From: Selaginella tamariscina
Lineage: Eukaryota; Streptophyta; Lycopodiopsida; Selaginellales; Selaginellaceae
Length of the DNA stretch: 64,000 nt
Assembly: GCA_003024785.1 (NCBI GenBank)
Contig: PUQB01000728.1
Span: forward strand, 1 to 64,000
Reading direction: 5' to 3'
Position numbers and translations under genes: made by a program. This document shows, piece after piece, positions 1 through 64,000 of this stretch (position 1 is the stretch's first letter; every line of letters starts with the position of its first letter). The notes under the pieces are model-generated. The model did no database searches. It saw only the letters and a program-made list of their open reading frames with translations, and was not told where the DNA came from.

Positions 1-1035
1 TATGATGAATCTTTATCAGCGACATCACATACATAAGTAAATGTTTACTTAATGAAATGTATGCTGTAAATATTTTGTGTATTCGTACTGTTACAAAATC
101 AAATTACATAACACTATGAACATCAATACATGGTCTGTGACAAGTTCAAGGTTATTTATATTGATTTTACATCCATTAATAATAATCTAATCTTTATCAG
201 TGGAGCTTCACCATTCTCCTCGGTATCCTCCACACAAGCAAAAAGGGTTTAATACTTTATCATATAACAGTATATTGAGTTTCTAAGACTTCATGTTATT
301 TGTGCAGCACGCGTTGGACAATAATCTATACTTGTCCAAGGTTTACCTGTGTGTGTGTGGACTAACTATTGCCATGTTCAGTCCGTTGCAAGCGAAAAAG
401 AGAACATAAATGTGAAAGGCTCAAAACAACACCTTAGACAACATTGTGGTCAGCAAAGAAACTAGAAGATTGCAAACAAATAATTTGGATACTCAGGATG
501 AAATCCCAGGGAGGCCCATACATATTATAAGTAGTATAGTGAAACTTAAAGTCAATATGTTTATAACCAGTTTTGTTTGAGTTAGTGTTATAATATAGCT
601 AAGTTAGTTTTTACTAGTGTGAGTATATAAATAACAGGTGGAGTCATTCCTTACTAAACCCGTAGTGATTGACATCACAATGGACTTTCTTACAACATCG
701 AGCTCTACACACACACACAAGCTACCATTCAAACTTGCAATGGCGAAAGATGTTCTCCTCATCAAAGATTATTACAGAGGTAATCTATCTATTATATAGT
801 CATCTCTTTATTTACTCCTGTATATACATGTGTGTGTCATTCTTGAAAGAAAATACTGTCCATCATCACTACATTCTTGGTATCATAAAGCTCCTTGTAT
901 AAACCACACACGCACACTTTAGTATCAGAAGAATACTGCATTGCATTGTTAATAATTATTACGTAGGAGTATGACTATCAACACCCGTCTTTAGATTGAT
1001 TTGTATCAATCTATGTGTGCATCAGTCTATGTGGG

Positions 1036-1524
1036 CATCATGTTGTTTCCTGGACTGCCTTGATCCTTGGATACGTGGAAAACGGAGACTGCACTGTGGG
1101 TTTGGGGAATGGATTGTGTACTCAACCATGTTACATTTGTCTCTGAAACAACAAACAGTTAGACAAGGGTACTTGTGTGCAGAAGGGTATGGTGATTCAT
1201 GAACAAGCCAGGGAGCATGGGTTTGATAAGCATGTTCTTGTTGTAAGCACCTTGATTGACATGTATAGTAAGTTGGGGAACATGCTACATGCTGGAGAGG
1301 TTTTCGATGGTATGGTATATCGAGATGTTGTTTGCTGGACTACCTTAATAGTGGAAAACGGGGAGAGCTTGGTGGCTTTGGATGTGTTCTCCAGCATGGA
1401 TTGTGTGCCAAACACCTACACATTTGTTAGGGACAGAGATAACGTTGGATCAAACCCTGGTGCTTATGTCAACCTTGCTGTCTTGCGCGATGATCATACG
1501 GAGACTGACGAGCTTGACTTTTAG
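1036..1524 (+). pseudogene. PPR protein gene fragment (copy A)
   Basis: The translation shows pentatricopeptide-repeat text in two frames: HHVVSWTALILGYVENG first, then EQAREHGFDKHVLVVSTLID, MYSKLGNM and GEVFDGMVYRDVVCWTTLI. The motifs DVVxWTxLI and LIDMYSKxGN are typical of plant PLS-class PPR proteins, which bind organellar RNA and usually have hundreds of residues. Only about two to three repeats remain and the frame changes once, near 1,190. There is no visible start, targeting peptide, or C-terminal E/DYW domain. It reads as a fragment of a host gene, not a working one. The same fragment lies at 26,035-26,523. Confidence 0.7.
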
Positions 1525-1689
1525 TGGCACGTGAAATTTTGTTGTACATTGGTGGGTTACTTCATAAACCTTAAGGTTTATGGGGTTGTTAAGTATATTC
1601 TTTTAGAAAATACAATTTAAAAATAAATAATTTTTTAATCCTTTTTTTGAGTTAAAAGTAAAAAAAACATCATTTAATTCTGAATAAAA

Positions 1690-2645
1690 GCACATGCATC
1701 GATGAAAACTCATTTTACGGACGAACCGATGTTTAGAACATGCTAATCTTTGTTCACGAATTAGTTTTTTGGTGCGACCGGTGGTAAATCCTGTTTTGGT
1801 GTGAATCTCTTGAAAATCAAGATTCCGATAGTATTAGTAAAGGCGGCAATCTTCAAATATAACCCTAAAAGGCACAAAAATTTTGAATTGATGACATAAT
1901 AAATTTATTGTGCTCGCCCCATGTCCCTGCTCTTCTTTCACATGCCAGCCGGTAATCATGCAAGGATTCTCTAACGTACATTTCACTCCACGTGTCCCGG
2001 AATCCCAGCAACTCTATGAAAGAAACAAAGGAAAACGGCGCCCCTCTTGCGTTATGTACCACCCTGGCCACCTTAATCCATAGTGCCGTTTCCCGCCGGC
2101 TATTCAAATAATCATGAAAGACAGGAATATCAAAGATATTAAATAACTTTCTATATATGAGAAACTTACCTACATATGGCACATACACGTGGTTTGACAG
2201 TTACTTACATACACGCACACGCACTCAACGCACATATACACGTACTCTGACCATCAGCTTCTATCTGCTCTTGTTTTCGTTGCATGCCCAAGCTCCGATG
2301 GATATCTCTCATCATCACATAGGCAGCGGCTACATCTTCCTTCCGTGCGGGTTGCGAGACACCAAAGAACTAAAAACAACCTTGCCCACTTCAACATCGT
2401 TCCGTTTCTTACAGGACAACACTATCGCCTTCAAAGGGCAGCGATCTTGCAACCTGTTAACTCTGTTCAACATGTCAACCATACATGTATAATGCTCGAG
2501 AATTGGCTACCTTAACATGGACTCAAAGCAGCTTTGCCCTTCTTCCACATGACAAGGGGAGACTTCCAAAATGTTTAGTGTAGTAAAGAGAACGCAAGAA
2601 GCTGGAGTATGAATGAATGACGTGACATTCCTGCAAGTCATGTAG
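1690..2645 (-). repeat. Inverted, shuffled copy of the 8.1-9.55 kb block
   Basis: Read on the minus strand, 1,690-1,870 resembles the start and the C-terminal part of the small membrane-protein gene at 8,666. 1,990-2,080 resembles 9,470-9,550, 2,150-2,395 resembles 9,185-9,425, and 2,430-2,550 resembles 8,215-8,430. The short piece 2,562-2,645 matches 8,131-8,215 but in direct orientation. The order of the pieces differs from the partner block, so this is a rearranged inverted duplicate. The reading frame of the small gene is not kept here. Confidence 0.7.
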
Positions 2646-2860
2646 CGAGCTATATCCACCAATGAAGGCGGTCCACGAGACTACGTCCGGAAAATGCATC
2701 TTGCTAAACACCTCTTCAGCTGCAGCCATGTTACCGCATTTCCCATAAAAGTCCACCAAAGAGTTCGCCACTGTCACGAATTTCACTATATGCATTCTCT
2801 GCCCCATTTGCATTGCCCCTAGACTAGCACAAGCCTTGAGCACATGATATGTACGATACA
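2645..2860 (-). pseudogene. PPR protein gene fragment, minus strand (copy A)
   Basis: The minus-strand translation contains LKACASLGAMQMGQRMH, then NSLVDFYGKCGNMAAAEEVF, then DVVSWTAFIGGY. This is the repeated L-S-P pattern of plant PLS-type PPR proteins. About two repeats are present, inside an otherwise unrelated open frame. There is no start, no targeting peptide and no C-terminal domain. It lies close to the plus-strand PPR fragment but in the opposite direction, and a similar but shorter version is in copy B (27,638-27,840). I take it as a fragment of a host gene trapped in the duplicated block. Confidence 0.65.
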
Positions 2861-3077
2861 GCATCAAGTAGAAGAGAGCACACAGTGCAAGAGGTATCGA
2901 ATATGCAGTATAAAGACCTTTGCCTAGTGATCTTGCATGAATATCTATCCACTTTGACCCTGTCACTGCTTCCCGGACGAATCAATCTAATAAACGTCCT
3001 TATTTGCCCCCAATATAGGAAGCCAAACAACTTCTCTGAGAACAAAAGATGCCAAACAACTTCTCTGAGAACAAAAG

Positions 3078-5195
3078 ATGCCAACAGTGACTCGAATGCT
3101 CGTCCAGTGCATAGATGTTTGTCCGTGCACTCTCCGGGACAATCTCAGCGAAAATTGGACTGAAAACAAACTCAAATAAATACATTATATGTGCAAATTA
3201 ACAAGTCAATTATGCAAGTCGTTACTAGTTTGAGGATAGTTTACTATCTTATAACTGGAAACTTACATATAAACACAAAGAATAAGAATGTATGAAGAAT
3301 GTGTCTGGCTTGGTTGGAATTGTCAGAACAAGAACTGCTGCAAGTGGAATACCAGAGCACGGGCTAATCTGTGCCAGTAGGATCTCCCAAGAAAACCACC
3401 AAATAAACCTGTCAAAGAAATGTTAAAACAAGTTACTGACTCCTGGCAGAACAAACTTTTCTTAACTTATACAAGAACATGCCATGAGTATACGCGCGTA
3501 TAAATGAAAATATCATCTGTATATATGTATAAAGGAGAGGGCTGGGGTGTTTTGTGATTGCTGTGATTTCGAGATAGAGAGAGATGTATCTTTAAGTTTC
3601 TTAGGCACTGCCCCAGAGAATGTATCTTAAAGTTTCTTAGACCCTGGCCTCGCAGAGGGAGGGAGGGAGGGAGGGAGAGATGTATCTGGGGATGCTAACT
3701 AAAATTCCTGACTTAGGAAGATGAACATATTTTTGCACCCCAAAGAAGTCCATGTAAGTGACCAACTGGCTGGTTGTGGTCATTCCTCGTTCACAACCAG
3801 GAAAACAGCCACTGGACCTCCCTTTTGTGTGTGCGTGCGTATGCTTGCGAGTGTGTATGTTATATGCATATTCGATTCACTTTATTAGATAGGTAATAGA
3901 AATAGTCTACCTCCAAGTCCAGAAGCCACAGAGAATGAACCAAGCAAAAGTGCAGTGCACGCGTTGGAGAAGCCGGCTAGTTCAAGCCACATTGCACCAA
4001 ATGCGAGTGCTGAGGAACACCTCCGTTAGTAATTAGTTAACTCTACATATACTTCCGTTAATAGTTTTTGAAGTTTCATAACAAAGTTTGAAAAAATTAT
4101 GAGGGTTGTGTATGCCCAAATGGCTCCCAAAAGGGGCATAACAAAAGCAACCAACCGTGACAACACACACACCTCTTACCTGCCCATGGGAATGTGCCGA
4201 CCACACCTTGTGCAACCAAGATTTGGAAAGTTGGTATGCCCATCACCTGCCGAGCTTCCATTGCCAGAGCCTTCACATCACTCCAGAATACAGACATGTT
4301 GCTTGCTTTCCTGCCACATTTAAGCACCATTATGCTATATATACACACACACACGATCCTCTTACCTAAGCTGACGAGGATCCACAGCAAAGATATAAAC
4401 CAAGACGCCGACTAGAACACTTACAAATGCAACGAGCAAGAACTAAATCCTCCTTCCAGGAACCCCGGCAAAGGATGTGCTTGCAAGAAGAATAGCGACC
4501 AGCCCAGCTAGAATGCCCCTAAAGTTAATGTTAAATGGAGCCAACCAAAAGCTACCCCTCTGCCAGATTCACCGCTGCAATCTGCCACAAGAGATTGTAT
4601 TGCAGGCACCACGATCGCTAATCCAACACCGTTAAGAGCCCTTGCCAAAGCCACCTAGACGGCAATACCAATATGAAATAAACAAGCACATTGCACATTA
4701 CATTTCGTCTGTGTGTGTAATCTACATAATGTGTCGATACAAATAACGCCTGCATGTTCGTGTGGCAATAGCGTTTGTGTATATACATAACGTACATATG
4801 GATACATTTTCATGTAGATCGCGATGAAACTTATGTATATTATGCCTATAGCTAGCTAAATTGCATCCACACACATATTTATAAACGTATACAGAGAAAA
4901 GTGTCTGAACATACTTGATGCGTTACAGAAATACGTGCGTGCGTGCGTGCGTGAGTGTCTGTGTGCGTGCGTGTGTGTGATTAAGGTACAAGTTCTACCA
5001 ACATATGTCTGTTATACATTTTTCATATATGCAGCTCTACGAAATGTAACTCTCCACATGTACAGACACAGCGTGTTGGAGGAGATACGATCGTATATAT
5101 ATTAGTGGAGCAATATAATATTACCTGGAAGAAGCTGAATGAGATTCCAACAGCAAGAGCGGCGACAACCCAGAGGAAAGCTCCAAATGCATGAC
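3078..5195 (-). pseudogene. MFS transporter pseudogene (copy A), about six exon remnants
   Basis: On the minus strand I see exon-like pieces bounded by GT-AG sites at about 5,125-5,195 (FLWVVAALAVGISFSFFQ), 4,366-4,654 (ALNGVGLAIVVPAIQSLVAD, then a loop and two hydrophobic spans), 4,180-4,310 (VMGIPTFQILVAQGVVGTFPWA), 3,911-4,009 (FGAMWLELAGFSNACTALLL), 3,266-3,409 (SGIPLAAVLVLTIPT) and 3,078-3,159 (SPIFAEIVPESARTNIYALD). The order and the motifs match a plant family of major facilitator membrane transporters with unknown substrate, from memory of At2g18590-like proteins. The N-terminus and C-terminus are missing. There is an in-frame stop after GRRI, and in copy A an extra frame change near 4,519 that copy B lacks. 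It is not likely to make a full transporter. Confidence 0.7.
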
Positions 5196-8120
5196 ATTTT
5201 TTTTATTGAAGTTCCAGAGAATACACAAAAACAAGATCATGGAGAACAAACTAAAAAGTTGATAAAGAACTTTATAATACCAAGTCATTTTTCTAAAAAA
5301 CTTGGAGTGAATCCTTTTTATGAAGTTTTAGAAAATATACAAAAACAAGATCATGAATAACAAATTGAGAAGGTGATTAATAATAAGAATTATAGCATTA
5401 TTATTGTTGAACTTGTGCATAACTAAAATGTTATATTAAAGTAGCATATAATAAAGAAAGAATTCAATTTAAATAAGTCTGCCGAATGCATGTTTGAATT
5501 GGTGAAAAGCCAAACCAACTTCTTGAGGCATTTGTAAGTTTTGCCAAATATAAAATTTTAAATAAAGACATGCCAATGGAATTTTAAATATCAAGAACTT
5601 TAAGTACAAGAAATATATCCTTATGATAATGTTTAACCTCAAAGTTACATACCTGGAGTCATAGTGCCCATCTAGTAGACCGTCCTAGTAACTTTATGTT
5701 CTTAAGTAATGTAAAAACAATTACACGATCACATTCCAAAACTATATGAGATTCATGAAGATACACATGAAGACGCTCAAAAGTCCACATTGTAATTAAA
5801 CACTCTAGATCCGAGGCACAATATTTGTGTTTAATACCCTACAATGCCCTACTAATAGGATGTTGAATGAACTCATCACATGTGTCAGTTTACATTAAGA
5901 CTCCACCAATACTTATTGCAGAAGCATTCTTCTTATCCTAGAGTCACGAACAGGACTAGGGCTACAAAATAAACATTTTCAAGAAGCAAAGCTCACAAAG
6001 GAGCATTGACATCAACCAAACATGATATGCCAGCATAGCTCTTGCATATATATATGTTCAACCATAATGTGGTAAATAGGATGGTCCTTTAAATTCATAT
6101 TGCCATGCTTTGGATATGATACTTATATGCAATAACAATATATATATATATATATATATAGTGAGAACTCGATACACAATGTAGTAAATACATAAAAGAC
6201 AAAAAAGTTAGATATACTTATGTATTTAAGATTAGGATTTATATATACAAAAAAAAGAGGTATTTTCCACAAAATATTTGGGTCTTGCTTATATCATGGT
6301 TATAAATTTAGAACAATTAATTTGCATTGCACATTAAAATAATCAATTAATTTAATACTTACAAATTCAAGTTCAAGTTCCTCTTCTTCATTTACAATTA
6401 AATCCCCATGTGTGACCTTAACATTTTCGAGGTGTTCTGGACACATATGTTCACTATTTATTAACTTATTGTCTTAATATTGTCACATATTACATATAAA
6501 TAATTACACAATGCCTTTGCGAATTTTCAATATGTTTTCTAGATATTATTCTTCAATGATATATAGTCGTCCACCACCTACATATTTAATCACAGATGAA
6601 TAATATTCATATTAATTTATTTTTTTTAATATTGTCACATATCACGGATGCACAACTACACAATTGCCTTCATAAATTCCCAACATGCCTTCTAGATGCT
6701 ACTCTTCAATGATATAGTAGTTGTCCATCACCTTCATATTTATTTACGGATGAGTAATATTGGTTTACTCTACAAATGAAATTGAAAATAATTTTTGGTA
6801 AAGTAAAAGATTTTGATGAACCATTTTAACAACTCCATAATTTAAAACAAACACAATACAAGTTTGTTATGCAGTTTGTTATCAAGTTTTAAGATCTCTT
6901 AATGGAGATCGATTTCATCATGTTTGAGCACAACAAATTAGGTATGTTATGGCATGTTCTTTGACTTGATCTTATAGATGTTCATGTGCTAGGTCCTATC
7001 ACCATGAAAGAAGCTTTCACTCATGCACAATGTTTTGAAGTAGCTTTAAAGTACAATTATTTGTTAATTAAGGATTGCAGTTTTCTTGTTGGGTTTATGG
7101 TGTTTTTAACCATATTTTTTAACAATGTCAGTGTTTTCCCAAGTGGTATCCAAGTAAAAATCATTGTATTGCTACTATGGATGTTGCTCACATGGATATT
7201 GCACACAAGAAGGTGTGTTGGGTAGGAGACCCTTAACATTTCTTCTTTTCTTCTTCTTTTTTTCACCTCAAGCTTCGTAAACACCTCGTAAACCATTGTT
7301 TCCATTTACATTATAAAGTTCCATACATAGTTTTCGACACTAAAACTTGTATTAATAAGAATATTACATTCTTTAATTTTTATTAACATGGTTAAGCGTT
7401 GTGTTTTAATAACGATGCCAACGAAAGAACCTTTACTTGTTTTGTAGGACGATGTGTGTTTTATTCACACTAGTTTAAATAGTTGGGGACTTATGTAAAT
7501 GAGTTATAACTCCATGTGTTTTCACATTAAATTTTTAACATTATACTTGTACTTGGTCAATGCATGTAAAGTAAATTGTTAATTTGGACCTTAACAATTA
7601 ATATTTTAAGGTCATGCACCTTTTCTTTTAGATAAAATCCCTCTCACACAATATGTAGTAATTTTGTTCAATGCAATCGTGTAATAATCATGAGGTTTCA
7701 ACTAACCCAACTTCTTTGGAATGAAAGTTCTAGTGAAACAATTATTAAAGAAGTATTTAAATCTTTTTTTTATAAATATCACTCGTACTGCCAAGGTTCG
7801 GACACAACACCACATTTAATTGAGATATTCTACCTTACAAAGCTACTGTTCGACAAAAATAATTGGCCATCGTACAAAAATATGTGTTAAAGTTGCTGAA
7901 GATGAAGCTTGCTTGATGTTCTTTCAGTACTTGAGTATCAAGGTCACATTTAGTAAATAAATATAATGAATCTAAGTGATTCACAATGGGTTGTCATCCC
8001 ATAGATGTTAAATAGTTATCTCTTGTTGAACACATATAATTTGCTAGATTAGTTAGATTAATCTTACTTCTGGTTATAAGATTATCTATGCAATAAATAT
8101 TCTTAGTAATGTATAGAATA
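5196..8120. other. AT-rich stretch without a recognised gene (copy A)
   Basis: It begins at a T-run and holds short repeated phrases, for example two versions of a segment ending in acaaaaacaagatcatg near 5,230 and 5,350, and two versions of a TATTGTCACATAT-containing unit near 6,475 and 6,635. An AT microsatellite lies at 6,140-6,160. The open frames are short and AT-driven and do not resemble known proteins. An 84-bp piece (7,108-7,191) is inverted relative to copy B. Confidence 0.6.
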
Positions 8121-8665
8121 TATGACTTCCAAAATGTTAATGTAATGAAGAGAATGCAGGAAGCTAGACTATGAATGAATGACATGACATTTCTGCAAGT
8201 TCTTACAGCAAGTAGCCATGCTGCTATGGTGGAAGAAGGGCAAAGCTGCTTTGACTCCATGTAAAGGTAGCCAACTATCTAACATTATACATGTATGGTT
8301 GACATGTTGAGCAGAGTTAACAGGTTGCAAGAGGCACTGTCGCTTGTTAAAATCATGCCCTTTCAAGGTGGCGGATGACTTTGTTAAAGCCTGTAAGAAA
8401 CGGAACGATTGAAGTGCGGCTAGCATGTGAAAGAAGAGCAGTTGCAACAAGTTTAATAATTTAAAATTTTTGCCACCATAGTTAATAATATTTTAAGAAT
8501 ATCTTTTTTATACAGTTCTCTTAAATTCTAATCTGAACTACAACGAAAAAGCTTGTAAAAACTGGAAGTATTTCTTTAAAGTATTGCTGTTGCAAAAACA
8601 CACACACACACACACATATATATAATGTAATACGACTCTTTTTACTCTAGGGTTATATTTGAAGT

Positions 8666-8947
8666 ATGCCGCCTTTCGTAGTACTGCTGCCGTCATTGTT
8701 CACAAGACAGCCATACCCAGAACCGGATCTACCACCCATAACCATGACGGAATTTAAGGAGCTATTACGGAATCGTAAGTTCATATTTGTAACTTATTTA
8801 ATTTTCTTTTTGTTTTCGTTTATCTTGCCAATGTATTATGGCGTAAAGGATGCCTTCCTTTCGCACCAAATAACTGTTTCAAAATTTCGTGAACAAAGAC
8901 TAGCACGTTCTAAACATAGTCCTAATCCACCTTCGCCCGTAAAATGA
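8666..8947 (+). CDS. Small single-pass membrane protein family, copy at 8.7 kb
   Basis: An open frame of 93 codons starts at an ATG shared by family copies at 20,894 and 33,697. The protein has a proline-rich start (MPPFVVLLPS), a hydrophobic span at about residues 38-58, and a basic tail with FREQRLARSKH and a PSPVK end. In the 20.9-kb copy the hydrophobic part is removed as a 62-bp intron. Here the donor-like GTAAGT is present but the matching acceptor AG is absent, so the frame may instead be read through, which adds a membrane span. I do not recognise the family. It could be a decayed copy that happens to stay open. Confidence 0.45.
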   Translation: MPPFVVLLPSLFTRQPYPEPDLPPITMTEFKELLRNRKFIFVTYLIFFLFSFILPMYYGVKDAFLSHQITVSKFREQRLARSKHSPNPPSPVK

Positions 8948-9002
8948 TGTTTCTATTATTGTATCTTAGAATATACTGCCTAAAAAATACTACACTACTT
9001 TG

Positions 9003-10610
9003 ATGTTCTTCATCCTTATGTTGTTCTTCATCTTCTTCTTTGTGGCACTCGTCATTGTGAGACCTTTCATATCACACCTAGGCTTACTCAAATTCACATC
9101 TCTTTCATCTGAGCCCTCCATACTGTGCTTGAGTCCCTATCCCTCGGATACGTACAGTGTAGGAAAAAGTACGTAACATAGCACAGACTATAAGCCGTTT
9201 TTAGTTCTTTGGTGTCTCGCAACACGCGTAGCCGCTGCCTATGTGATGATGAGAGATATCTATCAAAGCTAGGGCATGCAACGAGAAGAAGAGCAGATAG
9301 GAGCTGATGGTCAGAGTATGTGTACGTGTGTGCGTGTGCGAGATAGAGAGAGAGCATGTAATTAACTGTCACTTTTCGTGAAACCACGTGTATGTGTGCA
9401 TGTAGGTAAGTTTCTCATATATAAAAGTATATATTAATTGTATCTTTTGATGTGTTAATGATTATTCCGTGAGAACGGCCCTAAGGTTTAGGGTGTACAT
9501 AACACAAGCGGGGCGTCGTTTTCTTTTGTTTCTTTCCAGCTGCGGGGGAGAATATGCTCTAGGAAGGTGAGTTGTATTTTAAGGTTAGTATCGAATTCGT
9601 GTTTATATGGGTTTTTGGAAGGCTTCACCGTTTTCCTGGTTTATTATTATATTCTTTAATGATATTGAGAGGGAAAGTTTGACACAGGTTTTAACTGTTT
9701 AACATTTCTTCAGCAAGTAAGTCCAATAAGTATTTTCATAATTTTCGTCTTCTGTCTTCGTTACGCTACATAGATGGGACTTTTAATGTGCTGGTGTTCT
9801 GAAGTGTTTTATTTTCATCAATTACAATTGGAATCAATTTCAATCTCCATCCCTCTCTAATAGGTTTGGTGACTCTTAAACCACATTATGAGCTACACAA
9901 TACTCACGTATATGTGGGTGGATATATATTCTGAGCGTGTGTATCCATGTGATATACAAATATAGGACCCATTCGTAAAATATGGCTGCTGTTTATTTAC
10001 TCTTCTCTTTCGAACAAGCATTTCGAGTTGTCTATAACGTAAACCAATGTGTGCATATCCATATATAACTCCACTGTTGTATTGAAAATCTATATGTCTT
10101 TTAGAATTGATGGCACCGCTGCGGGAGAGATTTGTCCAGGAGTCTGTGTTCGAATCCGGAAAGCCATGCAAACCATCAGCCTTCTCAAAAGCAATAATCT
10201 CAACAACTACAAAGAAGGTGTTAAAAACTCCACAGCGCAATCTCATCTGTGTTGCTGAGAGGATCGAGAGAGGTACATGCAGATGTGTGTGTGTGAATAC
10301 ATATTATTGATACGATACGATTTCCCACAGGAAACATTTCTGTTGTTTTGGAGGAGGCAGGAAAACATATGAAGTTGGTACTAACAAGTGTTGGCTCTCG
10401 CCCAACTTTATTTGGGTTTGCTGTGGAGGATAACCTCGCAAAGTTGCATTTCATCTCTTGGAGATGTTCTTGCATTCACCAGGAAGGAACATGTCTTTAT
10501 ATACAGTATCAAACTATGTGTGCATCAGTCTATGTGTGTATGTACAAGCATTATAATATACACATGTATTACGCATATACATTGTTTTTTTTATGTTTGG
10601 CCTAAGAAAA
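9003..10610 (+). other. Exon-like segments of an unrecognised gene block (copy A)
   Basis: After the small gene comes a very hydrophobic reading starting at 9,003 (MFFILMLFFIFFFVALVIV), then a possible short exon around 9,537-9,566 between a CCAG acceptor and a GTGAGT donor. A stretch at 10,105-10,265 follows (ESGKPCKPSAFSKAIISTT). Last is a segment after an acceptor near 10,330, whose frame reads ISVVLEEAGKHMKLVLTSVG then RPTLFGFAVED. The same pieces recur in the same order in diverged copies near 21.3-22 kb and 23.1-24.6 kb, which supports them as parts of a duplicated gene. I could not join them into a convincing model and do not recognise the product. Confidence 0.35.
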
Positions 10611-10821
10611 AGGAAACGAAAATACTCTTTCAGACGAGGTAAACAATGGTATATCAAAAAAAAAGTGCAACACCACGAAATTTACGTAATATTCCATTTG
10701 AGAATTTGTTTATGCTTAAGTACGCTCGGCTAAAAATAAGGTTTCAGCTTCAAAATAAGGCCAAGCCAATCGATCATGCCACAAGCACAATGCTTCTTCA
10801 CCAAGGGGCATACGACTGACC

Positions 10822-11025
10822 TGGTAGGCACCACTATGTACAATCTAGAGACCCTCACAAGACCACCCGAACCTCCCCCGAGCTGTCTCTAGTCTCCACA
10901 CGCTGCTCTCCAAGAAAGACTTCCAATAATAAATTCTCTCTTATATCTAGGTATAGCTCCTTAGGAATATTCTAGCTTATACCTTTTTGGGGAATATTCT
11001 TTAATTTGTTATATGGGTCATAACA
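10822..11025 (-). repeat. 3' LTR of gypsy element, copy A
   Basis: About 204 bp, matching 15,386-15,595. It holds two GAATATTC palindromes near its outer half. It lies next to the purine-rich tract of the element and abuts the TGACC target duplication on its left. Confidence 0.88.
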
Positions 11026-14000
11026 ATCCTCCCCTCATTAGCAAGTCCTTGTCCTCAAGGGCAGTATAACTTACTCAAATGGTTCTGTATTATTAGCCTC
11101 GTACATCCACAAAGAATCTACCTGGGACTCGTTCCTTATGAGTACTCTCTTTAACTGGCTAACATGAAACACTGGGTACACCCTCACTCCTTCTGGCAGC
11201 CGTAGTCAATATGCCACCTTTCCGATATGCTCCAGAATCTCATAAGGACCTGAGTACCTGGGAGACAACTTATCATTGCGTCCCTTCCGTAAGGCCACAA
11301 CTGTGTTCCGCCTTACATGTGTGGCAAATACCACTCGGAGATATACATAATCCCCCACCTGGAACTCTCGGAAGCTTTTGTGCTCATTAGCAAACTTGAT
11401 AACTCGGCTCTGAGCTGCTTGTAAGTTCTTCTTGCACAAACTCTGAATGTTTTCAAGTTCAACACTCAGATCTTTAGCTTCCTCATCCATGTTGCCTTGA
11501 GCCTTCTTACTTGCTAAACCGAACTCAAAAGCTGTCTTGGGATGTCGTCCAAACATAGCATAGTATGGACTCATTCAATGCCATTGTGCTGGCTGTTATT
11601 ATAAGCAAACTCGAGTAATGGAATATACTTATCCCACTGACCTTCCTTTTGGTTAATAGTGCACCTAGCATATCTTCCAAAACTTGGTTCACCCTCTCTG
11701 TTTGCCCATCTGTTTCGGGATGATCTCCACTACACAGCTTAAGCTTCACTTCTATCAAAACTTAGAAGTGAACTTGGAGTCCCTATCACTTACAATATCA
11801 TCTGGAAATCCGTGGATAAGAAATACATATTGTAAATACATCGTAACCAACTCGGATGCATTCACATTCTTCCCCAAGGGAACTAACTTGACAAACTTTG
11901 TCAACCTGTCCACAATGACCCACACCTGTTCATTCTGCCTCTATGTCCTTGGCAAATGGGTGACAAAGTCCATAGAGATACTGCCCCATCACCTGTCTGG
12001 AATAGGCAATGATTAATAGCCCACATGGTTTCTCCTTTTGCACTTTACTTGCTGACACTTGTCACAAGTCCTGCAGTACTCTATGATATCAGCTTTCATA
12101 TTCCTCCAGTAGAACCTCCTCTTGATCAACTCATACGTTTTCCTCCCCCAAAATGACCAGCCTCCGGGCGATCATGATGAAAATATAGTACCTGGTTGAT
12201 CAAATGGTCCACACGAGGAAGGTACACACGGCCATTGTAGTACAAAACCCCATCCTGAAATGAGAATGGTGGCTCTAGCTGTCCTCTGAGCTCCTGCACC
12301 TCGGCGTCTTGTGCTTGAGCATGTTGAACTACTTGGCTAAACTCACTGACCGTCCTTGTTAATGCATTACATAAGCGTGTTTGGAATTCTCCCACTACTG
12401 TGGCTCTCCTAACGCGTGACAAAGCATCTGCCACCACGTTAGCCTTTCCTGCGCGATGCTCAATAGAAATTCGCCAAACTCCATGAGCTTAACCATCCAG
12501 CGAGCTTGCCGAGAGTTTAACTCTTTCTGTGTGAACAGATACACCAAAGGCTTGTGATCTGTAAACACCTTGAAACTTGCACCATAAAGATAGTGCCTCC
12601 AAACTCGTAATGCATTAACAATAGCCAGTATTCTTGCTCATACGTTGAGTACCGTTGCTCTGCAGGATTCAAAGTACGACTCTCATAAGCAATAGGCCTT
12701 CCCTCTTGCATAAGTACAGCTCCAATGGCCACTCCACTTGCATCACACGATACCTCATAAGGCTTAGAGGGATCTGCAATACATAAAACTGGTGCACGTA
12801 CCAAAGCTTGTTTCAAAGCTTGGAAACTGCTCTCCTCTGAAGCACTCCATGCAAAGGGAACGTCCTTCCTCAGCAACCTAGTTAACGGAGAAGCTTTCTT
12901 GGCATAATCCTTGACATACCCGGTAATAACCAGCCATGCCCAAGAAACTCCGTAACTCTTGTGCATTGCTAGGAACTGGCCATTGCTCCACCACTGCCAC
13001 CTTCTGTGGATCAGTCTTCACTCCACTTGGCGTCACAATGTGACCCAAATACTCCACTTCGCACTGAGCAAATGCACATTTGCTCTTCTTTGCATAGAGC
13101 TTGTTCTCCCTCAGCAATTGAAGAACTCTCCGCAAATGCTCCACATGCTCCTTCATATTCTTACTGTAAATAAGAATATCGTCGAGGAAGATCTCCACAA
13201 AGTCATGCAAGTAGTCACCAAACACCTCAGTCATCAACCGAGTGAATGTGGCTGGGGCATTTGTTAAGCCAAATGGCATAACAGTGAACTCAAAATGCCC
13301 GAAGCTAGTGTTGAAAGCAGTTTTGTAGATATCTGCCTCCTTCACAGCAATCTGATGATACCCGCTGCGCAAATCTATCTTGGTGAACACTCTGGCTCCA
13401 CCGAGATGATCCATGATAGTATCCACACGTGGCATGGGCATCCTGTCCTTCACTGTTTGCTTGTTGAGAGCTCTGTAGTCTATGCACATCCTCATGGTGC
13501 CATCCTTCTTCCTGACAAGCAATACTGGTGCACCAAATGGAGACTTGCTCGGTTGTATGAAGCCATATTCCAATAGCTCCATCACTTGTCTCTTAACCTC
13601 TTGCTCCTCAGCATGGCTCAGTCGGAACGGCTTACGGTAAATGGCTTTCGTACCCTGTTCCAACACAATCTCATGCTCCACACCTCTTGCAGGTGGTAAG
13701 CCATGAGGTAGCTCGGGAGGGAAGACATCAGCAAATTCCTCAAGGACAACTTGCACAGCACTTCGCCCAATGTGACATTAGAAGAATCTAACTCATATAT
13801 ACATCAGAAAGACTTGATCTTCTTTATTACGGAGATATTTCTTCAAAGACATAGCAGAAAGATACTTGTTTGGAGACTCAAGCCTTGTTCCAAACCAAGT
13901 GTCTTTCACTCCACTGTACTCAAGCTTCACTCGCTTGATGCTCCACTTGATCTCAGGATCCACACGCTCCAGCCAGCTCATCCCAAGGATGAGGTCCACA

Positions 14001-15385
14001 CGCGCTAGCTCCGCAAGAAAGAAAGTCTCCACCAGCTGAGTTTTGCCAACCGTCAGCTGTAACTCCTCCACACAAGCATTCCAGCTCTGTGTGACAGTAG
14101 CTGAGCCCTCAATCTCGTATTGAGGCACAGTCTTCATGGGCAAGCTGCACTCCTGCACTAACTTTGCTGATACAAAGTTATCGCTACTTCCGCTATCCAA
14201 GAGGATTCGCACTGGACGTTCACCAAGTCGTCCCTCCACCACAATAGCACGTGTGTGTGGCTCCTCCCGTGCCATGCAGTTTACCTGTCGAGCAAGAACA
14301 GACAAAAATTTACCTCGTGGCTTAGAACTATCTCCCTTGTGTTCCTCTCCACGCTCCATCTCCTGAAGCTTCTTAGGTGTCTCCTTGTCCTTGTCACCAT
14401 TGAACCCTTGCCCTTGGGCTTGTTCCTCCTTGGACAATTGGCCTTCCAGTGTCCCACCTCTCCACACAGGTGGCAACGTTCACTATCAAACACCTTGACA
14501 ATCTTCTTAGGCCGTTGTCGGTGCGATAAGAACTAGAAGCTACCAGCTTGGACTTCGGCCTAGCACGATGGCTATTCCCTCTATACTCCTGGTGCTCACG
14601 AGGACTTGGAGAGGTGCTCCTACCACGCTTCTTGCCATGTCGCTCATTCTCCTTAAACACCTTATCCTCCTCATTTAGCAAGCGAGCATATTCGAACAGC
14701 TCCTCTAAAGTCTTGGACTGAATCACCGAGTTAAGATGTCTACGCAAGTTAGCACTTCGCAGCCCATCTACAAAATAATCCTTCTGCTGGTTGACAGACA
14801 CGTCAGGTACACGGCAAAGTAATTGACTCAATTTCTCAATGTAATCGTCCAAGGTCATCTTCCCTTGCTCTAAATGTCGCAATTCACGCCTTGCATGAGA
14901 CACATCGAACCGAGGAGCATACTCCCTTAAATAGCTCAGAGAACTCCTAAGTTGCAATCATCTCCTGGTGAGCTAACTGGCGCTGATTTCGAATGCGTGT
15001 CCACCACCTCGCAGCTTTATCCTTCAAGGCTACTGATACAGCTATCATAGCCTGCTCGGTAGTCACTCCCTGTGCAGTGAGCAAGTTCGCTGCTATCTCA
15101 AGCCAACTCATAGCCTCATCCGGATTCTTTACCGGTAAAAGGTGGAACGCGAAGACGATCTAGCACCCTGCTCTTACCAGTCACGGTTCCTTGAGCAAGT
15201 TGATCTTCAATAGTATCCAACCGCTCACGAATCACCTCCAAGAACCAGTCACGTACTCTTGAAATTGCTTGGAATCCTTGCCATAGCGTATAGTTCGAGC
15301 ACGATTTCCTGGTTTGTCCACTCCTCATTGGTGTTGTCCTCTCCTTCCCACGGTCACTCATCTCGAACCTTCCTCGATACCAAAT

Positions 15386-15595
15386 TGTTAGGCACCACTA
15401 CGTACAATCTAGAGACCCTCACAAGACCACCCGACCTCCCCCGAGCTGTCTCTAGTCTCCACACGCTGCTCTCCAAGAAAGGCTTCCAATAATAGTGTGC
15501 CCTTAATTCTTCTTAGATCTAGGTATAGCTCCTTAGGAATATTCTAGCTTATACCTTTTGGGGAATATTCTTTGATTCATTATATGGTCATAACA
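15386..15595 (-). repeat. 5' LTR of gypsy element, copy A
   Basis: About 210 bp, starting TGTTAGGCACC and ending TCATAACA on the plus strand. It is followed by the second TGACC. The primer-binding-like TGGTATC lies just inside the element. Confidence 0.9.
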
Positions 15596-15600
15596 TGACC

Positions 15601-17088
15601 TGCCCTGGCAAGGGAAGACTTCGCGCTCCCACCTATTCCTCAGCCGGCCGCCCCGGAATCAGGGTTCATAGCGGTGTGCTACTTGTTTTTGGTTTGGTCA
15701 TGTGAGTGGACCATGGTGGGCAGAAATCGCTAATAGTTCGCCACTCCCCGTGAAGTGACCGATCTGTGATTGTGAAGGATCGGTAATTCCTCATTTCCCC
15801 GTGAAGTAACTTAAAGCATTGAGTTAAAATTTATTAATTTCTTATTCATGTCTATAACGGATTTTAATAAATAACATACTCACTTTATTTTTAAGTTTTA
15901 AAGGTTCTTAATTTATAAATGAAAATTCAATAATCTTTTACATCTCATTTTCACCTGTAAATAAATGAGATGGAGTATTAAATCAGATTTTATGAAGTAT
16001 GATTTATAAGTATGTTAATTTTATTCATAATGATTAAGATTGACATTTATGATATTTAGAATTAGCAGATAATATTGACATTCAAAATTTCGTTGACATG
16101 TAAACTTTATAGGAGTGAGACATGTGAATGCTTCTTAAAGTGAAATTGACTTTTCACAAATATTAAAGTATGCATATGCTTAATATATGTTACATAAATT
16201 TAAACAATAACAACTCATTTGTTATTGGTGACTTTATTTTATATAATTTTTGAAACTTTAACATAACATTTAAGTAGGACACAAATTCAGCAATAACCTT
16301 CTCAATTTATTATTAATAAATTTATTTTTAGTTTTTAAAACTTTAAAACTTTAGTCCTTACAAAGTTTCTTCTTAAATCAATCCTAAAATATATCATGTA
16401 CAAACATATTGAGTTTTGTAAATGCCCTTTAGTTACCCAGGTTAAAGACACAAGTACAAGAGAATTAAGATATATACATAGAATAATCTTGGTATATTTT
16501 AAATGTTATTAAGTATAAAAAGAAACAAGGGAAAATAAAAAATTGAAAAGAGAAAAGAGAAAAGAAAATAAAAAAAAAAAACTTCTTTCACAAATTCCCA
16601 ACTTCATAACTCAAAGACACAATAAAAAGTTATATATATACAAAAGAAAAGTATATTTTTCACTATATTTATATTATCTTATAAGCCAATAATAATTTTT
16701 ATTAGTTATAGGATTAGCCAGTTATAATTGTACTGTCTTATATATTAATAATAACTTGTATTAATTACAGATTAATCATACATATAAATCAATAATAACT
16801 TATCGTGGTTATAACTTCATACTGTAAATATTCATAATAACTTCTAAAATATATCAAGATTACCCTCTGTAAGTTATATTATAACCTAACATGTTCACAT
16901 GTACGTATTTCTGAGGCCCAACAAGTGGCATATGGAGTTCAAACCACATATAATAGTGTACATAACAATACATAGTAAGTTCTATAATACATGTCATATG
17001 TATTATTGTGTATATATTCTGTTGCGTATAATATATATGTATGTTTTATATACATGTGTGTAATGCATTTATGTTGGTTTCTGTTTAG
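15601..17088. other. AT-rich flank, no gene seen
   Basis: A GC-richer stretch up to about 15,810 (cctcagccggccgccc) is followed by AT-rich DNA with several diverged copies of an ataatAACTT/ATTAATTA phrase at 16,670-16,870. No coding pattern is visible. The duplication breakpoint is at 16,956/16,957. It may contain promoter sequence or earlier exons of the coiled-coil gene, but none can be shown. Confidence 0.5.
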
Positions 17089-19798
17089 GATGTGAATGCC
17101 ATAGTGGACTCTGTGGATTCACAAAGTCCCAGCATTGAGATACAGCCTTCTTCAAAAGGAATAACTTTTCAATTTGAGGAAGGTCAAAACGGCGAGTCTT
17201 TAGAAAAGCTTGTGATTATAGAGTCAACCGAAGGCAGTTCTGGGGAATCTCAAAACCACAACAGGGTAATACAATACATACATATGCATTGTATATAGTA
17301 CATACAGAATAATAATACACACGTCTAATAGAGTATATATTCTCAGGTGGTGAGTGAAACTAAAGATGAGCACAGTGAATTATCAAAAGAGTTTCTTATA
17401 CAAAGAGGGCACGAGGTTAATGCAAAGCAGCATGAAGAAGGGGATATAGTGACAACTTATGACGAACAGTAAGCATCTATTCTTCTGGAGTTGATATTGT
17501 CACTGCAATTCATGCTGCTGAGCAAAGGCAAGCCGATATTGCTGCTTTCAACGAGAAGCTCCACATACTAGAGGTATACGTTTAGACTCACATATACCCC
17601 GCGTCCGTGTGTAAACAGAAGCACATAAATCATACGCACTCATCGTTAAGTGTTTTACATAAGAAAACACGTATGCAAATTCGTTTCACCCAGGGATATT
17701 TGTAGCTCTATATAATAAAATCTCCATGTACACTGTATATTATATGCTTATCGCACGTAGGTATTGTTTATGCTTCTGATTATTTTATATCTACATAAAC
17801 ACGAATTAAGCAACATGGAACACAGGGTGTTACTATTACAAGAACGAATCAGCCAGCTTAAGGAGGTAATAATAAGTTCTGCATGACTAGATATTCAGAT
17901 AAGACTGCACTGTAGCAACTATAAAACACACACACCGGGGGAGAGGAGGACGAACCGGTAATAACTACCGGTCCTTGCTAATCGATTAATTGTGTAGAAC
18001 ATTATGCTTTTGCTTTCAGGATATTGAGATGGACAAACTGAAACATATGGAGGATCTGAAGCCGCAGAAAGAGGAGGCTGAAGCTAGACTTGATAGCCAG
18101 ATGAAGCTGATGGTATGTATATTTGCTTAAGCTAATTATGCATATATATTAAGCTCTTATGTCTAATGGATTAGGTGATTATGTTTAACTTTTTTATATT
18201 TCAATTGTGTGATATATGCCAATATTATCATCATATGTTTGTAGGAGGAAGCAAAACAACGACAATTGGAAGAAGTTGAGCTACTTGTGAAGTCCGAAGC
18301 GGCTAAACTTTTGGCAGAAGAAACAACTTCTTTGATGAACGAGATTGGCAGTGTAAAACTCCACGTACGTTTTCATTTAGCAGTTATTGATAATCATACG
18401 TATGTATACACGAGTGTGCAATTATTAGTAATTTCTGCACATCGTGCATTTTAGAGGCATACATTTTGTGTGGATGGAGCCTTAGAATCAAAATCAGAAG
18501 AAGCTGGGGAAGGGCATGAAATAAAGCAGTTGGCATTGGTACGATTAAGTTCTCTCTTTGTCTCTCTCTCTATATGTGTGTGTGTGCGTGTGCGTGTGCA
18601 AATTATTAGGATGACATTATCGAACATAGATATATGTTAACCTACATATAATACTTACACATACAGTTTATATAGATTACACAGTCACCAGGTATATTTA
18701 ATAAATAATGTTAACTGTTTAAACCCTAAACCCTAAACCTTACAAAAGGGACTTTAACCCCTGCACAACTTAATCAAAGAGTAAGTAGTTCATGCTTAAT
18801 ATCACTTTAATAAACTATATGTATTATTTATTTCAATAAATTAATAGTGATACATGCCCCTGAAATAATGCCATATTTACATGTATACCCCCCTGAAGTT
18901 TATATCTACACCTGTAACTTTAATTCATAACTGCATTGTATTTCACCTCCAAATTACAGTAAATTAAGCAGAAAATCTATTTAAGTGAAGCTTCTAAATT
19001 GAACTTTCAGGATTAAATATGTAACTTCAGATGTTTTAGTAGTGTATATCAAGTATTGTATTATGCTAGATACCCCAATGTATAACTCACCTACGTGATG
19101 CTTGTATATTGTTATAATCAGTAACAGATATTAAACTATAATAAGAGTAGATATTTTCATTTATTATTTCAATTAATAGTTCAATTACTTTGATTTATAA
19201 TTCGAGATAATTAAGATATTATAACACACACACACACACACACATGTGTGTGTGTGTGTGCGTGTGTGTGTGTGATACTAATGTTCTTAAAAGTGATTGT
19301 TTTATTTAACTGGAAGAGATGGAAGGAGCCTTGAGAGAATTAGCTTTTATCCCTACTTCAGGTGGTGGAGTTTTATGTCACTTCCTCAAGGTAATCTTAC
19401 TTATACACACACACGTTGTTTGTACGACTATTCACTACTTGTATAGATCATGACATCTGTACATATATATACATCAGGTGTATTAATATATATATATATA
19501 TATATATAATATATATACATACATCTATCTGTATGTTTAAACATTTAATATATGCTGAGTATTACTATCGTTTATCAGCTGCCAGGAAAATACGACAATA
19601 ACGGAGTGGACGTGTAAAGGCATGCGTGAGAGGGGAAACTGGTGGATGCGGCGGATGGGATTCTTGGAGACTAATGGGGAAAGACTGGCAGCCGAGTGGA
19701 GTAATCAAGCTCGGAATAGAGCCATTGAAGAGCAGGCTTGTTCTTTGTTAAGGGCTCATGCTGCTGCTCTGGCTCTTGGGGACTCTTACACCAGTTGA
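17089..19798 (+). CDS. Coiled-coil protein gene, multi-exon, 5' end not found
   Basis: A series of exons is bounded by GT-AG sites: 17,089-17,265 (acidic, serine-rich), 17,347-17,573, one ending at 17,865 (LLLQERISQLKE), 18,020-18,112, 18,245-18,364, 18,455-18,538, about 19,319-19,390 and 19,586-19,798 (stop TGA). Most junctions are phase 0, which supports a real gene. The predicted protein is rich in Glu, Lys, Gln and Leu with heptad-like stretches (LKHMEDLKPQKEEAEARLDS, EEVELLVKSEAAKLLAEE) and ends in an alanine-rich helix-like tail (SLLRAHAAALALGDSYTS). I see no catalytic motif, so a structural or scaffold role is only a guess. The frame between 17,460 and 17,490 does not join cleanly, which could be a missed splice or a frameshift. 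The gene has no copy in segment B. Confidence 0.6.
18718..18739. repeat. Interstitial telomere-like repeat (CCCTAAA)n
   Basis: Two to three units of the plant telomeric heptamer lie inside an intron of the coiled-coil gene. This is too short to mark a chromosome end. It may act as a telo-box or be a trace of break repair. Confidence 0.7.
19210..19275. repeat. CA/TG microsatellite
   Basis: A run of (ca)n is followed directly by (tg)n, so it can fold back on itself. It lies in the last long intron of the coiled-coil gene. Confidence 0.85.
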
Positions 19799-20460
19799 AA
19801 CTTTTCTTTACACTTATTTTTTCCTTCAAATTTTAGAATAATACGAGATTATTATTAAAAATATACGATTATTATCTCTTCCAGTGATTAATATTTGGTT
19901 TAATGTTATTAAATTTAAATATTAATTTAATTACCTCAAAGCCATATTTAATATAATTAATTTAATATTATATACGTACATTTTCATTGTAAAGATAAAT
20001 TAAAAATACTTATCTGAAGTGACAAATTTGCGTTAAAGGAAATTATATATGGTATATATATATATTATATATATATATACATACATGATATATTATATAC
20101 ATTTGCGCACTATATATATGTAAAGTGTTAAAAAGCTCAGAATGTTTATTCATAATATTTCTTTTTTAATTTTCAATTTAAATTTAATGTGAACTCAAAA
20201 TTTAAAGTACAGATTTTATATATTTATAATAAAATTAAACAGTAAATTTAGTGATATATATAAATAAATTTACATAGTATGTATCATAAATTTATGTCTA
20301 TAAGTTAAAATTAAATTTTGATTTAAGTAAAGAAAATACTCATTACTGTCTTACTTTCAAACACGAGTCTTTTGCTAATCACAAGCCTTAACACCTCCAC
20401 CAAGTTTTTAAGAACATCCATACAAATATATAGTTGCTAATCCAACTCAACATAAACTTA

Positions 20461-20499
<39 letters not shown>

Positions 20500-20750
20500 G
20501 GTGTGTGTATCAATTAATAACATTTCCCATGTAAAATAATTAATAAAAAACTTTAAAATAGCTTCCAATATAAAATTGAGTTTCTAAATATTTAAGGCCT
20601 TAAAGACGATTCAAATTCTGACTTTTACAATCCAGCCCCTTTTTGTTTAGTGATAATTAATTAAAACTTAATTAATTATCAAATATTAAAAACCAGGAAA
20701 AAATATATATTTAAAGAAAATTTATGGTCTCTTAAATACTGATATAAGTA
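19799..20750. other. AT-rich spacer, no gene seen
   Basis: Downstream of the coiled-coil gene there are only TA microsatellites (about 20,045-20,085 and 20,462-20,500) and AT-rich DNA. No reading frame with protein-like composition was found. Confidence 0.6.
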
Positions 20751-22330
20751 TTTCTTTAAAGTATTGCTGTTGCAACTTTAAACAACGTACTCATAAGTAC
20801 ATGCATGCATATACATACGTACACACACATATATATAATAAGGTTATATATATTCGACTCTTTTAGGGTTATCTCTAGGGTAATAATTGAAGTATGCCGC
20901 CTTTCGTAGTAGTGGGGCCGTCATCGTTCACAAGGCCGCCATACCCAAAACGGGATCTACCACCCATCACCATAAAGTTTTTGAAGGAGGGATTACGGCT
21001 TAGTAAGTTCATATTAATTATTGTTGTAACTTGTTTAATTTTATTTTTTTAAAATTTTTGCTAGCATATTATCTCGCAAAGGCTTCCTTCCGAGCGCACC
21101 AGAAAACTGTTTCAAAAATTCGTGAAGAAAGATTAGCACGTTCTAAACATGGTCCTGAGCCACCTTCGCCCGTAAAATGATGCTTCTAAATGATGTTTTT
21201 CTATTTTTAATTCAAAAAAGGATTTAAAAATTAATACAATTTTATTAAACTAGTGAATTGTATTTTCTAAAAGAATATACTGCTTACTAAATCAAAGCTT
21301 TACACTACTTTGATGTTCTTATTCTTCCTTATGTTGTTCTTCATCTTCTTCTTCGTAGCACTCGTCATTCATATCACATCTTACTCAAATTCACATCTCT
21401 TTCATCTGAGCCCTCCATATTGTGCTTGAGTCTCATCCCTCGGATGTAGGAGCCGTTTTCTTTCGTTACTGCGGGAAGAATATGCTCTAGGAAGGTGAGT
21501 TACATTTGTCTGGTTAGTATTGAATACGTGCTTATATGGGTTTTTGGAAGGCTTCACGGTTTTCCAGCCCGATATCTAGCAGCCGATATCTGATTGGTTT
21601 ATTATTATAATTTTTATTATTTTTGAAAATGATATTGAGAAGAAAGTTTGACACAGGTTTTAACTATTCAGCATTTTCCTCGTGCAATCCTTGAGCAAGT
21701 AAGTCCAATAAATATTTTCATTATATACATCTTTGCTCTTCATTACATAGCATAGATGGGACTTCTAATGTGCTGGTGTTCTGAAATGTTCTGTTTTCAT
21801 CGATTACAATTTTCAATCTCCATCCCTCTCTAATGACTCTTAAACCACAGTATGAGCTACACAATACTCACGTATATGTGTGGATATATATTCTGCGTAT
21901 GTGTGTCCGTGTGATATACAAATATATTATTTCTTGGTATGTACGTTACGTTCGTTCTGTGTATAACTCTGTATATACATATTGAAATACGTATGTATTT
22001 GGAGACATCTATTGCCATCGTATACCTGCTTCTATGCATAAAATGTCTATCTTAAAAAGTATATCCTCGTCAACTACGAATACCACAGAGGTATTAATAA
22101 GAGGTTTTTAGTGTGATGTTTAGCTTAGTGAATGCCTAAGTTAGTATTTCATTAATAGCTATTAATCTGCTAAGATATATTTTTATACAGAACACTGTGT
22201 ACAACAGTTCATCTTCAAGGTAAATATCCCTGTTCGCAACTTAGTAATTCTCTGATAAGTACATATTCTCAATTAAGTGTCACCATTGATGTCGTTAACG
22301 AAAAGCTCTTTTAAAGACCAAGTTATGTAC
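20750..22330 (+). repeat. Diverged copy of the 8.56-10.6 kb block
   Basis: The small gene, the hydrophobic MFLFFLMLFFIFFFVALVI reading (about 21,310), the short exon-like piece near 21,470 and the downstream AT-rich sequence follow in the same order as at 8.6-10 kb. Divergence is far above that between copies A and B. It is an older tandem duplicate. The region 22,050-22,330 holds only AT-rich DNA and a possible exon end before a GTATTA donor. Confidence 0.7.
20894..21180 (+). CDS. Small protein family, two-exon copy with intact frame
   Basis: Exon 1 is 20,894-21,002, a 62-bp intron runs GTAAGT to TTGCTAG (21,003-21,064), and exon 2 is 21,065-21,180. The lengths sum to 225 nt, giving 74 residues and a stop with the frame kept across the junction. 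The protein starts MPPFVVVGPSSFTRPPYP and ends with TVSKIREERLARSKH and a PSPVK tail. It has no membrane span once spliced. The tail is basic and helix-like. Copies at 8,666 and 33,697 lack the acceptor. This copy is the best candidate for the functional member. I do not recognise the family, and a role cannot be assigned. Confidence 0.5.
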
Positions 22331-24999
22331 ACAAAAACAAGAATACCATGAATCTTCATCAACAACATCACATACACAGGTCAAATTTTACTTAATGAAA
22401 TGTATGCTATTAAGTATTTTGTATATTTATTGTTACAAAATTAAATTAGAAAACACTATGAACAGCGATACATGGTCTGTGACAAGTTTAAGGTATTTTA
22501 TATTGATGTTACATCCATTAATAATAATCTAATCTTTACCATTCTCCTCAGTATCCTCCACACAAGCAGAAGAGGTTTAATACTTTATCATATAACAGTA
22601 TATTGAGTTTCTAAGACTTCATGTTATTTGTGCAGCAGGCGTTGGACAATAATGTCAAGGTTTACCTGTGTGTGTGCGTGTGTGGACTAACTATTGCCAT
22701 TTTCACAATGGACTTTCTTACAACATCGAGCTTTAAGATTATTACAGAGGTAATCTATCTATTATATAGTCATCTCTTCTTTATTTACTCGTGTATATAC
22801 ATGTGTGTGTCATTCTTGAAAGAAAATATGTCCATCATATATTAATTATTGTTTTAACTTGTCTAATTTTTTTTTATTATTATTATTTTTTTAAAAATTT
22901 GCCAGCATATTATCTCGCAAAGGCTTCCTTCCTAGCGCACCAGAAAACTTTTTCAAAAATTCGTGAAGAAAGATTAGCACGTTCTAAACATGGTTCTAAG
23001 CCACCTTCGACCGTAAAATGATGCTTCTAAATGATGTTTTTCTATTTTTATCAAAAAAGGATTTAAAAATTATTTATTTTTAATACAGTTTTATTAAACT
23101 GGTGAATTGTATTTTCTAAAAGAATATACTGCCGAAAAAATTACTAAATCAAAGCTTTACACTACTTTGATGTTCTTATTCTTCCTTATGTTGTTCTTCA
23201 TCTTCTTCTTCGTGACACTCATCGTTCACATCTTATTCAAATTCACATCTCTTTCATCTGAGCCCTCCATATTGTGCTTGAGTCTCATCCCTGGGATGTA
23301 GGAGCCGTTTTCTTTGGTTTCTTTCCAGCTGCGGGAAGAATATGCTCTAGGAAGGTGAGTTACATTTGTCTGGTTAGTATGCTTGAGTCTCCAAATAAGT
23401 TCTTTCACTTCACTATACTCAAGCTTCATGTGCGTGTGAATCTTAAAATCGTGTGAATCTTAAAATCAAGTGGAGCACCAAGCACATGGAATTTCATGTG
23501 CGTGTGGATCTTAAGATCAAGTGAAGCACCAAGCACATGGAGCATGAAGCTTCAGTATAGTGAAGTAGAATATGTGGTTATATGGGTTTTTGAAAGACTT
23601 CACGATTTTCCAGCCCGATATCTAGCAGCATATTGTTTTGATTTGTTTATTATTATATTTTTTATTATTTTTGAAAATGATATTAAGAAGAAAGTTTGAC
23701 ACAGGTTTTAACTATTCAGCATTTTCCTCGTGCAATCCTTGAGCAAGTAAGTCCAATAAGTATTTTACATAAATTTCGCCTTTGCTCTTTGTTACATAGC
23801 ATAGATGGGACTTCTAATGTGCTGGTGTTCTGAAATGTTCTGTTTTCATCGATTACAATTAGAATCAGTTTCAATCTCCATCCCTCTCTAATGACTCTTA
23901 AACCACAGTATATGTGTTACAAAGAAACTCCTGTAAAAAAATTCTAACTCCTCAATATTTACTTTTTAAACACAATACTCACGTATATATGTGTGTGGAT
24001 ATATATTCTGCGTGTGTGTCCGTGTGATATACAAATATAGGACCATAGGTATTCCATGTAAAATATGGCTGCTGTTTATTTACTCTTCTCTTTCGAACAA
24101 GCTTTTCTAGCATTTCGAGTTGTCTATAACGTAAACCAATGTGTGCATATCCATATATAACTCCACTGTTGTATTGAAAAATTATATATGTCTTTTAGAA
24201 TTGATGGCACCGCTGCGGGAGAGATTTGTCCAGGAGTGTGTTTGAATCCGGAAAGCCATGCAAAGCAGCAGCCTTCTCAAAAACAATAATCTCAACAACG
24301 AACTCCACAGAACAGGCAGCTACTTGTCCATCTCAGCAGCGCAATCTCATCTGTGTTGCTGACATGATCGAGAGAGGTGCGTGCGTGCGTGCGCGTGTGT
24401 GTGAACTATACATATTATTGATACCCCACAGGAAGCATTTCTATTGTTTTGGAGGACAGGAAAACATCTGAAGTTGGTACTGACATCGGAGAGCTCACAA
24501 GTGTTAGCTCTCACCCAACTTTATTTGGGTTTTCTGTGGAGGACAAGGCAAAGGCCTCGCAAAGTTCCTTCCTGGTTGTTCAAAGTTGACCACGAACTTG
24601 TTCTTGTATCATGGGAAGAACTATTTATTGGTATGTACGCTACGTTCGTTCTGTGTATAACTCTATATATACATATTGAAAATTTATATGACATTGCATC
24701 CTTGCCATAGTATACCTGCATAAAATGTCTATCTCAAAAAGTATATCCTCGTCAACTACAAATACCACAGAGGTATTAATAAGAGGTTTTTAGTGTGATG
24801 TTTAATTTAGTGAATGCTTAAGTTAGTATTTCATTAATAACTATTAATCTGCTAAGACATATTTTTGTATAGAACACTCATCTTCAAGATAAATATCCTT
24901 GTTCATAACTTAGTAATTCTCTGATAAGTATATTCTCACCATTAGTGTCGTTAATTAAGAGCTCTTTTGAAAATCAAGTTACGTGCATAAAAATAGGAA
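22330..24999 (+). repeat. Second diverged block copy, chimeric with the 1-850 sequence
   Basis: 22,330-22,830 resembles positions 1-850 (including cacaatggactttcttacaac). It then passes directly into the end of the small-gene intron at about 22,840. Only exon 2 of the small gene is present (22,916-23,021; KIREERLARSKHGSKPPSTV). The hydrophobic reading (23,168) and the ESGKPCKAAAFSKTIISTT piece (about 24,240) follow. The junction shows that older unequal exchanges joined parts of different units. No complete gene is visible. Confidence 0.65.
23382..23575. mobile_element. Captured gypsy fragment in two opposite orientations
   Basis: Compared with the sister block at about 21,510, roughly 190 bp is inserted here. 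Its left part (GCTTGAGTCTCC ... CTCAAGCTTCA) resembles the protease-end region of the gypsy element as it lies near 13,880-13,960. Its right part carries the same phrase reversed (ATCTTAAGATCAAGTG ... GAAGCTTCAGTATAGTG). It is a short fossil fragment, not an element. Confidence 0.6.
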
Positions 25000-26034
25000 T
25001 ATGATGAATCTTTATCAGCGACATCACATACATAAGTAAATGTTTACTTAATGAAATGTATGCTGTAAATATTTTGTGTATTCGTACTGTTACAAAATCA
25101 AATTACATAACACTATGAACATCAATACATGGTCTGTGACAAGTTCAAGGTTATTTATATTGATTTTACATCCATTAATAATAATCTAATCTTTATCAGT
25201 GGAGCTTCACCATTCTCCTCGGTATCCTCCACACAAGCAAAAAGGGTTTAATACTTTATCATATAACAGTATATTGAGTTTCTAAGACTTCATGTTATTT
25301 GTGCAGCACGCGTTGGACAATAATCTATACTTGTCCAAGGTTTACCTGTGTGTGTGTGGACTAACTATTGCCATGTTCAGTCCGTTGCAAGCGAAAAAGA
25401 GAACATAAATGTGAAAGGCTCAAAACAACACCTTAGACAACATTGTGGTCAGCAAAGAAACTAGAAGATTGCAAACAAATAATTTGGATACTCAGGATGA
25501 AATCCCAGGGAGGCCCATACATATTATAAGTAGTATAGTGAAACTTAAAGTCAATATGTTTATAACCAGTTTTGTTTGAGTTAGTGTTATAATATAGCTA
25601 AGTTAGTTTTTACTAGTGTGAGTATATAAATAACAGGTGGAGTCATTCCTTACTAAACCCGTAGTGATTGACATCACAATGGACTTTCTTACAACATCGA
25701 GCTCTACACACACACACAAGCTACCATTCAAACTTGCAATGGCGAAAGATGTTCTCCTCATCAAAGATTATTACAGAGGTAATCTATCTATTATATAGTC
25801 ATCTCTTTATTTACTCCTGTATATACATGTGTGTGTCATTCTTGAAAGAAAATACTGTCCATCATCACTACATTCTTGGTATCATAAAGCTCCTTGTATA
25901 AACCACACACGCACACTTTAGTATCAGAAGAATACTGCATTGCATTGTTAATAATTATTACGTAGGAGTATGACTATCAACACCCGTCTTTAGATTGATT
26001 TGTATCAATCTATGTGTGCATCAGTCTATGTGGG

Positions 26035-26523
26035 CATCATGTTGTTTCCTGGACTGCCTTGATCCTTGGATACGTGGAAAACGGAGACTGCACTGTGGGT
26101 TTGGGGAATGGATTGTGTACTCAACCATGTTACATTTGTCTCTGAAACAACAAACAGTTAGACAAGGGTACTTGTGTGCAGAAGGGTATGGTGATTCATG
26201 AACAAGCCAGGGAGCATGGGTTTGATAAGCATGTTCTTGTTGTAAGCACCTTGATTGACATGTATAGTAAGTTGGGGAACATGCTACATGCTGGAGAGGT
26301 TTTCGATGGTATGGTATATCGAGATGTTGTTTGCTGGACTACCTTAATAGTGGAAAACGGGGAGAGCTTGGTGGCTTTGGATGTGTTCTCCAGCATGGAT
26401 TGTGTGCCAAACACCTACACATTTGTTAGGGACAGAGATAACGTTGGATCAAACCCTGGTGCTTATGTCAACCTTGCTGTCTTGCGCGATGATCATACGG
26501 AGACTGACGAGCTTGACTTTTAG
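26035..26523 (+). pseudogene. PPR protein gene fragment (copy B)
   Basis: Same as 1,036-1,524 with no difference that I could see. It holds PPR motifs such as LIDMYSKLGNM and DVVCWTTLI, with about two to three repeats, no start and no C-terminal domain. The flanks also match, so it was copied as part of the 25-kb segment. Confidence 0.7.
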
Positions 26524-26687
26524 TGGCACGTGAAATTTTGTTGTACATTGGTGGGTTACTTCATAAACCTTAAGGTTTATGGGGTTGTTAAGTATATTCT
26601 TTTAGAAAATACAATTTAAAAATAAATAATTTTTTAATCCTTTTTTGAGTTAAAAGTAAAAAAAACATCATTTAATTCTGAATAAAA

Positions 26688-27642
26688 GCACATGCATCGA
26701 TGAAAACTCATTTTACGGACGAACCGATGTTTAGAACATGCTAATCTTTGTTCACGAATTAGTTTTTTGGTGCGACCGGTGGTAAATCCTGTTTTGGTGT
26801 GAATCTCTTGAAAATCAAGATTCCGATAGTATTAGTAAAGGCGGCAATCTTCAAATATAACCCTAAAAGGCACAAAAATTTTGAATTGATGACATAATAA
26901 ATTTATTGTGCTCGCCCCATGTCCCTGCTCTTCTTTCACATGCCAGCCGGTAATCATGCAAGGATTCTCTAACGTACATTTCACTCCACGTGTCCCGGAA
27001 TCCCAGCAACTCTATGAAAGAAACAAAGGAAAACGGCGCCCCTCTTGCGTTATGTACCACCCTGGCCACCTTAATCCATAGTGCCGTTTCCCGCCGGCTA
27101 TTCAAATAATCATGAAAGACAGGAATATCAAAGATATTAAATAACTTTCTATATATGAGAAACTTACCTACATATGGCACATACACGTGGTTTGACAGTT
27201 ACTTACATACACGCACACGCACTCAACGCACATATACACGTACTCTGACCATCAGCTTCTATCTGCTCTTGTTTTCGTTGCATGCCCAAGCTCCGATGGA
27301 TATCTCTCATCATCACATAGGCAGCGGCTACATCTTCCTTCCGTGCGGGTTGCGAGACACCAAAGAACTAAAAACAACCTTGCCCACTTCAACATCGTTC
27401 CGTTTCTTACAGGACAACACTATCGCCTTCAAAGGGCAGCGATCTTGCAACCTGTTAACTCTGTTCAACATGTCAACCATACATGTATAATGCTCGAGAA
27501 TTGGCTACCTTAACATGGACTCAAAGCAGCTTTGCCCTTCTTCCACATGACAAGGGGAGACTTCCAAAATGTTTAGTGTAGTAAAGAGAACGCAAGAAGC
27601 TGGAGTATGAATGAATGACGTGACATTCCTGCAAGTCATGTA
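26688..27642 (-). repeat. Inverted, shuffled block (copy B)
   Basis: Counterpart of 1,690-2,645. It has inverted pieces related to 33.2-34.6 kb, plus the same direct-orientation piece at its right end. Confidence 0.7.
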
Positions 27643-27840
27643 GCGAGCTATATCCACCAATGAAGGCGGTCCACGAGACTACGTCCGGAAAATGCATCTT
27701 GCTAAACACCTCTTCAGCTGCAGCCATGTTACCGCATTTCCCGCCACTGTCACGAATTTCACTATATGCATTCTCTGCCCCATTTGCATTGCCCCTAGAC
27801 TAGCACAAGCCTTGAGCACATGATATGTACGATACAGCAT
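27642..27840 (-). pseudogene. PPR protein gene fragment, minus strand, shortened (copy B)
   Basis: Counterpart of 2,645-2,860. About 22 bp are missing near 27,740 relative to copy A. This removes most of the NSLVDFYGKCG part of a repeat and changes the frame, so copy B is more decayed than copy A at this place. The remaining motifs are LKACASLGAMQMGQRMH and DVVSWTAFIGGY. It is a fragment of a host PPR gene and not expected to function. Confidence 0.65.
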
Positions 27841-28084
27841 CAAGTAGAAGAGAGCACACAGTGCAAGAGGTATCGAATATGCAGTATAAAGACCTTTGCC
27901 TAGTGATCTTGCATGAATATCTATCCACTTTGACCCTGTCACTGCTTCCCGGACGAATCAATCTAATAAACGTCCTTATTTGCCCCCAATATAGGAATCT
28001 CTCTCACACACACACACACACCTGGACGAAGCCAAACAACTTCTCTGAGAACAAAAGATGCCAAACAACTTCTCTGAGAACAAA

Positions 28085-30202
28085 AGATGCCAACAGTGAC
28101 TCGAATGCTCGTCCAGTGCATAGATGTTTGTCCGTGCACTCTCCGGGACAATCTCAGCGAAAATTGGACTGAAAACAAACTCAATAAATACATTATATGT
28201 GCAAATTAACAAGTCAATTATGCAAGTCGTTACTAGTTTGAGGATAGTTTACTATCTTATAACTGGAAACTTACATATAAACACAAAGAATAAGAATGTA
28301 TGAAGAATGTGTCTGGCTTGGTTGGAATTGTCAGAACAAGAACTGCTGCAAGTGGAATACCAGAGCACGGGCTAATCTGTGCCAGTAGGATCTCCCAAGA
28401 AAACCACCAAATAAACCTGTCAAAGAAATGTTAAAACAAGTTACTGACTCCTGGCAGAACAAACTTTTCTTAACTTATACAAGAACATGCCATGAGTATA
28501 CGCGCGTATAAATGAAAATATCATCTGTATATATGTATAAAGGAGAGGGCTGGGGTGTTTTGTGATTGCTGTGATTTCGAGATAGAGAGAGATGTATCTT
28601 TAAGTTTCTTAGGCACTGCCCCAGAGAATGTATCTTAAAGTTTCTTAGACCCTGGCCTCGCAGAGGGAGGGAGGGAGGGAGGGAGAGATGTATCTGGGGA
28701 TGCTAACTAAAATTCCTGACTTAGGAAGATGAACATATTTTTGCACCCCAAAGAAGTCCATGTAAGTGACCAACTGGCTGGTTGTGGTCATTCCTCGTTC
28801 ACAACCAGGAAAACAGCCACTGGACCTCCCTTTTGTGTGTGCGTGCGTATGCTTGCGAGTGTGTATGTTATATGCATATTCGATTCACTTTATTAGATAG
28901 GTAATAGAAATAGTCTACCTCCAAGTCCAGAAGCCACAGAGAATGAACCAAGCAAAAGTGCAGTGCACGCGTTGGAGAAGCCGGCTAGTTCAAGCCACAT
29001 TGCACCAAATGCGAGTGCTGAGGAACACCTCCGTTAGTAATTAGTTAACTCTACATATACTTCCGTTAATAGTTTTTGAAGTTTCATAACAAAGTTTGAA
29101 AAAATTATGAGGGTTGTGTATGCCCAAATGGCTCCCAAAAGGGGCATAACAAAAGCAACCAACCGTGACAACACACACACCTCTTACCTGCCCATGGGAA
29201 TGTGCCGACCACACCTTGTGCAACCAAGATTTGGAAAGTTGGTATGCCCATCACCTGCCGAGCTTCCATTGCCAGAGCCTTCACATCACTCCAGAATACA
29301 GACATGTTGCTTGCTTTCCTGCCACATTTAAGCACCATTATGCTATATATACACACACACGATCCTCTTACCTAAGCTGACGAGGATCCACAGCAAAGAT
29401 ATAAACCAAGACGCCGACTAGAACACTTACAAATGCAACGAGCAAGAACTAAATCCTCCTTCCAGGAACCCCGGCAAAGGATGTGCTTGCAAGAAGAATA
29501 GCGACCAGCCCAGCTAGAATGCCCCCTAAAGTTAATGTTAAATGGAGCCAACCAAAAGCTACCCCTCTGCCAGATTCACCGCTGCAATCTGCCACAAGAG
29601 ATTGTATTGCAGGCACCACGATCGCTAATCCAACACCGTTAAGAGCCCTTGCCAAAGCCACCTAGACGGCAATACCAATATGAAATAAACAAGCACATTG
29701 CACATTACATTTCGTCTGTGTGTGTAATCTACATAATGTGTCGATACAAATAACGCCTGCATGTTCGTGTGGCAATAGCGTTTGTGTATATACATAACGT
29801 ACATATGGATACATTTTCATGTAGATCGCGATGAAACTTATGTATATTATGCCTATAGCTAGCTAAATTGCATCCACACACATATTTATAAACGTATACA
29901 GAGAAAAGTGTCTGAACATACTTGATGCGTTACAGAAATACGTGCGTGCGTGCGTGCGTGAGTGTCTGTGTGCGTGCGTGTGTGTGATTAAGGTACAAGT
30001 TCTACCAACATATGTCTGTTATACATTTTTCATATATGCAGCTCTACGAAATGTAACTCTCCACATGTACAGACACAGCGTGTTGGAGGAGATACGATCG
30101 TATATATATTAGTGGAGCAATATAATATTACCTGGAAGAAGCTGAATGAGATTCCAACAGCAAGAGCGGCGACAACCCAGAGGAAAGCTCCAAATGCATG
30201 AC
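28085..30202 (-). pseudogene. MFS transporter pseudogene (copy B)
   Basis: Counterpart of 3,078-5,195 with the same exon-like pieces and splice sites, shifted by about 25,007 bp. The exon at about 29,373-29,661 keeps the frame through ALNGVGLAIVVPAIQSLVAD and GVAFGWLHLTLTLGGILAG, where copy A has a one-base difference, so copy B is nearer the ancestral form there. It still has the stop after GRRI and lacks both ends. A CA-repeat insertion near 28,010 lies just beyond the last recognisable piece. The family is a plant major facilitator transporter with unknown substrate. Confidence 0.7.
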
Positions 30203-31140
30203 ATTTTTTTTATTGAAGTTCCAGAGAATACACAAAAACAAGATCATGGAGAACAAACTAAAAAGTTGATAAAGAACTTTATAATACCAAGTCATTTTTC
30301 TAAAAAACTTGGAGTGAATCCTTTTTATGAAGTTTTAGAAAATATACAAAAACAAGATCATGAATAACAAATTGAGAAGGTGATTAATAATAAGAATTAT
30401 AGCATTATTATTGTTGAACTTGTGCATAACTAAAATGTTATATTAAAGTAGCATATAATAAAGAAAGAATTCAATTTAAATAAGTCTGCCGAATGCATGT
30501 TTGAATTGGTGAAAAGCCAAACCAACTTCTTGAGGCATTTGTAAGTTTTGCCAAATATAAAATTTTAAATAAAGACATGCCAATGGAATTTTAAATATCA
30601 AGAACTTTAAGTACAAGAAATATATCCTTATGATAATGTTTAACCTCAAAGTTACATACCTGGAGTCATAGTGCCCATCTAGTAGACCGTCCTAGTAACT
30701 TTATGTTCTTAAGTAATGTAAAAACAATTACACGATCACATTCCAAAACTATATGAGATTCATGAAGATACACATGAAGACGCTCAAAAGTCCACATTGT
30801 AATTAAACACTCTAGATCCGAGGCACAATATTTGTGTTTAATACCCTACAATGCCCTACTAATAGGATGTTGAATGAACTCATCACATGTGTCAGTTTAC
30901 ATTAAGACTCCACCAATACTTATTGCAGAAGCATTCTTCTTATCCTAGAGTCACGAACAGGACTAGGGCTACAAAATAAACATTTTCAAGAAGCAAAGCT
31001 CACAAAGGAGCATTGACATCAACCAAACATGATATGCCAGCATAGCTCTTGCATATATATATGTTCAACCATAATGTGGTAAATAGGATGGTCCTTTAAA
31101 TTCATATTGCCATGCTTTGGATATGATACTTATATGCAAT

Positions 31141-31184
<44 letters not shown>

Positions 31185-33150
31185 GAACTCGATACACAAT
31201 GTAGTAAATACATAAAAGACAAAAAAGTTAGATATACTTATGTATTTAAGATTAGGATTATATATACAAAAAAAAAGAGGTATTTTCCACAAAATATTTG
31301 GGTCTTGCTTATATCATGGTTATAAATTTAGAACAATTAATTTGCATTGCACATTAAAATAATCAATTAATTTAATACTTACAAATTCAAGTTCAAGTTC
31401 CTCTTCTTCATTTACAATTAAATCCCCATGTGTGACCTTAACATTTTCGAGGTGTTCTGGACACATATGTTCACTATTTATTAACTTATTGTCTTAATAT
31501 TGTCACATATTACATATAAATAATTACACAATGCCTTTGCGAATTTTCAATATGTTTTCTAGATATTATTCTTCAATGATATATAGTCGTCCACCACCTA
31601 CATATTTAATCACAGATGAATAATATTCATGTTAATTTATTTTTTTTAATATTGTCACATATCACGGATGCACAACTACACAATTGCCTTCATAAATTCC
31701 CAACATGCCTTCTAGATGCTACTCTTCAATGATATAGTATTGTCCATCACCTTCATATTTATTTACGGATGAGCAATATTGGTTTACTCTACAAATGAAA
31801 TTGAAAATATTTTTGGTAAAGTAAAAGATTTTGATGAACCATTTTAACAACTCCATAATTTAAAACAAAACACAATACAAGTTTGTTATGCATTTGTTAT
31901 CAAGTTTTAAGATCTCTTAATGGAGATCGATTTCACCATGTTTGAGCACAACAAATTAGGTATGTTATGGCATGTTCTTTGACTTGATCTTATAGATGTT
32001 CATGTGCTAGGTCCTATCACCATGAAAGAAGCTTTCACTCATGCACAATGTTTTTGAAGTAGCTTTAAAGTACAATTATTTGTTAATTAAGGATTGCAGT
32101 TTTCTTGTTGGGTTTATGGTGTTTTTTGTGAGCAACATCCATAGTAGCAATACAATGATTTTTTACTTAGATACCAATTGGGAAAACACTGACATTGTTA
32201 AAAAATATGGTTTGGATATTGCACACAAGAAGGTGTGTTGGGTACGGAGACCCTTAACACCTTTTCTCCATCTTTTGGTTCTTCATCTTTTTTTTCACTC
32301 AAGCTTCGTAAACACCTCGTAAACCATTATTTCCATTTACATTATAAAGTTCCATACATAGTTTTCGACACTAAAACTTGTATTAATAAGAATAATTACA
32401 TTCTTTAATTTTTATTAACATGGTTAAGCATTGTGTTTTAATAACGATGCCAACGAAAGAACCTTTACTTGTTTTGTAGGACGATGTGTGTTTTATTCAC
32501 ACTAGTTTAATAGTTGGGGACTTATGCAAATGAGTTATAACTCCATGTGTTTTCACATTAAATTTTTAACATTATACTTAAGTGTACTTGGTCAAATGCA
32601 TGTAAAGCAAGTTGTTAATTTGGACCTTAACAATTAATATTTTAAGATCATGCACCTTTTCTTTAGATAAAATCCCTCTCACACAATATGTAGTAATTTT
32701 GTTCAATGCAATCGTGTAATAATCATGAGGTTTCAACTAACCCAACTTCTTTGGAGTGAAAGTTCTAGTGACAACAATTATTAAAGAAGTATTTAAATCT
32801 TTTCTTTATAAATATCACTCGTACTGCCAAGTTCGGACACAACACCACATTTAACTGAGATGTTTACCTTACAAAGCTGCTGTTCAACAAAAATAATTGG
32901 CCATCGTACAAAAATATGTGTTAAAGTTGTTGAAGATGAAGCTTGCTCGATGTTCTTTCAGTACTTGAGCATCAAGGTCACATTTAGTAAATAAATATAA
33001 TGAATCTAAGTGATACACAATGGGTTGTCATTCCATAGATGTTAAATAGTTATCTCTTGTTGAACACATATAATTTGCTAGATTAGTTAGATTAATCTTA
33101 CTTCTGGTTATAAGATTATCCATGCAATAAATATTCTTAGTAATGTATAG
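30203..33150. other. AT-rich stretch without a recognised gene (copy B)
   Basis: Counterpart of 5,196-8,120. The TA microsatellite (31,144-31,180) is longer than in copy A. 32,128-32,212 is reversed relative to copy A. Single-base indels are common over 31.8-33 kb. Confidence 0.6.
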
Positions 33151-33696
33151 AATATATGACTTCCAAAATGTTCAATGTAATGAAGAGAATGCAGGAAGCT
33201 AGACTATGAATGAATGATATGACATTTTTGCAAGTTCTTATAGCAAGTAGCCATGCTGCTATGGTGGAAGAAGGGCAAAGCTGCTTTGACTCCATGTAAA
33301 GGTAGCCAACTATCTAACATTATACATGTATGGTTGACATGTTGAGCAGAGTTAACAGGTTGCAAGAGGCACTGTTCGCTTGTTAAAATCATGCCCTTTC
33401 AAGGTGGCGGATGACTTTGTTAAAGCCTGTAAGAAACGGAACGATTGAAGTGCGGCTAGCATGTGAAAGAAGAGCAGTTGCAACAAGTTTAATAATTTAA
33501 AATTTTTGCCACCATAGTTAATAATATTTTAAGAATATCTTTTTATACAGTTCTCTTAAATTCTAATCTGAACTACAACGAAAAAGCTTGTAAAAACTGG
33601 AAGTATTTCTTTAAAGTATTGCTGTTGCAAACACACACACACACACATATATATAATGTAATACGACTCTTTTTACTCTAGGGTTATATTTGAAGT

Positions 33697-33978
33697 ATGC
33701 CGCCTTTCGTAGTACTGCTGCCGTCATTGTTCACAAGACAGCCATACCCAGAACCGGATCTACCACCCATAACCATGACGGAATTTAAGGAGCTATTACG
33801 GAATCTTAAGTTCATATTTGTAACTTATTTAATTTTCTTTTTGTTTTCGTTTATCTTGCCAATGTATTATGGCGTAAAGGATGCCTTCCTTTCGCACCAA
33901 ATAACTGTTTCAAAATTTCGTGAACAAAGACTAGCACGTTCTAAACATAGTCCTAATCCACCTTCGCCCGTAAAATGA
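33697..33978 (+). CDS. Small single-pass membrane protein family, copy B
   Basis: Open frame of 93 codons, identical to 8,666-8,947 except that residue 37 is Leu instead of Arg. The change also alters the donor-like GTAAGT of the ancestral intron to TTAAGT, so splicing as in the 20.9-kb copy is not possible here. The protein has a proline-rich N-terminus, a hydrophobic span at about 38-58 and a basic FREQRLARSKH tail. I do not recognise it, and it may be a decaying copy. Confidence 0.42.
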   Translation: MPPFVVLLPSLFTRQPYPEPDLPPITMTEFKELLRNLKFIFVTYLIFFLFSFILPMYYGVKDAFLSHQITVSKFREQRLARSKHSPNPPSPVK

Positions 33979-34033
33979 TGTTTCTATTATTGTATCTTAG
34001 AATATACTGCCTAAAAAATACTACACTACTTTG

Positions 34034-35650
34034 ATGTTCTTCATCCTTATGTTGTTCTTCATCTTCTTCTTTGTGGCACTCGTCATTGTGAGACCTTTCA
34101 TATCACACCTAGGCTTACTCAAATTCACATCTCTTTCATCTGAGCCCTCCATACTGTGCTTGAGTCCCTATCCCTCGGATACGTACAGTGTAGGAAAAAG
34201 TACGTAACATAGCACAGACTATAAGCCGTTTTTAGTTCTTTGGTGTCTCGCAACACGCGTAGCCGCTGCCTATGTGATGATGAGAGATATCTATCAAAGC
34301 TAGGGCATGCAACGAGAAGAAGAGCAGATAGGAGCTGATGGTCAGAGTATGTGTACGTGTGTGCGTGTGCGAGATAGAGAGAGAGCATGTAATTAACTGT
34401 CACTTTTCGTGAAACCACGTGTATGTGTGCATGTAGGTAAGTTTCTCATATATAAAAGTATATATTAATTGTATCTTTTGATGTGTTAATGATTATTCCG
34501 TGAGAACGGCCCTAAGGTTTAGGGTGTACATAACACAAGCGGGGCGTCGTTTTCTTTTGTTTCTTTCCAGCTGCGGGGGAGAATATGCTCTAGGAAGGTG
34601 AGTTGGGTTTTTTGGAAGGCTTCACCGTTTTCCTGGTTTATTATTATATTCTTTAATGATATTGAGAGGGAAAGTTTGACACAGGTTTTAACTGTTTAAC
34701 ATTTCTTCAGCAAGTAAGTCCAATAAGTATTTTTACATAATTTTCGTCTTCTGTCTTCGTTACGCTACATAGATGGGACTTTTAATGTGCTGGTGTTCTG
34801 AAGTGTTTTATTTTCATCAATTACAATTGGAATCAATTTCAATCTCCATCCCTCTCTAATAGGTTTGGTGACTCTTAAACCACATTATGAGCTACACAAT
34901 ACTCACGTATATGTGGGTGGATATATATTCTGAGCGTGTGTATCCATGTGATATACAAATATAGGACCCATTCGTAAAATATGGCTGCTGTTTATTTACT
35001 CTTCTCTTTCGAACAAGCATTTCGAGTTGTCTATAACGTAAACCAATGTGTGCATATCCATATATAACTCCACTGTTGTATTGAAAATCTATATGTCTTT
35101 TAGAATTGATGGCACCGCTGCGGGAGAGATTTGTCCAGGAGTCTGTGTTCGAATCCGGAAAGCCATGCAAACCATCAGCCTTCTCAAAAGCAATAATCTC
35201 AACAACGAACAACTGTACAAAGAAGGTGTTAAAAACTCCACAGCGCAATCTCATCTGTGTTGCTGGAGAGGATCGAGAGAGGTACATGCAGATGTGTGTG
35301 TGTGAATACATATTATTGATACGATACGATTTCCCACAGGAAACATTTCTGTTGTTTTGGAGGAGGCAGGAAAACATATGAAGTTGGTACTAACAAGTGT
35401 TGGCTCTCGCCCAACTTTATTTGGGTTTGCTGTGGAGGATAACCTCGCAAAGTTGCATTTCATCTCTTGGAGATGTTCTTGCATTCACCAGGAAGGAACA
35501 TGTCTTATATACAGTATCAAACTATGTGTGCATCAGTCTATGTGTGTATGTACAAGCATTATAATATACACATGTATTACGCATATACATTGTTTTTTTT
35601 ATGTTTGGCCTAAGAAAAAGGAAACGAAAATACTCTTTCAGACGAGGTAA
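34034..35650 (+). other. Exon-like segments of the unrecognised gene block (copy B)
   Basis: Counterpart of 9,003-10,610: hydrophobic MFFILMLFFIFFFVALVIV, a short exon-like piece near 34,570-34,600, the ESGKPCKPSAFSKAIISTT segment (about 35,150-35,215) and EEAGKHMKLVLTSVG (about 35,360-35,405). A deletion of about 33 bp just after the short piece and an extra 9-10 bp near 35,207 distinguish it from copy A. No complete gene model. Confidence 0.35.
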
Positions 35651-35846
35651 ACAATGGTATATCAAAAAAAAGTGCAACACCACAAAATTTACGTAATATT
35701 CCATTTGAGAATTTGTTTATGCTTAAGTACGCTCGGCTAAAAATAAGGTTTCAGCTTCAAAATAAGGCTAAGCTTTAAAATAAGGCCAAGCCAATCGATC
35801 ATGCCACAAGCACAATGTTTCTTCACCAAGGGGCATACGACTGACC

Positions 35847-38800
35847 TGGTAGGCACCACTATGTACAATCTAGAGACCCTCATTGTCATAGTTCTAACCT
35901 GGTGAGTTGATTACCTGGGTAAAGATTGTGGGATATGTGGGATATGTGGGATATGTGGGAAAAAAGACCCAAGCGGACCTCGGTCATCATAACCAGGGCC
36001 CTCTCATAAACACCAATTGGCCCTTTGCCTAGTTGGCATAAGGGAAGAGGGAAAGGTTGTGACACTCACAAGACCACCCGAACCTCCCCCGAGCTGTTCT
36101 AGTCTCCACACGCTGCTCTCCAAGAAAGGCTTCCAATAAATTAATTCTCTCTTAGATCTAGGTATAGCTCCTTAGGAATATTCTAGCTTATACCTTTTGG
36201 GGAATATTCTTTGATTCGTTATATGGGTCATAACAATCCTCCCCCCATTAGCAAGTCCTTGTCCTCAAGGGCAGTATAACTTACTCAATTGGTCCTGTAT
36301 CATTAGCCTCGTACATCCACAAAGAATCTACCCGGGACTCGTTCCTTGTGATTAACTCTCTAACGTGAAACACTGGGTGCACCCTCACTCCTTCTGGCAG
36401 CCGTAGTCGATATGCCACCTTACCGATACGCTCCAGAATCTCATAAGGACCTGAGTACCTGGGAGACAACTTATCATTGCGTCCCTTCCGTAAGGCCACA
36501 ACTGTGTTCCGCCTTACATGTGTGGCAAATACCACTCGGAGATATACATAATCCCCCACCTGGAACTCTCGGAAGCTTCTGTGCTCATTAGCAAACTTGA
36601 TAGCTCGGCTCTGAGCTGCTTGTAAGTTCTTCTTGCACAAACTCTGAATGTTTTCAAGTTCAACACTCAGATCTTTAGCTTCCTCATCCATGTTGCCTTG
36701 AGCCTTCTTACTTGCTAAACCGAGCTCAAAAGCTGTCTTGGGATGTCGTCCAAACATAGCATAGTATGGACTCATTCCAATGCCACTGTGCTGGCTGTTA
36801 TTATAAGCAAACTCGAGTAATGGAATATACTTATCCCACTGACCTTCCTTCTGGTTAATAGTGCACCTTAGCATATCTTCCAGAACTTGGTTCACCCTCT
36901 CTGTTTGCCCATCTGTTTCGGGATGATCTCCACTACACAGCTTAAGCTTCACTTCTATGCACAAAAGCCTCTCCAAAAGCTAGAAGTGAACTTGGAGTCC
37001 CTATCACTTACAATATCATCTGGAAATCCGTGGATAGGAAATACATGTTGTAAATACATCGTAGCCAGCTCGGATGCATTCACATTCTTCCCCAAGGGAA
37101 CTAACTTGACAAACTTTGTCAACCTGTCCACAATGACCCACACCTGTTCATTCTGCCTCTGTGTCCTTGGCAAATGGGTGACAAAGTCCATAGAGATACT
37201 GCCCCATCGCCTGTCTGGAATAGGCAATGGTACTAATAGCCCACCTGGTTTCTCCCTGGGCACCTTTACTTGCTGACACTTGTCACAAGTCCTGCAGTAC
37301 TCTATGATATCAGCTTTCATATTCCTCCAGTAGAACCTCCTCTTGATCAACTCATACGTTTTCCTCCCCCCAAAATGACCAGCCTCCGGGCGATCATGAT
37401 GAAAATATAGTACCTGGTTGATCAAATGGTCCACACGAGGAAGGTACACACGGCCATTGTAGTACAAAACCCCATCCTGAAATGAGAATGGTGGCTCTAG
37501 CTGTCCTCTGAGCTCCTGCACCTCGGCGTCTTGTGCTTGAGCATGTTGAACTACTTGGCTAAACTCACTGACCGTCCTTGTTAATGCATTACATAAGCGT
37601 GTTTGGAATTCTCCCACTACTGTGGCTCTCCTAACGCGTGACAAAGCATCTGCCACCACGTTAGCCTTTCCTGCGCGATGCTCAATAGGAAATTCGCCAA
37701 ACTCCATGAGCTTAACCATCCAGCGAGCTTGCCGAGAGTTTAACTCTTTCTGTGTGAACAGATACACCAAAGGCTTGTGATCTGTAAACACCTTGAAACT
37801 TGCACCATAAAGATAGTGCCTCCAAACTCGTAATGCATTAACAATAGCCAGTAGTTCTTGCTCATACGTTGAGTACCGTTGCTCTGCAGGATTCAAAGTA
37901 CGACTCTCATAAGCAATAGGCCTTCCCTCTTGCATAAGTACAGCTCCAATGGCCACTCCACTTGCATCACACGATACCTCATAAGGCTTAGAGGGATCTG
38001 CAATACATAAAACTGGTGCACGTACCAAAGCTTGTTTCAAAGCTTGGAAACTGCTCTCCTCTGAAGCACTCCATGCAAAGGGAACGTCCTTTCCAGCAAC
38101 CTAGTTAACGGAGAAGCTTTCTTGGCATAATCCTTGACATACCCGGTAATAACCAGCCATGCCCAAGAAACTCCGTAACTCTTGTGCATTGCTAGGAACT
38201 GGCCATTGCTCCACCACTGCCACCTTCTGTGGATCAGTCTTCACTCCACTTGGCGTCACAATGTGACCCAAATACTCCACTTCGCACTGAGCAAATGCAC
38301 ATTTGCTCTTCTTTGCATAGAGCTTGTTCTCCTCAGCAATTGAAGAACTCTCCGCAAATGCTCCACATGCTCCTTCATATTCTTACTGTAAATAAGAATA
38401 TCGTCGAGGAAGATCTCCACAAAGTCATGCAAGTAGTCACCAAACACCTCAGTCATCAACCGAGTGAATGTGGCTGGGGCATTTGTTAAGCCAAATGGCA
38501 TAACAGTGAACTCAAAATGCCCGAAGCTAGTGTTGAAAGCAGTTTTGTAGATATCTGCCTCCTTCACAGCAATCTGATGATACCCGCTACGCAAGTCTAT
38601 CTTGGTGAACACTCTGGCTCCACCGAGATGATCCATGATAGTATCCACACGTGGCATGGGCATCCTGTCCTTCACTGTTTGCTTGTTGAGAGCTCTGTAG
38701 TCTATGCACATCCTCATGGTGCCATCCTTCTTCCTGACAAGCAATACTGGTGCACCAAATGGAGACTTGCTCGGTTGTATGAAGCCATATTCCAATAGCT

Positions 38801-40828
38801 CCATCACTTGTCTCTTAACCTCTTGCTCCTCAGCATGGCTCAGTCGGAACGGCTTACGGTAAATGGCTTTCGTACCCTGTTCCAACACAATCTCATGCTC
38901 CACACCTCTTGCAGGTGGTAAGCCATGAGGTAGCTCAGGAGGGAAGACATCAGCAAATTCCTCAAGGACAACTTGCACAGCAGCTCGCCCAATGTGACAT
39001 TAGAAGAATCTAACTCACGTATATACATCAGAAAGACTTGATCTTCTTTATTACGGAGATATTTCTTCAAAGACATAGTAGAAAGATACTTGTTTGGAGA
39101 CTCAAGCCTTGTTCCAAACCAAGTGTCTTTCACTCCACTGTACTCAAGCTTCACTCGCTTGATGCTCCACTTGATCTCAGGATCCACACGCTCCAGCCAG
39201 CTCATCCCAAGGATGAGGTCCACACGCGCTAGCTCCGCAAGGAAGAAAGTCTCCACCAGCTGAGTTTTGCCAACCGTCAGCTGTAACTCCTCCACACAAG
39301 CATTCCAGCTCTGTGTGACAGTAGCTGAGCCCTCAATCTCGTATTGAGGCACAGTCTTCATGGGCAAGCTGCACTCCTGCACTAACTTTGCTGATACAAA
39401 GTTATCGCTACTTCCGCTATCCAAGAGGATTCGCACTGGACGTTCACCAAGTCGTCCCTCCACCACAATAGCACGTGTGTGTGGCTCCTCCCGTGCCATG
39501 CAGTTTACCTGTCGAGCAAGAACAGACAAAAATTTACCTCGTGGCTTAGAACTATCTCCCTTGTGTTCCTCTCCACGCTCCATCTCCTGAAGCTTCTTAG
39601 GTGTCTCCTTGTCCTTGTCACCATTGAACCCTTGCCCTTGGGCTTGTTCCTCCTTGGACAATTGGCCTTCCAGTGTCCCACCTCTCCACACAGGTGGCAA
39701 CGTTCACTATCAAACACCTTGACAATCTTCTTAGGCCGATTGTCGGTGCGATAAGAACTAGAAGCTACCAGCTTGGACTTCGGCCTAGCACGATGGCTAT
39801 TCCCTCTATACTCCTGGTGCTCACGAGGACTTGGAGAGGTGCTCCTACCACGCTTCTTGCCATGTCGCTCATTCTCCTTAAACACCTTATCCTCCTCATT
39901 TAGCAAGCGAGCATATTCGAACAGCTCCTCTAAAGTCTTGGACTGAATCACCGAGTTAAGATGTCTACGCAAGTTAGCACTTCGCAGCCCATCTACAAAA
40001 TAATCCTTCTGCTGGTTGACAGACACGTCAGGTACACGGCAAAGTAATTGACTCAATTTCTCAATGTAATCGTCCAAGGTCATCTTCCCTTGCTCTAAAT
40101 GTCGCAATTCACGCCTTGCATGAGACACATCGAACCGAGGAGCATACTCCTTCTTAAATAGCTCAGAGAACTCCTCCCAAGTTGCAATCATCTCCTGGTG
40201 AGCTAACTGGCGCTGATTTCGAATGCGTGTCCACCACCTCGCAGCTTTATCCTTCAAGGCTACTGATACAGCTATCATAGCCTGCTCGGTAGTCACTCCC
40301 TGTGCAGTGAGCAAGTTCGCTGCTATCTCAAGCCAACTCATAGCCTCATCCGGATTCTTTACCGGTAAAAGGTGGAACGCGAAGACGATCTAGCACCCTG
40401 CTCTTACCAGTCACGGTTCCTTGAGCAAGTTGATCTTCAATAGTATCCAACCGCTCACGAATCACCTCCAAGGAACCAGTCACGTACTCTTGAAATTGCT
40501 TGGAATCCTTGCCATAGCGTATATTCGAGCACGATTTCCTGGTTCGTCCACTCCTCATTGGTGTTGTCTCTCCTTCCACCGGTCACTCATCTCGAACCTC
40601 CTCCGATACCAAATTGTTAGGCACCTCTACGTACAATCTAGAGACCCTCACAAATACCACCCGACCTCCCCCGAGCTGTCTCTAGTCTCCACACGCTGCT
40701 CTCCAAGAAAGGCTTCCAATAATAGTGTGCCCTTAATCTCTCTTAGATCTAGGTATAGCTCCTTAGGAATATTCTAGCTTATACCTTTCTGGGGAATATT
40801 CTTTGATTCATTATATGGGTTCATAACA
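35847..40828 (-). mobile_element. Ty3/gypsy LTR retroelement (copy B), broken
   Basis: This is the same insertion as 10,822-15,595, flanked by the same TGACC duplications (35,842-35,846 and 40,829-40,833), so it was carried along in the duplication. On the minus strand it has gag with a CCHC knuckle (CHLCGEVGHWKANC, about 39.7 kb), protease (about 39.4 kb), reverse transcriptase (about 38.3-38.9 kb), RNase H (about 37.8-38.0 kb), integrase with its HHCC region and catalytic core (about 36.9-37.5 kb) and a C-terminal part near 36.3-36.9 kb. It is better preserved than copy A, with about four or five breaks. LTRs are at 35,847-36,235 (interrupted) and 40,615-40,828. It is small for a gypsy element, and no chromodomain is seen. 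Confidence 0.9.
35884..36064. mobile_element. Solo-LTR-like insertion inside the 3' LTR of copy B
   Basis: 181 bp absent from copy A. It starts TGTCATAG and ends TTGTGACA, so it has TG...CA ends with TGTCA/TGACA inverted termini. It is flanked by CTCAT and CTCAC, and the uninterrupted LTR in copy A has CTCAC once. It contains three GATATGTGG units in tandem. These are the marks of a solo LTR of another, unidentified element, although a small non-autonomous element is also possible. Confidence 0.65.
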
Positions 40829-41264
40829 TGACCCGCCCTGGCAAGGGAAGACTTCGCGCTCCCACCTATTCCTCAGCCGGCCGCCCCGGAATCAGGGTTT
40901 CATAGCGGTGTGCTGCTTGTTTTGGTTTGGTCATGTGAGTGGACCATGGTGGGCAGCAAATCGCTAATAGTTCGCCACTCCCCGTGAAGTGACCGATCTG
41001 TGATTGTGAAGGATCGGTAATTCCTCATTTCCCCGTGAAGTAACTTAAAGCATTGAGTTAAAATTTATTTTTCTTATTCATGTCTATAACGGATTTTAAT
41101 AAATAACATAACTCGCTTTATTTTTAAGTTTTAAAGGTTCTTGAAAATTCAATAATCTTTTACATCTCATTTTCACCTGTAAATAATATGAGATGGAGTA
41201 TTTAAATCAGATTTTATAAAGTATGATTTTACGTATGTTAATCTTATTCATAATGATTAAGATT

Positions 41265-41424
41265 TGTGAGAGCTCGGAATATAGAAATGTGTATCTCCAT
41301 TAGTTCAGAAAACCTAACTTATATAGAAGAGCGAGTGGTCCAGATTGAATCCAATCCGACGGTTATCAAAATGCACTACGCTATAATAGTATGTGCACAT
41401 GCAGCCGTACACGTGGGTCTTACA
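41265..41424 (-). repeat. 3' LTR of second gypsy element
   Basis: 160 bp, TGTGAGAG to TTACA, paired with 45,893-46,053. Confidence 0.85.
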
Positions 41425-44400
41425 TTCTCGAAAGGGTGTAAGTTGGTTAGGGTTCTCTTGTAGACGGGCCCGGGATCTGGAGGAACATCAGGAGGAGGCA
41501 CTGGTGGATCTGTAGGCGGCACAACTTGTTCCCGTTGCACAAAATGCATTCGTTGTACATGTACAATCTCCGGAGGATCGGGTTGAATGTCGTGCCGAAC
41601 CTCATAAACCTGTGGCCCTACTTGCCGTAGCACTCGATACGGTCCTTTCCACTGAGGAAGGAGACTCTTACTAAACCACGTACCGTAAGCTTGGGAAAAC
41701 GAACCAACACCAGTTCATCAACCTTGTACTCCGTAGGAGGATGATAATGCGAGTTGTACGTTGTTGTTGTCCTACTTGTACGCGGCCCAAGTGTTCTGCT
41801 GACTCCGCACGAACCAATGGAAGAATGCTCGTCAGATACCGATCCCACGACCTAGCATCAGCAGCTCGCGGTAACCGAGAAGGCAAACCCAACTCCGTTG
41901 GCAACACCGGGTCATGACCATACAAAGCTTATATGGAGAAGTACCAATGGAACTTTGAACTCCAGTGACATAAGCATATGGAGAGACGGCAGATAACCAT
42001 CCCAATCTGAATGTTGAAAGTTCACATACTTGCGATCATCCCCTTGAAGGTTCTGACAAGCCGTTCCACTAAACCATCTGTCTGAGGATGATAAGCACTT
42101 GTGAAAGTGTGGCGTATCCCTAATCGAGATGTCAAAACATGAAATGCCTCAGCCATAAATGCAGGACCATTATCGAGAGAATTCGCTCCGGACAAGAATG
42201 CTGAAACACGACCCGATTCAGGAGAAACTGACCAACAGCAGAAGCAGTCGCACTAGCAAGAGCACCAACTTCTACCCAACGAGTTAGGTAATCAGAAGCA
42301 ATAATAACGTACTCGTTGCAGCAGTTGACCGCGGAAAAGGTCCCATCAAATCAAATGCCACCAATTCAAACGACGAGAAACTGCAATTGACTCCAACCGT
42401 CCTTCCGAAGCACATGGGGAGTATTGCGAGCTTGGCACCACACACAGCTACGCACATACCGAATCACATCTCCTCGCAACTCCGGCCAATAGAAAGATTG
42501 CGCAGCTTCTCCATCACCCGACGATGTCCCATGTGCCCGCCAAGAATAGGAGAGTCATGGTAAGCATGGAGGAAGCGTGGTGAAATGAAGGCACCACCAA
42601 CCGCAAAGGATCATCTGGATCAGTCCCCACAAAATAAAGAAGGTCATCCTGAAGGCGATACTGCGAATGTAAATGCCTGAAAGGCAAGTCATCAGCAAGT
42701 GATGCAGGATTTCAAACCCATCACGAAGCCTTCGAATCCACGGCTCAACCTTTTGAGCTTCCCGAACCTCATCCAAAGACGGCAAATCTAACTCTGCATT
42801 CTGCGGACACTGAATGTCAAGCACAGCAACTGCTGATGGTACGGAATCTTCATCCAAAAAGTCCACTGAAGCTGGAACAACTGGTTCCTCTGGGCAACAG
42901 AAGAGAGAGAAGGTGGAAGAGGAGCCCGAAAAGAGCATCAGCATCAGCCATGGAACTTCCTGGGCGATGAACAACTTCAAAGTCGTAAATTTGAAGTTTC
43001 AAGGCCCACCGAGCAGTACGCCCAATCAAATTCTTCCGCTTCAACAACGAAGTGACTGCTGCATGATCACCTTCCAACAACGTCCGCGAACCATGCAAGT
43101 AGGCATGGAGCTTCTCAAAACCCCAAACTGCTGCTAGACACTCCTTTTCTGTCGTGGAGTAATTCACCTCTGCTGGCTGCAATGTACAGCTGATGTACGC
43201 AATGGGATGTCGTTGGCCAGGAACACGTACTTCTGCATCAATACGCCCCCGAGGCCATGTCAGAAGCATCTACAGCAAGATGAAAGGACGAGTGTAATCC
43301 GGGTATGCCAAAACTAGGAGTCGTCAACAACTCTTTAAGATCTGCAAATGCCTGCTTGCAATCCTTAGACCAAACAAAAGAAGTCATTGACGATTTCAAC
43401 AACGCTCGTAACGGTGCAGTACGATCTGAAAGATGATCCACAAAACGACCTAGATATTGTACCTTGCCAAGAAACGTTGCACATCATTCACACACTTCGG
43501 CGTAGGGAACTTCAAAACTCAATTGTGTCAGGATCGACTTGCAAACCTTCACGTGAAATGCGATAACCCAGATAAGTGGTGTCCTTTGATCCAAACACAC
43601 ACTTAGATGGCTTCACTTCAAACCAACTTCCCGCAGCCGATCCAAAACCTTACGTACATCACCGACATGCTCCTCCCACATTCCATCCGAATGGATCAAA
43701 ACATCATCGATGAAATCGGCAGTCACCTCCGGCATGTCGCAAAGAACCTCGTCCATCATACTGGAAAGTTGCTGGAGCATTGCAAACCAAAAGGCATCAC
43801 CAGGAACTTGTACAGGCCAAATGGTGTCCGAAAAGCAGTCTTGGGAATGTCCATGTCAGCCATCGGAACTTGCCAATACCCAGATGCGAGATCTAACTTG
43901 GTGAGCCAACGGCTCCCCAGTCGATCCAAAAGGTCTGCAGTATGAGGAAGTGGGTACACATCTCAGACGGTTACCTCATTTAATGGGTGATAGTCAATGC
44001 AAAATCGAACGCTCCCATCAGGCTTCGTCACAAGGTGAGGTTCGCACACCCAAGGACTCCGAGATTTCCGGATAACCCCTCCAACATCTTTGACATTCGC
44101 TCGTAAGATCTTGAGCTCCTTTGGTGACCGACATCGAATGGTACCTTGATTGGCTAGCCAGCTCTAGTTGGAATAGGGTGGCGTGTCGCAATCTTGGCCC
44201 CAGATGACAAGTCGAAGTTGAAAAGATCAGCATACTCCTTCTTAAGTTGATCAACAACTACAGCACGAGATCATCTAATGGATCCAGAAAGAAAAGGAAA
44301 GAGTGGAAATAGGGTGAGACAAAAGTGATGGAAGTAGAGGTGGAAACAGATGGACGAAGTGGAATAGAAGTAAGAGGAATGGAAGAAAGACGAGGGAGAG

Positions 44401-45892
44401 TCAAACAAGGGGAGACTTTTCAAAGTCACACTTGGCATGATTGCGAGTTAACCAATCCATACCAAGAAATAAGGTGAAAAGCTTGACTCGGCACCACCCG
44501 TAAAGATTGAAGCTCGAGCTCACGATCATCCACACGAACAACAATGTCCACTTCATCCCGCGAACAAGCATGAGTGTGTCCGTTGCCGTACAGAATGAAG
44601 ACTGGTTCTACCGCACGACGCAAATGAAGGCTGCAACGTGTAGCAACAGATTGAGAAATAGAGGACAAACTCGAACCTGTATCCACCAACACTGAAAGGA
44701 AACAGGACGTGGTGTGTGATTAATACGAGCTTGAAAAGTGAAAACCGGATGATTTGGTGCCGAGTGAACCCCTTGATGATACTCCGAAAGAAAGATGGAG
44801 GGGTCACTAATTTATTCGCACGAGGACCCTCCTCACTCGTGCGATTCGTCGTTTCCGGAAGATCCACTGCATCACAACCTTCCACACAGCAGCACCAACC
44901 GGACGTTGTTGACGCCAATGGCCTCCATCCTGGAAATGGGGGACGCAATCGGGAAACCGTTGACAGCGCCGATACGTGTGTCCAACCTCATCACACGCCC
45001 AACAATGAACTGCACGTCCACGCCCCACCTTGTGCTGGTACACGAGCGGCAACAGCCTCAACCTCCATCAGAGCAAGTCCATCCCCAACATGAAGTGGAC
45101 AGAGAGCACGTGAAGGCGCAAGGGAGAGGTGACGACTCATATCGTTATGCCAGCCTAAAGCATCATCAAGAAGTCACTGGAGCTAGTGCATGCACAAGCC
45201 CCACAAGGTCTTGACGAAGTGCTGGCCACAACATACCTAACTTGATGCGTTCCGACATGTTAGGTTCTGCACGCAGCAAAAGGCTTCGAAAGCGAACACC
45301 AAACTGCATCACCGACTCAGATGGCTCCTGACGAATACGATGCAACTGCTGAAAAGCATCATCACAGTCGTCCGCATGCCCAAATGCACGTTTGAAGATC
45401 TTTAAAAGAATATTCCAATCTTCACGAGTTGCAACGTCCAGACCATTGTACCACTGCAACGCCGTCCCTTGAAGACAAGTAGGAAACTCGCGCAAACACT
45501 GAGCACCATCCCATGAATGATATGTGGCAACCACAATGAAGTGGTCAAACCAATGGTACACATCATCTCCAGGATTTCCACGAAAGAAATCTGGTCGGAC
45601 ACGGGGGTTTGCAACATGAGAGGAGAGCACCCTGGGCCGTGAATGCTGCCATCAATTGAGAATGATTGTTCAGTTGCATACGCATGGCATCCAACAATTG
45701 CATGAGTAACTACTTCACAGATAAGGGATTTGCCTGTTGTGGATCCATAGACAAAGAAAAGATAGAATCTACAAGAAAGGAATAGATTTAGACAATGGAA
45801 AAGTTAGATCTAAAAAGACAAAGAAAATTAATAAAAAGACACAAATCCGAGCACTCCGTAGGGACAATTAGAAGTGCCCTCACCTCCACCAA

Positions 45893-46053
45893 TGTGAGAG
45901 CTCGAAATATAGAAATGTGTATCTCCATTAGTTCAGAAACCCTAATTTATATACAAAAGCGAGTGGTCCAGATTGAATCCAATCCGACGGCTATCAAAAT
46001 CCACTACGTTAATAATAGTATGTGCACATGCAGCCGTACACGTGGATTTTACA
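45893..46053 (-). repeat. 5' LTR of second gypsy element
   Basis: 161 bp. Shares the phrase gtggtccagattgaatcc with its partner. The duplicated flank resumes immediately after it. Confidence 0.85.
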
Positions 46054-46982
46054 TATTGACATTTATGATATTTAGAATTAGCAGAATATTGACATTCAAA
46101 ATTTCGTTGACATGTAAAACTTTATAGGAGTGAGACATGTGAATGCTTCTTAAAGTGAAATTGACTTTTCACAAATATTAAAGTATGCATGCTTAATATA
46201 TGTTACATAAATTTAAACAATAACAACTCATCTGTTATTGGTGACTTTATTTTTATATAATTTTTTGAAACTTTAACATAACATTTAAGTAGGACACAAA
46301 TTCAGCAATAACCTTCAATTTATTATTAATTAAATTTATTTTTAGTTTTTTAAAAACTTTAATTCTAAATTTTTCATGAAAGCAATTTAGTCCTTACAAA
46401 GTTTCTTCTTAAATCAATCCTAAAAATATATCATGTACAAACATATTGAGTTTTGTAAATGCCCTTTAGTTACCCAGGTTAAAGACACAAGTACAAGAGA
46501 ATTAAGATATATACATAGAATAATCTTGGTATATTTTAAATGTTATTAAGAAACAAGGGAAAAAAAAAAATTGAAAAGAGAAAAGAGAAAAGAAGATAAA
46601 AAAAAAACTTCTTTCACAAATTCCCAACTTCATAACTCAAAGACACAATAAAAAGTTTATATATATACAAAAGAAAAGTATATTTTTCACTATATTTATA
46701 TTATCTTATAAACCAATAATAATTTTGATTAGTTATAGGATTAACCAGTTATAATTGTACTGTCTTATATATTAATAATAACCTGTATTAATTATAGATT
46801 AATCATACATATAAATCAATAATAATTTATCCTGGTTATAACTTCATACTGTAAATATTCATAATAACTTCTAAAATATATCAAGATTACCCTCTGTAAG
46901 TTATATTATAACCTAACATGTTCACATGTACGTATTCTGAGGCCCAACAAGTGGCATATGGAGTTCAAACCACATATAATAG

Positions 46983-47396
46983 GGGGCACGGCGAAATTCG
47001 AGCGCAGGTCAACGAGCTTGACCTAGATTTCCGAATATTCTTGAATATTCCGTTGTTCCGTACGATTTCCGTCTAGATATCCTTGAATATTCTGTACAGA
47101 AATTTTTCGTACTGCCAAGTGTACACACAATTGGACCTTCCAAAATTTTCAAGAATATTCTAGAATATTCTAGTGCGGCGGCCGCATACAAAATATGGTG
47201 TATATTTTTGTTGTATTTAAAGAAATATATATGTAAATTACTTAAAAATATGCTAAGCATAAAATTACCATTAAAATTTATATTGAAAATTATAAGTTTG
47301 AAATAACAAATATAAAACCGAAGCTGTTTGAAAACAAACCAAACACACTAAATAGATGGTGGAGGATAGAGGTTCCTTGGTAGCATCAATAAAGAA
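46983..47396. other. Breakpoint-side segment, non-coding
   Basis: Begins abruptly with ggggcacggcgaaattcg at the end of copy B. It contains the HSE-like arrays, then GTGCGGCGGCCGCA at 47,173-47,186, then AT-rich DNA up to the MULE gene. It may be the 3' end of the MULE, but no terminal inverted repeat partner could be found by eye. Confidence 0.4.
47033..47170. promoter_or_regulatory. Cluster of perfect heat-shock-element-like arrays
   Basis: GAATATTC occurs at 47,033-47,040, 47,043-47,050, 47,085-47,092, 47,153-47,160 and 47,163-47,170. The first pair reads GAA-nn-TTC-nn-GAA-nn-TTC. The last pair, together with a TTC two bases upstream of it, gives five alternating units with exact 2-bp spacing. 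This fits the eukaryotic heat-shock factor consensus of alternating GAA and TTC units. It lies just right of the duplication breakpoint and on the 3' side of the MULE gene. Whether it drives any transcript is unknown. Confidence 0.6.
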
Positions 47397-47397
47397 C

Positions 47398-50300
47398 TTA
47401 GTTCACGGGGTGCAAGTGTACGACGTTGCAAATCTTGACAACTCGAGGATCAGCTCCCAGTACACGCTTGTAAACAAAATACATATGTTTGCAAGGCACC
47501 CACTGACGACCATTGCAGAACTCCAAGCATGAACAAGATGGTGCGCTACAAATGACAACCCAAGCAGATGTATGGTCGTTGTCACATACTCTGAAGCGAA
47601 TGCATGTTGGAGGATCAACCACATCAACTTCTGTGACATATGCTCCCAACGTCAAACATGCTTCAAAACTTACCTGTTGTTTCTTAGACATCCCTGAAGG
47701 TGTTCTTGTTGCACGACCACTTGCAGGAATAGGAGGTCCACGAAATTGTGCAGGGGGTGTTGAAAATCCAGTGACTCCAACAGGAACTGAAGGAACATGA
47801 GGTGTTGAAAAACCTGGCACTCCTGCATGAGCTGAAGGAAGCCCAGCTAGCATAAAACCTGATCTTGCCAGATCATTGATCTCCATTGCTATCAGCTTCG
47901 TGCCCACTTGAACTTTCCAAACCGAGGTAGAAGCTGGCGGAGAAACAATAGTTGGTCTTGGATGTCTATTGCAAAGCATGTTTGTTGGACAAAAATACAT
48001 CATTTGTGAGCGAAAGCATTCTTCACCAGTTTCTTTGTCATTGTATCTGATCCTTCCAAAAAAACAAGGAGCAGCCACTCGATTACCACTAGGACTGATC
48101 TTTTTGTCACAAGCACTCCACTGACCTCCTGAAGAGGGAAAGCCTGCCAGACATTTCACAGAACTTCTTTCACCACATCTTCTAATCGCCCATTGTCCAG
48201 GTGTAACATCTTGTTCTTCAACCAGAACATATCTTCATGTTCTTCTGCAAGTTGAAAATCCAATCGTCGCTTCCGTCTACACTGTGTTGGAATAACCTGT
48301 TCACTATAGAAGATGTCCGGTCGGTGGGATCGTTCAGCCTCTGACCCCATATTTCTTTGCATAGTGCGATGTTCAACATTCGTGGCAGCCACAAAAGCAG
48401 TATCCTACATGCTTGATGGAGCAACATCTTCAACTAAGTCGATGATAACCTTTGCTGTAGGTGTTGTTGAGTTAGCATTTGACATTCTTCTCTCGAACCT
48501 TGCTGAGAGCTCCTCTGAAGTCGGCCCGGAACCACTATACCTTCCATCTCTAAAAGCCTTCACAAGAGCACATTGTCGCACTGATTCAGTCAGGTCGTGG
48601 ATTGTAGCTTGGTACAATGAAATGTATTTTGAATCTCTAGCCCTCCTCCATCTTCCGTGAACAGACTCCGACTGGTTGTCATGGGCACAACCCTTGCAGC
48701 ATTCTCCGGCATGCTTTCAAGAACAACATTTGAAATATGATTCTTCTGTCTTTCCCACCATGAAAACCACGTCTGCATAACTCCAACATCCTTCACATTT
48801 TCATTCCAAAAGCGGAAAAGATTATTTTCAATTTCTTCACGATCAGTTGTTGATGTGGCTGTTGGCCATGATCTCAAAAGTTGAAGATGTTGTTGTTGAT
48901 GTTCAAGAGGGACCCACTTCCTTGTCACACGTTGTATGGCTTGTTCATAGTGAAAGATACAGCTCCGTTCACGTCCAGGAATTTCTTGGCCATTAAAGAA
49001 CACATTCCTAATTGCTTGCCAGATCGCTCCTGCTTCATCGGACATAAACCCAGCGAACTGCACATTGTAGATTCCCTTCTCGGAACAGACATCCAACATA
49101 GCACGAAAAAACTTCTCCACAGCTCCAGCCGTTTGTCTCTTCATGTCACCATAAGCAATGGTGGATAATCGGCGCACACTATAAAATAATCAAAGAGTTA
49201 AGCAAACAACAAAAAGATAACATCTTACTTTGGGTCGTAAACATGCAATGCCAGAGTGATCCACTTATCAACAACACGGTGTGTGTGATCAAGTAGAACC
49301 CAACTCTTCTGCAAAGGGCCAAGAGGAGGTTGGCACATCCTTACATAATCGATTCCAGAACCTGGCCCTGAAACCGTCATCTTAAAAACTAATGCCTGGT
49401 CGTCTGAACCACGAAAATTCATCCCAGGATAGTGAATCACGTGGATGAATGGGATAGACAACCTTCGTTTCAGCTCCAATAATCCATCAATATTCTCTGG
49501 CATTTCAGCAGTAGTTCTCTTTGCGGACGCTACCCATTGACGAACTCTGCATCAAAGGTATTATCAAAGAATGCTCAGCACAAAGTAAAACTCTAATTGT
49601 ACCTTCGATTGTTTGATAATGGTTGCAAATGATTCATGAGCTTATCCCAACTTCCAGGCTCAGAATTATCTAATAGGAAACCAAAGATAGCATCTTTACA
49701 TGCTGCCATTTCGATGACTCTTGGACTAGCTCTGGGAGTTCTTTCTGTTGCATTCTGGACCGCCATATGCATTTCTTCTTTGTTCGATGCAGAAACACCA
49801 TCACCCACTGGATGTGAATGTTTTCCCTGGTGGATAAACAATCTAGTCTTGGTTATGTCGTCTGGGAAAACGCAAAACGCCACAGCATGACAAACTTCAA
49901 GGCACAATGGATTTTCTTTACAGAAAAAACATGTTAATCCTTTTGCCAGTTTGTCGATTGAAGGTGGGGAAACAATACATCCTTTCCATTTAGTGCAGTT
50001 CGGAAATCTTGCCTTAGAAGCAGGGCAGTCCGGGTTGATACAGCAAAGGCTCCCAACACATTTGCTCCTGGACACCCTCGCTTGAAAATTCCAGTTGCTG
50101 GTCGTTCCTGCTGTCCAGGTATGTCCATCCTCTTTCCGATTCATTCCTTTGTATTTGTATTCGGAAGGAGGGAGCTCAAAAATGACATCCCCATCATACG
50201 CAACAGGCAATTCATTTGTATGAATGATCGTGGAACCCTCGATAAGAATTCTTCCCTTTTTGCAGGTATTAGAAGTGAAAAGGTTCCTCAATGTTGAGTA

Positions 50301-50460
50301 TTCAGAGTCAGAAGCAACGACAAGCTTAAACAATGGTCGTTCATCCGGTAACAAAACATATCCTGGATTATCCTTCCCTCCAACATCTTGGTCCTCGTTT
50401 ATTTCGATCTCTAAAGCAGATTGCCCATGAAGAAGTTTAAAAAGACGAACACTTTGTCAA
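47398..50460 (-). mobile_element. MULE (Mutator-like) transposase gene with GCM1-type and SWIM zinc fingers
   Basis: The minus-strand exon 1 (about 50,460-49,603) carries a WRKY-GCM1-like finger (RSKCVGSLCCINPDCPASK ... HSHP). A 56-bp intron (49,547-49,602) follows, then exon 2 (49,229-49,546, with LDHTHRVVDKW for the first acidic residue), a 50-bp intron (49,179-49,228), and exon 3 with FMSDEAGAIWQAIRNVF (second Asp) and CIFHYEQAI. Further on are NQSESVHGRWRRARD and, near 47,490-47,540, the SWIM finger CSCLEFCNGRQWVPCKH. This is the standard order of MULE transposases, which cut and paste DNA in the nucleus. There are frame changes near 48,690 and 48,158 and an in-frame TAG at 48,405, so this copy looks inactive. 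The start codon and terminal repeats were not found. Confidence 0.8.
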
Positions 50461-51080
50461 TCAAAAATGCCAAAGAACGTTCTAATCTGATTAGTAAGAA
50501 TGATTCCAACACCATCTATTACAGGAACATCGTGATCCAAATTGCCGTAAACAATCCTAGCCATTTTGCAAGCAGTTACCACAAACGTGACAGAAAAACA
50601 ACAGCATTACTTAATCATCTTTTGGTAAATATCGGATATTACCATTTCAAAATTCACAATCATGACTCAATGTGGGCGAATATTTAATTCAAGGAAACGT
50701 ATAGATCTTAGATGCTAATATAGTATAGCACTTCACGTAGAGATAGAGCAATCTTTATTGTCTTTTAAATAAATGTGTGTCTAATCTACATTCATCTGAC
50801 ATATTATTTATGACTTGTTTATATTCTGTTAATTTATTAATTATAATATATAGTTATTTGATCCAGTATTTTATCAAATGTAGACATTATAAATACATAT
50901 TTACACGAATATTTATTAATATATAATAATACGTTTTTTTAACATACAAATTTTTACTTAAATATGTGTTTGTATTTGTATCCTTTTATATAGTATGTTA
51001 TTTATCGCAAGTTTATATATACTGTTGTATGGTTTAATTAAACACAGTTTTATAGTTAAGGGTCAAAAGGTTAAGTGTTA
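50461..51080. other. Spacer, AT-rich, no gene seen
   Basis: Lies between the divergent MULE and methyltransferase genes. One short open frame at 50,421-50,687 overlaps the MULE 5' region and has no recognisable motif. The rest is AT-rich. Confidence 0.5.
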
Positions 51081-51083
51081 GAT

Positions 51084-51208
51084 TTTAGGGTAAAGGTTTA
51101 GGGCTGCCCATTCTTCTTCTCCATTCTCCATTGTTGAGAGAGGGCACTTTTGTTCTTTTTTTTGTGGCGACAAGAGGCTAATGTGAGCGTCACGGCGACA
51201 TGGCTACA
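51084..51208 (+). promoter_or_regulatory. Probable promoter/leader of the ParB-methyltransferase gene with two telo-box units
   Basis: TTTAGGG occurs at 51,084-51,090 and 51,097-51,103, followed by a pyrimidine-rich leader (TTCTTCTTCTCC). An ATG at 51,200 is followed after ten bases by a GTAAAA donor-like site, and the acceptor TTGTAATTGCAG lies at 52,022-52,033. Splicing these would place the upstream ATG in front of a quick stop (Met-Ala-Thr-Glu-stop). So this is likely a 5' leader exon with a short upstream frame, and the main start is 52,035. Inferred, not shown. Confidence 0.35.
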
Positions 51209-51289
51209 GGTAAAATCTTATTATATGTTTATAGTAATTTTTGTACATGTATGTGCAAATTCAGTAGGATTTCTTTGTATTCACAAACG

Positions 51290-51669
51290 CACGCGCGTGT
51301 GCACACACACACACACCTCCCACGCATGAGTTATTGCCGATTTCGGCAAACACACACACACACACACACACGGATTTTCCTGCCCGAATTGGGTAGGAAA
51401 TCCTGCCGCCAGGATGGTGCGGCGGCCGCACCATCTGAACGGCAGGATTCCTGCCCAATTCGGGCAGGAAAATCCGTGTGTGTGGTGTGTGTGTGTGTGT
51501 GTGTTGGTTTTTGCGCACACACATAAATAACATTTTACACACGTACCACATTATGATTATACAACATTAGACTTGTATACATGTGTGTATATATAAATAT
51601 ATATATTTAAATACATACTTAAAAAGACTTATATATATATATATATTATAATATAATATATATATAATA

Positions 51670-51708
<39 letters not shown>

Positions 51709-52030
51709 AAGTATATGAATTTAAGACTTGATATATAAGATGATGCTTTTTCGTCTGTATATACATGTGAAGAGATGAATATACCCATATTCTCTCACAC
51801 AGACACATCACAAAACACAAACAACATTGCACACACACACACATAATCAACATTACACACATACACAAGGAACATTATATAGTGAGCACACACACAAACA
51901 ACATTACACGTATAAATATGTGTGTGTGTGCGTGTGTGTCTATATATATTGATAGGTATACATATATAGTAAATGTGTGTCCATAAATTAAAACAACTCA
52001 CACACACACACTTATCAGTTGTTGTAATTG
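51290..52030. repeat. Microsatellite cluster (CA/TG and TA)
   Basis: Several (ca)n, (tg)n and (ta)n tracts lie here, the longest TA tract around 51,670-51,705 and repeated acacac/acattac units at 51,820-51,910. If the leader model is right, all lie in a 5' UTR intron of the downstream gene. Confidence 0.85.
51371..51476. repeat. Nested palindrome centred on CGGCGGCCG
   Basis: The arms 51,371-51,422 and 51,426-51,476 are nearly perfect reverse complements (CGGATTTTCCTGCCCGAATT ... in both). Each arm contains a smaller palindrome (CCTGCCC...GGGCAGG type). CA repeats on the left and TG repeats on the right lengthen the arms by about 20 bp or more. It could extrude as a cruciform or be a foldback/MITE-like element. 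Confidence 0.85.
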
Positions 52031-52034
52031 CAGA

Positions 52035-55000
52035 ATGAGACAAAGGCAGAGTAAGAGACTGCGAGATAAATACAAGACTTTGACACTTCAGGAACATATC
52101 GTCCAAGAAGCTCTTGCAGATATGGCTCCAAAACCTCGTGGCAAGAAAGGAGGCCGAGGTGCCAAGCAACAACTGCAACACGAAGAGATGATGCCGACGA
52201 ACAATGAACCTATGGATAGTTCGCAAGTTATTGATGAACATACTATGGTGAGTGAATGGATGCCTAGAAATAGGGAGATCGCAGGAAGCTCTGCAGAACA
52301 CGGTAATGCAGAGGAAGTACCGGACATTGATCTTGGTAGTAAAATGTTCAATAAGAAGAGGAAACTGGATGCTCCTGAGGATGTTGCCGAATCATATGCA
52401 ATTCCGGAGCGGCTGACACTTGAGGCTCCATCCAAGCTTCTTCGGGATCTTGTTTATTCGGTATGACACGGATATTGACACATCGCTACAAGGACGAGAC
52501 CACTACGTTCCAGTTGAGCTTGGTGAGCCCCGCGTATCCCGGTTCACAGGTTGCTCCCACACCAACGTTTGAGGAATGTCACTAAGGACGGCGTGAAAGA
52601 CCTTGTTGGATGGATTAGAGCTGAAGGATTTTACCAGGAAACGTCAGTGTTCACCTTATCTTTCGGACCACAGCTGAGTGCAGACGAACGCCGAAGTTGG
52701 AATGAGTCAGAAGCACAGGTCGATAGAGAGTTTGAAGCGGATTTGCATAAGCCAGCATTTTCTGCGTGGTATCGATTTCTGAAAGATGCAAAGTTTCTGG
52801 TGTGGGATGGGAATCATCGTCGGGTTGCTTTGAACACTTTGCTTGCTGAAGAGCCAGGTTTGAAATGGACTTTGCGTGTACGTGCAACACTCATAGCATC
52901 CACAGTGCAAGAGGAGAAGAGACTAATCGCTGCTTGCAATTGGTTGAATGAGTAAGTGACTTGTTTGTTTCATTATTTAAATACTAAATAAATGTTGTTT
53001 TGTTTTGCAGAGCAACTGCTCGTGTGGTTCCTACAACAATCATTCACACCTTGCAGTTCTTACGGAATTGTTGTGTGAAGTCTGCAGATCTTTCTACCGA
53101 TCATGTTCTTCGCGGGATGCCGGAGGAAGATAGAAAAGCTGTGGAAGTGTGGAGATCGAATAGAAAAGAAGACGTTTGGTACGAGTATCCAAAGATGACA
53201 TTGGTGAAGATTTTTTGGGAGGTAATCTTTTCTTCTTCTTTTGACTGTTTTTTGATTTTTCTGTTTCTTTTGCAGAATCAACTGAAGCGACAAATCGCTA
53301 CAAAACTTGCGAACAGAAAACCAAACCAGACAGAATCTCAGATCCTCTCCAGCATTTATAAGACATTCACAGTTCGGATGAACAAATTCCTCACCATTGC
53401 TGATCCGGCGGCCGGTGAAGATTGGTTGAAGGCGATCACAGATATCACTATCAAACCATCAACAAAGCAAATAACTCTGGAGAAGCTTCAAATGCTCGCG
53501 AAGTCCCAGCTTCCTTCCAACGTCAAGGTTGATATCCTTGGGAAGCTTGTGCACATTCAAGAACGTGGCGTTCTTGAGAAGCTGGTGAACATGACGGAGA
53601 AAGACAAGAAGGAAGGTGTCACCGGCTGGCCTGACAAGGACTTCATCAAGTTTTGCACATCTTTACTTACTGGTTCCAGGTAATTTAATATTTATATTTT
53701 TCATTTTTATTCGTTTTATCATGCCAAGTCGCGGAGGCAGCTAAAGAGCTTTTGGTCGAGCATGTAGAGGAGTTCATGGCATGGTATACGAAGATGCACA
53801 ATGAGATTAAGTTGGATATGTACCAGAACATGCTCGAGAACAAGGAGTTCGGTGCGACAATTCCACCTCCTCGACTATTTGAGCTAGAAAAATCTGCAAA
53901 AAGAATGGCATTCAGGCAAGTTTTTTTTTTTGTTTCTTTACAGATTTTATCTATTTTTACAGGTTTTTAAAATGGAAAAACGATGCACTCCCTGAAGATT
54001 TCAAAGAGTGGATGGATGTTACCAAGGATTCTAGCATGTGGAGCCGGTTGTTACGTGATATCAGTGATTACGAAGTGGAACACTGTCCTTTCTGGCTGGA
54101 TTTCCTTCCTGGTGACTGCCCGAATGGGAGATGGCCAGCTATAAGATACACAAGGATGATCGCGCGAGAGCTATTATGGAAGAACGACAGTGCTGCAAGG
54201 AAGCTCCATGTGAAGATGGATATCAGGTATGCTAGATCGGCGAGCAAGGTCAGCAAGGGACAAGCTTCTTCTTCAGCCCCATCCTTCATCTCGGCGGATT
54301 GGAAGAAGATGATATGTTGAGGATGGTGATGCCTGAGAAGGGAAATGGAAGCTGGGAAATCATTCATGCAGATTCAGAGAACCTTGCAGTCCAGTACTTC
54401 AAAGCTGGAAGGCCTTTTCCGTCAGGATTGAAGGAGCTTGAGGATTGGATCGTGAGTCACAAGTCAAGTTGGACTATTCATGTGTTTGGTGCGAAGCCTC
54501 CACCAAAATGCATCCAGGAGCTGTTGATCTCGTTGTCATCGACCCACCTACCGGATGTGTTGCTGAGGCAGGCGGGATGGTGGATCAATACACGAAGTTC
54601 TCGGATGCTTTGCTGAAGAACTTGGTGAATCTTGCTTTCGGGATATTAGACAGAGCTGGCCATGTGGTTAGTGTTTGTGCTACCGGATGATGTTCTAGCT
54701 TTGAAGAACACTGCAGAAACTTGCAAGCTAAAGTTTCTGCAGATGAGTTATGTGCACACGACAAAGTCATGGGATACCGTTTCTCTAGAAAGGTAATTCT
54801 TCTTTTTGAGAATGTCATTTTTTAATGTTTATTTTTTCAGGAAAGCATCATTGCCATGTGTATTTTTGGTTCCCCCTACTCTAAGGTTGCCAAGAACAAA
54901 GAGATCTTGGACACTCGCTTACACTCTTCTTTTTGATGAGCCAGAAGATTTCCAGCTCCCATGGTATAATGTTGTTTGTTATTTCTCATGTTCTAATATT

Positions 55001-55987
55001 GTAACTTTCAGGATTTCAATTGGCCCGAAATCTCCCAAGTTGTTTGCGATGCTAGTGGAGAAGCTCACAAAGCCTGGTGGAACTGTCGTGGATCTAACAA
55101 TGGGAACCGGTGCTAGTATTCTTGCAGCTTTTCACACAGGGAGACATGGTTATGGAATCGACATCAACAAGGATCTGGTTTTAGCAGCCAGAGATGTCTT
55201 CAGGAAGGTCATTCCAAGTGTTACAGCAGCTGAAGGTGGTGGGGATGATCAAGTGTTTCCAGTTACTCCTTTTTGATGAGTGGAAGAGGGCCATGGAAAC
55301 AAAGCACAGGATTGTGCCTTTGGCAGCGACAACGATGGAGACCAGGATCCGCCTTCTCGAAACGACAAGGATGTTGTTAAGAGAAGTCCGTGGAGCACAA
55401 CGACGAGTCACAGATGAGTCAGCAGAAGAGAGATCATACGAGTCATCAGATGATGAGTGAGATTTGTTTTTATCATTTCTTTGGTTTTAAACTTTAATAT
55501 GTTTTCAGTATTGTTCTACCAGACTACGCTAATCAGATGGCAAAGAAAATGGTTGAAGAGTTCGAAGTTTACGACAGACAGATTTTGGGAGAAACGTTCN
55601 NNNNNNNNNNNNNNNNNNNNNNNNNNNNNNNNNNNNNNNNNNNNNNNNNNNNNNNNNNNNNNNNNNNNNNNNNNNNNNNNNNNNNNNNNNNNNNNNNNNN
55701 NNNNNNNNNNNNNNNNNNNNNNNNNNNNNNNNNNNNNNNNNNNNNNNNNNNNNNNNNNNNNNNNNNNNNNNNNNNNNNNNNNNNNNNNNNNNNNNNNNNN
55801 NNNNNNNNNNNNNNNNNNNNNNNNNNNNNNNNNNNNNNNNNNNNNNNNNNNNNNNNNNNNNNNNNNNNNNNNNNNNNNNNNNNNNNNNNNNNNNNNNNNN
55901 NNNNNNNNNNNNNNNNNNNNNNNNNNNNNNNNTCGAGGAAATGTCAAACCCCAGCTGAAGTATGGGTTTGTATATAGAATGTCCTGA
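52035..55987 (+). CDS. ParB/Srx-like domain plus beta-class DNA amino-methyltransferase, spliced plant gene (possibly decayed)
   Basis: From ATG 52,035 the first about 140 residues are basic and disordered, with NKKRKLD as a nuclear-localisation-like cluster. The ParB-like part (about 52,560-52,951) has LLPHQRLRNVTKDG and FLVWDGNHRRVALN, the ParB/sulfiredoxin-fold signature. An unrecognised helical region follows. The methyltransferase comes last: DLVVIDPPTG (motif IV) at about 54,530, then GPKSPKLF and VVDLTMGTGASILAAF (motif I) at about 55,020-55,130. Motif IV before motif I means the permuted class that methylates adenine N6 or cytosine N4. Introns of 47-59 bp lie at 52,952-53,010, 53,222-53,275, 53,680-53,728, 53,916-53,962 (GC-AG), 54,227-54,276, 54,793-54,840, 54,964-55,011 and 55,457-55,508. 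About four or five frame discontinuities are not explained by introns, and a gap cuts the last part. The architecture is like bacterial and phage ParB-methyltransferases, so old transfer is likely. Confidence 0.72.
53916..53962 (+). other. GC-AG intron of the ParB-methyltransferase gene
   Basis: CAG|GCAAGT donor and TTTTTACAG acceptor. Removal joins GCATTCAG to GTTTTTAAAATGG and continues the frame as AFRFLKWKND. The donor otherwise matches the U1 consensus perfectly, as expected for GC-AG introns. Confidence 0.65.
55600..55932. other. Assembly gap (333 N)
   Basis: A run of N inside the 3' part of the ParB-methyltransferase gene. The reading frame enters at GETF and a frame leaves it as RGNVKPQLKYGFVYRMS before TGA 55,985-55,987. 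Confidence 0.99.
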
Positions 55988-56067
55988 TGTAGTTAGAGAG
56001 GTTTATAGGCGGCGTAGAATGTAGAGGAAAGAAAACCTGGAATCGTTTGTTGTAATTTTACCCCATG

Positions 56068-56073
56068 AATAAA
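56068..56073 (+). terminator. Likely polyadenylation signal AATAAA
   Basis: AATAAA lies 80 bp after the stop of the ParB-methyltransferase gene, in the phrase CCCCATGAATAAACTTTAAA. The same phrase recurs at about 58,525 and, reversed, near 61,140, so it is also part of a repeat family. Confidence 0.5.
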
Positions 56074-56099
56074 CTTTAAACATTCCTTCCAACAAGCCG

Positions 56100-57010
56100 C
56101 CCGTCTTGTGGTAACTTTGATGAGGTCATATGAGTATATGCTGTTGCTGGGTTTGGAGCATTGCATGACAAGCTTGGATTGTCATGTATGAGCTGCGAAA
56201 TCAAGTTGTTTTGTCTTGTTTGAAAGCGATATTGTTGACTCCCTTGTAGCCCCGGCAAGCGGAGTCTGGGCAAGTCATTAACTGCAATGGTACATATGAT
56301 GATGCGGATTACAGCATGGCCTCGCCACCCATAGCTATCTGCGAGTATTACCATGGTTCAGTGGTGGTCCTTTTGGCTAGACATGGCGATTTGGTGGAGT
56401 GTGCTCTTGTTCTGGTCTTACATGTGGGGGCAATGGTCATTGATTTTGTTGAGGAAGCTTCACGGTTAGTCGATGTGTGTGTGGATGTTGGTGTGGTGCG
56501 GATTTGGTCCTTGTGATGTTGGTTGTTGTGCGATTCTGGGTTTTGCTGCATTTGCCCAGAAGGGTAAAACCATGTGGCAACTTTGATGAGGTCATGTGAG
56601 TATATGCTGTCACTGTGGGTCTGGAGCATGGTCTTACCATGCATGACAAGCCTGGATTGTCATGTATGAGCTGCGAAATCAAGTTGTTTGTGTCTTGTTT
56701 GAAAGCGATATTGCTGACTCCCTTGTAGCCTCGGCAAGCGGAGTCTGGGCAAGTCATCAACTGCAATGGTATATATGATGATGCGGATTACAGCATGGCC
56801 TCGCCACCCATAGCTATCTGCGAGTATTACCATGGTTCAGGTGGTCCTTTTGGCTAGACATGGCGACTGGTGGCGTTTGCTCTTGTTCTGGTCTTGCATG
56901 TGGGGGCACTAGTCATTGGTTTTGTTGAGGGAGCTTCATGGTTAGTCGATGGTTGTTCTCTACGATGCTGGTTGTCTCTAGAGGTTGTTTCTGTGTGGTG
57001 CGGACTTGTT
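56100..57010. repeat. Tandem repeat, two units of about 465 bp
   Basis: 56,108 onward (aactttgatgaggtcat, gactcccttgtagcc, gcatggcctcgccaccc) is repeated from about 56,573 with a few percent change. Open frames in it look like translated repeat, with no known motif. Confidence 0.85.
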
Positions 57011-57034
57011 CTTTGTGATGTTGGTTGTCTCTAT

Positions 57035-58545
57035 TGGTTGTTTCTGGTGGCATGTGCAATGAATGAGTGACATTGTGTGGCGACTTCGTGGTGACAGAGA
57101 TGCATTTGATTGGCTCGTTGCTTGGGTTAGGCACTGCCTACGGGCCTGTGCTGAAAGGTCAGAGGACTGAAGACCCCGAGTGACATGTTGCGGGTTTGGT
57201 TGGCTTGCCTAGAAGGAGTTATGCAATTTGCTGGTTCAGGCACTTGCGTATGTGTATGCGGATGGTCGTGCTCCTGGCGACGTTGGTTTTTCTGTGATGT
57301 TGTTGTTCTGGTGGCATGCGCACCTGATTAGCTCGTTGCTTGGGTTAGGCACCGCCTACGGGCCTGTGCTGAAAGGTCAGAGGACTGAAGACCCGAGTGA
57401 CATGTTGCTGGCACTTGCGTATGTGTATGTGGATGGTCGTGTTCCTGGCGACGTTGGTTGTTCCTTGTGTGGCACTTGCGGTGAATGGGCAAAGCTGTGT
57501 GGCAAATTCGTATGCACTTGATTGGCTCACTGATTCGGGTTAGGCACCGCCTACGGGCCTGTGCTGAATGGTCAGAGACTGAAGACCCGAACACGTGTTG
57601 CTGGTTGGGTGTCCAGAAGGAGTTATACACTTTGTTAGTTCAGGCATTTGCGTTTTGCGTTTCATTGCCTCTTGCTGGTTGTAGTAGTGGCATCTTTTTG
57701 AGTCGGCTTCCCGGGACTTGAGCTACTAGTGGAAGTGCGGCTCCCAGCAGTTGAGCTTGAACATGGTAAGGAAGATCTGCAATGGAAGGTTGATCGTGTA
57801 AAATACCGGAGTTTTTATTTGAGGTGGTAAGGACCACCGTTTATGGCTTGTCGGCGTGTGCGTTGAGCCTAGTACACCCCGAGCGTGAGGCTCCATGCTT
57901 GGAAACGAGTATGGTTATTCTGGTACGGTGTTTACTCCTCTTTGATGTGGTTGTTGTGGAAGCTACTTTGGGCATCTGCTGCAGATTGGTTTGACCTCGT
58001 GTGTTTGTGCATTTGGTTGTTGCTTGTGGTGTGCTTTACGGTGTTACTCCTCTTTTGATGGGCATTTACTATACAGTTTGCTAGGGATTGCTCTAAGGTT
58101 TAATGGGTATCTTCTAAGAGGGCAACTGCAACGATAGTTCTTGTTTACGAAGAGGTTTGGTGTGTTTGCAATAAGTGGTCATTCTGATGCATATTGGGCA
58201 TATCCTTGAGCATTTGTTGTGTGATCTTGGTGGATGTGTATGTGGTATGCTATAGTGGTTGTCATGGAGTTACTTTGGGCATCTGCTGCGATTGGTTTGG
58301 CCTCGTTTGTTTGTGATTGCTTTTTTCTTTGGTGTGTGCTTGTGAGCTGTGGTTTGGAGATTAAAGCTCGAGACAGTATCCGGGCGAGAACTAGACCCGT
58401 AAAGGTCTGAATCGATTACTTTCTTCTTCGAACACTCAGCAATGCTTGGGTTTAGAGGGATGGGAATAAGAGTAGGTTTATATAAAATCCGTTGGGATGT
58501 TTTTATGTACACTTGTATTTAGCCCCATGAATAAACTTTAAACAT
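57035..58545. repeat. Left arm of a large inverted repeat
   Basis: Starts near ggttgtttctggtggcatg and runs through the ~200-bp tandem units, the phrase caccccgagcgtgaggctcc (about 57,876) and atgtacacttgtatttagcc (about 58,505). It matches 61,130-62,358 reversed, with a somewhat different number of internal units. No gene is seen. Confidence 0.85.
57105..57600. repeat. Tandem repeat with a period of about 200 bp, three units
   Basis: The core ggttaggcaccgcctacggg followed by cctgtgctgaaaggtcagag appears near 57,125, 57,340 and 57,540. The reversed form is found in the right arm near 61,890, 62,085 and 62,270. Confidence 0.85.
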
Positions 58546-58645
58546 TCCTTCCAACAAGCCGCCCAGCTCATAAACTTTAAACATTCCTTCCAACAAGCCG
58601 CCCAGCTCAAACTTTAAACATTCCTTCCAACAAGCCGCCCAGCTC
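58528..58645. repeat. Three tandem ~40-bp units next to the left arm
   Basis: The phrase aactttaaacattccttcc followed by aacaagccgcccagctc occurs three times in a row. The last unit runs directly into the tRNA-Lys-like sequence, whose first seven bases GCCGCCC are part of the unit. Confidence 0.85.
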
Positions 58646-58695
58646 AGCACAAGGCTCTTAACTTTGTGGTCGTGGGTTCGATCCCCACGGGCGGC
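58634..58695 (+). ncRNA. tRNA-Lys(CUU)-like sequence with degenerate D arm
   Basis: Acceptor strands GCCGCCC and GGGCGGC pair. The anticodon arm is CAAGG-CTCTTAA-CTTTG with anticodon CTT, and the T arm is GTGGG-TTCGATC-CCCAC, an intact internal B box. The D arm is reduced to AGCTCAG with the second half missing, so the length is only 62 nt. It is more likely a tRNA-derived repeat head (SINE-like) or pseudo-tRNA than a working tRNA. Confidence 0.6.
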
Positions 58696-60580
58696 GGTAG
58701 TGGATTGTGGATGTACCTCACAAATCTATATCAACCAAATCCAGGTATGCACCTGCACAACACTTAAAATATTTACGTGCATATGACCGTAGAATTCCCT
58801 GGGATCAACCGTCAAACTTCTTGTCACCCACCAAGCGCTTCATATCTTTGTTGTCCTTCCATAGCCACTCTTTTGGTTGCGTGAGTTGCATGTCGCCGCT
58901 CTTTCACAACACAGTCGAAGGACCGACAGTGAGAATTAGAAGCAATGGTCCGCCCTGTGTTCCCAGTAGGTTAGACCCACTATAATAGGAGAGCGAATCC
59001 TGCGGGTGGGAATCTTTCCAGGAGCAAACAATCAACCTCGACTGAGATTTCCTGCCGGTTGGGGCGATGAGACCTGGTATAGAAAAGCATGGTTTCATGA
59101 TGCAACCTGGAGAACATCGAGACTTTTTTTTGACTCAAAAAGTCCTTGCAAACAACGGTGGCCAGCGCCTTTTTGGTCCAGCTCGAATTCTGCAGGGCAG
59201 GCTTCCTCAAAGTCGTGATCCCAAGAGAATGGAACAAAAACGATTCCAGAGAATAAGCCAGGAGCTACTTGCCGTTAATGAGTTTTGAGCCTGAGGTTCA
59301 TTGTACTTACCCCATTTAAATATAAGTTTAGGGCTACAGTGAATGTGTTTCGATGGACAACAGCGGCCCAAACTTCGATTACGTGGTTCTGGGCGGCGTA
59401 AAAGATTCTAGAGAATATGGTTACTAATTGAAGATCGGTTCAAGGCTCTTAACCTTGTGGTCATGGGTTCGATCCCCACGGGCGGTGTATTGTGTTTTTG
59501 ACTTTGCAAACAGATGGTCAACGCCTTTGGTCTTCAGTCAGCTCGAATTCTGCAGGGCCGTCTTCGAAGTCTTGATCTTCAGCACGATCCTCCTCTTCTG
59601 GGATGCCCAGAGATGGAACAAAGTCTGCTTCGGCTTCAAGCGCTGTCAATGCAACCATGCTGACCGTGGGGAGCCTCCACGCCTTGAGCTCGCCCGAATG
59701 GAAGGCCCTGGGCAGCTCAAAGAGGGCGACCCATTTGCTGGTGTCGATCATGGATGATGAGAATGAAAACTCGCGGATTACGCAAACCCAACATTCCAAT
59801 GCTCCACATCTTGGAGCACTTGGCGAGCGAAGTCAGCTTGTATGTTCTGTCTTGAGTGCCCTTGCTCGGAATCAGCTTCCCAGACCACCACTTCGTGTAC
59901 ATGCAACTTGAAATCACGATCGAAACCATGCAAGATCGAATTGGAGCGATCTATACTAGTAACTAGATTCTATAGATCTGAATCATGTACCTTTCATGGA
60001 GATGGCAGAGTCGTCGATTTCCAGTGGAACATGAAGTCGAGCCAGATGGAGTCCCATCGCAGTGCTCTACACCGATTTCTTGCGCCAGGATGGAATCCAC
60101 GTCGGGGAAACCGTCTTGCCTGAGTGGTGGAAGAAGTCGATCGCTGTGGGGAGCTGGAGGATCACCGCCGAATTCCGCTGCAATGCTGCGATTGAAAGAA
60201 TGCCAGTTCCAGCTCGATAAAAGAAGCGCCGCTTGGGGATGGATGGATTGTTCTTCCTCAAAGCAATGAGAAGCTGGCCATTGATCGGAATTTGGATCGT
60301 GGAAGAAGCAGGAAGCACAGCGCAAAGGAACTTGCTTGTCATTAGCGAGACAGGGGTATATGCGACGAATATCCAAAAGGAGTGTGAAAGATTCTAGAGA
60401 ATATGTCACGACCATATTTGCCGTTAACGAGTTTCGAGCCTGAGACCTATCGAGCCGAATATGCTTTGCAGACTTCCCCATTATATTTATCCCATAAGCA
60501 TTAGTTTGGCCAAACTGGTACCATTTAAATATACTTTTAGGACTACAACAAATGTGTTTGGTAAATTATCATTTTCCATT
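58696..60580. repeat. Two related, unequal repeat units starting at the tRNA-Lys-like heads
   Basis: Unit 1 (about 58,634-59,360) and unit 2 (about 59,441-60,570) share, in order, the tRNA-like head, the phrase AGCTCGAATTCTGCAGGGC (about 59,179 and 59,538), TTGCCGTTAA (about 59,270 and 60,408) and a CATTTAAATATA tail with GAATGTGTTT/AAATGTGTTT. Unit 2 has about 400 bp more. Open frames on the minus strand (59,518-59,799; 60,067-60,342) have protein-like composition but no motif that I know, and none is complete. Confidence 0.5.
59441..59486 (+). ncRNA. 3' half of a tRNA-Lys(CUU)-like sequence
   Basis: CAAGG-CTCTTAA-CCTTG anticodon arm and ATGGG-TTCGATC-CCCAC T arm, followed by GGGCGG. The 5' half is not tRNA-like. 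It resembles 58,655-58,695 and begins the second of two related units. Confidence 0.6.
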
Positions 60581-61129
60581 AACTACATATTTTACTTAAA
60601 ATTTGGAGGCTGAACTAAGTGAGGATTTTGCTGATCGCTACTTAAAACGTCATTTTACTTAAGTGGATCTTCACACTGCACGTTTATGGTTAAATAAATT
60701 CATGTTATCTTCACAACCTCTTTTTAAGTAGTGACCTGATCTTTGAGGTTTTCATTTATTTTCTTTCATTTCATTGGGGAGGAGGTGCATCTATTGGGGG
60801 AACATTTCCTTGGTGCAATGCCAGCCTTTCATATTGGATACAAATTTGTTTTGTGCAGGTGTTTGAGGTTGTGTAATAAAAGTGCTAGGCAGCCATTTGT
60901 GCACGAGTTTTGCATACCTGCCTCAATCTACTTAAGAGGAAAGTAGGCAATTTATGACCAAACAAAAACAAACTACACTCAAAACTAATGAAATGCTTAC
61001 AGGTAATAGCTCATGTCTCCATGCTAATTGTAAAGATTATGAGTTATTTTTTGCCTTTCACATGACTTAAACCCGAAACCTTTTAGCTAACACACACATG
61101 TATTAGCCAACTGGTCCATATGAAGGAAT
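60581..61129. other. Unassigned spacer
   Basis: AT-rich sequence inside the inverted-repeat spacer. A short frame at 60,743-60,946 is the only open one and has no recognisable motif. Confidence 0.5.
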
Positions 61130-62358
61130 GTTTAAAATTTATTCATGGGGCTAAATACAAGTGTACATAAAACCTACTTTTATTCCCATCCCCCTAAACC
61201 CAAGCATCGCTAAGTGTCTGAAGAAGAAAGTAATCGATTCAGACCTTTACGGGTCTAGTCTTTCGCCCGGATACTGTCTCGAGCTTCAATCTCCAAACCA
61301 CATCTCACAAGCACACACCAAAGCAAAAAGTAAACACAAACAAACGAGGCCAAACCAATCTGCAGCAGATGCCCAAAGTAGCTCCATGACAACCACTATA
61401 GCATACCACATACACATCCACCAAGATCAAACATTCAAATGCCCAAGGATATGCCCAATACGCATCAGAATGATCACTTATTGCAAACACACCAAACCTC
61501 TTCGTAAACAAGAACCATCGTTGCCGTTGCCCTCTTAGAAGATACCCAATAGACCTTAGAGCAATCCCCTGCAAACTGTATAGCAAATGCCCATCAAAGA
61601 GGAGTAACACCGTACCAGAATAGCCATACTCGTTTCCAAGCATGGGAGCCTCACGCTCGGGGTGTACTAGGCTCAACGCACACGCCGACAAGCCATAAAT
61701 GGTGGTCCTTACCACCTCAAACATGGAGCCGCACTTCCACTAGTAGCTCAAGTCTCGGGAAGCCGACTCCAAAAGATGCCACTACTGCAACCAGCAGAAG
61801 GTAATGAAGCGCAAAATGCAAATGCCTGAACCAACAAAGTGTATAACTCCTTCTAGACACCCAACCAGCAACACGTATTCGGGTCTTCAGTCCCTGACCA
61901 TTTAGCACAGGCTTGTAGGCGGTGCCTAACCCGAGCAGTGAGCCAATCAAGTGCATACGAATTTGCCACACAGCTTTGCCCATTCACCGCAAGTGCCACA
62001 AAGAACAACCAACGTCGCCAGGAACACGACCAACCACATACACATACGCAAGTGCCAGCAACATGTCACTCGGGGTCTTCAGTCCTCTGACCTTTCAACA
62101 CAGGCCCGTAGGCGGCGCTAACCCAAGCAACGAGCTAATCAAGTGCGCATGCCACCAGAAACAACTAGCAGAAACAACTAGCATCACAGAAACAACCAAC
62201 GTCGCCAAGAACACGACCATCCACATACACATACGCAAGTGCCAGCAACATGTCACTCGGGTCTTTAGTCCTCTGACCTTTTAGCACAGGCCCATAGGCA
62301 GTGCCTAACCAAGCAACAAGCTAATCAAGTGCGCATGCCACCAGAAACAACCAACTAG
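61130..62358. repeat. Right arm of the large inverted repeat
   Basis: Reverse complement of much of 57,035-58,545, including aagtgtacataaaacc (start), gcctcacgctcggggtgtac (about 61,650) and three copies of the reversed ~200-bp core. It ends near ccaccagaaacaaccaac at 62,355. Confidence 0.85.
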
Positions 62359-62593
62359 TGCATATGATCCTGGATGCTGAACTACACCATCAACAACAAG
62401 GCGTATATTCATACGCATGTTCCAGACTAGTTGTGGACCACACATTCCAGACTAGTTGTGGACCATACAATCCTCAGGACCTCAAATATATAAACAGGGT
62501 TCCAGTTCCAGGTTTCTCAGAATATTCAACACCAATCTTCGGCCTTGTGTTTCATTTTGTATTCATTTCTCTTTTAAATACAATCTCCTCCTT

Positions 62594-64000
62594 TTAAGGT
62601 TCCACCCTTGTTCTAAAGGTTTCGCCCTTTGCACATTTGTCAGGCCGAACGGCATTACTACGTACTCGAAATTCCGTAGCGTGTACGGAACGCTGTTTTC
62701 CACTCGTCCCTTCTCGGATTCGGATGAGATTGTATGCTCCTCTTAAATCGATCTTTGTGAAGTACCAGGCACCAGAAAGACGTTCGAGCATGTCGGAGAC
62801 GAGCGGGAGAGGATACTTGTTTGGAATGGTGACCTTATTCAGATCTCGGTAATCACCACGAGCCGGAGACTTCCATCCTTCTTGGAAACAAAGAATACTG
62901 GGGCACCAGCCGGAGATCGTGAATGACGGATAAATCCGGTAACAAGATTCTCCTCAATGTACTTCCTCAATGTCTCCAACTCTGTTGGTGAGAGACCGTA
63001 AATGGGATCGAAGGACGGCTGCTTACCCTCAACGAGATCGATATGACAGTCGTACTCACGGTGTGGTGGCAAGGCAGAAGCTTCTTTTTGTCGAAGACGT
63101 ATGTGAAATCGGCATACTGCTTTGGTAAGACAGGAGGAACAGAAACATCCTTAGCAGAGCAGGGATAGACTTTGATCGCGAACACGGATGCTGGGTCATG
63201 TTGGCTATCTTTCTTGAACTGCTTCAAGGTGATATGCGAGACTCGAAGTGGAGGAGGAATTGGAACAGGATCGGAATCAAAGAGTGTCTGGAGTTGAAAC
63301 AGCTGGGAAACTGTTCATGAAACGTTCTCTCCAACCAGGATCCACCAACTCGATCCATGGCAAACCAAGGATAATCGTAGAGTCTGGAATAGAAACAACA
63401 CTAAAGGAGATGTTGCACATAGCACCGCAAGCAATGACCTCAACGAACTCCGTGTCATTTATTACCGCTCCAGATTTGATATCTCGTCCATCAACGACCC
63501 GTAGAGACCAGGAGTCTTCAAAGGATGTAGACGGATCCCGTGCTTGATAGCAAAATTCTGTCGATGAAATTTGCGTTCGCTCCGCTATCCACTAAAGCTT
63601 TATCAGAGAACTCCACCTCTGGCATCTTCAGCTGCACCAGAACATGGCTAACGATATTTTTCCGGAACTTCTGGATTTGTTTGTCATCATGTACCTATAC
63701 GACATCTTGATATTTTCCAAGACTCGGGAAGAACACAAACGGCATGTACGATTAGTCTTGGAGAAACTTCGGAAGCACCACTTGTTTGCCAAGTTGGAGA
63801 AGTGCTCTTTCAGTTAGTAGTCTGTCGAGTTCCTGGGGTACATCGTTTCAGCTGAAGGTGTTCACATGGATCCTGCAAAAGTCCGAACTGTATTGGAGTG
63901 GGAGAGACCATCAAATGTTCGTGATGTTTGATATTTCCTCAGGTTTGCGAACTTCTATCGACGTTTCGTTCGGGATTTTTCCAAGATTGCATTGCCATTG
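62594..64000. mobile_element. Ty3/gypsy remnant in two opposite-facing pieces, broken
   Basis: About 62,594-63,640 reads on the minus strand: a protease-like region near 63.55 kb (DSGANANFIDR), then the N-terminal half of reverse transcriptase ([43 protein letters not shown]). About 63,640-64,000 reads on the plus strand: the C-terminal half of reverse transcriptase ([17 protein letters not shown] and the downstream RRFVRDFSKI region). So two pieces of this family meet head to head by inversion or nested insertion. It is broken in several places and runs off the window. The lineage differs from both other gypsy elements here. Confidence 0.75.

Follow-up and report, generated by a model that had tools for sequence, protein, structure and literature searches.

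A ParB-like/methyltransferase gene in a lineage of Mutator-like DNA transposons with palindrome arrays at their ends in Selaginella tamariscina

The window analyzed here is a stretch of 64,000 nucleotides (positions 1 to 64,000 of contig PUQB01000728.1) from the S. tamariscina assembly, which totals 300,702,823 bases. The gene located from 52035 to 55.6 kb belongs to a 9-kb Mutator-like DNA transposon, termed family A. It is the second of two divergent genes there, the other coding for a MULE-like transposase and this one for a ParB-like/methyltransferase protein. The boundaries of the window copy were set by comparing copies with differing flanks. The features are:

46983..55951, no strand: window copy of the family A MULE-like transposon, broken, with a 333-N gap within
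46983..47180, no strand: terminal repeat region on the left, containing five GAATATTC palindromes
47348..50564, minus strand: MULE-like transposase gene, interrupted by two introns (49602-49547 and 49228-49179); its frame is broken in the window copy
52035..52951, plus strand: exon 1 of the ParB-like/methyltransferase gene, with ATG at 52035, a basic N-terminal linker and the ParB-like domain
52353-52364, plus strand: KKRK, exon 1
52803-52820, plus strand: WDGNHR, exon 1
53011..53221, plus strand: exon 2
53276..53679, plus strand: exon 3, acceptor of the next intron AA in the window copy
53728..53915, plus strand: exon 4; the next intron is GC-AG
53963..54792, plus strand: exon 5, methyltransferase motif IV half
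54541-54555, plus strand: DPPTG (motif IV), exon 5
54841..54963, plus strand: exon 6
55012..55456, plus strand: exon 7, with motifs X (PKS) and I, then an acidic tail
55022-55039, plus strand: GPKSPK, exon 7
55085-55111, plus strand: VVDLTMGTG (motif I), exon 7
55509..55599, plus strand: exon 8, truncated by the N gap
55933..55951, no strand: right terminus remnant of 19 bp, the rest mostly inside the N gap

The ATG and the KKRK, WDGNHR, DPPTG, GPKSPK and VVDLTMGTG motifs described in the initial annotation were all present at the mapped positions. Eight introns had been proposed, while we found seven introns and eight exons, and the element already stops at 55951, short of the end placed at 55987. 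In copy L011 the introns measure, in order, 59, 53, 48, 48, 48, 48, and 51 bp. In the open copies, intron 4 has GC-AG borders and the other six have GT-AG, which agrees with the spliceosomal introns suggested earlier. The window copy is broken: its frame is interrupted, the acceptor of intron 3 is AA, and a run of 333 N (55600-55932) cuts into the last exon. The intact relatives that had been anticipated do exist. Twenty family A copies were fetched from the near-identical matches, not at random but most of them with a long open exon 1, and the ParB-like/methyltransferase frame was open over eight exons in seven of these, a biased choice that gives no unbiased rate. The idea that this gene is decayed in general was thereby rejected. 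The assignment to a plant genome was supported by 26 chlorophyll a/b-binding matches.

The left terminus of the window copy begins GGGGCACGG and the right one finishes in GAGGAAATGTCAAACCC; imperfect terminal inverted repeats were found at both family A ends. Of the family A copies, 17 could be read at both ends, and 11 of these have a 9-bp target duplication, where those of L011 and L019 were counted with a one-base boundary shift and that of L024 is a CT repeat. The other six (L009, L013, L014, L016, L017, and L025) were without one. L010, L021, L022, and the window copy were excluded from this count because one end was unreadable, and no matching duplication was seen for the window copy; its left flank is also present at a copy on C550. 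The single family B copy read by eye has the 9-bp duplication TCTGAAGAA. According to a MULE survey, target duplications of MULEs range from 8 to 11 bp, into which the 9 bp of family A fall (PMC6446971). Since the gene sits within a repeated element, we discarded the idea of a lone transferred gene.

The transposase of copy L026 has the catalytic-type residues D407, D474, CxxH at 500, and E598, with the spacing D-66-D, D-25-CxxH, and D-123-E, and that of copy L011 has a SWIM-like CxC..CxH at its C-terminus. MULE transposases are characterized by a DDE triad with CxxH and a SWIM-type zinc finger. No Pfam transposase model, PF10551 included, matched the MULE-like transposase at E up to 10. None of the 14 transposase frames modelled was complete; 11 contained internal stops, while those of L015, L023, and L026 stayed open as far as the fetched sequence reaches, their ends being inferred from lengths.

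Near-identical matches in the genome numbered 58 for family A and 106 for family B; the MULE context and the high copy number of the gene had been missed earlier. Zero substitutions over 3.65 kb were found in 11 of the 18 copies compared, which indicates that family A spread in a recent burst. In most copies small indels outnumber substitutions as differences. The assembly of this size is listed as PacBio/Falcon (PMC8558194), and part of the frame breaks may be assembly indels.

The same gene pair was found in three families, A, B, and C, of which B is known from one nearly full locus and three short ones and C from two loci. Identity is 27% between A and B, 28% between A and C, and 55% between B and C, and introns 1, 2, 4, 5, and 6 are common to the families in both position and phase. 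Between B and C, pS was 0.72-0.88 and pN 0.19-0.34 over five segments; these values are given instead of dN/dS since synonymous sites are saturated and dN/dS is mostly incomputable. The saturated synonymous change together with restrained replacement change indicates that the ParB-like/methyltransferase gene is under purifying selection and is an ancient component of the element. It is the accessory gene of a plant lineage of Mutator-like DNA transposons that is probably autonomous and was recently active.

The methyltransferase part had been recognized from motif IV preceding motif I, and this was borne out. The motif-I exon matched Pfam N6_N4_Mtase (PF01555) with E 1.2e-6 and 29.1 bits, above the curated cut-off of 26.7 bits. 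With the spliced protein of an open family A copy the match improved to E 3.8e-8 (34.0 bits), and it reached E 4.5e-10 (40.3 bits) for family B and E 5.7e-10 (39.9 bits) for family C. A match to phrog_67 covered residues 640-1023 (E 7.6e-11). For comparison, we fetched eight phage regions in which a ParB match coincides with an annotated methylase, and aligned seven of them; L062, whose annotated methylase is short, was dropped. Profile-profile comparison with the seven phage ParB-methylases gave a probability of 94.6% (E 7e-8) from motif IV to motif I, with the order IV-X-I (DPPT at residue 768, PKS at 897, motif I at 917) collinear in all seven. Judged by motif order, PF01555, and the phage ParB-methylases, the methyltransferase fold is well supported.

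Whether the protein methylates bases is less clear. The doubt raised earlier over DPPT was justified: motif IV is DPPT in A and DLPN in B and C, neither of which conforms to the canonical (D/N/S)PP(Y/F/W). Since motif IV is remodelled, base methylation by the family A-C proteins is uncertain. D768 and P770 of this motif are invariant across A, B, and C. Over the five segments compared between B and C, identity is lowest in the motif IV half (49%) and highest in the half with the SAM site (73%).

For the proposed ParB domain the outcome was mixed. The motif and the predicted strand-helix order fit, and WDGNHR is the longest residue run invariant in A, B, and C. The profile evidence is weak: a DndB match in the family A ParB-like part remained below the Pfam cut-off (E 0.0011), Pfam gave no ParB match in families B and C, and the ParB part stayed unaligned in the comparison with the seven phage ParB-methylases. 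Compared as a whole with phage ParB parts it was not significant (probability 2%). Of 200 column shuffles for each half, 1 reached the observed profile score in the first half and 35 did so in the half that contains the motif. The AlphaFold models were of low confidence (pLDDT 46 and 36) and were set aside, and Foldseek with the ParB-like model (pLDDT 46) gave no match at E 0.001. The ParB assignment, which rests on short stretches, is therefore weaker than that of the methyltransferase.

Exon 7 by itself matched 50 phage records with E no higher than 0.01 (the 20 listed ranged from 6e-5 to 9e-3), confined to the motif-I stretch and never over more than 80% of the query, and a PDB search gave MboIIA (E 0.017). 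With the whole methyltransferase region nothing was found in phages and plasmids at E 0.01. For the ParB part, three phage records came up at chance level (E 0.9 or worse) and none from plasmids, and three viral-contig scans confirmed no relative. In the phages, plasmids, and viral contigs searched, no close relative was found to back the suggested acquisition by transfer; relatives may exist in bacterial chromosomes.

Arrays of the GAATATTC palindrome were found in all fetched termini, i.e., both ends of A and B and one end of C, and these terminal arrays in three families are newly described here. The left terminus of the window copy has five, at 47033, 47043, 47085, 47153, and 47163, and copy L014 (8902 bp) has eight, all within the outer 190 bp. 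Shuffled termini contained on average 0.024 (maximum 2 in 2000 shuffles). Genome-wide, GAATATTC-NN-GAATATTC occurred at 722 sites compared to 2 for a composition-matched control, counts that reflect copies of a few families and not independent events.

The best explanation overall, with a probability of about one half, is that the gene encodes a transposon-borne, SAM-dependent factor acting on the element's own ends. The basic linker would bring the ParB-like protein into the nucleus, where it would recognize the GAATATTC boxes at the ends of its own element. The SAM-binding methyltransferase fold would act there, so that DNA is modified (6mA or 4mC) or host silencing displaced, and the ends would become active for transcription and transposition. 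Recognition of the palindromes could also be the work of the transposase or a host factor, and the tie between protein and palindromes is one that we infer. A more specific form, in which the lineage has its own bacterial-style amino-methyltransferase, guided by a ParB-like domain to the terminal palindromes to place a 6mA or 4mC self-mark controlling transposition or escape from silencing, appears rather unlikely. DNA amino-methylation in plants is itself disputed.

Several other explanations deserve consideration. The protein could be a pseudo-enzyme that methylates no base and serves as an anti-silencing or transposition factor that binds SAM and DNA and works like the VANC proteins of Arabidopsis VANDAL MULEs, a tentative reading that we consider rather unlikely. 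It would account for DPPT and DLPN where all seven aligned phage fusions have DPPY, and for the poor conservation of the motif IV half. VANC proteins bind tandem repeats of short motifs in non-coding regions of VANDAL elements of their own family (PMC10398659). Against it, the best-conserved SAM-site half and the invariant D768 and P770 fit some remaining catalysis. Substrates other than DNA, i.e., RNA such as element transcripts, or protein, are improbable. Motif IV is altered, the SAM site weakly matches RNA and protein methyltransferase models, and in NCBIfam the top match, to a corrinoid-protein-associated methyltransferase, scored 18 bits (E 0.0015) where the cut-off is 180, but in Pfam and PHROGs the top matches are to DNA methyltransferases and the phage-fusion match extends from motif IV to motif I. 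Least probable is a captured passenger of the Pack-MULE type, or a decayed transferred gene, with no role in the element. The window copy is broken, and MULEs tend to pick up fragments of host genes, as stated in the MULE survey (PMC6446971). Presence in three such divergent families, the five shared introns, and the purifying selection between B and C led us to reject a passenger gene.

It is also possible, if somewhat unlikely, that the reader of the palindromes is the transposase or a host protein, for example a heat-shock factor, while the ParB-methyltransferase acts elsewhere, perhaps on element DNA that is replicating or has been excised. GAAnnTTC in tandem is compatible with a heat-shock element as well, and we take GAATATTC-NN-GAATATTC to conform to its form nGAAnnTTCnnGAAn. 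In the window, repeated stretches that flank gypsy coding sequence on either side also contain pairs of GAATATTC (10965/10992 and 15537/15563, plus duplicates), which favors a host factor as reader. A heat-shock element does not need TA inside its boxes, however, and TA was present inside both boxes at 722 of the 769 genomic GAANNTTCNNGAANNTTC sites, although these again are copies of a few families and not independent. A transposon-borne factor acting on the ends of its element remains our preferred reading.

Cytosine-C5 methyltransferases occur inside eukaryotic retrotransposons and are likewise carried by a transposon, but they belong to another methyltransferase class and their carriers to another transposon class. 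N4CMT of bdelloid rotifers is a host gene, whereas the gene described here belongs to a transposon. As a 4mC writer of bacterial origin N4CMT is likewise a bacterial-type amino-methyltransferase in a eukaryotic nucleus, but it has a chromodomain, and ParB is absent from the text of that paper (PMC8885841). The ParB-N6_N4 methyltransferase fusions of phages and prophages share the N-terminal ParB-like part, the C-terminal amino-methyltransferase, and motif IV before motif I, and in a 2025 PNAS survey that covers such fusions the stems "plant" and "transpos" were not found in the main text (PMC12704722). The phage fusions have 411-437 aa, an intact DPPY, and no introns, whereas the family A protein has 1092 aa, a middle region of about 300 aa that they lack, DPPT, and seven introns.

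MULEs with accessory genes (mudrB, VANDAL VANC, and KIU) likewise have a second gene beside the transposase, and VANDAL elements have repeated short motifs in non-coding parts (PMC10398659). The words ParB and methyltransferase are absent from the MULE survey (PMC6446971) and from a 2026 review of gene capture (PMC13317346). Compared to mudrB, VANC, and KIU, the ParB-like/methyltransferase protein would be a new kind of MULE accessory protein. Despite deep divergence, selection has maintained in this abundant, recently active plant transposon lineage a protein from the family that writes DNA amino-methylation marks in bacteria and phages, and this retained protein is accompanied by a candidate cis target, the GAATATTC arrays.

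The ParB-like/methyltransferase locus is part of a transposon. The exon encoding the ParB-like part gave at least 151 matches in its own genome, and 58 rows of this search had one identical score, corresponding to 99% identity over residues 2-142 without a stop. The genome searched comprised 300,702,823 bases in 1391 contigs and gave 26 chlorophyll a/b-binding matches; the Selaginella tamariscina assembly is reported as 300.73 Mb, PacBio/Falcon (PMC8558194, PMC10095996). Twenty copies of this family (family A), picked from near-identical rows, were fetched. Most had about 8.9 kb in common, with sharp ends and differing flanks; copies L010 and L020 were partly rearranged or deleted, and L013 contained a run of N. 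A 9-bp target duplication was found in 11 of the 17 copies with both ends readable (boundary shifted by one base in two of the 11) and was absent in six. The window copy is located as follows.

46983 to 55951, MULE-like transposon of family A, with a 333-N gap inside

The left flank of this copy was also found at the copy on contig C550 of the searched genome (G000; L013/L035), while the right flanks differed, which may reflect a haplotype duplication or mis-joined contigs. Copies L017 and L018 likewise had a common left flank.

The product of the minus-strand gene contains D, D, CxxH, E and SWIM-like motifs arranged as in MULE transposases. The protein was not recognised in a Pfam search. Internal stops were found in 11 of the 14 copies in which this gene was modelled and in the remaining three the frame stayed open as far as the fetched sequence reached, therefore a complete transposase was not seen among them.

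The ParB-like/methyltransferase gene of family A has eight exons and seven introns of 48-59 bp, intron 4 being GC-AG in the open copies. The initial annotation was thus right about a spliced gene, but had eight introns; all motifs it named were found where it had placed them. It had also proposed intact relatives of a decayed copy. In the modelled exon structure the window copy has a stop after 143 residues, and 7 of the 20 fetched copies, a sample of near-identical rows, have an unbroken reading frame, for a protein of 1092 aa in six of them and 1091 aa in the seventh. Compared with copy L026 over 3.65 kb, 11 of 18 copies (L020 and the window copy were not comparable) had no substitutions and small indels were frequent, which points to a recent burst of copying with, perhaps, assembly indels.

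At first look, a search of the genome with PF01555 listed 739 candidates, of which 150 were scored; all of these exceeded the cut-off, and many lay on exons of a sister family, B. Families B (L051) and C (L052) contain the same two divergent genes as A; of a second C copy, L053, the ParB-methyltransferase side was fetched. The family B motif-I exon had at least 106 full-length matches of 99-100% identity among 151 listed. Introns 1, 2, 4, 5, and 6 of A occur at matching positions and in the same phase in both other families, while introns 3 and 7 were found in A only. Protein identity was 27% for A-B, 28% for A-C, and 55% for B-C. Over five segments B and C differed with pS 0.72-0.88 and pN 0.19-0.34, so selection has acted on the protein. 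At 7490-7910 of L052, part of this family C copy's 3' end is repeated in inverted form, including a second, oppositely oriented motif-I exon.

An amino-methyltransferase had been proposed, and the motif-I exon matched Pfam N6_N4_Mtase (E 1.2e-6). Residues 640 to 1023 matched phrog_67 (E 7.6e-11), and a three-family profile matched seven phage ParB-methylases over the stretch running from motif IV through motif I, with a probability of 94.6% and E 7e-8; the ParB parts gave no alignment in this comparison. The motifs follow one another as IV, X, I. At the catalytic motif, family A reads DPPT and families B and C read DLPN, whereas the seven phage enzymes have DPPY; the D and the second P of this motif are invariant across A, B, and C.

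For the N-terminal part, annotated as ParB/Srx, the outcome was mixed. The match to DndB was sub-threshold (E 0.0011); this enzyme family is placed in the ParB superfamily by PMC10853773, which in one passage adds 'formerly'. The longest invariant run across the three families is WDGNHR. The register is collinear with phage ParB parts, where 1/200 column shuffles reached the score for the first half and 35/200 for the second; the comparison over the whole part was not significant. Families B and C had no Pfam match here, and fold predictions were of low confidence. Because of WDGNHR, the collinear register and the DndB match, we judge the ParB-like assignment probably correct, at roughly three in four.

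Copy L014 (8902 bp) contains eight GAATATTC palindromes, every one of them within its outer 190 bp; dinucleotide shuffles of the two 200-bp termini (n = 2000) contained 0.024 on average and 2 at most. Arrays of GAATATTC were also present at both B ends and one fetched C end, which otherwise differ, and the internal sequence fetched for L051 and L052 had none. Genome-wide, GAATATTC-NN-GAATATTC occurred 722 times (composition-matched control 2) and the looser GAANNTTCNNGAANNTTC 769 times (reversed control 55, matched control 15), so that 722 of 769 sites have TA inside both boxes, these counts being copies of few families and not independent events. Within the window, GAATATTC pairs 26-27 bp apart flank gypsy coding sequence on either side, within repeated stretches.

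10965/10992, GAATATTC pair
15537/15563, GAATATTC pair
36176/36202, GAATATTC pair
40767/40794, GAATATTC pair

These pairs count against a private signal of the MULE-like element; perhaps they represent a host-read promoter element that the MULE termini have as well.

The putative ParB-like DNA- or nucleotide-binding part would direct the SAM-dependent part to the ends of the element that encodes it. There the protein may write 6mA or 4mC; alternatively, by analogy with VANC proteins, which displace silencing (PMC10398659), it may be a remodelled or dead enzyme acting in that way. Fusions of ParB and N6_N4 domains are described in phages (PMC12704722), and MULEs with extra genes are already known (PMC6446971). 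The combination of a MULE with a ParB-methyltransferase was not found in searches of open-licence PubMed Central papers.

Two further features were observed in the window. Positions 1-15242 and 25000-40472 are near-identical direct copies of each other, about 15 kb long at a spacing of about 25 kb, and contain Ty3/gypsy-like coding sequence; they may represent a segmental duplication or assembly redundancy. A large imperfect palindrome at 57131-62310, possibly another element, has arms of about 1.1-1.35 kb with pieces 85-100% complementary and 2.7-4.9 kb between paired pieces.
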